DNA from: Rhizophagus irregularis
Lineage: Eukaryota > Glomeromycota > Glomeromycetes > Glomerales > Glomeraceae
Direction: 5' to 3'
Assembly: GCF_026210795.1 (NCBI RefSeq)
Contig: NC_089450.1
Coordinates: forward strand, 1,240,001 to 1,304,000
DNA: 64,000 nt
The first letter of the stretch is position 1. Each line of letters opens with the position of its first letter. The notes below the pieces were generated by a model, which worked only from the letters and a program-made list of their open reading frames with translations, ran no database searches and was not told the origin of the DNA. Position numbers and translations under genes: made by a program. This document shows positions 1-64,000 of this stretch, piece after piece.

Positions 1-2272
1 ATTTATTGTACAATGAATTATGTAATATCAATTTTTTTTTTTTATTATAATAAAGTACAGTACATAACATACATACATTGCCGATAAATGACATACGCGA
101 TTTACGTACATATCGTTATTTTTTTTTTCATATCGGTAAAACCATATAAAGTAGATATGGTTACAATAGAAATATTGTCAATGAAATATTTATGATTTAC
201 CGATTTAAGTGGTATGCATCAATTAAAGTCATGCGATCCTCAACTGGCGTAAAAGTGATAGAGGGGAATTACAATTTTTAAAGATAAGGCGTACAGCAAA
301 CTGACAAGAATTGCAGAAATTTCGAATTAAATAAAGTTTTAATTAAATTATTTGAGGAATTAAACCGCCCTTGGTTAAGGGACCATCATCCTTTTATATA
401 ATTATAATATTGTATGAAATCTTAACTTTATTATTAACTGAACCTAAAAAAGATAAGATTGATATTTTTTGAATTAATTAGATAATGAATAACAAACAAC
501 AATAAATTCGGAGAATTATCTTATATTTTTTCAAATCTCTGTAAACCTCTCACAATTCGTCGTTTGACACACAATGAGATGTGAAGTTATTGCATTAGAG
601 AATCAAAACAAATAACAAGAGTAGTTATAGAACAATATGAGTACAATATATCATTATTATAATTTCTAACAATAAAATAATAAGGATTTTTGAAAAAAAA
701 AAAAAAAAAAAAATTTTTTCTTCCAATCAAATAAGAGACCTGCATTAAATGTGAGCATATATAATAAATTAACGCGTAGAAAAAAAAACAAAACTTGTCA
801 GATTTAAATTTTTATCGCATTATTTGTATTACGAGTTAATATAATCGTATTAAAGTTTTTATTTATAATCGCCGTTTTTATTATGATATTGTAGCACAAT
901 TAATTATATATTTTTTTATTTGGAACTCATTTTGTTTTAAAAGAAAGTGGTAATTGGGATTTTTCTTTTTTTTTTGGGTCAAATAAAGAAGCTTTTGATC
1001 TCATTTTTTTATCAAATTCATATGGAATCATGACTACACTCATTTAGTTTAATAGTAATAATAGTCTGGAACTATTATTAAATTTTTTTTTTTTTCGCTT
1101 TCGACATTTTAATCAAATCGCGTGATTTCCATTGAATTTTCGTATTATTCATTCCCTTTAACCCATTAAAAGTCCGCATCATGAAATCCTCTTACATCTT
1201 ATATATCCGCATACGTATTTTTAATGTATATAAATGAATTAAAAAAAAAGGTTATCTTTTTCCGTGAAAATTTATTTTAAAGTTAGGTTTTAGATATTAT
1301 AATACTATTCTGTTCCCTTTATTTTATTTATATTACCTTCGATCAAAATTCTCTTTTAAGGAAAAGAAAAGATTTATATGTGGTGTTGCTATTATTTTGT
1401 TCCTTCGTAATTCAAAATACTTTTTTTCTTTTTTCTTTAAAGCGAATTTCTTTTTTCGATCATGATTGTTTATTCGCAAACCTTGCGGTTATTGCTTCTC
1501 TTTTCTTATTTTTCTTTTTTTTTTCCCATTTTTTTTTATCCGATGATGTTCGCACGTAAAAAACTTCAAAAAAAAAATAGACTTTTTTTTCGTATTGTTC
1601 ACATATATATATATACAGCTGTATAACCGAAGATAAATCATGATTTATTATTAGAATTCGTTTCGTTTTACAAAGAAAGAGTTAGAAAAAAAAAGAACTT
1701 ATTTTTTCTAGAATTGGTCCTTTTTTTTATGTATTTTTAGTATGTAATTTTTTTTTTCGTTAAACCACCATCTAAGATTATTATTATATTATGATGTTAC
1801 TTTTCTTATATATATGCCCGATCGGATCAACAATCATAAACAAAAAAAATGTATCGAGTTTTGGAAAATTTTATTCCTTTTTATTATTATTATTATTATT
1901 ATTAATTCTTTTAATTCATAATTAATAATATTTTGTAAAAAACGGTATGTTAATTTATCATTTTCACGTGATTTGTGTTTTTTTTTTCTAATTCATGTAA
2001 TTCATTAATTCATTTGATAATTATCGGAAAATTTTCTTCCCTAGTACTACGTAGATCCGATTTACAAATCTTAGATCTACGAGAGAAACCTGGAACCTGG
2101 ATCTTGATTTCTTAAAGACTGGAAATACAAACCACACTTTAGATTGTCGGTTTTAGTTTTAGCGCAGTAATATAATAAAAGAAATTATATATATATTCAT
2201 TTAATTAACATTTGCATTTTCAACTATTTACTAACCTTGAATGTCCAATTTCAGCTCCGGTCTATTATAATA
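1..2272. other. AT-rich stretch without a recognisable gene
   Basis: No open frame of useful length and no recognisable protein similarity on either strand. The stretch is AT-rich with many homopolymer runs and a short ATT microsatellite around 1881-1904. It could hold UTRs or introns of a gene beyond the window, but nothing here supports that. Confidence 0.6.
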
Positions 2273-2389
2273 CTTGTTATTCCATGGATATCAATGAATA
2301 ACTAAAATATTCACCCATGTCCTGCTTCCCTCGAAGGGAGGGGAGCTTCGGTGTATATGTAGTTTATTAGATATTCATGGAATAACAAG
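2273..2389. repeat. Foldback element with 20-bp inverted ends
   Basis: The arms at 2273-2292 and 2370-2389 are inverted copies of each other with one mismatch over 20 bp (CTTGTTATTCCATGGATATC type). A smaller GC-rich hairpin around TCCCTCGAAGGGA lies between them. Size and structure fit a miniature inverted-repeat element; no target-site duplication is clear. Confidence 0.55.
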
Positions 2390-2413
2390 CTATAATTCTG
2401 GCTATCTTTGCCC

Positions 2414-2470
2414 GTATACATCGATGGATTTTGTAGATTATACCGGTGGAGTAATTCCATCGATGTATAC
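2414..2470. repeat. Perfect 15-bp hairpin stem
   Basis: GTATACATCGATGGA at 2414-2428 is repeated as its exact reverse complement at 2456-2470, with a 27-nt loop. It lies 24 bp after the foldback at 2273-2389. Function unknown. Confidence 0.5.
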
Positions 2471-4174
2471 ATAATACCGATGGGTTAAAATTTAGCGAGA
2501 ACAAATATTATCTCATGATGTGATATTACCTAGTGTTTCGTCAGTTATTTATTCCGTTATAATCGTCATATCTGATATAATTTTATACAAGTTAACTAAA
2601 AGAACTAACTTTACTTTTTTGATGAATATAGAAATTTATCAGGAAAATTTTGTGTAGCTACAGTAACAAGCCACTGTTGTAGATACTATTAAGTACCGTA
2701 ATAATATTACTGATATACCGGGAGTCAAAAAAAATTTTATATTTTATTTGTATTGGTATAAACCTATAATAAATGTCGTATAGGCACTGTTTAATATTTG
2801 ATTTAAAAATTACCTAGTACCTCACGGTTACTGCACAATACTACAAGGATTTAATAATGATACTGCTGTTTGTACCGAAACTTTTGTTAATACCGAACCG
2901 GAATAATTTCATTGGATATAACAAACTTTTATATAATAAAACACTATATAACGCATCCCGAACCGAACTTAACCAGCCCATATATATCAGTTATATAATA
3001 GCATTCATGTGACTATATAGTAATCCAGGCCAAATTTATAGTGCTGGCCAGAATCCTACCTGTTTTTTTTTATACATTTATTTTAGCAAATGTACGAGTT
3101 TACGAAGTACATTTGTAAATCAATGAGTAACGTAGGGACAAATAAATATAATAAAAGCCAATAACCATGAATCTTTTAATTCTTATATATATGTATTTTA
3201 TATATAATTTTTTATTTTAATAAGAAATAATAATCAATTCTTATATTATATAACTGAATTTATTAGTTATTAATAAAAAAATTTAATTAATTGATTTATT
3301 ATAATAAAAATATTTGATTGATTAATACATATATGTTAAAAAGTAATTCATAAAGCAATTAATTTTACTTTTATAGGGAATTATAAAAAATTAAATATAA
3401 AATATTTCTAAGAAAAACATCCTATTAGATCTGCAAATATTTCCAATAAATATATATTAAAAGTTATTATATTTTATTAATTTATTTATAAAAGTTTACA
3501 ATTTTTTATAAATTATTTATATTTTAAATTTTACAGTAAGGTTTTTATATAATTATCTAGCATTTACTTATTTTTATTATTTTATATATTATTTTTAGAA
3601 TATTATTAAAGTTAATTTTTTTTTTTTACTGCAGCATATTTAATACTTTATTAATTCAATTAATATATAATAATTAAATATAATAAAATTAACATTATTA
3701 AATACTAAACTACTAGGTAAATTTTAAAACTATGAAAATAAATGCTATTTATAACATTATTTTCTTAAAGGAAAACCCCTTCTTTCAATCTTTGTTTTTT
3801 TGGTAATCTACAAGATCAATTATGTGCAATAAAAACTATAAGGATTAACAAAATAAATTTAAGGTAAAAAAGAGTTAGTGAATAAACTTTTTTCATTAAT
3901 CATTATATCTATTTTTTAGCAGAAAAAAAATTTATTACTTTAAAATGGTTTTTAATAATGAAGCAACACTCTGATCTCATTTAAATAAGACTTTCAACAG
4001 AATTCCACTTACTTATAATAAAGGTTACCATAGAAAATTGATCCCTTACTAATGATTTTTACTTTACTTTTTTCTTAAATTCTATTGATTAATTAGCTAA
4101 AAAGAAAAAAAATTATAATAATGTAATATAAAATTTCCTGTCTAGGTTTTGTATAATTATGTGTTTTATCATTA
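2471..4174. other. AT-rich stretch, nothing recognised
   Basis: Very AT-rich, broken in all frames. No inverted-repeat element, RNA gene or protein similarity was recognised. Confidence 0.6.
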
Positions 4175-4483
4175 TAGCTAATTGCAAAATTGTAAGACCA
4201 CCCTATGATTTTTTAATTTGAAAATTTGATATTTTGAATTTTTTAAAAACCAGTAAAAAATTAAGTTAAAAACCTGTTTATTCAACTCCTTAAATAAAAA
4301 TAGAAATATATCATATGATTCAATATAAATAAATTACTTTAAAATCTTTATTAATTTTAATAAGTTAAAGTTATTACCAAAATAGGTATTTAAACTTGCT
4401 TTTTTACTAATTTTTGAAAAATTCAAAATGTCAAATTTTCAAATTAAAAAATCATAGAGTGGTCTTACAATTTTGCAATCGCG
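4175..4483. mobile_element. Mariner-like MITE, copy 1 (TA-flanked)
   Basis: The inverted ends read TAGCTAATTGCAAAATTGTA on the left and the reverse complement of GGTCTTACAATTTTGCAATC on the right. TA dinucleotides flank both sides (4173-4174, 4484-4485). About 309 bp long, AT-rich, with no coding capacity. The same family occurs at 25649-25958, 32516-32836 and 58564-58829. TA target duplication and long inverted ends fit a Tc1/mariner-mobilised MITE. Confidence 0.75.
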
Positions 4484-4485
4484 TA

Positions 4486-5160
4486 ACATAATTAATAAAT
4501 GCGTTACTAATTTAAAAAAAAAGTATTAAAAATTTATGTAAAATTATGAAGCCAAAATGTAGGATTGATGTTGATCTTCACTTTGATTATACAAATCTAA
4601 GATTGCAATCTGCACTAAATTAGTCAAAGACTGATCATGAAACAAATAGAATTGAGAGGAATTATTAGTATCTTTATTTTACGTGCTAATCACTGCCTTT
4701 AAGCCCGCATTAACCAGCCTTATAGATTTTAGTCTTTTTGATATACAGAATAGTTTTTTAAGTTAGTTCCGTTCTATTCTCTCTTTACGATTTGTAGGCA
4801 TCCTAATATTACATCGCGTAATTGTTCTTCTTTTCGCCATAGTTACTGAGCTTACTTAAAACAGTTAAACTTGATATAGCGTAACAATAACAATATTTGG
4901 CTGCTTGCAATAATGTGAAAAACCAGTAATTGATTTATTACCTTATTTACTACTACCTTTTTATTATGGTGCAATAATAATAGGACAACAAAAAACATAA
5001 TTTTACTCATTTCTTCTCTTTTTAATTTTGGACGATTGAATGTTAATGGTTTATATTCCCTGTTTGACAACTGCATTTATTGAATTTTTTTCTTACTTTT
5101 CTTTTGGCATTTTAAAATTCTTCAGTGTTAAATTTATTTTTAAAAATGAATATTTTCAAT
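4486..5160. other. AT-rich stretch upstream of a LINE remnant
   Basis: No gene recognised. A 74-codon minus-strand open frame (4852-5076) is low-complexity and unlike any family I know. The following sequence starts to show LINE endonuclease similarity near 5160. Confidence 0.5.
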
Positions 5161-5738
5161 ATAATTTTCAGTTCTATTAGGTTTGTTCTACTTCTTCTCG
5201 ACCTCACGATGGCATTGGTATTTTACTTCGCCATCCTTTATGGTCGTTTATTAAAATTGGACCTTTTTTTCTATTAAACAAAATTTTCTGTCATTTCTTT
5301 ATATAATGATTTTGCCTAATCCAATAATTATCATGTTGTAATTTTAGGAGACTTTAATATTGACAAAATTGCCCATTCCTCTTATCCTTCAAGATATTTT
5401 AAACTTCTTCATCTTCTTTCTTCTCGTTATTTATTGATCATCAAGCTCATTCCTCTTCTTTTAATAATCACAACTGTACTTACTTTCATGATAATAGATC
5501 TTCTTGACTTGACTACATTTGGTCTTTTCCTGGTTTTTCTGAATCAGCCACCAAACTTTGATTACTACTTTTGACTTTAGCTCTTGCTTAACCACTTTTG
5601 CAAAATCTCGATGTACTATTTTTACCTACAATTCCATTTCTGACGCACAATGGACTGAATATTTCTCAGATATTAATGCCCATTTTTAGGAATTTTTCAT
5701 TATAAATCACTCATATGTTAATAATGATTTCTCCAGAC

Positions 5739-6245
5739 ACAGGTCGAAAAGTGAAAAATCAGGCATCAATCAGTCACCAATCGGTGACAGATTAGCATTT
5801 TCGCCAAATACCATCACCAATCAGGCAGTTTGCTAACTTTTGATCCAGTAATTAGAAAAGAATGAAATATAGTTCATTGCCTCATTGGAATTGTCTTAAC
5901 AAGACGAATCTAATGGTAGTAAAATCGCATTTCTAGAATTAATACTTGATGAGATATTAAGTAAAATATAAAAATAAAAATATATCATTTATATTTTATT
6001 TAATTTTTTATTAACTATTAATCCTAAAAAATGCGATTTTACTACCATTAGATTCATCTTGTTGAGACGATTCCAATGAGCTATATTTTATTCTTTTCTG
6101 ATCACTGGATCAAAAGTTAGTAAACTGCCTGATTGGTGACGTTATTTGTAAAAATGTTAATCAGTCACCATCGGTCACCAATCAGCTACCTGATTGGTAA
6201 CCTATTGGCGATCGATTACGCCTAATTTTTCACTTTTCGACCTGT
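5739..6245. mobile_element. 507-bp foldback MITE in the LINE
   Basis: The whole element is one long palindrome. The ends ACAGGTCGAAAAGTGAAAAA are inverted copies. Inner arms contain CACCAATCAGGCAGTTTGCT on the left and its near-complement on the right, down to GCGATTTTACTACCATTAGA around a 100-bp loop. It interrupts LINE coding sequence between NDFSRH and a following block. No convincing target duplication was found. It contains the shared motif ATCACTGGAT (6101-6110). Confidence 0.75.
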
Positions 6246-6532
6246 AAGAACGAATTGTTTTTGGCATCGCTATTCGAACATTTACCCAAGAAAAATGTCT
6301 CAAATACCTATTCGATACTCTTATTCTTCTGATCTTGCTAAACTTATCGCTATCAACAAATTTTTGGATAGGTTTTTGTTTAGACTTATTATATCTAGAC
6401 CTAGTTGCCCTACTCAAATTTCACAAATGATGTCAGCTTTACCTGTTTAATTAAAAAATCTTTCCACTTTGCTTTCTGATTATACGGTTCCAGTTTATAC
6501 TACTTCATCAGGATCCCGGATAATTATAATTG

Positions 6533-6855
6533 AGGTCATATCTTACTATGTTTTAAACTTTATTTTTCTTTTAATATGTAATTTTATTAAGTTAATATTA
6601 CTTTTTACTATAGAAAAAAATGTTTCTTTTGAAGAGAAGAATCTTTTGATACCAAAATCTTATAAATTTACTGATTAGAATTTGAGATAAGTATCGTTAC
6701 ATAGGCAAAATTTGGCAAAAAAATATACGCTTTTTCACCATCGGTATACATAGAAATATACAAAAAAATAAAAATTACTATTATTAAATATTACTTTTTA
6801 AGTAACAAAATTATAGATAATAGAGGGTAAATTTTTAGCATAGAAGATATGACCT
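6533..6855. mobile_element. 323-bp MITE with AGGTCATATC ends
   Basis: The ends AGGTCATATC and GATATGACCT are inverted. The flanks 6521-6532 and 6856-6867 are identical (TAATTATAATTG, 12 bp), longer than usual and partly low-complexity, so the true duplication may be 9-12 bp. That would fit a Mutator-like element. The LINE reading resumes after the right flank. A 69-codon open frame here is AT-rich filler, not a gene. Confidence 0.65.
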
Positions 6856-7961
6856 TAATTATAATTGTCCGGATTCTACTTCACCACTATCAGGTTTTAA
6901 ATCCTTCCTACGTTCTCAGAAAATCTGGTTTCAGCCTACCTTTTTACCAAACTTGCACAACATATTTTGAATTGAATACTACTATACCACTTTATGTGAT
7001 GAACATTTTTCCTTCTTTCTTGGCAAATTCATTAATTTTGCCCTTTCTGTTGAACACCATTCTATTATTCTTGATCGAGTATTAGTTGTTTTGGACTCAA
7101 AACCTACTTTTCTTATGGATCCAACAGATATTAAACAAGTTGCTATTGCCATTTTACCTCCACTTCTTTTTCTTCTCGTTGACAAAAAGCTTACACTTCA
7201 TTATCTGATGTATCAGCTTCCCTTTATGACCCTATTTTAGCACCTATTTCTTTATAAGAATGGTCTGACATTATTTATTCCATGCCCAACAACAAAGCCT
7301 CTGATCTTTCCAAAATATCTTATGAAATGTTAAAATATTTATTTAGTGATGCTTTAAAATTGAAGCTGTGGTTTATCATATTCTTAAACTTCATGATTTT
7401 GATGCTCAACTCAAAAATACTCGACCTATTACTTTATTGGAAACTGTTTGCAAATGTGTAGTTAAGGTCGTTACGATTCATCTTTCTCAAATCCTTGCTA
7501 ATCATAAAGTTTTACAAGGAGGTAACTTTGCTGGATTACTTGGTGGCTTTACTAATGTTCCTATCAAAATACTTGATGCTGTTATCCATCAATATAAATA
7601 TGATCCTTCTGATGATCAAGAACTTTGAATCGTTTCTCAAGACATCTCTAAAGCTTTTAATTCTATAAATCTTAAGATGCTTAAATTAGCTACTTTTAGT
7701 GCAATTCATTCTTAACCTGTTTGCTAGACATAATAACAAAATCATTACTTGTCATGGCAATTCTCCTCATTACTAAGTGCGACTAAGGAGAAATCATTTT
7801 CCCGCTCTTATGAGTCATTTATTTAGATCCTTTACTTACTGTGTACATCTGATCCCTTTTTATTAAAGTCTTCTGCTCTTTTGGATTATTCTCCTATTAC
7901 ATTTGAACAACATTCTTTACCTATTTTTCATCTTACATTCATGGATGATTCCACCTTGATC

Positions 7962-8507
7962 TATATATGAAGTTGAAATTAAAGCCCAAAAGTAGAAATA
8001 TTTCAACTTGGGAAGGTCAAAAGTCAAAATAAAAATTGAAATAGTCAAAATTATATCATAGTCATGTGATTTTTAAACGTGAATAACTCCATCAATATTA
8101 ATGCTACAGATATAAAATACATATCATTGGAATCCTCTCGATGTGCTGAATCCAACTGCATAAATATCATAAAAATCGAATTACTGAATGCGGAGTTCGT
8201 TAACTTTGAATTTTAATATTATTGTTTACTATAAAAATTATAAGCCAAATTTTAAATGTGAGTAACTCTGTCAATATTGATGCTACAAATATGAAATACA
8301 TATCATTGGAAATCCTCTCGATGAGCTGAATCCAACCGTGTAAAGATCATAAAAATTGAATCACTGGATGCGGCGGAGTTCATTAACTTTGAATTTTAAT
8401 ATTATTGTTTATTATAAAATCAAATGACTATGACGTAATTTTGACCATTTCAACTTTTGGAGGGGCCATTTCAGAGGTCAAAATTAACCAATTTTAGTTT
8501 TATGTAT
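7962..8507. mobile_element. Mutator-like MITE copy 1 (9-bp duplication)
   Basis: It interrupts the LINE reverse-transcriptase active-site segment. The 9-bp flanks 7953-7961 and 8508-8516 are identical (ACCTTGATC), and removing the insert rejoins FMDDSTLI to ASLKSG. Ends read TATATATGAAGTTG and the reverse complement of TTTATGTATA. The interior contains two diverged direct copies of a roughly 200-bp block ending near TTTTAATATTATTGTTTA. No coding capacity. A second, inverted copy is at 15067-16123. Confidence 0.85.
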
Positions 8508-8741
8508 ACCTTGATCGCTTCTTTGAAATCTGGCATTAAAGATTATTTATCTATAATTGCTAAATTTTATACTTTAAATAATATCCAAGTGAATTCAGCC
8601 AAATATATTTTGCTTTCTTTTTCAAAGCCATCTTCTCTGGTTACTTTTGAACTTTTTCTCTTTCCTTTAATTTCCAATAAATCTCTTACCCTTACTTCTT
8701 TGGCTATTCCGTTTTCTTGAAGTTTGGTTTTCTCTTTCAGC

Positions 8742-8917
8742 TATACATACCATTCAAATTATTTTGGGCTGCCGTAATTATAAGTAAAATCCCAAATTCA
8801 ATTATGACATCCCAAATTATTTTGGCACTTTACATAGTAAATTATATATAAATTGAATGAATTACGACATCCCAAATTATAATTATAGCATCCCAAATAA
8901 TTTGGGCAGCATGTATA
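8742..8917. mobile_element. 176-bp hAT-type MITE, twin A
   Basis: Flanked by identical 8-bp duplications CTTTCAGC (8734-8741 and 8918-8925). Inverted ends are of the type TATACATRCYRYCCAAATTA. The interior repeats ATCCCAAAT several times in both orientations. Same length and nearly the same sequence as twin B at 9140-9315. Inserted in LINE sequence; no coding capacity. Confidence 0.88.
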
Positions 8918-9139
8918 CTTTCAGCCTCTTTCCAATTTGTTCTTAAACAAGTCCATTCTATAGTCAAAAATATGGCTGCTCTTTTTGGACCTAAGAAATT
9001 AGTTGCTCAACATATTACCTATCTTTTCACTTTTAATAGTTTTTCCTATACTTTTAGTCATTAGACAGAAAGCAGGCCTAGTTTCTACTACTCCTTTGAC
9101 ATTACTATTTTTGAAATTGCCTTTTTCTATTCAACAAGC

Positions 9140-9315
9140 TATACATGCCATCCAAATTATTTTGGGCTGCCGTAATTATAAGTAAAATCCCAAATTCAAT
9201 TATGACATCCCAAATTATTTTGGCACTTTACATAGTAAATTATATATAAATTGAATGAATTATGACATCCCAAATTATAATTATAGCATCCCAAATAATT
9301 TGGGCAGCATGTATA
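9140..9315. mobile_element. 176-bp hAT-type MITE, twin B
   Basis: Flanked by identical 8-bp duplications CAACAAGC (9132-9139 and 9316-9323), different from those of twin A, so the two copies are independent insertions only 222 bp apart in the same LINE remnant. Ends TATACATGCCATCCAAATTA and its imperfect complement. Confidence 0.88.
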
Positions 9316-9540
9316 CAACAAGCATTTTGTTGCTTCCTTTCTTCGCATGTCGCTTCTTGGCAAAAAATATTTACTCATTCCAATTTTAGGAATTTTGCCA
9401 AATATGCTATATCTTACCTTCAAAGATACTTGGGTACTGAAAATTGTTCTACTACTATTGATTTGAAGCCTTACCATTCGCTTTGTTCCCATTCTTTGTT
9501 CAATTCATTATTTTTCTTTTTACAATTGGGTATCACGTGA

Positions 9541-9938
9541 TCTCTCTCTTTCCAATCTCCAAGGCATGATCTGCATCCAACTATACATGTATTCAAATGA
9601 GCTGGAAACTTTGGAAAAACCTCAATTTTTTTGTACTAACTCAGTTTTCTTTACCTTGTGGAACCTTTTTATGACCTCTGTTATCTACACTGGTTAGCAT
9701 ATGGGCTGATCCTTGGAATCTAATTTTTTTACACAAAAATAATTTTATTAAAGCAAATATAAATTATCATTTATATAAGAATAATAAATTTATACTAGAT
9801 AATGCAAAAAAAACCAATTAATTATATAATTTTTAATTTTTTTTTAATATAAGATATCATTAAAATTTAAAAGATCAAATATAACTCTCATGACAAAATC
9901 ATTGATAATTCTTCGTAGAAATAAGCTATACAAATAAA
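9541..9938. other. LINE remnant edge and AT-rich DNA
   Basis: Traces of LINE-like reading fade after about 9540. The remainder is AT-rich and shows no gene or clear repeat. Confidence 0.45.
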
Positions 9939-10499
9939 TTTACATTCATTTGAAAGAGAAAATCGAGATCTATCTAATGAATCTAAAATCAAGTGAATTG
10001 AATCACTAGTTGTTCAGTAATTACGTTCAGTATATTTATTGAATTTTATCTAAATTTGATCATTAATTACTTTACATGTAGTGATTCAATTTGAATGATC
10101 TTTGCTCCCTAAGGTGATGCCAACTTTTATCTTTAAAATAAATTTAAAATAATTCGTTTAATATATGTAGATGTTTAGGAATCATCAATTATATTATTAA
10201 TATAAAATTTTATAAGTTTGATAAAATCTGATATAAAAAAATTTATTAAATACCTGTAGATGCAAGCTACACGAATGAAATTATATTCATTTGAAAGAGA
10301 AAATTGAGGTCTATCTAATAAGCCTAAAATTGAATGAATTGAATCACTGGATTGTGAATAATTACGTCTAATATATTTATTTTTAATTTTTAAATTTGAT
10401 TTGACTTTGATCGTTAATTACGCCTCATCCAGTGATCCAATTTTCCTGATCTTTGATTCTTACGATAGAGCAAATTCTCAGCTTTCAAATGAATGTAAA
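9939..10499. repeat. Foldback with 18-bp perfect inverted ends, internally duplicated
   Basis: TTTACATTCATTTGAAAG at 9939-9956 is exactly inverted at 10482-10499. Inside, a block of roughly 200 bp occurs twice in direct orientation (about 9940-10110 and 10260-10470). Each begins with ATTCATTTGAAAGAGAAAAT and contains GAATTGAATCACT followed by its inverse. The core ATCCAGTGATC is shared with other foldbacks in the window. Confidence 0.65.
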
Positions 10500-11159
10500 A
10501 TGATGACGTTAGCATATCTCCAGGAATAATAATGCACGATTTTGTCACCTGCATAAAGTCCGATCTGAAAATTTTATTTCTTACCAAAAAATGCTTTCAT
10601 AAGAGAATCCCAAATTCTTTTACTTTATTTAAAAGATTTTATTTGCCATTTAAGGATTTTAGTAGAATAAATCTAATAAAATAATTTTAAAAGATAAAAA
10701 ACAAATATATAATTAGTTATTTTGAAAAAAAAGAATATCTTATTATTCATTTTACAACTATTTTACATCATAATTATTTTTTATTTGCATGTATTTTTTA
10801 CAAAGAAAAAACAATAAATTAAAGCTAAAAATTATGAAAAAATATGTCTTATCTATGTATATAAAATATTAAGTTTTTTCTTTTACTTACCACTTAAAAA
10901 TAACTGCTATATTTGCTTATAAACTTTTTTGTCATATTTAATAAAAGTGAATAGAAAAATGATGGAAAAGTAATGGGCAGTGATGGGGAAAAAGAAGTGG
11001 TTATTACCGTTATTTTTGAATATTGATTAAAAAAATTTTTTTTATTTTTTATTAAATCTGAGTTACGTAAATATGTAACACATATTTAATTTAGATTTGT
11101 GTAATGTTAATCTTACTAAAATATTAAATTTTTATAAAAATCTTAATTTAGACTAATTC
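10500..11159. other. AT-rich stretch, nothing recognised
   Basis: No gene, RNA or repeat was recognised on either strand. Confidence 0.55.
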
Positions 11160-11270
11160 CAAAAATCGGCACATATGGAATAGTCCATTTCGTCTAAATT
11201 TCAAATTGACGAATATTGGATGAAAGTTGGTCTAAATTCAGCCGATTATTGCCAAAAAAATCGTTAAAAT

Positions 11271-14211
11271 TAGGGTTTCGATCCTAAATCTACTTAATCC
11301 AGATTAATCCGTCAATCCAAATAATTTCAGATATCCTGATCCGTAGAAATTTGAACGGATGAATCCGATTGTACTGCGGATTTAAGATAATAGATGATCC
11401 GGATTTTAATCCTTATAAATAGGATGGATTATCGCTAAATTTTAATTTATTAAACCTTCGTAAGAACATGATGATGATGAAATTTAATAAATCTTTAAAA
11501 GGCAATCAAATTTGTTAAAACTCATTCACATTTGTATATTTTACACGTTAATGATGTTATAATTGAATAAATTGGTTAAAAATGCCTTATATTCGAAGAT
11601 TTTTTTTTAAAAAAAATAGAGTTTCGTACTTTAGAAAAATTGTATTGATGGCAGACAGTTCTAACGAAACAGAATTTAATAATAATCATAACCAAAATGA
11701 TGCTGAAGTTGAAGTTAATGAAAAGACTGCAACCAAGTGGAAAAAAAGGAAAAACCCCAGTTTTACTAATGAATATTTTGAAAAAATAATTGATCCAAAA
11801 ACTGGTAATGAATTACATATTTGCAAAATCTTAGATGATGATGGCAACTAGTGCAAAAAAACATATCGAAATACAGGAAGTTCAACAGGAAATCTAATTC
11901 AGCATCTGGATTTAGTGCACAAAATCGTTTCTCAAGAAAATGAAAAGAAAAAGGTAGATATTTTTTGCTTTAATTACTATTTACTTAAAAAATAAAATTT
12001 TTAAATTCTAATGTCAATAATCTAATATTTAGCCGCGTACGACAAAAATTACAGATTATGTAAAAAGTACTCAGCCCCACCCTCCACATATTCAAAAACA
12101 ACGGGAAGAAGGTTTGCTTAAGTGGATGCTAAGAACAAATCAGCCGCTCTCTGCTGTTACAAATGAAGCATACAAAGAAATGATAAATATTTTCGATTCA
12201 TCATTTATTACTATACCAGAAGAAAAAAAAATTCGAACAACGATTGGAAAAAGTTATAATCACAATCAAAGAAATTGCCATAACCTTCTTGATGAAACAG
12301 CACGGAATATTTCATTAACAATTGATTTTTGGTCTAGCTACTTGATCACACCAGATCTCAAAATTAAAGATGCATGCTGTGATCAACTATATTCCTTCTC
12401 CTCATACAGCAGTTCGTTATTGCCGATTCCCTACATAAGATTATTTCAGATTGGAAATTAGAAGATTGTATCTCTTCAATCATTACTGATCAACGGAGCT
12501 AACATGGTAGCATTCAATTCCTTTCTTGAAAATTAAGCCTGGGTGTTCTGATATTTTACGCTTACCATGTACAGCCCACACATTACAGCTTGCAATTATA
12601 AAAGGATTAACTCCAGTAGAAGTTCTGGTGGCACGTGTAAGGAGATTAGTAAGATTTTTTGTAACTCAAAAGCAAGTAGAACGATTAACAGCAGTTCAAA
12701 AAAAACTTGGCTACAATGAAGTTTTACACCTTATATAAGATGTTCCAACCCGTTGGAATTCTACATACTATGCTTGGGATCGTATTTATTTTTTTAAAGA
12801 CGCTACTATTCAACTTCAAACAGATTTAATTACTTCATCCATTAGAGAAGAAAAGAATAATGGTGCAAAGCTCAAAAAAATTATGCTATCAGATTCTGAG
12901 TGGGAATTAATAGATCAATTAGTATCTTTATTAATGCCATTTGAAGAAGAAACATGTAAATTTTCTGGTAGAACTTACGTGACTTTAAGTAGGATGATAT
13001 CAACTATTAAAGAGTTAATTTTTGATCTAGCTGGAGATTTTCCATCCGATAATACAACTAATCTTTCATATGAAGATAATGAAGAAGTTAATACATTTCC
13101 AATTGAAACTAATGATGAAGAAGTTATCAGTGATTTCACCAATAAGAAAATATCAATTAAAGAACCTTTGAATACAACTGGAGTTTTGAATAAAGTTCAA
13201 AATAATATTTATAACGCATTGATTTTTTATTGGAATATTCCTAATGAACTTGGTTTAATGGCGGCACTTCTGGATCCCATTATAAAAATTTAGACTTTGT
13301 GGAGGATGAAGATGAAAGACAACAAATTATTCAAAAGCTTCGTGATGAATATAATAAAATCAATAATAAAACTGCAAATTTCCAAGAAGAAATTCAATTA
13401 GAACCAGTTTCTCCAGAAGAAGGTTCTTCCCATTCATATAAAAAATATCAACAATTACGTTTAATGAAATATAAGAATAAACAACAAGTATTAAATGATG
13501 AATCCACTGCTAAAATAGATAAAATTGCAGAATATTTGGCAATGCCATTAGCGATGGAAACTGAAGATCCACTGGAATGGTAGAAGGCTCGTGTACAAAA
13601 TTTTCCAAATCTTTCCAAACTTTCTCGTAAGTATTTAGCAATACCTGCGACTTCTGTATCTAGCGAATGTTTATTTTCAGATGCTCCGGCAACCTAATAA
13701 ATGCATGCAGAGACACGATTAAATACAAATCTAGTTGGAAAAAATGCTTTTTTTGAAACGAAATATGAATGTTATGAATGTTTTCGCACTCAACTGGAAT
13801 GAGGAATAAACAGTAATACTGTAATAGTAAGTAGTAACTTACAAATCATAACTCAAATGGTCAAATTACAATATCAGTTTTAATAAATATTAAATAAACG
13901 TGCATAAAGCATAATTGTCAATTTATAATTGTCAATTGTTAAATGGTGTTGACGTTTTTAATTTTTTTATTTGTAAAATGTAAATTGTAATTTGTTTTAA
14001 TTGTAAATTGTTATTACTTTATAAAGTTGTACAGTATATCTAAATCCGGATGAAAATCTGAATGCAATCCTATTATTAACCCAGATTAAATCTGAAATTA
14101 CGGATGATCCTAAAAATTTCGGATTATACTAAACCCGAATTATAAACCGAATATGATGATGGGAATTAGGATTCTATCCGAATAGCTTTAAAAAATAGGA
14201 TCGAACCCCTA
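11271..14211 (+). mobile_element. hAT transposon hAT1 with 8-bp duplication
   Basis: Terminal inverted repeats are TAGGGTTTCGATCCTA on the left and TAGGGGTTCGATCCTA on the reverse complement of the right end (one mismatch in 16). The flanks are GTTAAAAT (11263-11270) and ATTAAAAT (14212-14219), an 8-bp duplication with one change. The empty site is visible at 42.95-43.1 kb. A degenerate hAT transposase lies inside. Length 2941 bp. Confidence 0.92.
11649..13800 (+). pseudogene. hAT1 transposase (BED finger to hAT C-terminal domain), degenerate
   Basis: The gene probably starts at the ATG at 11649 (MADSSNETEF), not the upstream in-frame ATG at 11582. A BED-type zinc finger follows (HICKILDDDGN, then CKKTYRNTGSS and HLDLVH), broken by a TAG at about 11849. 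A likely 80-nt intron runs from about 11954 (GTAGAT) to the TATTTAG before 12034. Core pieces are SLTIDFWSS (first catalytic Asp region), LPCTAHTLQLAI (about 12553-12588), VPTRWNSTYY near 12745 and the C-terminal dimerisation segment DPLEW to IPATSVSSE (13566-13670). Several stops and frameshifts make it inactive. It acts, in living relatives, by cut-and-paste DNA transposition in the nucleus. Confidence 0.88.
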
Positions 14212-14520
14212 ATTAAAATTATTATGGACGATTTGCACAGTTTGCCTACTACTTGGCAATCACAAATTGGCAAAAATTCATTAAAAAATCAGAAATAAAC
14301 GATTCATCAACCTTTTGTTAGTCATTTATCCAAATTTTAAATTGCCGAATGTTGGTGAAATTGAGTCTAATTTTGTCTAATTGTTAATGATTTTTATGTA
14401 TTTGGTTTATTTTAATTTTGCAATAACAATCAATTAATTATATTTTATTTTTTCGCTTTATTAAAATTACACATTAAAAATTATCATATTAAATATCAAA
14501 TATTTACAGTATCTGTCTAT

Positions 14521-14685
14521 TTACACCTACCATCCACCATCCACCATCCACCATTTACCATTTACCATTCACCATTTATTGTCAACTATTGTCAACCATC
14601 ATCAACCATCATCTACATCCATCATTTACTACCCATCATCTACCATCATTTACTCATCCAAAATTATCTATGACTTACAAAAAAA
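14521..14685. repeat. CCAT/CATTTAC microsatellite
   Basis: Tandem CCAT-rich units (CATCCACCATCCACCAT, then ACCATTTACC, then ATCATTTACT variants). It lies directly beyond the 3' edge of array A as read on the minus strand. Confidence 0.75.
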
Positions 14686-14689
14686 TAAA

Positions 14690-15057
14690 GAAACGGTTAG
14701 TAAACCATTATTATTTCAATAAAAAAAGGTTAAAGTTTTGAAGATTCAAAACCTACCTATTCAATAGAATTCCAAAAGAAAATCTACAAAAAAAAATAAA
14801 GAAACAGTTAGTAAACCGATTTTTTAATAAAAAAAATTTTAGTTTCAAAATATTTTGAAATTTACCTAGCCAAAAATTCAAAGTGGAAACCTACAAAAAA
14901 AAGAAGAAACGATTAGTTAAAGTTTCTTTGAAAAAAAAAATAATTTTGAAATATGAAACTTACCTGATCTGTTCAATATAAGTTTGAAGTGGAAACCTAC
15001 AAAAAAAGGAAAGAAATGATTAGTTTTTTATTAAAAAAGTTTTCAAAGTCTAAGGAT
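14690..15057 (-). repeat. Array A, segment 3: exon-like/intron-like tandem units
   Basis: Read on the minus strand, short blocks begin after a T-rich run ending TTTGTAG and end before GTAAGTTT or GTAGGTTT. Examples are the blocks starting ATTTTCTTTTGGAATTC and GTTTCCACTTTGAATT. Intervening blocks carry an A/T hairpin. This is the downstream end of the array that continues at 16133-16445 and 24777-27185. See the finding on arrays A and B for measurements. Confidence 0.75.
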
Positions 15058-15066
15058 ATTACAACT

Positions 15067-16123
15067 ATACATGAAATTGAAATTGGTTAATTTTGATCTC
15101 CGAAATAGTCGAAATGGTCGAAATGATTTTGACTTGAGCCCCTCCAAAAGTCGAAATGACGTCATAGTCATATGATTTTATAGTAAACAATAATATTAAA
15201 ATTCAAAGTTAACGAACTCCGCATCCAGTGATTCAATTTTTATGATTTTTACACGTAAGGTTGCTTGCCAAAATTAGGTAATTTAGGCCAAGGCCAAAAC
15301 TTTTTTGTAGCCGAAAGTTTAGGCAATCAAAAATAAATTTGCTGAAATTTATAATGCCGAAATTATTGCCGAAAGTTTGAAATTTGACCGAAATTATTGG
15401 TATAATTCTGGCCATTTTTAGGACGTAATTCTGGCCAGAAAATGATCAACATTACAAATTTCCTTTTTTGGAAATTCGTGTACCCTTTGTGAAACTGATT
15501 TCACCAATTTTACTGGAAAACAAAATTTCCTTTTTTTGGAAATTGGTGTAATGTCACGTGACACAATGTCATAATTTCGGCTGAATTTTAATTTTGGCCA
15601 AAATTAAGACTGAGTTTCGGCCTAATTTCGGCATTTTCGGCATTTAATTTGATTGGCCAAAACCTTTCGGAATTTCCTTTTTAGTTTTGGCAGGCAATCT
15701 TATTTACACGATTGGATTCAGCTCATCATCGAGAGGATTCCAATGATATGTATTTCATATTTATAGCATCAATATTGACAGAGTTATTTACATTTAAAAT
15801 TTGGTATTAAATAGTCTTATAATTTTTATAGTAAACAATAATTTTAAAATTCAAAGTTAACGAACTTCGCATCCAGTGATTCGATTTTTATGATCTTTAC
15901 ACGGTTGGATTCAGCTCATTGAGGATTCTAATGATATGTATTTCATATATGTAGCATCAATATTGACGGAGTTATTTATGTTTAAAATTTTATATTAAAT
16001 TATAATTATAAAAAATCACATGACTATAATGTAATTTCGACCATTTCAACTTTAATTTCGACTTTTGACCTTCCCAAGTTGAAATATTTCTACTTTTGGG
16101 TTTTAATTTTGACTTCATATATA
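15067..16123. mobile_element. Mutator-like MITE copy 2 (inverted), with nested MITE
   Basis: Identical 9-bp flanks ATTACAACT at 15058-15066 and 16124-16132. Relative to copy 1 (7962-8507) it is inverted: the TCTACTTTTGGG end is now on the right. Without the nested MITE and its duplicated target it is about 600 bp, close to copy 1. It is inserted in array A, between segments 2 and 3. Confidence 0.85.
15256..15702. mobile_element. hAT-type MITE (TAAGGTTGC family) nested in the Mutator-like MITE
   Basis: Exact 8-bp duplication TTTACACG at 15248-15255 and 15703-15710. Ends TAAGGTTGCTTGCC and, reverse-complemented, TAAGATTGCCTGCC. Interior is rich in GGCCAAAA/TTTTGGCC-like words. The sister block of the host at about 15890 gives the uninterrupted TTTACACGGTTGGATTC. 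A 60-codon minus-strand frame inside is not a gene. Confidence 0.9.
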
Positions 16124-16132
16124 ATTACAACT

Positions 16133-16445
16133 AATACTTATAAAATAAAAAAATAAATAAAAAAAATTAAAAATTTATTTTAAAGTTTTGAAAAGAAAAT
16201 AAAGCTTCGAAACTCACCTATCCAAAATCCAAGAATTGAAAGTTGAAACCTACAAAATAAAAGAAAAAAAATTTAAAAACAAATTAAAAAAGTAATTTTT
16301 TTTAAAAAAAAGGTTCAATTCTTTCACTTCAAAACTTACCTATATATCCAAGTGCCTTAGAACTGAAAGAAATCTATAAAAAAAAATTAAAATAAAATTA
16401 AAAAAATATTTCTTTTAAAATAAGTTTCGAAGTTTTACTTCAAAA
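16133..16445 (-). repeat. Array A, segment 2
   Basis: Exon-like blocks on the minus strand, including ones starting GTTTCAACTTTCAATTC and ATTTCTTTCAGTTCTAAGG. Each follows a T-rich acceptor-like run ending TAG and precedes GTGAGTTT or GTAAGTTT. The segment ends at the left target duplication of hAT2, which falls on the donor side of a unit whose other half is at 24777. Confidence 0.8.
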
Positions 16446-16633
16446 CCCACCTACAGTGATAATGTGGTGGGATAACGTCCAGCTTAAATGATTTGGACTG
16501 GGACTTTCTGGGACATTGTCCAATAGTCCGTATCCCACTATGTCCCAATCAGTTAGTTGTCCATTGGACAAGTCCCACTTAAAAAATTTCTTGTCCGGCT
16601 GTCCAGCGTCTGAATATCCAATTGTCTCACGTG

Positions 16634-17568
16634 TAAAAATGGTCATCGGTCCTAAAAGACCGCAGTTCTACAGTTTTACACCATAAAAAGACAAACTGGT
16701 CCGTCTTAGTGTAGGACCACGGTCTTTCAGTCCTGTATCACATATAATAAGACCGTCAGTTTTTTTAAAAACTGTAGTCTTTTTAAGACTGATCAGTTTT
16801 TTTTCTTTTTTTTTTACAAATAAAAAAAATTTTTTCCTTAACTTTATTAGGAATAGCCTTGTTTTATAAATATGAACACTAATCAGGATGTTTTTAAATA
16901 TACAAATTTTTTTTTTACAAATGATCATCACATGCATCATGCACTTACTATTATTGTATTAGTGATAATAATTGTGATATCTCGTCATCCAGTGATTATA
17001 AAAATATGAAACTATCACCATTCGAATCATCTCAATGAGTCGCGTCAAATGGTATCAAAATCATTATTTTATAATCGATAAAAAAAAAATTACATCGGCA
17101 AAACTATTTGATAACAAATTCAATAATTGCTAGCTATCTATCGATCCTGGAAATATGATTTAGCCACCATTCGACACATCTCGTTGAGACAATTCGAATG
17201 GTAGTGGTTTTATCATTTTATGATCACTGGATGACGAGATATTCTGCTTAAACACTTTTTTGGAGTTCATTGATGCATGGTAAAGGATATTCATCCCGTT
17301 TGGGGCGTTTTGACAGGCAACTCTACAAGTAGGGAGAAGTAATTTTCATTGTTTTGAATTGGTTGGTCTTTATATTATTTTATAAAGACCTTCATTAGAT
17401 TAATAGATTTATTCAATATAAAAATCATTATTATATGAAGACTGATATGAGAACTGGTCAGTCCTCGGGACTGGTCCTACTGCACTATAAAAAAATGCAA
17501 GACCGCAGTCCGGTCCTACAAGTTCCAGAACTGACGAGTAGGACCAGTAGGACCGATGACCATTCTTA
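16634..17568. mobile_element. 935-bp hAT-type MITE in hAT2
   Basis: Ends TAAAAATGGTCATCGGTCCT and, inverted, TAAGAATGGTCATCGGTCCT (one mismatch). The 8-bp flanks are CTCACGTG (16626-16633) and CTCGCGTG (17569-17576), one mismatch. Subterminal GACCG/CGGTC and GGTCCTA words recur near both ends. No transposase inside. It carries the foldback 16977-17242. Confidence 0.9.
16977..17242. repeat. Foldback with perfect 20-bp inverted ends
   Basis: ATATCTCGTCATCCAGTGAT at 16977-16996 is exactly inverted at 17223-17242. Inner arms also pair: ACCATTCGAATCATCTCAAT against its near-complement around 17190-17210. Loop includes a run of A around 17085. It contains the shared ATCCAGTGAT motif. Confidence 0.75.
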
Positions 17569-17743
17569 CTCGCGTGGCTGAAGATCAAACTTTTTTTACC
17601 GATTATTTTTTTTTTAAAAAAAAAATCTTTTTTACGATAAACAGTTCAGCATTTTATTTTTTTATTAAAAACATTTTATAATTTATTCATAGCTTTTAAA
17701 AAATCATTTTTTTACACTACAATACAACTTTTCGTCTTTTACA

Positions 17744-18036
17744 ATGCCACCAATATCAGAATTATTAAATGATTATATTATTAAAACTAAAGAAAAACTC
17801 AATCAGAGTAACCTTAAAACGTATTGCAAATTGCAAATGTTGTATTGATGTATTAGGAGAAGAGGAAGGAAAACAAATTTGTTTTCCAAATAAAACAGAT
17901 AGAATAGTACAACATTTGAAAAAGTGCACTCATTTTCTCGCAGCAATAACACCTGAAAAAAGAAACGTTATTTTTTCATTATTAAAAAATAATGAAAAAG
18001 AATTAGAAAATAAACGACTATATAACATCAGCAAGT
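17744..18036 (+). pseudogene. hAT2 transposase, N-terminal exon (BED-like finger), frameshifted
   Basis: The likely start is ATG at 17744 (MPPISELLNDYIIKTKEKL). A frameshift near 17830 moves the reading to the frame with CKCCIDVLGEEEGKQICF, then HLKKCTHF: Cys/Cys and His/Cys pairs as in a BED-type finger. The exon ends around KRLYNIS near 18030, where the sequence AACATCAGCAAGT could be a GC-type splice donor or simply the edge of the inserted element that begins at 18026. The rest of the gene resumes at 22372. Confidence 0.7.
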
Positions 18037-18529
18037 TTGAAAAGTGTTGATTCATACCAGTATACGTGTTGATCAACACCAGCTAGTTGTTCAAAGTGTT
18101 TACAATATTAATCAACACCCATATACTGGAATATACTAACGCATAATGTTAATATATGTGTCATTCAACTCTAATTGTGTAGTTTAACACATTATACAAT
18201 TGTTGTTCAACGCACTGTATATTTACGCATATATATGATTACATATGTATATTTTAATTAAATTATATTTATTGATTTATTTTTACTCACCTTAGGAACT
18301 AAACTGGTTACCTCAACTTACAATATCATATCTCACAATCTAACCAATGTACTATTTAATTTAAGTATAATATACATTTATTAAAATTAGCATTTAAAAA
18401 AAAAATCATTTCGGCAATACTATAATGGCCGTAATGTACTCTATATCATGTGTATTACGTAATACTAGATTACTGCTGTGATAGCAAAAAAAGAAATTAA
18501 GCTTTTTTTAGCAAAGCTTAATTTTTTTT

Positions 18530-18700
18530 GCTTTTCCTCTTCGTTCTTCCCTTCCCTTTTGTTTTCCTATTACCCCTTCGTTCTTCCCTTCGTTCTTCCT
18601 TTTCCTTTCATTTTCCCATTACTCTTTATTTCTCCTCTTCCCTTTCGTTTCATTCTTTTCCCTTTTGTTCTTCCCTTTCTCCCCTTTCCTTTATAAAAGT
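18530..18700 (+). repeat. Pyrimidine (C/T) tract followed by a TATA-like box
   Basis: Repeated TTCTTCCCTTCC/TTTTCCTTTC words make the plus strand almost purely pyrimidine. The tract ends with TATAAAAG at 18692-18699, upstream of the hairpin array and array B in the same orientation. This could be a promoter region for a transcript through the array, but that is only inferred from position. Open frames here are low-complexity. Confidence 0.5.
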
Positions 18701-18879
18701 TTTATCCGTTATTTCTGTAAAAACTCTGTAAAAATGAGCCTTCACTGATCCATTTACAGAAAATGTAATAAGTTGATAAATTCCATAATATAAGGTCATT
18801 AATTCCGGAGATATGAGCCTTTTACAGAAAAAAGTTTGGTGAGTTTTGCAATAAAATGTTGTGAAACTATTTTTCATTT

Positions 18880-19700
18880 TTTAACGAAACGTTAAAAAAT
18901 ATTTTGAAATAATTTTTTTTTAAATTTTTCATTAAAATTATTAACAAAACGTTTTTAATGTTTCAAAATATATTTTTTTTATTTTTTCTTTAATCGGAAT
19001 ATTGGTTCTAATTTTTTTATTTTTTCTTTTAACGAAACATTTTTAACGTTTCGTAATATAATTTTTTCATTTCTTTTAATCAGAACGTTGGCTAACGTTC
19101 TGATTATTTTTATTTCATTTTTTTAACGAAACGTTTTTAACGTTTCGAAATAATTTTTTTTAAATTTATTTAATCGGAACATTGGCTAACGTTCTGATTA
19201 TTTTTTTTATTCATTTTTTTAATTAGAACATTGAAAAACGTTCCAAATTATTATTTTTTTTCATTTCTTTTAATCGGAATGTTGGCTAATGTTTTGATTA
19301 ATTTTTTATTTCATTTTTTTAACAAAACGGTTTTAACATTTTGTTAATAATTTTTTTTTTCTTTTTTAATCAGAATGTTGGCTAACGTTCCGATTTACAT
19401 TTATTTTTTCTTTTTTTAACAAAACATTTTTAACGTTTCGTTAATAATTTTTTTTCTTTCATTTTTTTTAATCAGAATGTTAGCTAACGTTCTGATTATT
19501 TTATTTTTTACGAAACGTTTTTTAACATTTTGTAATATTTTTTCATTTTTTTTTAATCAGAATGTTGGTTAACGTTCTGATTTACGTTTTTATTTCTTTT
19601 TTTAACGAAACATTTTTTACGTTTCGTAATGCTATTTTTTTTTCTTTTTTTTAAAATTTTTTTAATTGTTTGTTTTTTTACAAAACGTATCTAACGTTTC
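18880..19700 (+). repeat. Hairpin tandem array (AACGAAACGTT / AATCAGAACGTT type)
   Basis: Alternating palindromic blocks: AACGAAACGTTTTTAACGTTTCG-like and AATCAGAACGTTGGCTAACGTTCTGATT-like, each separated by T-rich spacers. About a dozen and a half palindromes, degenerate. The same AATCAGAAYGTT palindromes occur inverted at 27190-27470, upstream of array A as read on the minus strand, so both arrays share the order hairpins then exon-like units. Confidence 0.75.
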
Positions 19701-19704
19701 AATT

Positions 19705-21800
19705 TTTTATTTTTTTTAGGACCGCAGTTTTCTGGATGGCTCACAGATAGGAATTTTGAAGGTAAACCTTCAAATTTTTTTTGATTTTGTTTATTTTTAA
19801 CGAAATGTATCTAATGTTTCGATTTTTTATTTTTTTTTAGGACCGTGGCTTCCTGAATGATTCATGGACAGGTAAAATTAATTTTTTTTTTAATTTATTT
19901 TAATGAAACATGACTAATGTTTCATTTTTCTTTCTTTTTTAGGTTCACGGATTTCTTTTTCTAAATGGGATTTCAAATATTATGGTAAGTTTCACAACAA
20001 ACGTTGTGAAACTTCATTTATTTTTTAATTTTTTTTTTAGAAACGTTTCTAACGTTTCTTTAAATTCTTTTTGTAAGTCTTTTTTTTGGAAAACGGAGGA
20101 AAGGGTAAGTTTCAAAGCATTTTGCTTCGAAACTTTTAAAAAAAATTTTTTTTTTTAATTTCTTTTATAAGGAAACGTTTTTAACGTTTTCTTTATATTG
20201 TTTTTTTTTGTAGGTATTTCTTTGGGAATTGGGAAATGCAAAGGGTAAATTTCGAAACTTATAAAAATATTTTTTTTATTTTTTTTATAAGGAAACGATT
20301 CTAACGTTTCCTTTATAATTTTTGTAGGTCTTTCGGAAAAGTGCAAAAGTGCAAAGGGTAAGTTTTGAAGCGTTTTGCTTTGAAACTTTCTAAGAAAAAG
20401 TTTTATTATTTTTTTTATTATAAAGGAAACGGTTTAACGTTTCCTTTATATTTTTTGTAGATATTTCTTTGGGAAACGGGAAATGCAAATGGTAAGTTTT
20501 GCTTTAAAATTTATAAAAATATTTTTTTCATTTTTTTTTATAAGGAATGTTTTTAATGTTTCCTTTATAATTTTGTAGGTTTTTCGGGAAATGCAAATGG
20601 TAAGTTTCGAAGCGTAATTTTACACTTCGAAACTTTTTAAAAAATTTCTTTTTTTAAAAACATTAGAAAACATTTCTAACGTTTCTATATGATATTTTTT
20701 TGTAGGAATTTTCGACTTCAAATCTTGGATAGTATAGTAAGTTTTGAAGATTTGAATCATAAAATTAATTTTTTTTAATTTTTATTAGGAAATGTTTATT
20801 AACGTTCCTTTATTTTTTTTTTGTAGGTTCAGAAGTTGAGTTTGAGAGTTTAAACTGGTAAGTTTTGTTAAAAACAAAACTTATATTTTTTTTAATTTTT
20901 TTATTAGGAAACTTTCTAACTGAAGTACTGAACGTTTCCTTTCTTTTTTGTAGTTTGGGAATATCCAGTATTAGATACGTGGTAATTTTGCATGAAACTT
21001 TTTTTAAAAATGTTTTTTATTAGGAAACACTTACTAATGTTTCCTTTGTTCTTTATTTTTAGGTTTCGGAATATCTGGATAAGGGTAACGTAAAGTTAAG
21101 TTTCATTTCGTCACAAAATAATATCTTTAAGAAACGTTCTAACTGAACGTTTCCTTTTTCTTTTTGTAGGTTCAAGAGTATGGAATTGGATACGGGCTAT
21201 AAAATGGGAAGTTTTGTACATTTTGTTATGAAACTTCCATTTTTTTTTGTTTTTTTTTTTTAAGAAACGTTCTAACTAAATGTTTCTTTTTTTTGTAGGT
21301 TCTTTTCAGCTCTGGATTTTCTTTCGTAGGTCAGTTTGGTACTTGGATTTTTTTTTATAGGGAAATGAATAAGTTTCATAATATAACATGAAACTTTTCT
21401 TTAATTTTTTTTTTAGGAAATGTTAATTAATGTTTCCTTTTTCTTTTCTGTAAGTTTTGGATTTCAGTTTGGGTCAACGGTGAGTTTCGCAGATTTGTGA
21501 AATTTATTTTTATTTGTATTTTCTTTTTTTGAAAATGTATTGTTGACACCTATATTTCTTTTATTTATAAGCTTCAGGATTCCGAGCTAAAGATTGGTGA
21601 GTTTAGTAACATTTTGTTACAAAACTTTTCTAATTTTTAATTGATATTGGATCGATCGGATCATAAGTTTCATAATTATGAAACTTCTATTGTCATTTTT
21701 TTAATATAAACCATTTTCTAATATTTCTTTTATTTTTGTAGGTTTCGGTCAGCTTTTGGAATATTGGATAAGATTGTGTAAGTTTTGTTAACGAAACTTT
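19705..21800 (+). repeat. Array B: tandem exon-like blocks separated by intron-like blocks
   Basis: About 17 repeated units on the plus strand. A clear run has exon-like blocks at 20214-20244, 20328-20357, 20461-20491, 20579-20599, 20706-20736 and 20827-20857 (31, 30, 31, 21, 31 and 31 nt). They are separated by intron-like blocks of 83, 103, 87, 106 and 90 nt. Intron-like blocks begin GTAAGT or GTAAAT and end in a T-run plus GTAG. Each holds a palindrome such as GGAAACGTTTTTAACGTTTC and often a second stem that includes the donor (AAGTTTCGAAG with CTTCGAAACTT). Exon-like blocks resemble each other (for example TTCGGAATATCTGGATAAG). They do not form an obvious protein. Confidence 0.8.
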
Positions 21801-22371
21801 TAATTTTGTTTTTTTTATTTGAAACCCATCTTGTTATGGTTGTATCACCAGGGGCACTTTGTTAACGGAAATTTAGTACATTAATCGCTTAAAAATCTGC
21901 AACAATCCAATTATAATAAGAGGTTGTATTATTTGCATTGTACTGTATTTTATAAATAAATATACAATATTTTACAATTAAATTTTATATGTTAATAATA
22001 TACAATAATATATATGTTAATAAATTACTAATTTTACAATTAAAGTTAATTAACTAACATATGATGACTAAAAAATACCGTTGCTATACGCGTTTTTAAT
22101 ATCAATATACGCGTTTTTATACATTTTTAAACTATCATTGTTTTACTATGTGTAGCTTTACATTTAAATTAGTGTTGTTTTACGCGTTTTTAAACATTTT
22201 TAAGTAGCGTTGATTGATAAAGGGTTCGTTTCTTTACATTTTTTAGTGTTGAGTAACACATGGCGTTTTTCAATACTTTATACGCCTGTTTAAAACTTGC
22301 TGATGAAGTATTAAATATTTTACTGTATATGTTTTTTTTTTTAAATTAATACTGATTTCAATTTCTTTATA

Positions 22372-24554
22372 GCTTCACATTTCAGTGATACAACTTTCAC
22401 TTTTTCTGATTCTTCTAGAAAAGTTATTATTCGTTCTTCTTATGGATCACTTGATAATTTTATTGTTAGATCATTGTCAAAGGAAGATAGAAAAAAATTT
22501 AATACATTATTAATTTGATTAACAGTTTCTTGTAGATGGGCATTGCATTGGGTTAATAATCCTAAAGCAAAAGAACTATTTGAGTTTCTTAGTCTTTTCC
22601 TTAAACTTCCTGATCGTAAAACTCTTGGGAAAACAATTTTGAATGATGTTATTTCTTAAGCAGATGATGCAATGGAAATTGCATTGAGAGAAGATCCTGT
22701 AAATATTATACTTACGTTTGATGGCTGGATGAATGTGAAGAGTGAACAGTTATTAGGTGTAGTTTTAATGACGTCAGAGGGAAGGCCTTTTGTATGGAAA
22801 GCAGCTGATATTAGTTCAGAAAGGGAAACACATCTTGAAGTGATGGAAAAAACAGAAGCTATGATTGCTGATTTAGAAAAAAAAGTATTAATGTTTGTGC
22901 TGTTGTAACAAATAGTGCGGGTACATATGCTACATCCAGGTAATTTAATTATAATAACATTGTTTTTATTAAATATAAGTATATTTTTTAATAAATTATT
23001 ATACTCTTAAACGAAAATTAAGGTTTTCAAATAGAAAAATAACTTTTTTGCCCTGTTTTGCGCACTAACTCAATCTTTGCATAGGCGAAGTATTTAAGGA
23101 GTCAACTGATTTAAAAGTATCAATGAATCATGCAATCAAGCTCGCAACTTACTTTAGAAACGCTAATAATAAGTTATTTATAGCAAAATTACATGATTAA
23201 CAAAAAATTACTTATGGAAAATATTATACATCAGCAGTTTCAGGCGAAACTCATTGGAACAGTTATTAGAGAATTCAACAAGCTTTACAGGTAAATTTAC
23301 ACTATTAATTAATAATGCAATTAATTAATTAAATTTATTAATTTATTTTTTTTTATTGTACTTTTAAGATATTTGCAATAAATTACAAACCATCTCTTAA
23401 TCAAACTCGAAGAAAGACAGAAGAAACTCCAACTATTTCACACAAAATTTTTGAAATTATTGATTCAACTACATTTTGGACTAATATAAATACAATTGTA
23501 GAAATATTATATCCTTATTGTAAGTTTCTTAACATTCTTCAACAAGATAAAGCACGCTTATTTCAGGTTATTCATAGTCTTGCATATCTTGCACAATTTT
23601 GGAATAATTATGAAGATACTCAGCTTTCTGCAAAAATATTATTTCAATTAGAAAAAAAGTGGAATGACTGGGAACAGCCACTTCTTTTGTTATCATGTTT
23701 ATTACATCCCGAATATCGTATGAGACAATTTAAAGATAATGTGAATATTAATTATACCACTTTTGGTAGATGGCTTGTTTATTATTATTAAGCATGGTCT
23801 GGAAAAGAATCAACTTGTATTTTACGTGAATTTGATGATTTTTGTTTGGAAAAATATCCTTTTGATAATAATACATATAAGCAATTTAATAGTGATATTT
23901 GGAGATACTGGTGTTATGCAAAGGATTCCACTAATGAATTAGGTTTTGTTGCTTGTAGATTATTTGGAATTTGCATAAATGCAGCTTTTGTTGAGCGTCT
24001 TTGGAGTTGTATGGGGTTTTTGCAATCAAATTGGAGAAATCGCTTAATGTTAGTAAGTATTATTTTTGTGAAATTATACATATATTATATATACATATTT
24101 TAATATTAATAAATTTTTAGTCATCAAAGGCCCTTAATATAAGCAAATTAAGAGCAGATATTACATGGAAATATCATGTCAAGTCTAATTCTTCTATTCC
24201 AACTCCACTTAGTATGTTGAAATGAATAATGACGAAAATTCCAATGAAAATTCTAATGAAAATTCGCATGAAAGTCCTAATGAAAATCCTAATGAAAATT
24301 CCAATGATTTAGAAGAATCTGATAATGAGGAGATAGATTTAAGTCATTTAACTGATTTAGAAAAGGAATTTGGTAATTATTTACAGGGATGGGCAGAAAT
24401 GTTAGAAGAAGAAACTCTCAAATTTCAAAATGAAGAAAATGAAATTAATGAAGTAAATGAAATAACAGTTAGTGATGTTACTCATCCTGCAGTTGATACA
24501 AATGCCAAATGGGATTTAAATTCTCTTTTTAAAGAATTAGAATTACCATTTTAA
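22372..24554 (+). pseudogene. hAT2 transposase, central and C-terminal parts
   Basis: After an acceptor-like TTTCTTTATAG (22371) the frame reads SDSSRKVIIRSSYGSLDNFI, LPDRKTLGKTILNDVIS, then NIILTFDGWMNVKSEQLLG (hAT catalytic core with Asp-Gly-Trp), INVCAVVTNSAGTYA (second-Asp position reads Asn here), a decayed stretch with small introns near 22940-23080 and 23290-23370, LLSCLLHPEYRMR, and a C-terminal dimerisation-like segment (ELGFVACRLFGICIN to WRNRLM, 23935-24050). The tail (24222-24554) has NENSNEN-type repeats, an acidic stretch, and ends DLNSLFKELELPF. Stops at 22516, 22658, 22906 and 23790 and further frameshifts show decay. Overall fits a hAT-family transposase from the element's own gene. 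Confidence 0.82.
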
Positions 24555-25648
24555 TAATAAAGTTTTGCTATTAATTGAATTATAAAATACTTTTAAATTA
24601 AATAATATTGTTATTTGTTTAATTGTCATAAATTTTAATATTTATTTTTTAATAAAATATATATCAAATATATATCAATATCTCAGACATTACCAAGTCT
24701 TTGTCCAAGGACGTGGATTGTCCGGACTGTCACATCTATGGACATGTTCCGTTCCAATCACAATACTGTCTACCTATATATCTAACGTCTAAGAACTGAA
24801 AGAAACCTACAAAATAGAAGAAAAAAAAATTGAAATAATTTTTTCTAAAAAAAGTTTCAAAGTTTAACTTCAAAATTTACCCATATATTCAACACCCAAG
24901 AACCAAAGGCCAAAACCTATAAAATAGAAAAAAAAAATTTAAAAAAAATATTTTCAAAGAGTTTCGATTCCTTCGCTCTGAAATTCACTCATATATCTAA
25001 TGTGAAGCTGAAACCTAAAAAAACCAAGATTTGTATTTGTACTTATGAATCTTAGTTCATTTATTTGTCAGAAATCCACTCAAACCTATAAAAAAAAATA
25101 GAGAAACGGTTATTAGTAACCATTTGTAATTTTAAAAATAAAAAAAAATAAAACCAAGATTCATATATACTTATAAATTTTGGTTGGAAACCCACTGAAC
25201 CTATAAAAATAAAGAAAAGAACGGTTAATAACCATTTTTCTTAATATTAAAAAAAATAAAACCAAATTCGTATATACTTACAAATCTTGGTTTTTTCCGT
25301 ACCTACAAAAAAAAAAGAAACGATTAGTAAATCTGAAACTTACCTTTGGGATTTTGGTATTCACGCCAGAACTGATATCCCTACAAAAAAATAAAAAAAA
25401 AACATTAATTTTTAACATTTTTTTATTATAGTTTTAAAATTTTTTAAAACTTATTTTTGGAATTCGGTATTTACACTGGAACCAATAGCCCTACAATTAA
25501 GTATAAAAAAAACATTAAAAATGTTTTTTTTAAAGAAGTTTTGAAAATAGTTCAAAACTTATCTGGAATATCAGCGTCCATGTTGGAGCTAATTTCCTAT
25601 ACAAAAAAATAAAAAAATAACATTTTTTAATATAAAAAAACGTTTTTA

Positions 25649-25958
25649 TAGCTAATTGCAAAATTGTAAGACCACTCTATGATTTTTTAATTTGAAAATT
25701 TAATATTTTGAATTTTTCAAAAATCAGTAAAAAATCAAGTTAAAAACCTGTTTATTCAACTCCTTAAATAAAAATAGAAACATGTCATATGATTCAATAT
25801 AAATAAATTACTTTAAAATCTTTATTAATTTTAAGGAGTTAAAGTTATTACCAAAATAGGTATTTAAACTTGCTTTTTTACTAATTCTTAAAAAATTCAA
25901 AATATTAAATTTTCAAATTGAAAATCATAGGGTGGTCTTACAATTTTGCAATCAGCTG
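25649..25958. mobile_element. Mariner-like MITE, copy 2
   Basis: TA at 25647-25648 and 25959-25960. Inverted ends TAGCTAATTGCAAAATTGTA and, inverted, CAGCTGATTGCAAAATTGTA. Nearly the same interior as copy 1 at 4175-4483, including GACCACTCTATGATTTTTTA. Lies in an intron-like block of array A. Confidence 0.82.
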
Positions 25959-26457
25959 TAGAAACTTTAGTTTTGAAACTTACCTGGAATATTGGTATCC
26001 ACGTCAGAACTGAATTTCTAAAATAAATATAATAAAAAAAAACGTTTTTAATATTAAAAATGTTTTATTAAAGAAAGTTTTGAAAGTTTTTTTCAAAACT
26101 TTACCTAGAATATTGGTGTTCACATTGGAGCCAATTTCCTGCAAAAAAAAATTAAAAAAACGTTTTTTAGTTAAAAATGTTTTATTAAAGAAGTTTTAAA
26201 ACTTTAGTTTTGAAACTTAACTGGAATATTAGCGTCCATGCTGAAACCGATTTCCTAAATAAAAATAAAAAAAACGTTTTATTAAAGTTTCAAAACTTTA
26301 GTTTCAAAACTTACCTGGAATATCAGCGTCCATGTTGGAGCCAATTTTCTATACAAAAATAAAAAAAAATTAACATTTTTTAATATAAAAAAACGTTTTA
26401 TTAAAGAAGTTTTGAAACTTTAGTTTCAAAACTTAACTGGAATATCAGTGTTTACGC

Positions 26458-26688
26458 TAAGGTTGGCAAATTGGCAAAATGCTGAAATGGTAAACTTTGC
26501 CGAAACTATATGAAAGTCTTATTAAAAAGTTGGCAAAACTTTGGAGAAAAGCAAAACCTGACGAAACCTATTATAAATGCCAAAACTGCCAAAACTGCCA
26601 AAACCTTGCCAAAACTATAATAAAACTATAGTAAAATTTTGGAGAAACTAATCATAGAATTTTGGAAAGGTTTAGGCAGGCAACCTTA
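26458..26688. mobile_element. 231-bp hAT-type MITE (TAAGGTTGG family) in an array A exon-like block
   Basis: Ends TAAGGTTGGCAAA and, inverted, TAAGGTTGCCTGCC, matching the family of 15256-15702. Interior repeats GCCAAAACT. The 8-bp flanks GTTTACGC (26450-26457) and GACTATAC (26689-26696) are half identical, but both precede the TGGAG expected from the exon consensus, consistent with an old, mutated duplication. Confidence 0.7.
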
Positions 26689-27189
26689 GACTATACTGGA
26701 GCTAATTTCCTATAAAAACATAAAAAAAAACATTTTATTAAAAACGTTTTATTAAAGAAAGTTTTGAAAATTTTTTTCAAAACTTTACCTGAAATATTGG
26801 TATCTACGCCAAAACTGATTTTCTACAAAATAAATAAAAAAGCGTTTTTTATTGTTAAAATCCAAAACTTATCTGGAGAAACGGTATCTATGCTGGAACT
26901 GATTTCCTAAATAAAAATAAAAAAAACGTTTTTTTCATTAAAAAACGTTTTATTAAAGTTTCAGAACTTTTTGTTCTAAAACTTATTTGGGGAAATGGAT
27001 TCATATTAGAACCGATTTCCTACACAAAAAATATAATAAAAAAACATTTTTTAGTATAAAAACGTTTTTTTTAAAAAATCTTTCAAAACTTTACCTGGAA
27101 AATAGTAATCACGCTAGAACTGATTTCCTATATAAAAGTATAAAAAAAAACATTAGAAAACATTTTCTTTAAAGTAACAGTTTTGTAAA

Positions 27190-27470
27190 AAAAATTAAAA
27201 AATCAGAATGTTAACTAACATTCTGATTGAAAATATAAAAAAAAATTAAATAAAACGTTAAAGAACATTTTGCAAAAAAATGAAAAAAAAATTTAACAAA
27301 ATATTAAGAAATGTTTTGTAAAAAAATAAAAATATTAAAAATCAGAACATTAAACTAACTAATGGTTTAATGATCCGATAAAAAATTGAACAAAAAAAAA
27401 TTTCAAAACATTTAAAACCGTTTCATTTAGAAAAAGAAATTTTTTTTTTTGAAATAGTTTAAACTATTAT
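27190..27470 (-). repeat. Hairpin leader upstream of array A
   Basis: Contains AATCAGAATGTTAACTAACATTCTGATT-like palindromes and AAAACGTT/AACATTTTG words, degenerate. It corresponds to the hairpin array 18880-19700 that precedes array B. On the minus strand the order is hairpins, then array A. Confidence 0.6.
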
Positions 27471-27552
27471 TTAATAGTCTAAATTCGGTAATAGATCAAC
27501 TAATTACTGTGGCTGTGGTTTAGTACATTGTCACTGATCTGCCGTTATTGAT

Positions 27553-27824
27553 ATGAATTAATTAAAAAATCAGTTAAAAATTGTCAAAAAAGTTTTTAAG
27601 TTGATTGTTGTTATTAATAAAAATCAATAAAAAAAATAGTATTGGTCAATTTATGGATTTTTTTATGTTACAACTCAACCAAAAATCGACCAAAAATTGA
27701 CTAGTTGATTTATGCTAAATTTTTTTTCAATTTTTGTAATTAGCCGAATGTTTGACGAATCACGTGATGATGATGATAAACTTTTGACAAAAGGTATTAA
27801 TGCCAAAAGAATGATTTTGACCAG
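27553..27824. repeat. Repeat R, copy 1 (about 270 bp)
   Basis: About 85-90% identical by eye to 58830-59092: TTAATTAAAAAATC at one end, GGTATTAATGCC and GATTTTGACCAG at the other. Both copies directly abut LINE sequence at the GACCAG end. Includes TCACGTGATGATGATGA. No coding capacity and no convincing inverted ends. Confidence 0.7.
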
Positions 27825-30670
27825 TGCTAAGGATTGTTGGCAGAAAAGGACAAATTCCTATTTGGTTTACTTATTTAAAAAATAATATTTTAACTTCCTT
27901 TCACCCTTGTCCTGGCTGTTCTCGTAATGTTTCTAAATATGCCATCCATTCTGTTATCAAAAGCCATTGTACTAGTGAATGTTATTTCTTTCATACCTTA
28001 TTATCAGACATTGTAGTAGGGAATAACGTAAAGTTGACAAAGTTCATCTTACGTTCCGTGCCTTACATGTTTATGATATTCACTTTATTTATAGATTCCT
28101 TTATTCTATTCCAAGTAGTACTGTAGCCTATCCTACCAAGAATGCTAAAGTCTTTGCCACTGGATGGCCTATTACACTACCTCTCTAGCCATGTCCTCTC
28201 TTAGCCTCAACAAGTTAATGATAACATTATATCTGTCTTACCTACTTCTGCTTGTACTTTATACACTGATAGGTCCTTTCTTAAAGCAACTCCTATGACT
28301 TAACCTTTCATGTCTACAGTTTGGATAGCCCTTGATGATGATGGTCTTATTTTGGAATCTTCATCTACAAATATTCCTAATACTTATTCTTCTGCCCTCA
28401 GATCTGAAGTGGCTGCTCTTTTAGTGCATTGTCTCCAGGCTTTTTTGTCATTGTACACACTGATTGCACTTCTATAATTTCCTTTTGGCAACAGTTTGTT
28501 GATAAACCTTTTCTGCCTAAGCTTTTGTGTCAATCTAATCATTTACTTTGGCTGTTCATCTGGAATCTTTTACACACTAATAATTTATCAGTTGTTTTTA
28601 GCAAAGTTTCCGCTCATAAAGAAGATCTCCTTAATAACCATGTACAAGTCAAAATCAAGGCAAACATAGCATGAGCTTGAATTTTATTAATTAATGCTGA
28701 AGTAACTTTAGAGAATACAGAGTATTCTAATCTGATAAAAAACTCTTTTCCAAATACACATTTTTATGAAAAATTTTTGCAAAAATTTTTTTTAAAATTT
28801 GTTCTTTTATTATAAAATTTTTATGAAAATGTCTGGAAAGACTGAACCTTCACTTTTTATCAAGGGAGTTCACTGAATTTTTTTTAACGGTGCTGAACTG
28901 GCTTTAGCAACCTTTATTCCTACCTACAACAAATGTTTTTAAGTACTTTAAATAAAGTTACTTTCCTAATGACCTAAAATATTTTGCAGAACAGTCCAAG
29001 GTCACAAATATACAACCTATGATTTTTTCGTTAATAATGTCTATAGTCTCTCATGCTGTGGCTACAGGGTGGGATGCCTATAAACAGGCGCTTTATGATA
29101 ACAAACAAGAAGCAATAGGAATATCTGATTTGGATGATTCAGATAATTCAGCCAAGGATTGTGACACAGATGATATAATAGAAAATATGCCAATAACGTC
29201 TATATCAAATCCAGTTCCGATATTACAGCCTGAATTACCTGATGTGGTAATGATTTCTATTGATCAGTCAATAATTTATCCACACCCGCTATAACTGAAG
29301 TACTGACAGGATATGAAGTATCAAGTCCAGAAGAACGTGAGCACATCTGTGACATAATAGTATATGACATTCCATTTACCTGGTCTGCTGAAAAGACAGT
29401 ACAAATATCAAACCCTTAGGGTAAAAATAGCGTTGTTCTCATTTTCCTTGCTGCAGTTTAATAATAATTGGGCTACGAATTTAGGAGGTATACCAGTGCG
29501 ATGGTTTCCTGCAAATTGGAGTCTCTGCGAACAAAAACAAAGAGAAAAATTCCAGGCTGTAGTTTACAACATTCTGGAAGAAGTCACTACGAGCACCTTG
29601 TGGAATGACTGAAAACCCACTACTTACTTATGTGAACTTGGGGTTAAGTCATTTAAGATTATACAAACAGGTAAAGGCAAGAGGAAACTGCAAGGTCTTA
29701 GATTACCATCAAGTTTTGAGCTCAGAAAAGATCAGGTTGCCATGGTGTTAACACTCTATGCCTAACCTAAAGAAAATGCCCTCAACTAAAGACCATTCTG
29801 GAGGAAAAAAAACCTGTTCCAGTAATGCGAAATCAAAGAAGAAGGATGATAAATTCTCACCTAAAGCTCCTGATACAAGTAATAAGTTGAAGAAACCCCT
29901 GGGCCAGAAAACGAAAGCAATAGTTCGAACAAGGAGGTTTTAGCAAAAATTTTAGAATTATTACGAAAATTAGTTTAGTCCTAATAGAATTTAGTTATTT
30001 CTACTAATTTCTTGATATTAGCATAGCTGAATAATTTATGTGTTGTACCACAATTTCTTGTGTACTTATAGATAGGTTTTTCTTTTCAAAAAGTTAGGGT
30101 TAAATAATAAGAATACAGAGTATTCTAAAAAGAACCATAACAAAGTACAGAACTAATAGAAAAATAAAGAACAAATAATCTTCTGAAAATTACAAATAAA
30201 GAAAAGCTAAGATTATTAAACTCCACCCTCTCTATACAAATAACTATGGCTACTCCCCCGCAATCTATTTTAAAATTGGTAAAGTTGACTATATTATACG
30301 TAATCCAGCATACAAGAACCCATGTTAAGCATCATCAGTCAAGTACTTCTGAGCCACCATTAGTACTCAAAAATGTATAAAATTCAATTTCCCCTATTTG
30401 ACTATATACTATGGATAACAAACTACTTCACAAAGGCCTCTGAGACAGCCGATAGGAAACTTTTTAGTGTCATGTAATCCCCAAAGGGACACCCACCTCA
30501 TTGCAAAAATCCTAAACAGAGGATACCCACCTTATTGCAAATGATCCATCGACCTAAGATTTACCTAGATAAGTCAATCCAATGATAATCCAACATGTGA
30601 CCACCTTAATCGGCATACTACAAAAACTGCCTGAACAATGATTAATTTTCAAAATGTAACACCAAGTCAC
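27825..30670 (+). pseudogene. LINE ORF2 3' part (CPGC region, RNase H), interrupted
   Basis: Reads LRIVGRKGQIP, SFHPCPGCSRN (27890-27930), then a ribonuclease H domain with LYTDRSF near 28260, WIALDDDG near 28325 and SSALRSEVAALL near 28395, homologous to YTDGS and SHAEAAA of the LINE at 37.5 kb. After RNase H the reading is broken by the ORF1-only retroposon 28731-30109 and resumes with a tail containing AIYFKIGKVDYII near 30270-30310. A related tail (LYFKQGRIDYVV) is at about 37350-37395 on the plus strand. Stops and frameshifts throughout. Confidence 0.75.
28731..30109 (+). mobile_element. ORF1-only retroposon C1, 19-bp duplication
   Basis: Exact 19-bp flanks AGAATACAGAGTATTCTAA at 28712-28730 and 30110-30128. 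The 5' end has AACTCTTTTCCAAATACA. The coding part (from about 28823, MSGKTEPS) corresponds to ORF1 of C5 but carries a stop, frameshifts and deletions; fragments 29019-29294, 29364-29612 and 29758-29940 remain. It has an RNA-recognition-like core (IVYDIPFTW) and a Lys-rich tail. A 3' UTR of about 165 bp ends TTAGGGTTAAATAATA. No reverse transcriptase inside. Inserted downstream of the LINE RNase H domain. Confidence 0.85.
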
Positions 30671-30674
30671 CATG

Positions 30675-32256
30675 ACGATCAAATCTCTACTAAAACCGCC
30701 TTGTTATCTTTATTACCACCCTTAATCTTCGAGGTATTCTTTGCCTTCTTCTGATTCTTCGGGTGTTTCTCCTCCTGGTTATTATTTTTCGGGACTTTCT
30801 TCGAGGATGTAGGTTTATCCTTCTTCTTAGGCTGATTACGATCCAAATTCTTATCAGACTTACCTGATTTTTTCGGATTCGGTGTATTTTTAGCTTTCGG
30901 TTTGTTTTGTGCTTTCTTCAAGGTAGGAATGGAGTGTCGACACCATTTCAACTCCTTACCATCAGGTACGAAAAACTGTGCGTATCTAAGGCCCTTAGTG
31001 TGGTCTCCCAATTCTCGAAATAGGCCACAAGTTTCCTCCGTCCTTTGCTTGTTTGAATTACTTTAAATGAGCTAGCACCGCACTTCATTAAAAATTCACA
31101 TGGTTTACGGTCCATCCATAAGGTAGCCATCGTCATATCTTCCGGAATGTCATGAATAATGGCTTGGAATTTTTCACGTTGCTTTCTTTCTCGTAAAGTC
31201 CAACTTGCAGGGAACCATCTAACGGGTATACCTCCCAGGTCTGTCGTCCAATATTTGTTAAACTGGGGAAGGGCAAATGAGGAAAGTGCTATTTTGACTC
31301 GAAGAGTCTGATACTTATGTTGCCGTTTAACGGAACATTTAATAGCGTTCCCCCAAAATTTTAACTCTGCTATTATTTTCTGCAGGTTCCAGGTATACGG
31401 GATATCGTAAACTATTATGTCTCGGATTCGCTCTTGCTCCTCTCCGACAGCTTCGTATCCTGTCAGTATCTGCGTAGCCTCCGGTTCGGATGATTTCTTT
31501 CCCTTTTGGAAATTTTTGGCTGATGTTTTCACATTAGGTTTTGCCTTTGTTGATTGGTTCGCGACTTGTTTATTATCTGTAACACGCGCCTTTTGTTTAT
31601 CTTTCTTCCGAGAATTTTCGGGTATCACAGTTTGATCAACAGGGGTCATTACTATATCAGGCATTGATGGAAGCTTGATAGGTACTGGATTTGGTGGTTT
31701 TATAAATCCTTGGCGTAAAAGATCATCTTCATCAGGTCCAAGCGGAAATGACTCATCCATCAGATAATCATCAGTATTCTGAGATCCATCATCGTCGTCG
31801 TCATCATCATCACCTATATCGCCAAAATTGCAATAGAATTGGGTAGAAAAATTATCCCAAGACTTGGACGCAGCATAGAGCGCTATAGAAAATATTAGCG
31901 AAAGGGTGGTGGGTTGTATATTCGTAGCTTGAGCTTGTGTAGTGAAGTTCGCAGGGTTGGCTGTTTCGCCAAACTCCTGTATCAGTAACTGAGCTTTATC
32001 CTTAAGTACTGAGGGGTTTTTTTTCAAATAAGTCTTTGAGGAAACCGTCCTGTACAAAAGAACTTAAGTGATGTGTAAAAGTTTGAAAATAAATTTCGTT
32101 AAACTTAGAAACGAAGTCTAAAGCTTCTTCGTTTGGTGTTCGGCTCTTATCCATAGACATTTTTATATTTATGTAATAAAATTTAATAAAGGGGATTATT
32201 TTTTAAAAAAAATTATTACGCAGAAATTTTTGTAAAAAATGTATTCGGAAAAGAGT
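30675..32256 (-). mobile_element. ORF1-only retroposon C2
   Basis: The 5' end on the minus strand is ACTCTTTTCCGAATACA (about 32256), followed by a UTR and ATG at 32160 (MSMDKSRTPNEEALDF). ORF order: helical N-terminus, acidic DDDDDDDDG stretch near 31800, MPDIVMTPVDQTV, then an RNA-recognition-like core (IVYDIPYTWNLQKIIAELKF), and a Lys-rich tail ending near 30690. Longest intact piece is 369 codons (32057-30948). Compared with C3, an extra A in an A-run near 32020 and a missing C near 30985 shift the frame, so it is not intact. Its 3' UTR is not recognisable; LINE-like sequence follows the stop almost at once. Confidence 0.75.
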
Positions 32257-32515
32257 CATCAATCACACAATTGTAAATGGTTATTTATATGGGTAGTCTA
32301 AACATAACGCCCACGTGATTGCAGTGTTTTTTAAATATTAGATTAAATGTATCACATAAATTTATATATAATTTTCGCGTTCTAATAGAGTGTACAGACA
32401 AAGTTAAATTAAAAGCAAATACGATGTATGACAAAAGTTTATTGATAAATCATATGTACACTAAAGGTTATAGAAGGAAAAAAAACTATTTTAAAACTAT
32501 TCATCATTAGAATTA

Positions 32516-32836
32516 CAGCTGATTGCAAAATTGTAAGACGGTCCCTATGATTTTCAATTTGAAAATTTGATATTTTGAATTTTTCAAGAATTAGTAAAAA
32601 AGCAAGTTTAAATACCTATTTTGATAATAACTATAACTCCTTAAAATTAATAAAGATTTTAAAGTAATTTATTTATATTAAATCATATGATATATTTCTA
32701 TTTTTATTTAAAGAGTTGGATAAACAGTTTTTAACTTGATTTTTTACTAATTTTTAAAAAATTCAAAATATCATCAAAATATCAAATTAAAAAATTAAAA
32801 AATCATAGGGTGGTCTTACAATTTTGCAATCATCTA
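32516..32836. mobile_element. Mariner-like MITE, copy 3
   Basis: TA at 32514-32515 and 32837-32838. Ends CAGCTGATTGCAAAATTGTA and GGTCTTACAATTTTGCAATC. Interior is in the opposite orientation to copies 1 and 2 (TACCTATTTTGATAATAACT near the left end). Contains a local tandem slip around ATCAAAATATC. Confidence 0.82.
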
Positions 32837-32839
32837 TAA

Positions 32840-35800
32840 CATTATTTTTTCTCATCCGCATTATTTTTTCTGCTTTTTAATGGATTGTTCAAGTTTGCAG
32901 GACTTTTCAACAAAATGGAAATATGTTGCATATTGAAGATCTTCTAATTTTAGTATTTTTCCTAACCAGTGAGAAGTACCATGATATTCTTCTAATACAG
33001 AACCCAAATGTGCAATGAAACGAAATGGATTAGACTCACATGTAAATTGTGTACGGTCTTTGCTTATAATTGGAATAAATTTACATGCTGAATCCGGCTT
33101 GAGATCATACAAGTGTGCATGAATTTTTCCTTCGTTTAAACCAGATAATAAATTTACACGAACATAGCTTGATTTACGTTTCTTAGATTTGTAAAAAAAC
33201 CATAAATTTTGAAGAATAATAAAAAAATTCAGTAAAAATAATAAAAATTAATAATAAAAATCTCCTCTTTTGAATTTAGATGATTGTGGATTTATTTTTG
33301 TGGAATGAAAGACCTTTTTGCATGCAGTTTTCCATTGTGTAATTCGTCCTTTTGTTCTTGCTTGATGTTCAGTATTACTTAATCAATCCTGATGAATAGC
33401 AGCCATAATATTCATTGTGCCTAGTTCAGTGACTACTGTGAGATTATTTTTATTGAGTGTAGCTTTATTTCCAACTTTTTTCTTTTCTTTTTGAGTAAAG
33501 TAATCATATTTTTCTAAAGTATCAAATAATTTATTAAAACATTAAAAATAAAGAATAATAAAAAATTAAATTCAAATTATCTCGATAATATGACATTGTT
33601 TGCATTATTGCTAATGGACTCAATTCATGAGTTTTTCCAAATGCCTTATTTATCTTTTCAAAAAAATTATCCTCAAAATCCAGTTCCAAAGTTGATTGAA
33701 TATTTTTATTATCCATTTCATCTAAATCATTATTAGGAACGTTAAGATGTTCAGGAAATTTGGATCTATTCAATATGCGTTGTTGATGTTGTGTGAGCAA
33801 TTTGCCAATATCACATTCATTATCCAATTCATCTTCTGATTCACCCTCAAGTTCATCAGTTTCACTTGTGTTCTCCATAGGTATATTATGATTATTTATT
33901 TTTTTAAGTGAATGTAAGAATTGTTGAATTAATTCTGAAAAAATTTCCTTATTTACTACTATGCCAAGACTGCAAAGTATAATTTTCATAGCATACAAAG
34001 TCTAAAATTTCAGTAACATACAATTAATAACAATAAATGATGGATAAATATAAGATAATAATGTAATATATATCTTTTGTATCATATTATCAATATCAAA
34101 AATTGATGGAAAATCTGTCAAATTTTTTGGCAATTTTTCTTTAACTGTGAATAATTTGATATTATAACCATCATTATTATCTGGTCTGATCAAATAACCT
34201 AAGATTATATATATAATTAATTTAATTATTTTTAAAATAACTAATAAGTTTTAGTTAAATTACTAATCTTTTATTTCAATCATAATATTTTTTAAAATTT
34301 TTTCATTCATTGATAAGAAATCTAGTACAGTAATATCTTCAATAAACCGTTATGCACAGCCAAATATATGCTCAAGAAAGGCAGTAGAAGGACATAAAGG
34401 ATAATTTGAATAAAAATTTGGCCATTGTTGAATTAATAATATCAAGGTTAATCCCAGATAGATAAAATCATCGCATGATTGCCAAGATATTCCAAATTTA
34501 TTTCCATTACATGTGGCTTGATTTGCTTTTAAAAATGTTGTACTCCTGCAAAAAAAATGCATGCGCCCCAAGCAAATCCTACACGATATATATGGGCCAT
34601 GCTATGTGATTTCCATGATTTGAACAAAATTCCACAAAAAAAATAGTAACAAGTGTTAGTGGTCCGAACTGGTGATCCTCATTTCTAATTTTTCTTATTT
34701 CGCTCATATTATTTGTGATAAAATGTCTTCAACTATATCCAAATAACTAATAACTGGTTGAAAATCAAGTGAAAAGTTATCACTAAAAAAGGAAGCAACA
34801 TGCTGAAAAGGTACTTCAATTACTAAAGGTACTACCTTTGAACCTACTAAATATTTAGAATTATTTGTTGAAACAGAAGAAAAAGAGAGTAGCACTGGAC
34901 CTTTACAAAACGAAGATAAAAAGGAGGTTCGTTGTAGTTGGACTAATTATTATTAAAATCCTTCTTTATTAAATAAAATGAAACAAAAGGATTACACTAC
35001 ATGCTGATGACTGTGCAATAAAATATAAATAAAAAAATTATATTTGTCAATTTATCATCAAAAAAAATGTTAAAATTTAAGCTTTTAAATTAATTATACT
35101 ATCCGTTTCTAACCACAATTGCATATCCGGTTATGTTACAGGTGGATATGGATTTCAAACAGATATGACCCATACAGATCAACAGATCACTGGTTTGGAC
35201 CACTAACAAACGTTTCATCATCATTATTTTTTACAGAATAATCTGTAAAGCCTATGAATAATAAATAAATTATTAATTGTATTTTTTAACTAAAATTACT
35301 TCACATTTTACTTGCCTTTTAAAACAGATGATGAAAAAAATCTCTCAGCTGATTCATCTACCTGCTTATCTTTAGGATTAAGAATATTACTTGTTAAACC
35401 TGAATAAATTTCAGAATTTTCTTTTAAAATCCACAAATATTCAGTAGACATAATGTAATATCACTATTATGCATATTTCGTCCTTAATAATCAAATAAAA
35501 ATTTATTTATATAAAATCAAAATATAATTTCAGCATATATTTACCCTTTTTCACACAATGATAAATATCTGTTCCACAAATAGAATAAGATTCTTTACTT
35601 TATTCTTTGAACATTATTAAATAATAGGCGTTCCAGTATCACAATAATGACAATAAACTTGATTATTACTAAGTTTTTCTAATTTTAGATCTTTTAAGAA
35701 TTCACCAAGTATTGGTATCTTTTGATTACTTTGAGTTTTAGTTTGGACTTTTGGTTTTATTGCCTGTTTAGCATTTATAAATAAAGAGTGTAGAATTGTC

Positions 35801-35856
35801 TTTTTGTATCTTCTCTCTGTGGAAGGACTATCATTTACTTTTACAGGAAAATTCAA
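32840..35856 (-). pseudogene. Unidentified multi-exon gene, decayed, probably transposon-derived
   Basis: Minus-strand pieces in a consistent order: MNFPVKVNDSPSTERR to KLSNNQVYCHYCDTGTPII (35856-35617, with a Cys-x2-Cys pair), QPVISYLDIVEDILSQII region (34895-34704), FGISWQSCDDFIYLG to LCPSTAFLEHIFGCA (34520-34350), RPDNNDGYNIKLF (34193-34002), an acidic segment with LNRSKFPEHLNVP (33998-33534) and DRTQFTCESNPFRFIAHLG to SKCLEQ-like end (33112-32861). Gaps of 100-300 bp between pieces contain stops and some splice-like ends. The LPSTxFxEHxFG-like motif recalls multi-copy proteins in Rhizophagus genomes, but I cannot name the family or function. It could be a transposase. Confidence 0.4.
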
Positions 35857-35860
35857 TTTT

Positions 35861-37310
35861 GTCTGTACTAAGCTTTACGTTTCACTGTTGCTGTTTTTCT
35901 TCTATTTAAAACATTTAAAACAAAGAACGTTGAAAAAAAAATTTTAATTGCTAACCATAAAAATATTATATAACGCGTACATTATATGTACTACAAATCT
36001 ATATTCAATTGTACATCATACACTTATGTCATATACTATGAATTGATCTTAGATTAATATAAACCGTACAACAAAAAATTTTTGATAATCATATTAAAAA
36101 AAGGCAAATTGTGTAACTGTATGATGAACACACAAAAAAATCTAGCTTAAGTGTACAACAAGGTCATTATATATGTATTCAGAGGCCCTCTGCTAGCTTT
36201 ACACGTTTTCATTTTTGCTGCCTGCTTCCACATTGCTTTGCAAGGCGTATTTCACGTTGGTTAGGTATTTCATTCTCTCTAAACTTTACGTTTTTGAAGA
36301 GTGTCACAACTTATAAATTTATTTTCCATTATGTATACTAAAGAAGTGGCTAGTATTTTACTTTGTTCACATATCATAATCATCACTTCAAATTACTATA
36401 TTTAGAATAAAATTACATTAATGTAATAAAAAAAATAATTATGCGATTTTTATTAATTTTTTAATTTTAATAATTGTTAATGAAATGATCATATGATACA
36501 AGTTTTACATTTTATTTTAACACATTTACACATTTAATATATTGTTCTATTTATTAGTGCATTTACTCAATTATTTATCATGTTTTGTTTTCTAATTCTA
36601 AGTTTGCAATTCTACAAGTGAAATTTGATAAATAAGGTAATACAAATTTTTCCACTCTGGACTCTCAACGGTTTCCATTTTCTAGTTATTAATAAAAGCT
36701 GTTAAATAAACGTATTTTTACCAGAAATTTTTATTAATTGTCATGGTGGTAGTCGCGGTGATATGTAAGGTGGGGAGGCGAAAATACTGAAAACATAAAA
36801 AGTCTTATTAATTACATGATATTTTCGAGCCCACATTGCTAATACATTATTAATATTGCTTGAAAATTGAGCAGGGCTAGAAAAAGTTAGTGTATTAGCC
36901 TATTAGGATTTAAATAGTAAAATTAATCTTAAAAAATTATAATGAAAAAAAAATGTTTTACGTTTCAGGTACACCAAGAAAATTCACTGCAGTTTTATAA
37001 ATTTCTATAAGCCCGTCAATTGTGATTTTATAGATTTCTTTATAAGCAGATAACTTTTTATCTTCTATTATTAGAAAAAAAAATGACAAGAGAAAACGAC
37101 CAGAAAAAAACTGAGAAAAAAGTGACAAAAAAAAATGGGGATATTTATTTGGTTTTTTTTTGAGCGAGTTCCTTAAAAAGATTTTTTTTTATATGACAGA
37201 TATAAAGTGTTCTTTCTCTTGCAAAAGACAGTTGCAAAAGACAGTCTTTTTATTCATTTTCTTTTTTTACTAAGCCTCTTTAGAAATTATTCACGAGAAA
37301 AAAAATTTTC
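35861..37310. other. AT-rich stretch without a recognised gene
   Basis: No open frame of note and no repeat matching others in this window. One GC-richer patch (36185-36260, CTCTGCTAGC, GCCTGCTTCC) has no recognisable product. A LINE-tail-like fragment (LYFKQGRIDYVV, plus strand) appears at about 37320-37395 just beyond. Confidence 0.5.
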
Positions 37311-38018
37311 TCATGACCACTCTCTATATAAATAACTACAACTACCCCTCCCCAAGTTATATTTCAAACAAGGTAGAATCGACTATGTGGTATGTACAAA
37401 ATAGGGAAAGGTGGTATGTAAAAAATGGGGTTTTAAAAAAATGTGGGGTAAAATGGGTGAATAACACAAGTCTAAGCTAGAAATAGTGGCTTGAGAATCC
37501 GTATATATTTAATTAAACCTTTGCACCATTGGGAACGGATGAAAGGGCTGCATAAATTGCAGCAGCTTCAGCATGTGAAGAGGAAGGCCAATGTTTAACA
37601 GTACCATGAGCATACGTGGCAACAGAGTTCAGATGCAAATCATGAATCTGAACCCAACTCCATCCTATAGAGACCTCAGGAGTACCTAAGTGTATAAGGG
37701 AGCCATCAGTGTAAAAAACATAATGTGCATCAACAGGGTGTGTCAGTATGGTATTGGCATAAACTTGTTCAGCCAAAGAAGCAGGAGTAGAACAACTTGA
37801 AGGTCAATCAATGAAAATTGGGAGAGATTGATAATCGATTTTTAAAATCATGGATGGGCTTGTTGATCATCGACCATGAAACAGGAGAAGATATTTGTAT
37901 CACAGAGGTGGCAACATGTTTTGCGCAGTTGGGAAGACCATAGCCGAGAGAAGAGAAATATTAACGGTACAAATTTGAGGATTAGAAGTGGAATTATTGT
38001 AATACGTCCTCTTAATAT

Positions 38019-39563
38019 TTATTTATTTATTTATTCCACCAAGAGTAGTAAAACCTATCTAGTACAAATAATAGCAATCAATATATCGACCATGTCTAGC
38101 ATAGGAAATTCATCCAGCGCTGGGAACTAAATTCCCATACCACCAGACCTCATCCTTTGATAAAGAGAAAGGCTTGACCTAGGTGAAACTTTGCCGCCTA
38201 AACAAACCCATACGAACTGGGTGAAAATAAGGAAGAACCAGGGCAAGCCCCTCTAAAGCTAATGAATGTGACCAATATTGGAAGCTACACTAATTTAATT
38301 TACGTAATAAGCTCAAAATCTATGCTAAAATCTCATTGTTAGCTATATTACGCCCCTTACTCTTTGAGGATTTCTGAGTTCTTCAACTGGTTATCATCAT
38401 TAGCAGTCTTGGTCGAGGACTTCTTGTCCTTCTTCATAGGCTGATTACTATTCGAACTTTGCCTTATCATTAAGAAAAACTTGAGGAGTATCTAAAGCCT
38501 TGAGTGTGGTCTCCCAATTCTCAAAATAGCCTACAAGTTTCCTCTTTCCTTGACTTGTTTGTATAATTTTAAAGGCGCTAGCACCGCATGTCTGTAAAAA
38601 TAATTGTGGTTTACAGTCATTCCAAAAGGTAGCCATCATCATATCTTCCGGAATATCATGAATGACAGCTTGGAACTTTTCGTGTTGTTTTCATTCTCGT
38701 AAAGTCCAACTTGCGGGAAACCATCTCACCGGTATACCTTCCAGGTCAGTCGTCCAAAACTTATTAAATTGGGGAAGGGTAAATGAGTTCAAACTATTTT
38801 GACTCTAAGAGTCTGATATTTGTGCTGCCGTTTTACTGACAACTTGATAGTATGACCCCATAATGTTAATTCTCCTAAGATTTTCTCAACGTCCCAGGTA
38901 TATGGAATATCATATACAATAATGTCTCTGACTTGCTCTTGCTGGTCATCGGCTTCTTTGTATCCTGTCAGTATTTGAGTGGCCTCGGGTATGGGTAAAT
39001 TCTTCCCCTTATAGGGTTTTTTGGCTGATGTTTGTGCACCAGGATTTGCCGTTGTTGATTGGTTCTTGACTTGTTTATCATCTGTAACATGCGCCTTGCA
39101 CAGTTTGATCAGGCATTTCAAGTACTAGATTTGGTGTAGTTATCGTATTTGATGAGCTAGTAGATGTAAACAATTCTTCATCAGCGGAGGAACATTCCGA
39201 TTCTGTGTCATCACCCATATCACTGTATAGAGTATAGGCGCGGGTAGCAAATTTATCCCATGACTTGGACGAAGCGTAAAGCACTATAGAAAATATCAGT
39301 GAGGTTGTATATTCGTCGCCTATGCCTGTATAGAAAGTTATTTAGGTTGGCACTTTCTCCAAAAGTCACTACTAGAAGCTGAGCTTTGTCGAACTGAGCT
39401 CTGCAGTAACTTCATGTAGATATTGGTATCCATTATATGAGATAAACTTTAAAAAGTCTTCTGTGTTATTTTTATTTCTAATTAAGTCTCCTATGTCTGA
39501 CATTTTTATTTTATGTAAAAAATTTTAAATAAAGTTAAAAAATTTTTGCAGGAGAAAGAGTTT
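38019..39563 (-). mobile_element. ORF1-only retroposon C4
   Basis: The minus-strand 5' end is AAAACTCTTTCTCCTGC (about 39563) and the 3' tail is GGAATAAATAAATAAATAAA (38035-38019). Flanks are TCCCTCATAATAT (39564-39576) and TCCTCTTAATAT (38007-38018) on the plus strand, an imperfect duplication of about 12 bp. Deleting it rejoins LINE sequence. ORF1 pieces: 39284-39078 (acidic, DDTESECSSADEE), 39121-38789 (ATQILTGYKEADDQQ, IVYDIPYTWDVEKI) and 38642-38448. It is the most diverged copy of the C2/C3 subfamily, with a different 3' UTR. Confidence 0.8.
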
Positions 39564-39578
39564 TCCCTCATAATATTT

Positions 39579-39635
39579 ATTTATTTTTATTTATTTTATG
39601 TGAAGCCGGCAGAGAAACAAAGCAAAGGATGGACT
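39579..39635 (-). mobile_element. Tiny 5'-truncated retroposon tail (about 57 bp)
   Basis: On the minus strand only GCCGGCTTCACATAAAATAA-type 3' sequence plus an AAAT tail is present. It is flanked by identical TCCCTCATAATATTT at 39564-39578 and 39636-39650. The same GCCAGCTTCACATAAAATAA terminus closes element C3 at about 41850, so this is a strongly truncated insertion of that family, next to C4. Confidence 0.7.
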
Positions 39636-40032
39636 TCCCTCATAATATTTAGATTACATCCTCCACAACGAAGTAAGCAAATTGGAGTGTCAGGTGACAA
39701 AGAAACGTCCATGAGCCAATGTGATACCACACAAGTTTGTCTTTTAGGTTGGATTGCAAGTTGTTTTCCAAAAATTGGGAAACTATCATTAATAGAAACA
39801 ATCCAACATCTCTTACTGACATCAAATTGATCACAAGGAGAGAGGGAAGTAGTGTTGGAGAACGAAGTAAAGTTGGTGGGATGAAATTCGTGTTTGAGCA
39901 CACTGTCAGAATTATGAATCGTGACCTGAGCTGCTAAATCAATATACCACTTTGAGGGCTTGCCTAATCCACATTTATCATAAAGCGCAAAATATATGAT
40001 GACCATGGGAGAAGGTGAGAACCATCATCAGA

Positions 40033-41884
40033 AAGATTTCTAAGTGAAATGAAAACTCTTTCCCGAATACATTTTTTACGAAAATTTCTGCGTAATATTT
40101 TTTTTTAAAAATTAATTCCCTTTATTAAAAAAATGTCTATGGATAAGAGCCGAACACCAAATGAAGAAGCTTTAGACTTCATTTCCAAGTTTAATGAAAT
40201 TTATTTTCAAACTGTTACATACCACTTAAGTTCTTTTATACAGGACGGTTTCCTCAAAGACTTATTTGAAAAAAACCCCTCAGTACTTAAGGATAAAGCT
40301 CAGTTACTGATACAGAAGTTTGGCGAGTCAGCCAACCCTGCGAACTTCACTGCACAAGCTCAAGCTATGAATATACAACCCACCACCCTTTCGCTAATAT
40401 TTTCTATAGCACTATATTCTGCGTTCAGGTTTTGGGATAATTTTTCTACCCAATACTATTACAAATTTGGTGATACGGGTGATGATGATGATGATGACGA
40501 AGACGATAATTCTCAGGATACTGATGATTATCTAATGGATAGATGTAGATGATCTTATACGCCAAGGATTCCAAAAACCACCAAATCCAGTACCTATCAA
40601 GCTTCCATCAATGCTCGATATAGTAACGCCCCCTGTTGATCAAACTGTAATACCTGAAAATTCCCGGAAGAAAGATAAACAAAAGGTGCATGTTACAGAT
40701 GATAAACAAGTCGCGAACCAATCAACAAAGGCAAAACCTGATGTGAAAACATCAGCCAAAAATTTCCATAAGGGAAAGAAATCATCCGAACCAGAGGCTA
40801 CACAGATACTGACAGGATACAAAGCTGTCGGAGAGGAGCAAAAGTGAATCCAAGACATAATAGTTTACGATATCCGTATACCTGGGACCTGCAAAAATTA
40901 TAGCAGAGTTAAAACTATGGGGAATACTATCAAGTGTTTGGTTAAACGCTAGCACAAGTATCAGACTCTTCGAGTCAAGATAGCACTATCCTCCTTTGCC
41001 CTTCCCCAGTTTAATAAATATTGGACGACAGACCTGGGAGGTATACCCGTTAGATGGTTCCTGCAAGTTGGACTTTACAAGAAAGAAAATAACGTGAAAA
41101 GTTCCAAGCCGTTATTCATGACATTCTGAAGGATATGACGATGGCTACCTTGTGGATGGACCGTAAACCATGTGAATTTTTAATGAAGTGCGGTGCTAGT
41201 TCATTTAAAATTATTCAAACAAGCAAAGGAAGGAGGAAACTTGTGGCCTATTTCGAGAATTGGGAGACCACACTAAGGGCCTTAGATACGCCACAGTTTT
41301 TCGTACCTGATGGTAAGGAGTTGAAATGGTGTCAACACTCCATTCCTACCTTGAAGAAAGCACAAAGTAAACCGAAGGCTAAAAATACACCGAATACGAA
41401 AAAGTCAGGTAAGTCTGACAAGAATTTGGATCGTAATCAGCCTAAGAAGAAGGATAAACCTACATCCTCGAAGAAAGTCCTGAAAAATAATAACCAGGAG
41501 GAGAAACACCTGAAGAATCAGAAGAAGGCAAAGAATACCTCGAATATTAAGGGTGGTAATAAGATAACAAGGCGGTTTTAGCAGATATTTTAACTTTATT
41601 ACAGAAACTAGTTTAGCCTATGCTTTAATTAGCGGTTTTACAAATTTCAGAATTGTATTATTTTTTAGGATAGAATAGGTTTATGTGTATGCTCCACAAT
41701 TTCTTGGAAAGGGGACTTGTCCTCTCCACTTTTTTCCCCCCTATTTTTACCCAGTGCGTTCTCCTGGATTATTATCGGTAGTGGTATTTTTTTTTCAAGA
41801 AGTTTGGGTTGTATTACTTCGGAATCATGCTCAGTTTTGTATCCCCTGCCAGCTTCACATAAAATAAATAAATAAATAAATAAA
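40033..41884 (+). mobile_element. ORF1-only retroposon C3, 13-bp duplication
   Basis: Exact 13-bp flanks AACCATCATCAGA at 40020-40032 and 41885-41897. The 5' UTR has AACTCTTTCCCGAATACA; ATG at 40133 (MSMDKSRTPNEEALDF). ORF1: N-terminal helical part, DDDDDDEDD acidic run near 40490, MLDIVTPPVDQTV, ATQILTGYKAVGEEQ, RNA-recognition-like core, then the segment 41135-41578 (MTMATLWMDRKPCEF) ending in a Lys-rich tail. A deletion near 40545 and frameshifts near 40850-41110 break it. A 3' UTR of about 300 bp ends GCCAGCTTCACATAAAATAA and an AAAT repeat. No reverse transcriptase. It is inserted antisense in the LINE 37513-42855. Confidence 0.88.
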
Positions 41885-42949
41885 AACCATCATCAGAGAC
41901 AAGATCCTAAAGGTAAAAAATCAACCGTTTTTGCAATAATGATAGGTGTGAAGTAAACAATTTACGTACAAGCAATATAATCTTTTTTGAAAGAAAAAAG
42001 AGAGGTCTAAGGGGACCAATCTGTTACCAATAAAGGAGAAATTGTAATCAAAAATCTATATTGAATAGTAAGTAATCTAATAAGAAACAATGTTTAATAA
42101 AAGAAAAGAGAGAATTAGCCAATAATAACAAATTAATTAGATGGGATTGTTGTTGATAAACAAATAAATTAATAAGACCCAAGGTGTTGCATAAATACAA
42201 GGAAAGGCTCTGGATAAGTGAGCTTTGTGTTTCACCAAAGATCATATAGATACAGTAGTAGAAAAACATTCAGCCTCAGATAGGTGTGTAACTTGCATAC
42301 GGTATTCTAACTTCGGAATAAGGACTGTATTGTGTAAATAAACCACTTGTTTGGCTGATAGTTTGGCTGGTCGTGTAATGGCAGCGAAAGCAGCACATTC
42401 TTTTTTGATTTGGGATTTAACGAAGTTGTGAGAAGCGTTGACGTTAAACTATACCCCAAAAATCTGAAAGAAATAGTTGCAGAAACTGGCGTAATGGTAA
42501 TTTTATCAAGAAATTTAATGATGATGTCTTTAAATTAAATTTAGATAGTAAAATTCCTCGGTAATAGAGAGCATGTGCTCAAGCCCAGCCTTAGATGAAG
42601 CAATTAAGGTGGAATCATCTATGAAAACAAGATTATTAACTTGGAGAGGTTGAGCTGAAGCCAGAGTAGGTGAAAATGATGTAGTGAGATCCAGAATGTT
42701 AAGAGAATAAAGATCAACTATGGAGGACTTGAGAACAGTGAGTAATGGATTAATATATATAACCCAGAGCAAGGGTGAAATAATCTCCCTTGATCGATAC
42801 CAATTTGCACTCTATAATCACTAGTTCTCAAAATAGCAAACTTAAACTAAAAAGTTAATATAATTTTACATTTGAAAACAAAATTTATTATAGGTTATAT
42901 AAAATTAGGACTGAATTTTTTTAGTATTATTCAGGGTCTCAGCCAAAGG

Positions 42950-43330
42950 CACTGGTTAGAATAGTCCATTTCGTCCAAATTTTAAATTGATGAATGTTGG
43001 ACGAAAGTTGGTCAAAATTCGGCCGATCATTGCCAAAAAAATCGTCAAAATTATTATGGACGATTTGCACAGTTCGCCTGCCACTTAATAATTACAAATC
43101 GGCAAAAATTCGTTATTATCGGTAAAATTTGGAAACAAAACTATTTGTCAAACTTTTAGTTATAAAATAAACACAAATCGATCTCAAAACACATTTACGA
43201 AAGATTACCAATTTATTTCTTTTAAAATGACAGATTCTGTTTATTCATAATAATAATAACCGATTTTATTCAATAATAAGTCAAAACAATTAATTATATA
43301 TTATTTTAATAAAATTTATTAAATTTACTA
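42950..43330. repeat. Repeat H copy 2 (empty site for hAT1)
   Basis: AATAGTCCATTTCGTCC then TGATGAATGTTGGACG, GCCGATCATTGCCAAAAAAA and TCGTCAAAATTATTATGGAC run without interruption, where copy 1 carries hAT1. The similarity continues with spacing changes through ACAATTAATTATAT near 43290. It is immediately followed by the target duplication of hAT3. Confidence 0.75.
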
Positions 43331-43356
43331 AAAAGCAGTCAATAGTGCTCCTAACA

Positions 43357-43570
43357 GATCAGATCAGATCAGATTTTACTTAAATTCAATCTGATCTGAA
43401 ATTAATTAAATCTGATCTGATCTGATCTGATCTGAATCAGATCGGTTTTAAATTTAATCTGAATCTGATCAGATCTGATCTGGTCTGAATCTGATCTGAT
43501 CTGATTTGAATCTGACCAAATCTGATCTGATCTGAATCCGATCTGATCTGATCTGAATCTGATCTGAATC
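43357..43570. repeat. Left subterminal GATCTGA array of hAT3
   Basis: More than twenty GATCT/AGATC words, mostly spaced 5 bp apart or as GATCTGAATCT. It mirrors the array at 49790-50010. Likely binding sites for the hAT3 transposase, inferred from position. Confidence 0.8.
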
Positions 43571-43574
43571 TGAA

Positions 43575-43870
43575 ATAAATATAAGACCCCAGATAACTTT
43601 TTGCAAATTGACTCTAAATTTCAAAAAAAAATCAGTTTTTTGCGATTATCTTGGTATCTAGTGATCCGATTTATGCGAACTTTTTTTTATTTTGTAGCTC
43701 TCATCGAGCTCTACAAAATAAAAAAAAATCCGCATGAATTGGATCACTGGATACCAAGATAATCGCAAAAAACCGAAAATAAAAAAAGAGCAAATTGGGT
43801 CTTTTTTGGCAAAAAGTTAGTTAGTTATGAATTATATAAGAGATGTCCAGGGTCCTATGAATATATTATA
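43575..43870. repeat. Foldback inside hAT3
   Basis: Long inverted arms: TTTTGCGATTATCTTGGTAT (about 43639-43658) pairs with ATACCAAGATAATCGCAAAA (about 43751-43770), and TATTTTGTAGCTCTC with GAGCTCTACAAAATA at the centre. The outer arms weaken toward AAGACCCCAGA and TCCAGGGTCCTATG. Contains ATCACTGGAT, shared with the other foldbacks. Confidence 0.7.
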
Positions 43871-45667
43871 AAATTAAAAAAAAAATACATTTTATTAAAT
43901 ATCTTACTATTTAGTAATTTTAAAAAGTTGAAATACAGTCCATTTAAATCTTAATAAAATGAGTCAAATGGTAATAGTTTTGTATTTTTAAATGTAATAA
44001 ATAGTGAGTTATTTAATAACTATTATTTTACAATTAATTAAACTAAAAATTACTTAATTTATTTAACTTTAATTTTGAAGTTAAAGTTTATTTTATTTAA
44101 AATTTTAAAATTTTAAAAAAGTAATAATATATATGTTATTCACTTAAGAAAGTAGTTCACCAAGACTGTAAACACATACAAATTCTTATTGTTTTACCTG
44201 CTAAACAATTTCGTTTATCTGTAATTAAATTTTTTCCTACTGAAAAACTTTGTTCAGAAGGAACACTAGTAGCAGGTATTGGTAAGTAATCTCGAGCCAT
44301 TTGTGAAAGATGAGGAAATTGTGATTCATTAACTTTCCACCATTCTAATGGATCTGTTTCTTTATTCATTAAAGATAAGGAAAGGTATGTTTGAATTTCA
44401 TCAATATATTCTATATTACGCTGTTTAAATACACGTGACATAACTGATTTTCCTTTAATTTCAGAAGTATTATTAAGAACTTCAGGTTTAGTAGAAGCAT
44501 AAAATTTGTTGTAAATATTAACAAATCTAAAAAAAATAATAATAAAATTAATATATTATATTAAAAAAAAAAAAATATTAAATTTATATTTACTTTTGAT
44601 AAATAGTATTAACTAATGTTTCTTCCCAATTATGATCTTTGTAATATTTTAATTTCAATCTTGGATCCAAAATTGTTGAAATTAAATATGTATCATTGGT
44701 TTTATTATAATACTCAAGTAATTTTACTTTACACTTTTTTGCTGCTTTTTTTACTATTTGATTCCATTTTTCATCATCATCATTTTCTCCATTATTTTCT
44801 TCATTATTTTCTTCATTTTCTTCATCATCATCTTCATCATCATCATCTTCTTTATCATTACCGATAACATCTTCAACATGATCAATAAGTATATTATATA
44901 AAGGTACAGTTAATGAAAGAGTTGGATAATGACTTCCTGACATAATTACAGTAACTTCTTTAAAAATTTCAAGAAAATTTTTGATTTGTTCAAATATAGC
45001 CCATTTTTCTTCTGAAAATGTATATTTTTTAAGATCTTTATCATGAAATACAATATATTCAAGTGCCTATTAAATTTAAATTTATAATAATTAATAATTA
45101 AAATTATTTAAAATATTAAAAATACAATAAAACTTAAAACTTTTAATTGTAAAGCTCTCTTTATCATGTCAAAAGTTGAGTTCCATCTTGTAGGAACATC
45201 CAAGATGGGCTTTAAATCATTAATATCATTATTTTTGCAGGCATTACTTAATTTTTCTCTTCTTAAAGAAGAAGCACGAATTTTAACAATTAGTTCTCTA
45301 AGCTAAATAACATGAATGAAATTTTATTTTAATTATTAAAAAAATTCAATAAAAAAACAAATTAATAAAAATAATTAATAAATTTACCAAAGAAATTTCA
45401 CCATCCAAACAACTTAATGCTTCTTTTACACTTAAATTGATTGAGTGAGCAAAACACCTAATATGCTGTTCTTTTTTATTAAAATTAACAACATTTTCTG
45501 CTGCCCAAAATGATAAAAAAGTCATAAATGTTGAATTATTAGAAGCATTATCTGTTGTTATTCCCATAATCTAAATAAAATAAAATAAATAAATATTAAT
45601 ATAATTAATTAATCTATTTTTAATAAAAAAATAAATAAAATAAACATTAATTTACCTTACTTTCAAG

Positions 45668-47521
45668 TAAGGATGGTGCCGCAAATATGTAATTGCGGAA
45701 TAATTGCGATTTACGGTATTGCGGAACATTGCAGATTTTTAAATCTAAAAATCCGCAAATCCGCAAATCCGCAATTATCCGCAATCCCGCAAATATTCCG
45801 CAAAAGAAACTTTCTTTTTTTTAATAAAATATAATTACTACTAAAAAAAAAAATATTTCTATTTATTATTAATAATAAAAGAAATTATTTTACATAAAAA
45901 AAAATTAAAAAAAACGCTGGAACCTATAGTTCTGGCGTTTTAATTAAAAAAAATTTAAAAGAAACTGCCAGAACCTATAGTTCCGGCGTTTTTACATAAA
46001 AAAAAATTAAAAGAAACCGCCGGAACTTATAGTTCCAGCGTTTTAATTAAAAAAATTTAAAGAAAACGCCGGAACCCATAGTTCTGGCGTTTTTATTAAA
46101 AAAATTTAAAAGCGCTGGAACTCATAGTTCCAGGCGTTTTTATAATAAAATTAAAAGCGCTAGAACAGTTCCGGCGTTTTTAATTAAAAAATTAAAAGAA
46201 AACGCTAGAAAACCTTAGTTCCGGCGTTTTTTATTAAAAAAAATTAAAAGAAAACGCCGGAACGCTTAGTTCCGGCGTTTTTATTAAAAAAAAAATTAAA
46301 AGAAAACGCCGGAACTTATGGTTCCGGCGTTTTTATTAAAAAAAAAATTAAAAAAGAAAAGCTTAGGAATTCAGTTCGGCGTTTTTTATTAAAAAAAAAT
46401 TAAAGAAAACGCGGAACCTTAGTTCCGGCGTTTTTATTAAAAAAAAATTGAAAAAGCCAATTGGACCGGCGTTTTTATTCAAAAAAAAATTAAAAAGAAA
46501 ACGCGGAACCTTCCAGCGTTTTTCTTAAAAAAACTAAAAAGCAAAACGCCGAACCTTAGTTCCGGCGTTTTATTTTATAAAAAAATTAAAAAAAACGCCA
46601 GAGCATATAGTTCCGGCGTTTTTACATAAAAAAATTCAAAGAAAACGCCGGAACCTATAGTTCCGGCGTTTTTACATAAAAAAAATTCAAAAGAAAACGC
46701 CAGAACTTATAGTTCCGGTGTTTTTACATAAAAAAAATTCAAAAGAAAACGCCGGAACCTATAGTTCCGGCATTTTTACATAAAAAAATTAAAGAAAATG
46801 CCAGAACCCATAGTTCTGGCGTTTTTATATAAATAAATTAAAAGAAAACGCCGAACCTTGGGTTCCCGGCGTTTTTTACATAAAAAATCAAAAGAAAAAC
46901 GCCGGAGCACATATTCCGGCGTTTTTATATAAAATAATTAAAAGAAAACGCCGAAACCTTAGTTCCGGCGTTTTTATTAAAAAAAAATTTAAAGAAAATG
47001 CCGGAACCTTAGTTCCAGCGTTTTTACATAAAAAAATCAAAAGAAAACGCCGGAACCTATAGTTCCAACGTTTTTACATAAAAAAAATTCAAAAGAAAAT
47101 GCCGGAACCTATAGTTCCGGCGTTTTTACATAAAAAAAATTCAAAAGAAAATGCCGGAACTTATAGTTCCGGCGTTTTTACATAAAAAAATCAAAGAAAA
47201 CGCCGGAACCCATAGTTCCGGCGTTTTATATAAATAAATTAAAAGAAAACGCCGGAACCTATAGTTCCGGCGTTTTTATATAAAATAATTAAAAGAAAAC
47301 GCCAGAACCCATAGTTCCGGCGTTTTTATTAAAAAAAATTAAAAAATATACCGGAAGCAATAGTTCCAGCATTTTTGTATAAAAAACCTATTAGTTCTGG
47401 TGTTTTTTGTATGTAAGAAAACACCAAAACCGAATTGCGGAATTACGGGCTACTAACCGCAATTCAACTTCAAAATCCGCAATATTGCGGAATTTGAAAA
47501 TCATTTGCGGACCCATCCTTA
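45668..47521. mobile_element. hAT-type element with hairpin-array cargo
   Basis: Exact 8-bp flanks CTTTCAAG (45660-45667 and 47522-47529). Ends TAAGGATGGTGCCGCAAAT and, inverted, TAAGGATGGGTCCGCAAAT (two mismatches). Just inside the ends GCGGAAT/ATTGCGG and CCGCAAT words recur as subterminal repeats. No transposase: the interior is almost wholly the hairpin array 45905-47410. Length 1854 bp. It splits the hAT3 transposase gene. Confidence 0.93.
45905..47410. repeat. About 30 tandem hairpins (AACGCCGGAACC/GGTTCCGGCGTT type)
   Basis: Each unit is a near-perfect palindrome AACGCCGGAAC, 4-6 nt loop (often CTATA), GTTCCGGCGTT, followed by an A/T spacer such as TTTACATAAAAAAATTCAAA. I count about 30 units, period roughly 45-52 bp. 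Compensating changes appear in some stems (GCCAGAAC with GTTCTGGC near 46805), and decay in the middle (46340-46520). The stems are GC-rich in an otherwise AT-rich region. Confidence 0.92.
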
Positions 47522-48399
47522 CTTTCAAGTGACATATTACTTATACCTAATAAAAATGCATCCTTTATATTACTTTCCGTATGTGAATCTTGTGTTTGAA
47601 TAAAATCAATTATAATATTTTGTAAGTTCCATTCTTTATTGATAAAATGTGCAGTTATTGATAAAAATGATTTGGTTGAAGGGCTGGTCCAACAATCCAT
47701 GGTAAAAGAAACTTTACCAGGAAGATCTTTAAGAAGTGCTTTCATTTTTACTTTATCTTCCTCATAATAAGTCATAATTTTATTTTTTATTGTATCAGCA
47801 CTAGGAATTTTTACTGATGGATGAAGGGAATGTACAAAATTAATAAAATAATTTTCTTCAACAATCGTGAATGAATGCTGATGAATAACAATCCATCTAA
47901 TAAGAATCTTCATCATTATATCTTTATCATATAACCACTAGTTACAATATAAATTTGTTATTAAAATTATTAAAATAATTTTTTTATAAAATAAAAAAAT
48001 GGTGTATTTACCTTTGATTCATTTAACATATCTAAAATACTTTTATTGACTTTTTGATTACCTTCAGTTAGTAATTTTGTAGCGTGAAACTTCTTTAAAT
48101 GCTTTGAAATTCCGAAGTAGTACGAAGCGAACATATATATGTTTTATGGCAGTAATTACAATTAGCTTTTTTATTATTTTTATAATCTGGATCTTTTGTA
48201 AAATGATTCCAAACATAACTTCCTGAACTTGCTGTAATTTCTGACAATTGCAATTCCATGACATCACTTAACCTTCTTGTATTGAAGCTTTTGATTGATC
48301 TACTTCATTATCTGAAGTATGTTGACTTTCACCATTATCTGAATCCATAATATCTTTAAATGAACAATTAAAAGTATATTTAGAGCCAATTAAAAAAGA

Positions 48400-49650
48400 A
48401 TAAAGGATCAAAATGAAAAAAAAATAAAATTTTTTTTTTAAGAATGAAAAAAAGATGGAATGGAGATCAATCCGAAAAAAAAATTTTTTTTTTTAAAAGA
48501 TAAAGGGAAAACGAAAAAAATATATATAAAGTATATTTTTAAAGATGAAAAAAAAAATAAAACGAAATGAGAAAAAAAAATTTTTAAAAATTTTTAAAGG
48601 AAAAACGAAAAAAAAATAAAATATTTTTTTTTAATGATACTGATGAGAGAAAGAAAAACGAAATAAAAAAAACGAAATTAAAATAAAAGAAAAAAAATAA
48701 AACTTTTTTTTTAAGAAAAGGAAACCCGAAAAAAAATATTTTTTTTTTTAAGAAAATTTTTTAACGAATGGAGAGGAACTTAAAAAAAAAGATGGAAGAT
48801 CAAAATAAAAAAAAATAAAATTTTTTTTTTAAGAATGAGAAAGAGATCAATAAAACAAAAAAAAAAATATTTTTTTTAAGATGAAAGAAAAAGATAAAAC
48901 GAAATGAGAAAAAAGATGAAGGGAAAAAAATAAAAAAAAATAAAAATATTTTTTTGAGAATAAACGAAAAAAATAAGAAAAAAAAATTTTTTTTAAAAAA
49001 TTTTAAAATTTTTAACGAATGGGGGGAATTGTAAAGGGAAAAACGAAATTAAAGTAAAAGAAAAAAAATAAAAAATGTTTTTTTTTAAGAAAGGAACTGC
49101 AAAGGAAAAATAAAAAAAATAAAATATATGTATATATATATATTTTTTTTAAGAATACTGACAAAATAAAGGGAAAAAACGAAAAAAAATAAAAATATTT
49201 TTTTTTTAAGAGAAAAAAAATAAAACGAAAAAAAAATAAGAAAAAAAAATTTTTTTAAAATTTTTTAACGAATGGAGGGAATTGTAAAGGGAAAAACGAA
49301 ATTAAAAAGAAAAAAAAAATATTTTTTTTTAAGAAAGGAACTGCAAAGGAAAAAAAATAAAATAAAATATATGTATATATATTTTTTTTTAATACTGATG
49401 ATGAGAGAAAAAAAATAAAACGAAAAAAAAAATAAGAAAAAAAAATATTTTTTTTAAAAATTTTTTAACGAATGGAGGGAATTGCAAAGGGAAAAAACGA
49501 AATTAAAGTAAAAGGAAAAAAATAAAACTTTTTTAAGGAATAAAGAGAAAACTGAAAAAAAATATATTTTTTTTAAGAAAATTTTTTAACGAATGGAGAG
49601 AAACTGCAAAGGAAAAATAAAAAAAACAATATATATTTTTTTAAAAATAC
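48400..49650. repeat. A/T-rich degenerate tandem array in hAT3
   Basis: Repeated units containing AACGAATGGAGGGAATTG, AAAGGGAAAAACGAAATTAA and AAAAAAATATTTTTTTTTAAG, with a unit of roughly 100-250 bp. Each has A-run followed by T-run so that it can fold. It lies between the right subterminal array and the start of the transposase gene, in the likely 5' region of that gene. No coding potential. Confidence 0.7.
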
Positions 49651-49789
49651 CAATATAACTACACTCCGGACTAATAAAAAACAATATATAAAATTTCTTT
49701 TTAAAAAAAGTTGGTGTTTAGACGAAAAAAAAAAAAACCTGATATATTAGGTGGAGCCCGTGGCCAGAAATGAAAGCCACAAAAGCCAA

Positions 49790-50010
49790 ATCCGAGATCT
49801 GAATCAGATCTGTCGGATCTGATCTGAACAGATTCAGATTTGAGTAAGTCTGATGCGAATCGATCGCGTGATCAGATTTGATCAAAGCTTTGTCCGATCT
49901 GTTCGGATCAAAAAATTTTTGATCTGAATCCGAATTGCAGATCAAATACAATTAATCTGATCCGAGTCTGACAGATCAGATTCGGATCAAATCTGATCAG
50001 ATCAGATTTT
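49790..50010. repeat. Right subterminal GATCTGA array of hAT3
   Basis: About fifteen GATCTG/CAGATC words, more diverged than the left array (also TCGGATC forms), ending 13 bp before the right terminus. Paired with 43357-43570. Confidence 0.78.
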
Positions 50011-50129
50011 TTTCGGAGCACTAGCAGTTAATAATAAGAAATGAATATTTTGCAATAAATCCATTATAAAATGATAAAATGAATAAAATTTCGTCATAAA
50101 TCTATATAAGATTCAATCATTATGTTCAG

Positions 50130-51924
50130 TCGGGCGTATTTTGAGTTTTGTATGCCCATTCCAGAGCATTTTTAGGGTGTCATGAGGTGATACAATAGCT
50201 TTTGTCATCATGGTTTCTTCCCCTCATTAATTGCGCTATCTGTAGAAAAAACCAAGATGTTTCGGAGAAAATGGATAAGCTGTAAAGTCATAAAGTCACT
50301 AAAACAAATAAAATTAGTTGATGTTTTTAATAAAATATTATAAAAAAAGATTATTATACCTCATCAGAACGCTAACTCAAGTTATAAACAATAATTATCT
50401 GTTGTTCTTTATCCATTTCTAAGTCTTCAGGTGAATGGTAGTGAGTATCTTTCAGAATGTTTAGGACCTTTATCTTATCATAATCTTTTACTCAATCATC
50501 ATTACGTTTGAAAAGTGAAATAGTACCTTTGACTCTATGCAATTTTTTCTGAAATATAATGAATGTTTAGTATCAATTTCGAAATGACAGATTCTAATAT
50601 CGCTCAATCTGTTGTTTTTATGCAGTCTTCTGTTATCTTTATCAATTACACTTCACTCAACATATAAAAGTCATACTCTATGATGCTTATACGAAGGACT
50701 AAATTGAGGCTTCATGGAAGTAATCAATCGTGATATTAATTGTCGTAAAATGTCCGCATTCATCTTGTTTGTAAATTTTTTGTCATATCTTAATGTTAAT
50801 TCAGGAGGCATTGTTTTTAATATTACCTTCATTTCAGTCTATAATAATTTATAAAAGATTCGTAAGAAGGATATTCAAATCGTGTAAAATGCAAAATCTG
50901 TTCATCTCTAATGAACTCTAGCATTTTTTTTGTCAGTTTTATAATCGCATCATTTTGGCTCAATATTTGTGATTTGAGATTATTAATCTTGGCTCAAAGA
51001 ACTTCATTTTTATGATTGATATACTTATTATGCGAATGTAATTTGATATAATCTTGCCAAAGTTCATTTAATTCGCCTTTAATTTCTTTTAACTCTCTAT
51101 AAACCTCACACATTCTGCTTTATAAATAAGCTTGCTCATTGCGAAGCTGACTATGTTCTAAATAACGTGAAATATTTGATAAAAATTCGTTAAGTACATT
51201 AAAATGTGTCACAGTTCATTACCTCTCTTCAACTTTTCATAATCACTATTATTGTATCTATATGCCAATGATTCTGATGGTTCAACAGGACTCGAAGAAA
51301 AATCATATGGTAAAAACTCTCATGATAAGGAATCCCTGTGCGGCATTCAAGATAAAGACAATTCTCGTGGTTTAATAGTTCTGGTATGTTCAAAAGAACT
51401 TTTCGGAAAATGCGCATTGGCCATTTCTTTATTGGTATGAGATTCTTCCAGATCTTGACTTGTTTTTGAGATAGAACTTGACTTATATCAAGAACAAATG
51501 GATCTCAATAATTTTTTTGGTAAACTTGGCCGGTAGCAGTAGTTGAAATTTGTTCACGAACTACTTTGATGATTTCTACATCATCGGACAGTTTGTCTTT
51601 ACTTGCTGCAGATTTTTCGTATTGATTCGTTTCTGTATTGATAAATTTTTTTGATATAGTAAGTATAAATGATACACCTTTGAATAATGGAATGGAATAA
51701 TGTAAAACAATCAATATATCAACTTTTTTGGGGGTAGAAGTTTGTCCAGTATTAGGAGTAGTTGAAATTTGTCCAGTATTAGGAGTAGTTGAAGTTTGTC
51801 CAGTACTAGGAGTAGTTGAAGTTTGTCTAGTATTAGGAGTAGTTGAAATTCGGTTCCGGTTCACTTTCTTAGATGCTTTGTGAAGTTTTCTTTTATTTGA
51901 CGATTTTTTCTTGTTTTGGCTCAT
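50130..51924 (-). pseudogene. Unidentified coiled-coil gene, decayed
   Basis: It starts at 51924 with a basic N-terminus (MSQNKKKSSNKRKLHKASKK), then four tandem 8-residue repeats of the type TTPNTGQT (51840-51730) and a hydrophobic stretch LIVLHYSIPLFKGVSFILTI. After a frame change come SKTSQDLEESHTNKEMANAH and ECRTGIPYHESFYH (51480-51300). Next is a coiled-coil-like part (VYRELKEIKGELNELWQDYI, KINNLKSQILSQND, about 51110-50910), MPPELTLRYDKKFTNKMNAD (50815-50750), VKGTISLFKRNDD near 50530 and a last part (FSTDSAINEGKK) near 50235. Stops separate the pieces, some perhaps introns. I do not recognise the family. Confidence 0.4.
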
Positions 51925-53876
51925 TTCTATATATCAATAAATTTTCTTACGGTTAAAATAGGAAATTGCAAATCAAAAGTAATTATATATCATATGGTCG
52001 AAAGTTACAAATTACCAGTAATTATGAAAATGAAATAAAATTTTATAAGTTTACTAGGATTCACCTGTTATATTAAATTATAATAAAAAATTTTTATTGA
52101 AAAATTTCTGGATAAACAACATTATAAGTATAATTGATTAAATTTGCATTATCTCCTAATTGTTTAATAATAAGAATTTTTAAATTTTTTCTTGATGTTA
52201 TTCTTGAACATGCAACATATAATTGCCCATGAGAAAATACAGGAGTTGGAAAATACAAACCAACCCAATTTAATGATTGTCCCTGAGATTTATTAATAGT
52301 CATTGCAAATGCTGGTTGTACTGGAAATTGACAACATTTTTAAGAGTAAAAGGAAAATTAGTATTTGAAGGTGATAAAGTAATACATGGAATAAAAGTAT
52401 ATAATCCAGCATGTTTTCCAGTAATAATTTCTGCTTTAATAACATGCTTTTGAAAAGAATGACAAATTAATCTAGTTCCATTACAAAGACCATCAGATGG
52501 ATTAAGATTACGTAATAATATAATTGGAGATCCTATTTTTAATGATAATTTATGAGGAGGAAGTCCTCCAATAGTTAAAGAATTAAGAAATTCTATTGGA
52601 TACTGATGTTCTGGATTTGTTTATTCTTCAATTATATCAGCACTATAATATTCAACTGCTTCTCCAGGAAACTGATTCATAATAATAGTATTAACATTAT
52701 TAACATCAACATTTTTTAGAGTAAGTATAGCACGTTCAACCAAATATTGAGGATTAAAATGAGTTGTAAAATTAGAATAAATAAAATTAATAAGATCATT
52801 AATATTTTGTGATGATAAAATAATATCATTAGGAAGTCGAATAATATTACTCTTCAACTTTAAGTAACCATTCAGCAAATTCCTTTTGTTCAGCAGCATC
52901 AGGTTGATTTTCTGTACGAAATAAACGCATATTAATCTTCAATGTTATTAATTTTACATAAGCATATCTATATGTCATTGGAGCTTCATCCCATATAATA
53001 AGTTTTGCAATTTGTAAAAGTGAAGCTAAATCTGAATTATGTTTTATAGAACAGGTAGAATCTTCATGGATATTAATAGGAATTTTAAAACAGGAATGAG
53101 CTGTTTGACCACCTGGTAAAAGAAGTGCAGCAATACCTGAAGAAGCTACAGCAAGAGCAATATCTCCATTTGAACGAACTTTTCCAAGTAAAGTACTATA
53201 TTATATTATTATTAGTATATATATATATATTGTATTATTAATAATTAGTAAATTAAAATAAAAAAATGCTTACTTATATAAAAAGGTCTTTCCAGTTCCA
53301 CCTGGACCATCCACAAAAAAAATATCAGAAGTATTATTTTCTACAGCTGTAATAATTTTTTTAAATGCAGCTTGCTGATCTATATTTAAACAGGAAAAAT
53401 TATCTTCAGTAGATTTTGCAAGCTCTTCAATTTCATATTGTTGTTCTTCTCTAATTAAACGATTAGTATTTTGTTCATTATTAGGAAATAGGCATATTTG
53501 GAAATTCACTAAGATTTTTTCCATATTTACTTAAAATAGATTGCAAATGATAAAGAGCTCTATTACGTATATCATCTGTAAGTTCTAAAGTCATATTTCT
53601 AGTATTTTGACGAACTTGAAAAAGAATATCATCACTAAGAGTTGTTACTTCACAAAATAAAAGCAAAATAACAAATAATTTGTAATTGTGTTCCAGTTTG
53701 TACTTGTTCAGCTTCCTTTAAACATTGATCCCATTCTTCATCATTTTGCAATAAGCCTAAAGCAATACATGCTTCTTATAAATAATTCCATTTACTGTAC
53801 GAAGATTTTCAAAAGAAGTAGCACCACAAATAATATTAAGTAACATTTTTAATTGCCGATCTGCATGTGATCGATA

Positions 53877-54920
53877 GAATTTACATAGTAAAATGCGGCG
53901 TTATATTAATTAATAAAAAAAATGCCGTTTGAGATCTCTGTTTCCCCAAGAAACAACAACGTCAAATACATACATAACTTCCAAAAAACTTGTTGCAACT
54001 GGCGCTATTATATCAGAATTTCATTATTATGTCCATATTTATATGACTTGTTTATTATTTTTTAAAAAAAATTCAAGATAACTATTCCTATTTTGAGATT
54101 ACACTAAAACTTAATAAAAGTCCTTTTATTATTCATATATTTCATTATATTCATATTTTTTACAAACTGGACATATTTGTGAAAGAAAAAGAGATATAAA
54201 AGTGCGTAGTGTTATTAAAAATGTAATAGTTGACAGAAATAATAATCAAAAAAAGTTTTATAAGCATCAAAGAAAAGTTAAAGAGCTAGAACTTGTTTAT
54301 ACCATAGAAGTAAAATAGTAGTAAATACTATGAAATCTCCGTTTCCCACATATAAAACTTTATAAACTGCAAAGAAAAAAAACTTTTTATAAAAAAATTT
54401 TTTTTTTCTAAGATCTTAAACGTATATTGCAGGTGTTAAATTACGTAATTGTATAACAATATGGTTGCATTTTATTTGATATAAAAACTAGGGATTGGAA
54501 CCGTTCAAAAAAACCTTAACCGGTTAAAAACCGGTTAACCAAGAGTCCTAACCGGTTAATAACCGGTTAATATTAAAAATATTTTAAAAACTTTTTTTAC
54601 TGCAAATTGTACCAATTTTTGATTTTACTTGCATATTTAGTTATAGGAAAACTATATATTACTAAAATTATTATAAATAAATAGAAAAAAATTCAGCATT
54701 AAAACTTCAAGTTTAGGAACACGTGGCCGCAATTTACATGTCTCTGGGCCACATTATATAAATCTGACTAGAATTATGATAAATATAGTTTTAACCGGTT
54801 AACCAATTTTCAAAATCCTTTAACCGGTTAACATTAACCAGTTCCAATCCCTAATAAAAACATGATAGACATGGCTTATATTATATATAAATGTTGCGCC
54901 ACATTTTATTATATAAATTC
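53877..54920. mobile_element. 1.04-kb inverted-repeat element in the Helitron gene
   Basis: Ends GAATTTACATAGTAAAATGC and, inverted, GAATTTATATAATAAAATGT (three mismatches over about 24 bp including GGCG beyond). Flanked by TA inside a palindromic context (ATCGATA on the left, TATCGAT on the right), so the duplication may be TA (mariner-like) or ATCGAT. Interior AT-rich, no transposase recognised; a hAT-type MITE sits in it. Confidence 0.75.
54489..54853. mobile_element. 365-bp hAT-type MITE (TAGGGATTGGAAC ends)
   Basis: Exact 8-bp flanks ATAAAAAC at 54481-54488 and 54854-54861. Ends TAGGGATTGGAACCG and, inverted, TAGGGATTGGAACTGG. Subterminal AACCGGTTAA palindromes occur at least six times near both ends. 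It is nested in the element 53877-54920, which is nested in the Helitron. Confidence 0.93.
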
Positions 54921-57645
54921 TATCGATCACCTGCTGCAGGATGAACAAAATTCATACGACCAATAGAATCACCTCTTTGTCTTGGTTTCCAAATTTTAGT
55001 TTGATTATTATAAACCCATTGAATAGGAAAATCTGCATATGTAGTTTGTTTTGCATTTGGATATTTAGTATTAGCATCAAACCATGCAGTAAGAGTAGAT
55101 TTTTCTATAGTAGAACATTTAATTATATCTTCTAACCATTCATTATCTTGAAATAATACTCTATATTGACCTGGAAGATGAACACATAATTGTATAACAT
55201 CAGGTTTTTCATTATGTAAACGATAATGAAATATTCTCCATGAAGCTTCTGATGCTGAAATATAGCGAGCATCAAGATATAAATTTATTTCATCATTCAC
55301 AATTTCTACAGTAGCATGATCATGACCTTTGTATACATATTTAAAAAGATATTTTATAGCAGTAATTGATGAACAAATTTCCACAATTATATTTGGTTGT
55401 AAGATAAGGATTATATAGTACTACCCAACGATTATCTAACTTAATTTTATTTACTTCTATAGTTTGATTGTTATTTCTTCGTCTATAAATAGGATAACCA
55501 TCTTCATTTTCTATAGTATTTTCCTGAAAATTTCGTGGATATCTTTTAGAGCATTTTCCATCTTTCATACATGGAGCATTTAAATTAAGTATACCACATG
55601 GTCCATGCATCATTGTTTGCTTAACAGTGTTAAATGTATCAGGATTACTATTTTTATTAGGAATTTCAGCTGATATAATTGCATCATAATCTGCAACAGT
55701 TTTAGGTTTATAAGGTTGAGCAAGAATAAGAAGAACATGAGCATGTGGTAATCCACGTTTTTGAAATTCTATTGTATATAAATAAGCTAATACTTTTCCA
55801 AAAATATCTTCTTTTAAAATATCATTAAATATTGCTTTTAATTTCATATTAAAAACACGACTAATTAAATCAGGATGATCTTGTGCAGTTTGACCCAAAA
55901 GAAGAGCATTTTGAATTTCAGGCCATTTTGGATTGCAAGTTATTGTAATAAATAAATCAGGTTTTCCAAATACTCGTACAATAGCCATTGCATCTTGATA
56001 TAATTTATGCATTTGTCGAGGACCTCCAGTAAAACTTGATGGTAATATAATTCGTTGTCCTACATTTGTTGTTCTATCACCTGAAATCATTGCATCTTGA
56101 ATTCCATTATATAATTCTGCACGCATTTGTTTTTGATTAAATCTTAAATAATTAAGACGTGTATGTTCTACTATTGTATACATATCAACAATCCATTGTT
56201 GAAAAAGTCAACCAAAATAATGTAAAGTTGTTGCTTCATTAGGATGACCAATTTGAAGTCGATAGGCAAAATAATTCATTGCAGTAACATATTTTTCATC
56301 TGTTTCATCATTATCACTATAAATTTCTAATACTTCATTATTATTACCATGTATAGAAATATTATCATTCTTATTATATATAGGTATTTTAGGATGCCAT
56401 CCATCTTCACCTCTAGGAAACATAAGAACATAATGAAGTGGTGTATAAGCACAATGTAGTTCTGAAATCTGCTTTATATTACCTTCATGTGGTTGTAATA
56501 CAATATCTCGATTTTGGTGTTCTATTTCTTGTCCATTACCTATCATAATAGCTGCAACTTCTGATGCATTTGGAGTATTATAACGTTGAGGATCCTTTGT
56601 TCTATTATTAGTAATTACTAATTTTAAATCTAATGAAGGATTATGTTTTAACAAATTTCCAGCTTGACGAAATTGATTAACATATGGATTAATATCATGT
56701 AACATTTGTTGTAATTCTCCAAGAATCATTGGATCAAGTCCAGGCATTATATTTAATTTATTTTGTATTTCATGATCAGTATCATAAATATATATTTGAG
56801 CAAATTGAGGTTGGGTTTCAGAATTGGGTGATAAAGAACCAATTCTATGATACATTTCTCCATGCAAGTGATAAATATTCAATAAATGGGCAAATTTTAC
56901 GAATAAATTCAAGAGATTATCCAAAAAATTATCCTCACGTTCAAAAAATATTGGCACAGAAAAATTAACTATTGTATTGCCCACGCGAAATTTTAAATAA
57001 AAGAACTCTCTTAATCTAATACGAAAAGTATAAATACCACTGGTACCAGTCAATTTTCGCTCCTATTGATGTAGAAGATAAAGCAGAATTATACATTCTA
57101 ATATTTTGTCTAAATGTACATAAGCGTGGATCAGTTCCAGTAAGAAGTGTATTAAGAGGTAATGGTAATTCTTGAAGAAAAGGAAGTATTACTTTGCCTT
57201 TTGCACAGCAAATACTAAATACTGGTAATTTTACTGATTTATTAATTCTTTCATCTAACCACATCATAGCTCCACACTCATTACATTTATATGTGCTTTT
57301 GGAATTAGTAATAATTCAATAATTTCATCAGTAACTTCTTTTGTTCTTTTTGATGATGCTGTATTTTCTTTTTCAATTCTCCTTTTTCGCTCACGATAAG
57401 TTTGTTGATGGTCAGCCTGAAAGTATTTTTTGACGTTCTCTAAGTATTTCACTATTCATGTTATTTATATTTTAAAGTTTAAATTAATATAAATTGTAAT
57501 TTTTTTTTGGTACAGTATGGCAGGAATAAAATTATGCTGAATCTCCATCTCTCGCTTCATTTGTCCAAATGTTGTCATGATTTTGGCTATTGTATGCATT
57601 CTGGTGTTTTTCATTCAAACGCATGAATGGAATACTCGGTAAGAT

Positions 57646-57649
57646 ACAC

Positions 57650-57686
<37 letters not shown>

Positions 57687-57687
57687 G
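57646..57687. repeat. ATT microsatellite
   Basis: About 13 uninterrupted ATT units in a probable intron or upstream region of the following gene remnant. Confidence 0.85.
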
Positions 57688-57719
57688 GTTTTAAATTTTC
57701 TTTTAAATACAACTCTTAG

Positions 57720-58440
57720 GATCATTACCGAACAGTAACAGCAAAATTGAACCAGAACTAATGTGTCGATTAATGAATGATAACTGAATCAGAGATATCA
57801 TTACTTCTAGCGCTCATATGAAAGGTCTTAAAAATCATCCTATTATTGGATCACTATCAGAAAATGACCAATTTGCTTCAGATAAAATGGAAAGGTTTTG
57901 GCTAAATTCAAAAAATATCCTGCTTGATTTAATGATCGATTATTATATTGCTACATATGAAATGTATAATTTCCGAAAACCATCTGATGCTATAGAGCAA
58001 GATGTGATAACTATTCATGTAAAAATGGATAAATTTGGAAGATATCGTATTGGATCTGAGATGTTTGGCTCCGCGTTGTCATTTTGACACATAAAAAGTT
58101 CATATGTATTAGCCAAATTCATAACGATTGATGGAGAAGTCGATCATTATCCTGGACAAGTCCAAGCATGAAATTGACTTGCCAAATGGACCTACTGAGC
58201 ATTATTTGGCTTTTATTAGGTAGTACCGACCAGCAGACATAGCAAATATTCGGTATCATTTTAGTATTGATGATACCAAAGAAACAGAAACATGCAATAT
58301 TGAATTATGAAAACCAGATTTTTTTCCTGAAAGTAGGGATTGTATTATTCCAGTACACAACGCTAAATATAAAATTTCTTCTAACCGCAACGCAACTGAA
58401 TATGGTAATTTACAGAATTTTTCTTTACAATAATTGTTTA
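57720..58440 (+). pseudogene. Rhizophagus-type multi-copy protein, decayed, function unknown
   Basis: After an acceptor-like ACTCTTAG (57719) the frame reads SLPNSNSKIEPELMCRLMNDN, a stop, then MKGLKNHPIIGSLSENDQFASDKMERFW, FRKPSDAIEQDVITIHVKMDKFGRYRIGSEMFGSALS (57818-58083), KSSYVLAKFITIDGEVDHYPGQVQ, LPNGPTEHYLAFIR, ANIRYHFSIDD and DFFPESRDCIIPVHN (58315-58360), ending NRNATEYGN near 58400. Stops and small deletions break it. The pattern (GQVQ, HYLAFIRWY-like, ESRDCIIPVHN) recalls a repeated protein family I associate with Rhizophagus genomes; I cannot assign a biochemical role. It may belong to a transposon. Confidence 0.5.
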
Positions 58441-58563
58441 ACAAATTTTATGGAATTGGTTATTTAATAATAAATAATACGAATAAATTGATTTACAATA
58501 ATCTTTAACTTCAGTGTTTTCTTATTTTACTTATATGTCATTATTATTTATTGATATTAATTA

Positions 58564-58829
58564 CAGCTGATTGCAAAATTGTATGACCACCCTATGATTT
58601 TCAATTTGAAAATTTGATATTTTGAATTTTTCAAGAATTAGTAAAAAAGCAAGTTTAAATACCTATTTTAATAACTTTAACTCCTTAAAATTAATAAAGA
58701 TTTTAAAGTAATTTATTTATATTGAATCATATGATATATTTCTATTTTTACTGGTTTTTGAAAAATTGAAAATATCAAATTTTCAAATTAAAAAGTTATA
58801 GGGTGGTCTTACAATTTTGCAATCAGCTT
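58564..58829. mobile_element. Mariner-like MITE, copy 4
   Basis: TA at 58562-58563 and 58830-58831. Ends CAGCTGATTGCAAAATTGTA and GGTCTTACAATTTTGCAATC. About 55 bp shorter than copy 3 through an internal deletion. The right flank TTAATTAAAAAATCGG is the start of repeat R. The corresponding stretch in R copy 1 (about 27535-27560) is uninterrupted and also has TTATTGATAT just before, suggesting insertion at the edge of R. Confidence 0.82.
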
Positions 58830-59092
58830 TAATTAAAAAATCGGTTAAAAATTGTCAAAAAAGTTTTAAGTCGATCGTTGTTATTAATAAAAATCGATAA
58901 AAAAGAAGTATTGGTCGATTTATGGATTTTTTTATGTTACAGCTCAACCAAAAATTGACCAAAAATCAACCAGTTAATTTATGCTGAAATTTTTCCAAAT
59001 TTATAATTAGCCAAATGGGTGACGAATCACGTGATGATGATGACGAACTTTTGACGAAAGGTATTAATGCCGAAAAAAATGATTTTGACCAG
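58830..59092. repeat. Repeat R, copy 2
   Basis: Second copy of the repeat at 27553-27824. It ends GATTTTGACCAG exactly where the LINE 59093-63432 reverse transcriptase frame (ANGPTPHW) stops. Confidence 0.7.
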
Positions 59093-62000
59093 TGAGGAGT
59101 AGGCCCATTAGCAGTAGCAACCTGATTAGACCTATTAATAAATAAAGATAATAGAATCTTAAGTAGAGCACCAGGGAGCTTTAGGTGTTCCAGTGCAAAT
59201 TTAAGCATATTAAGATCCACAGAATCGAAGGCTTTTGATATGTCTTGGGATAAGATCCATAAGGGATTATTATTAACCACAGAATCATGGATAATAGATT
59301 CTAACATGATATAGGATCGTGACAGAAACCAGGCAGACCGGCAAAATTGCCACCTTGCAACACATGATGTTTGGCTAAGACTGGAGCAAGGCAATTGTAC
59401 AGCAGTTTGATCATTGTTTTACGAATAACTTCCAATAAGGTGATAGGTCTGGTGTTTTTAAGTTGGCATTTCCATTTATAGGGCTTGGGAATAGGAAAGA
59501 CCATAGCTTGCCGCCATAAGTCTGGAATATCAGCAGTACCAAAACAGGAATTAATCAAATTTAATAATAAAGAGAAAGCATGTGGTCCTAAATATTTCAG
59601 CATCTCATACGAGATCATAGATGGACCGGGAGCTTTGTCATTAGGCATGGAGGCAATAGTAGCTTGCCATTCATCCATAGAAAGTGGATCCAATAAAGAA
59701 TCATAGATTGAAGCATCAACTGAAGCTATGGCATTAGCCCAGCATTCAGATAAAGCTGAAGGTTCAATGGTGAAAGGTAAATTAATAGGAACATAATTTT
59801 GAAAATGATTAATAGTTTCAGACATAATGTCTTTCACAATCCAAAACTATATGTCTCCTAGTTCGAGATAGGGCCGAGTCGATAAGGAAGAAATATCAGA
59901 CTCAAAGTTATCATTACGCCTATCAATATGGGCAGTAATAGACACTTCTTGGAATTCTCTTTCTTTCAAAACATGCAAGTCAAAGAGAGAAGAGTATAGA
60001 GAAGTAAAGGAATCAGAAGTGCAAAAAGCCAGTAAATCCGGCAAAGGAGGAGCATCTATAAAAATATTTCTATAGCAGATGAAGATGGCAATGAGACGCG
60101 GGAGATAATGAGACCACTTAGATTCATAATCAAAAGAAAAATCTTCAGGCCGTCTGGTAAAAAACTGTATTGTAGCAGTAACTTTAGCAACGAAATGGTA
60201 ATCTTGGGTAAGCAAACCCAAATCTTTCAGAACCTTGAGAGTATATTGATTGGAGACCTGACTATTGGGGAGGGTCTTCATCACAGCTTTGATGATCTGG
60301 GAATGGAGAAATTCGCATTTGCGGTTTATATGCCAAGAAGTGAAAGTAGACAACGTAACATCACCATTGAGAGGTAGAAACAGAATCCAGCTTAAAAACA
60401 TGACGATTACGTTTAAGCTGTTTAACACGAGCTTGTTTGGTAAAAGACAAGATCAATGATGCATCAAAATAGGAGATAACTGGATTATGGTTAGAGGTAC
60501 AAATATCATGAGCATCAAAGATCGAAGCAGTAAGTGTATAGCTCTTGAGCATAGGACAAGACCAAATATAATCTATACGGGTAATTAAGTCTTTTTGGTG
60601 GTAAGTTTCTAGATAATCAGAAAAATTGTGAGGAGTATACTCCTTGAAAGCAGATAGTACATTAATTTGTACATATATTTGGAGGCGGTCTGTGATTGAT
60701 TAATAAAAATGGGATAATATTTATCCAAATGCATATTAAAATCTCCACAAACAGCGTGATAAAATTGGTACTATGGGCATTGTCCAAGAGTTTTATAAGA
60801 TGTGTGATAGTTTGAGATCTAAGAGCAGGATTATTAGTTGGAGGTATGTAAACCACAAAGATTCGCAGCTTAACAGAGCCTTTAAAGTCTTTAAAGTACA
60901 AGTCTACTGAAAGAATATGGGATGAGTGTGATTGATAAGTTTGAATATGAGAGGTCAAAGAGCTGTGAACAAATAAAGAGACACCTCCCAAAGCTCACGC
61001 ATGATGGGAAGTATCTAAGTCAGAGCTGATAACTGTATAATCAGTGATGCGCCTGGCCAAAAATTTCATACGTTTGGAAGGAAAAAAAAACTCTTTTCCG
61101 AATACATATTTTTACGAAAAATTTTTGCAAAAATTTTTTTAAAAAATTCGTTCTTTTATTATAAAATTTTTATTAAAATGCCTGGAAAGACCGAAATTTC
61201 ACCTATTATCACTTCCAGATAGCCGACACTATGTCTGAAATATTTTTTGACTGTGCTAAAATGGCTTTAGCAAACTTCATTGAAAATGGATTTCTACAGA
61301 CAATGTTTTCTAAGTCTGGTAATGGTACTTTAGATAAAGCTACCCTTCTGATGACTACTTTCGGCGATGGTGCCAACCTGAAATACTTTGCCGAACAGTC
61401 CAAGGCAACAAATATACAACCTATAACTCTTTCGTTAATAATATCTATAGCCTCTTATGCTGTGGCTGCAGGGTGGAATGCCTATAAAATGGCGCTTTAC
61501 AATAACAAAGAAGAAGCATTAGGTCTATCCAATTTGGATGATTTGGATGATCAAGCCAGAGATTGTGACACAGATGATATAATAGAAAATACGCCAATAA
61601 TGCCTACACCAAATCCAGTTCCAATATCACAGCATGAATTACCTGATGTGGTAATGACTCCTGTTGATCAACTTGTTACAACCAAAATTCTACGGAAAGA
61701 AGAGATAAACAAATCCACATGTGTCACAGATGATAAACAAGTTAATAACCAATCAACATTGAAAGGTAAAAATTACCGGAAGAAGAAATCACCAGCTAAC
61801 AAATATCCACACCCACCGTGATTGAAGTACTGACAGGATATGAAGTATCAAGTCCAGAAGAAAAGGAACGTATCCGCGATATAAAAGTATACGACATTCC
61901 ATATACCTGGTCTACTGAAAAGATAGCAGCAGAACTTAAACTTTGGGACAACTCTATTATGCTCTTGATAAAAAGACAGCGACCCTTAGGGTCAAAATAG

Positions 62001-63432
62001 CATTGCGTTGTCCTCATTTTCCTTGCCACAGTTCAATAATAATTGGGCTATGAATTTAGGAGGTATTACACCAGTGCGATGGTTCCCCACAAATTGGAGT
62101 CTCTGTGAAAGAAAATAAAGAGAGAAATTCCAGGCTGTAGTTTATGACATTCCGGAAGAAGTTACTACATGCACCTTGTGGAATGATTGAAAACCTACTA
62201 CTTACTTATGCGAACTTGGGGCCAAGTCGTTTAAGATTATACAAACAGGTAAAGGTAAGAGGAAGCTTGTTGGATATTTTGAGAAATGGGAGGCTGTACA
62301 CAAGGTCTTAGATTACCATCAAGTTTTAAGCTTGGAAGGGATCAAGTTGTCATGGTGTCAACACTCTACGCCTAACCTAAAGAAAGTGCCCTCAACCAAA
62401 GACCATTCTGGAGGAAGAAGGATGATAAATCCTCATCCAAAGCTCCTAATACAATTAATAAGTTGAAGAAACCCCTGGGCCAGAAAATGAAAGCATCTGA
62501 GAAATCGGACAATTTGAACAAGAAGGCGAAGGGTGGTAGTAGTATTAATAGAATTTAATTATTTCTACTAATTTGTACTTGATATTAGCATAACCAAATC
62601 AATTTATGTTTAGTACCACAATTTCTTGGAAAGGGAACTTGTTCTCTCCACTTTTGTTTTTTTTTTACCTAGTGTGTTCTCCTGTCTATTAGTGGACGTG
62701 CTTGTAGATAGGTCTTTTTTTTCAAGAAGTTAGGGTTGGCCGCCAGCTTCTCTGGTTTTCGATGATAGGTTTTTTAGTACAAGTTCTGCCAACATATGAG
62801 TGTCTATGACACCACAAAAAGAAATGTTGTTCAAATTGAAAAAATTTGATATTTCAGTTATTTTAGTTTGGCCATGATATGAGGCCATTGACGTTAAAAG
62901 TAGCAATATTAAAGGAAAGGGAAGAAGTAGGGGCAGATAATTGAGGAGTAATAAAAGATTGTTCTAAAACACTATTGTCTAATTCTAAATCTACAGGATT
63001 GGGCAGATTATGCACAAAGGAATCATAATTAATATTGTTGTTAATCATTAAGTCACAATGTAGAAATTACGGGGTGTAGAGAATATAGAATTATTTGGAA
63101 GAAGCGTCAAAGACTCCTTCCATGGTAGATCTATCACAAGTAATAGAATCAATAAAGCGACCAATGTAAGTGGTGAGTGTATCGAGCTTTGAATTAATAT
63201 TAGCATAAACAGAGTGGAGTTCTTGAGCTTCATGATCATGTGCTTCGATACAGGGAGAGGAAACATTTGTTGAAAGCAAATTGTTTGGGATCAAACCAGA
63301 AGGCACCTGAGAATCATCAAGCAAATGTTGAGATGGAATAGAAATTGAAGGTATAGACTGGATAGAAGGACTGTTTTGAGGTATAGGAGGCGGCTGTGAA
63401 GAGTTAGAATCAGGATGATCAAGTACCATCAT
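59093..63432 (-). pseudogene. LINE ORF2, endonuclease and reverse transcriptase 5' half
   Basis: Minus-strand order: probable start at 63432 (MMVLDHPDSNSSQPPPIPQN, Pro/Ser-rich), then after a frameshift the endonuclease start SFNIATFNVNGL (about 62915-62880). The ORF1-only element C5 splits it after ENQRSWRP. It resumes GGVSLFVHSSLTSHIQ, KLRIFVVYIPPTNNP (60990-60820), GDFNMHLDKYYP-like block (frameshifted, about 60745), RIDYIWSCPML (about 60570) and SNHNPVISYFD, the conserved catalytic end of the endonuclease. Then a linker to 59850 and the reverse transcriptase entry PNDKAPGPSMISYEMLKYLG, NTRPITLLEVIRKT, VLQGGNFAGLPG and SQDISKAFDSVDLNMLKFAL (59700-59180). It is cut off at 59093 before the FIDD motif by repeat R. 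No ORF1 precedes it in the remaining 570 bp of the window. Confidence 0.87.
61090..62738 (+). mobile_element. ORF1-only retroposon C5
   Basis: The 5' end ACTCTTTTCCGAATACA at 61090, then a UTR like that of C1. ORF1 from 61231 (MSEIFFDCAKMALANF), possibly upstream-extended from MPGKTEISP at 61178 across a stop, runs to 61821, then frame-shifted pieces: IEVLTGYEVSSPEEKERIRDI and VYDIPYTWSTEKIAAELKLW (61818-62000). Later come FNNNWAMNLGG, CTLWND and a Lys-rich tail to about 62555. The 3' UTR ends AAGTTAGGGTTGG near 62738, then LINE sequence resumes. Only TTGG is shared by the two flanks, so the duplication is not shown. No reverse transcriptase. Inserted antisense in the endonuclease domain of the LINE. 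Confidence 0.78.
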
Positions 63433-64000
63433 GGTTTATATATTTGACAACAAATTTGCAAAATTTGAAGAAATTCTAATCACTAGTTTTTTATTCTTTA
63501 CACTTTTTGTAATTCTGATTAAATTCTGATTATTTTTTTCGCAAACTGTATTTAACTAAAATGTGCTAGTATATCATAAATTAAAAAAGATAAATATAAA
63601 ATTTATAAAAAAAATGTAATTTATTTAATAAAAATTAACAAAAAATTACTATTAAACATCATTCAATAAGTATAAAGTGTATTTGAAAAAGTTTATAATA
63701 AGTTTCAGTTCAAAAATTTATTGTATAAAATTTTCATAATAAATAAATGCTTATATACTTTATTTGTAAAAAAAATGATAAAATGTATACTGCTCAAAAA
63801 AAAGTAAAGAACCAGCTTTTATATAAAGTTTTTTTTGTAATAAGTAAAATTGATTGTTGAATTAATAAAAAATTGATTGCTATATTTTATGGTTTATTAA
63901 ATAGGTGCTTTCTATTTGTACACAAAGTGTTCAAACATGGGTTTCCAAAAAAGTAAATTTCCTATACTGATCATTTAATGTTGGGCAAAATTAAATTTAA
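63433..64000. other. AT-rich sequence upstream of the LINE
   Basis: No gene or repeat recognised. It could be the LINE 5' UTR near 63433-63550; the remainder is low-complexity AT DNA. Confidence 0.5.

Follow-up and report, generated by a model that had tools for sequence, protein, structure and literature searches.

The tandem arrays of short exon-like and intron-like blocks in this region of the Rhizophagus irregularis genome are best read, with a probability of roughly two in three, as the interiors of non-autonomous transposons, which appear to carry an intron-saturated, non-coding transcription unit grown by tandem copying of an exon together with its intron. This reading is founded on the ends of the elements, their target duplications, a cargo shared between families, strand-specific splice words, hairpins and the lack of a coding signal. 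The region analyzed, hereafter the window, is a 64,000-nucleotide stretch of contig NC_089450.1 (positions 1,240,001 to 1,304,000), and its features are collected in Table 1.

Table 1. Features of the two array-bearing elements, in window coordinates.
Feature	Position	Strand	Basis
Array-B element, family 2, PlavakaB-type, non-autonomous, 4.28 kb, CATCAGCAAGTTT...AAACTTGCTGATG	18026..22305	+	ends and duplication
Promoter-like hairpin TTAAGCTTTTTTTAGCAAAGCTTAATTTTTT	18497..18527	+	pattern with two variable gaps
Pyrimidine-rich tract, then TATAAAA (about 18692-18698); putative core promoter	18535..18698	+	sequence
Putative long first intron: donor GTGAGT, tandem TAAC-loop hairpins, acceptor TTTTTTAG	18839..19719	+	sequence
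Micro-exon/structured-intron array B	19720..21777	+	donor/acceptor scan, chain model, shuffles
Six consecutive predicted micro-exons, array B	20214..20857	+	donor/acceptor scan
Array B exon-like blocks, first three (31, 30, 31 nt)	20214-20244, 20328-20357, 20461-20491	+	donor/acceptor scan
Array B exon-like blocks, next three (21, 31, 31 nt)	20579-20599, 20706-20736, 20827-20857	+	donor/acceptor scan
Conserved 3' end region of array-B element (TTATGGTTGTRTCACCAGGGGC...)	21834..22305	+	degenerate pattern
Array-A element of family 3 (EnSpm-like, with CACTGGTCA ends), interrupted and decayed	11170..27826	-	ordered alignment to L014
Array-A aligned pieces (include)	27826-27426, 26456-25966, 25617-24777, 16446-16124, 15047-14215, 11272-11178	-	alignment to L014
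hAT-like element inserted in array A, enclosing array-B element	16454..24768	+	flanking 8-mers CCCACCTA/TCTACCTA, 6/8 equal

Nested elements in the window

The array-B element is flanked by AA on both sides (18024-18025 and 22306-22307). It belongs to family 2, in which all nine copies read with both ends have CATCA..TGATG termini and a 2-bp target duplication. The available text of PMC12730594 gives CATCA..TGATG termini with a 2- or 3-bp target duplication as the signature of PlavakaB. The exact 19-base 5' end of the element has 56 matches in the genome and none in the control, and a 28-base degenerate pattern from its 3' end region has 40 and none. Pairwise comparison of six copies of the family, whose flanks are unrelated, gives 91–97% identity across about 3.7 kb for 14 of the 15 pairs; the fifteenth pair aligns in two pieces (94% and 87%). 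A 7.8-kb relative, L038, has the same ends and the same 3' end region, lacks the array patterns and encodes a Plavaka transposase (PF18759, E 5.3e-34). When match lists were compared by hand, seven copies sharing the 5' end of the array-B element had the transposase 2,160–2,167 bases from it, and none was seen in the array copies of family 2. The array elements thus share termini, 2-bp duplication and, through L038, a transposase with the fungal PlavakaB elements of the CMC/EnSpm group, but hold a non-coding micro-exon array in its place. Transposase-like genes adjoin some arrays (hAT-like in the window, Plavaka-like beside L008, both labeled by eye), but the idea that the array is part of these genes was dropped, since other copies lie in unrelated surroundings and have target duplications of their own. 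The open frame of L025 has no Pfam match.

In array B, six consecutive blocks of 31, 30, 31, 21, 31 and 31 nt, separated by 83, 103, 87, 106 and 90 nt, had been predicted, and a donor/acceptor scan returned exactly these lengths. A chain model placed 17 introns in 18300–22600 and none on the reversed sequence. Over the 2,120 bases of the array it found a 16-intron chain scoring 97.9, compared with a maximum of 9.3 and three introns among 100 dinucleotide shuffles.

Array A is a decayed relative of array B. Its pieces align in order to a single element, L014, and therefore represent one broken copy, with the 5' end at 27826, a degraded 3' end near 11170 and the target duplication gone. The scan gave non-overlapping blocks of 34, 34, 16, 16, 21, 26 and 36 nt in 27400–24700 and of 34, 32, 33, 25 and 14 nt in 16500–14600; lengths of 32–36 nt are common, and the short blocks are probably wrong pairings at decayed sites. 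The first piece alone barely exceeds its shuffles (chain score 9.7 versus 7.4), and the second has chains of four (23.2) and three introns (13.8), these being raw scores. L014 itself has 15 introns and scores 85.9, versus 7.8 in shuffles. The interruption of array A is, in our reading, a hAT-like element whose gene was split by an insertion, a label that comes from the frames on both sides rather than from a profile match; the insertion point is not spanned by any long frame. Arrays A and B do not make up a single unit: the transposons that bear them come from separate families and lie one within the other.

Family 1 has CAC..GTG termini and a 3-bp duplication in six of the seven copies with both ends, L005 being different. 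The ends of family 3 are less regular: L014 has the duplication GTA/GTA, yet its 3' end is CAGTA, and L012 has the ends CACTG..CAGTG, yet its flanks are AAG/AAA; the window copy is decayed. Neither family 1 nor family 3 yielded a transposase; one long family-1 copy was read over 9.3 kb on its 5' side, where the sole open frame of at least 110 codons was of low complexity. Family 1 shares CAC..GTG-type termini and 3-bp duplications with EnSpm/CACTA elements, and family 3 may do so as well. Repetitive interiors are usual in such elements, but the interior of the array elements is a strand-specific exon/intron-like array.

Anatomy of the arrays

The original prediction of further arrays elsewhere was borne out by a genome-wide search with the donor-hairpin pattern, which had 1,780 matches versus 72 for the reversed pattern; the former figure counts perfect palindromes on both strands, five such pairs being present among the 100 matches listed. 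A typical intron begins with a hairpin at the donor, which lies at its base or in its loop, and a T-rich stretch; further on, a CTAAC/TTAAC-type branch-point word sits in or close to the loop of a second hairpin, and a T-run and TAG close the unit. The order of donor, branch point, pyrimidine tract and acceptor is that of spliceosomal GT-AG introns. Most predicted micro-exons (160 of 201) measure 25–45 nt, introns are about 90 nt long, and the main chains have 7 to 17 introns. Chains scoring below 14 were left out of the exon, stem and splice-word counts, and the window arrays out of the hairpin counts. Weak reverse-complement chains (scores 6.5–7.7) were found in 3 of 19 sequences, and the automatic model recovered five of the nine introns marked by hand in L031.

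Across 224 introns the donor consensus is GTAAGTTT and the acceptor consensus TTTTGTAG, bearing in mind that the chain model chose the introns partly on those words. With the search anchored on the hairpin and GT not required, 16 loci gave 124 donor hairpins, and GT still precedes 111 of them; on the other strand the motif occurs 129 times, and the eight dinucleotides that most often precede it there do not include GT. Of 55 hairpins with exact GAAACGTT, 51 are followed by GTAG, TTAG or ATAG as the first AG, at a median of 15 nt. The claims that the exon/intron-like architecture lies on the expected strand, and that exon and intron were copied together in tandem, are supported. Perfect Watson-Crick stems of at least 7 bp occur in 112 of the 224 introns on the donor side and in 150 on the branch-point side, versus 15.6% and 15.0% in dinucleotide shuffles; a version allowing G-U pairs was dropped because its null was too high (195/224, donor side). 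The units contain 47 and 37 distinct stems, and the same splice words accompany different stems across families, as the original prediction had it. The folding z-score is -3.4 (120 of the 224 introns) versus -0.1 in 17 ordinary introns of the same genome; these have approximate ends, having been chosen by score within the gaps that separate profile matches (one of 18 gaps had no candidate). The branch-point A is unpaired scarcely more often in these folds, with 0.40 as against 0.35 for shuffles and 0.33 for ordinary introns.

Arrays of different families are about 65–70% alike, and families 1 and 2 share a cargo consisting of promoter-like hairpin, pyrimidine tract, first exon and micro-exon chain. 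The pattern for the promoter-like hairpin has 84 matches genome-wide and none in the reversed control: 54 are located inside an element at most 3 kb from its 5' end, with no case on the wrong strand, and for 30 no exact element end lies upstream. The layout of pyrimidine tract and TATAAAA recurs in L031, and the donor and acceptor words of the putative first intron are identical in all six young copies.

Coding potential and sequence constraint

The exons look non-coding. Their lengths are spread evenly modulo 3 (73/68/60 of 201), and stops make up 4.0–5.0% of codons in sense and 3.5–3.7% in antisense, the sense strand having fewer in only 3 of 16 arrays. All 16 chains of at least seven exons have at least two stops in their best frame, so that no open reading frame runs across the joined micro-exons in any of these. 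When best frames were compared with mononucleotide shuffles, 15 of 16 arrays had fewer stops, but this control is too lenient, and dinucleotide shuffles and the antisense strand were used instead; against the former, 15 of 16 arrays are unremarkable and L013 has fewer stops (fraction 0.005). Genes of SP7-type effectors were also considered, and the array architecture fits neither published gene layout. The available text of PMC11333574 describes these effectors as repeat proteins whose genes have a conserved intron ahead of the first repeat, and that of PMC8786786 describes genes with one or two introns.

Constraint on the splice words is modest. In four of seven overlapping comparisons, they varied less than the remaining intron (for instance 1/129 versus 39/724 variable sites for L001/L006, and 38/111 versus 358/731 in family 1), and constraint was absent in the other three: L013/L014 (14/109 versus 108/604, p=0.22), L004/L016 (3/122 versus 14/704, p=0.73) and young family 2 (0/55 versus 2/288). 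Some GT and AG sites vary in divergent sets, through misalignment or decay after insertion. In six young copies, 2/90 splice-word sites and 16/609 intron sites are variable, compared with 45/346 in exons. Transitions account for 42 of the 45 variable exon sites, and 23 of the 45 have a CpG context; with CpG excluded, 22/288 exon sites vary versus 12/563 in introns. C-to-T decay explains much of this excess, and hypervariable exons as a device for generating diversity are not claimed.

Alternative explanations

Could the arrays simply be dead? A piece of a former gene, intron and exon together, might have been amplified by slippage into a neutral, untranscribed satellite within transposons, retaining its splice words by descent. 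This is an unlikely explanation, but one that deserves weight, considering that the window contains many A- and T-rich satellites, that exons drift mostly by transitions, that splice words in the young copies vary about as much as introns, and that three comparisons lack constraint. It is opposed by the four comparisons with less variable splice words, and by families only about 65–70% alike that keep donor, branch-point and acceptor words despite different stems. A function at the DNA level is considerably less probable. CACTA elements have repetitive subterminal regions with binding sites for transposase or host proteins, and the palindromes could likewise serve as DNA-level signals, the splice-like words being incidental. 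Tandem palindromes inside EnSpm/Plavaka-type elements, and the exon-less run of them in 18839–19719, would suit such a role, but a binding site would hardly differ in stem from unit to unit, nor does it predict the strand asymmetry of GT, and L038 has the same ends without the array patterns.

The units resemble introners, mobile DNA with complete splice signals through which many introns share common descent, and introner-like multiplication had been suggested; very probably it does not apply. Such units would insert singly into genes and be spliced out, with arrays arising as stacked insertions, whereas in the arrays introns alternate with micro-exons in a tandem stack within a larger transposon, exon and intron are copied as a pair, and it is the complete element that the target duplications flank. 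Eight isolated motif matches were read: six were array-like, one was ambiguous, and one, L043, is a candidate lone intron, with a 60-codon open frame running up to its donor. Insertions across open frames of at least 150 codons (three sense and four antisense among 17 sites) have no sense bias, and neither they nor the small sample of isolated matches supports introner behavior. Least probable of all is a protein-coding micro-exon gene making a variable protein, as in the schistosome MEG and aphid bicycle genes. Constrained exon size, variable exons and the low stop counts relative to mononucleotide shuffles (also to dinucleotide shuffles in L013) would fit, but the even exon lengths modulo 3, the excess of stops in sense, the interrupted best frames and the dinucleotide control speak against it.

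Proposed mechanism and significance

How would a transposon-borne, spliced unit operate? From the features above we infer transcription, splicing and mobilization in trans, as well as a reason for keeping splicing. Most likely, RNA polymerase II would transcribe the array unit and the host spliceosome would join the micro-exons into a short non-coding RNA, the two hairpins of each intron folding away its length. The array would grow by tandem duplication of one exon-plus-intron module, and we propose that the splicing of each new module is what makes this growth tolerable, so that splice signals, hairpins and exon size persist even as the exon sequence drifts. Full-length PlavakaB relatives, found for family 2 only, would supply the transposase in trans. 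Splicing may be kept as an escape from RNA quality control or silencing. More tentatively, the arrays might constitute a new class of transposon cargo: a protein-free, intron-saturated gene, selected for spliceability, that would keep its hairpin introns and its narrow range of micro-exon sizes so as always to collapse to a short spliced RNA, shielding the element from silencing or RNA decay, and that is passed between different transposon families.

Splicing of the arrays would mean that the genome contains well over a thousand structured introns, arranged as natural tandem repeats and represented by many paralogous variants, a ready-made experiment on the roles of hairpins, branch-point display and exon size in intron definition and intron multiplication. 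Transposons could then carry and exchange non-coding, splicing-dependent cargo, and "satellite" or unclassified repeats of arbuscular mycorrhizal fungi might be transcription units. We know of no transposon with such a tandem micro-exon cargo. A term search of the main text available for PMC8647823 and PMC11075540 returned no description of introns, splicing or hairpins of transposons. The fungal transposons carrying TET/JBP, according to the available text of PMC12730594, have a cargo common to different superfamilies and without ends of its own. Theirs, as described there, is a protein gene, whereas that of the arrays is intron-rich and non-coding. Known systems with numerous short exons, or with introns that are functional or structured, include snoRNA host genes, mirtrons and MEG/bicycle genes. 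The arrays differ from these in being transposon-borne, in having no reading frame and in having no Rfam match at the family gathering score (L001, L008, L012, L013 and the window). Most low-score Rfam matches of the window fall on a hairpin satellite at 46–47 kb.

Array structure and intron anatomy

Mobile elements with defined ends in this genome bear strand-specific arrays of complete splice signals and paired structures. For array B, the plus-strand array of the window, the original prediction gave exon-like blocks of 31, 30, 31, 21, 31 and 31 nt separated by spacers of 83, 103, 87, 106 and 90 nt, and both series were recovered exactly. A simple chain model, which scores the donor, branch point and acceptor of consecutive introns, placed 17 introns in 18300-22600 and none in the reversed sequence. 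Over 2,120 bases of array B, the chain scored 97.9 with 16 introns; 100 dinucleotide shuffles never exceeded 9.3. Array A, on the minus strand, has a decayed first piece (9.7 versus 7.4 in shuffles); its relative L014 scores 85.9 versus 7.8.

How widespread are such arrays? Across the assembly of 146.7 Mb and 32 contigs, in which the window occupies C22:1240001-1304000, an intron pattern made up of a donor hairpin, a T-rich gap and TTTTGTAGG had 433 matches versus none in a backwards control. The donor hairpin alone had 1,780 versus 72, some palindromes being counted twice, once on each strand. Sixteen loci of 6 kb, taken from the first-listed of the 433 matches, all had their main chain on the expected strand, with 7 to 15 introns each. 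When three sequences from the window were included, none of the 19 gave a chain in the reversed control, and three gave a weak one (6.5-7.7) in reverse complement. Chains scoring at least 14 were kept, yielding 224 introns with a median length of 90 nt and 201 exons, 160 of them 25-45 nt long and most commonly 38 or 31 nt. Array-like micro-exons similar to those of array A also occur at two further places on C1 (L041 and L045), which are near-identical to each other. The isolated donor-hairpin motif L043 (C1:437252), preceded by a 60-codon open frame and followed by TTATCAG, is possibly a lone intron of the array type.

The introns, picked by the chain model partly on these very words, have the donor consensus GTAAGTTT and the acceptor consensus TTTTGTAG. 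With the hairpin as the sole anchor, GT precedes 111 of 124 hairpins; 51 of the 55 exact GAAACGTT hairpins are followed by GTAG, TTAG or ATAG at a median distance of 15 nt. The folded introns (120 of the 224) had a mean z of -3.37, with 71% below -2; shuffled introns gave 0.19, and 17 chaperonin-gene introns from this genome, with approximately placed ends, gave -0.08. Perfect stems of at least 7 bp occur on the donor side in 112/224 introns (47 distinct stems) and on the branch-point side in 150/224 (37 distinct stems). The branch-point word lies inside or adjoining the loop in 106 of these 150, and the branch-point A, contrary to expectation, shows no clear excess of unpairing over shuffles (0.40 versus 0.35). 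In family 2, the transposon family of array B, some exon ends pair by eye with the intron, placing the donor in a loop.

Coding potential and conservation

The arrays carry no coding signal. Exon lengths leave remainders of 1, 2 and 0 modulo 3 in 73, 68 and 60 cases, and stops make up 4.0-5.0% of codons in the sense frames and 3.5-3.7% in the antisense frames. Even in its best frame, each of the 16 chains with at least seven exons contains two or more stops. Fewer stops than in mononucleotide shuffles were found in 15 of 16 chains; against dinucleotide shuffles L013 alone stands out (fraction 0.005), and only 3/16 chains have fewer stops in the sense than in the antisense strand.

Are the splice words themselves preserved? 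Among seven overlapping sets of copies, they are less variable than the remainder of the intron in L001/L006 (1/129 versus 39/724 variable sites), L001/L006/window (19/128 versus 183/701), family 1 (38/111 versus 358/731) and L003/L015/L005 (11/86 versus 129/521). Lower variation was not upheld in L013/L014 (14/109 versus 108/604, p=0.22), L004/L016 (3/122 versus 14/704, p=0.73) or young family 2 (0/55 versus 2/288). With hand-marked introns, the six young family-2 copies vary at 2/90 splice-word, 16/609 intron and 45/346 exon sites; the exon changes are mostly transitions, and about half of all lie in CpG.

Carrier transposons and their shared cargo

When copies are compared, the elements hosting the arrays have sharp ends, and these carriers are transposons of known kinds. 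Family 2 begins with CATCAGCAAGTTT and ends with AAACTTGCTGATG, and all nine copies with both ends read have an identical 2-bp duplication (AA, TA, TT, CC, AT, TC, AT, AT, AT) between unrelated flanks. Pairwise identity among the six young copies is 91-97% across ~3.7 kb, except that one pair of the 15, L035/L037, aligns in two pieces (94% and 87%). Family 1 has ends CACAGGTCGAA and TTCGACCTGTG and a 3-bp duplication in six of seven copies (ATA, AGT, ATC, TTT, TAG, ATA), L005 being the exception. Array A belongs to family 3, whose ends are CACTGGTCA; L014 is flanked by GTA/GTA, its 3' end reading CAGTA, and L012 by AAG/AAA. According to PMC12730594, the PlavakaB signature is CATCA..TGATG termini with a duplication of 2 or 3 bp, and that of EnSpm is CAC..GTG termini with 3 bp.

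The promoter-like hairpin TTAAGCTTTTTTTAGCAAAGCTTAATTTTTT has 84 pattern matches in the genome. Of these, 28 sit 413-517 nt in from a family-2 end and 26 sit 1.2-2.6 kb in from a family-1 end; the other 30 have no exact element end upstream. Hairpin and end are always on the same strand, with none on the opposite one. In the copies read, a pyrimidine tract comes after the hairpin and precedes the first exon, with TATAAAA ahead of that exon in family 2. Across 391 bp around this region, similarity between the family-1 element L016 and the window element is 68%, and their ends differ; thus a single cargo is common to at least two transposon families. The putative long first intron (18839-19719; ~1530-2590 of L031 in array sense) consists of successive palindromes with loops of TAAC type and two alternating stem types, and looks like an expanded branch-point hairpin. 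Among young copies, 205/1025 of its sites vary, perhaps through misalignment.

Where would the transposase come from? L038, a transposase-bearing relative, has both ends in common with the array-bearing copies, sharing ~370 bp at the 5' and ~440 bp at the 3' end. Its Plavaka transposase gene (PF18759, E 5.3e-34) runs opposite to the array direction, and L038 matches neither the promoter-hairpin nor the donor-hairpin pattern. By hand comparison of match lists, transposase lies 2,160-2,167 bases inside the family-2 5' end in seven copies (C2, C4, C5, C12, C14, C15, C29), none with a promoter-hairpin match. Accordingly, the array-bearing family-2 copies look like non-autonomous derivatives.

Proposed working

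The array unit would be transcribed, and its splicing would leave a short non-coding RNA, with the hairpins folding away the length of the introns. Modules may duplicate in tandem because each would be neutral once spliced, and transposase would presumably be supplied by full-length PlavakaB elements. Why would splicing be kept? As a tentative answer, we favour evasion of silencing or of RNA quality control. Self-removal from genes draws no support from insertion orientation, which was sense in three and antisense in four of those sites, out of 17, with a frame of at least 150 codons. The micro-exon array cargo appears to be new; no description of such arrays was found in the literature searched, including term searches within R. 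irregularis transposon papers.

A nest of elements

Array A is seen in pieces because a hAT-like element, with the array-B element inside it, and further gaps break it. The gaps in its alignment are read as probable further insertions.

Coordinates of elements and neighbouring features
Feature	Position	Remarks
Family-3 element with array A	27826 to ~11170 (minus)	piecewise alignment to L014
Gaps in that alignment	16124-15047; 14215-11272	
hAT-like element	16454-24768	interrupts array A; flanking 8-mers equal at 6/8 positions
Family-2 element	18026-22305	carries array B
Short inserts in array A	26458-26690; ~25650-25957	inverted ends; MITE-like by eye
Second family-3 end pair	42950 and 59094 (minus)	~16 kb apart; match 5' 255 bp and 3' 196 bp of L014 element
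Tandem hairpin array	45888-47386	~30 copies of 52-bp unit
T-rich array	48390-49700 (minus)	repeated TTTGCAG- and TTAAAAA-type words
L038, family-2 ends	283-8121	
15-kb family-1 element	C4:2392541-2407569	ATA/ATA duplication; long array

The 15-kb family-1 element has ~7.6 kb ahead of its promoter-hairpin remnant. The first of the short inserts matches, at 86.8% identity over 227 bp, a part of L014 beyond that locus's element. Most of the window's low-score Rfam matches fall on the tandem hairpin array, which has GC-rich hairpins (CGCCGGAAC..GTTCCGGCG) and A-rich spacers. The T-rich array, directly upstream of a short minus-strand open frame, is perhaps another, different exon/intron-like array.
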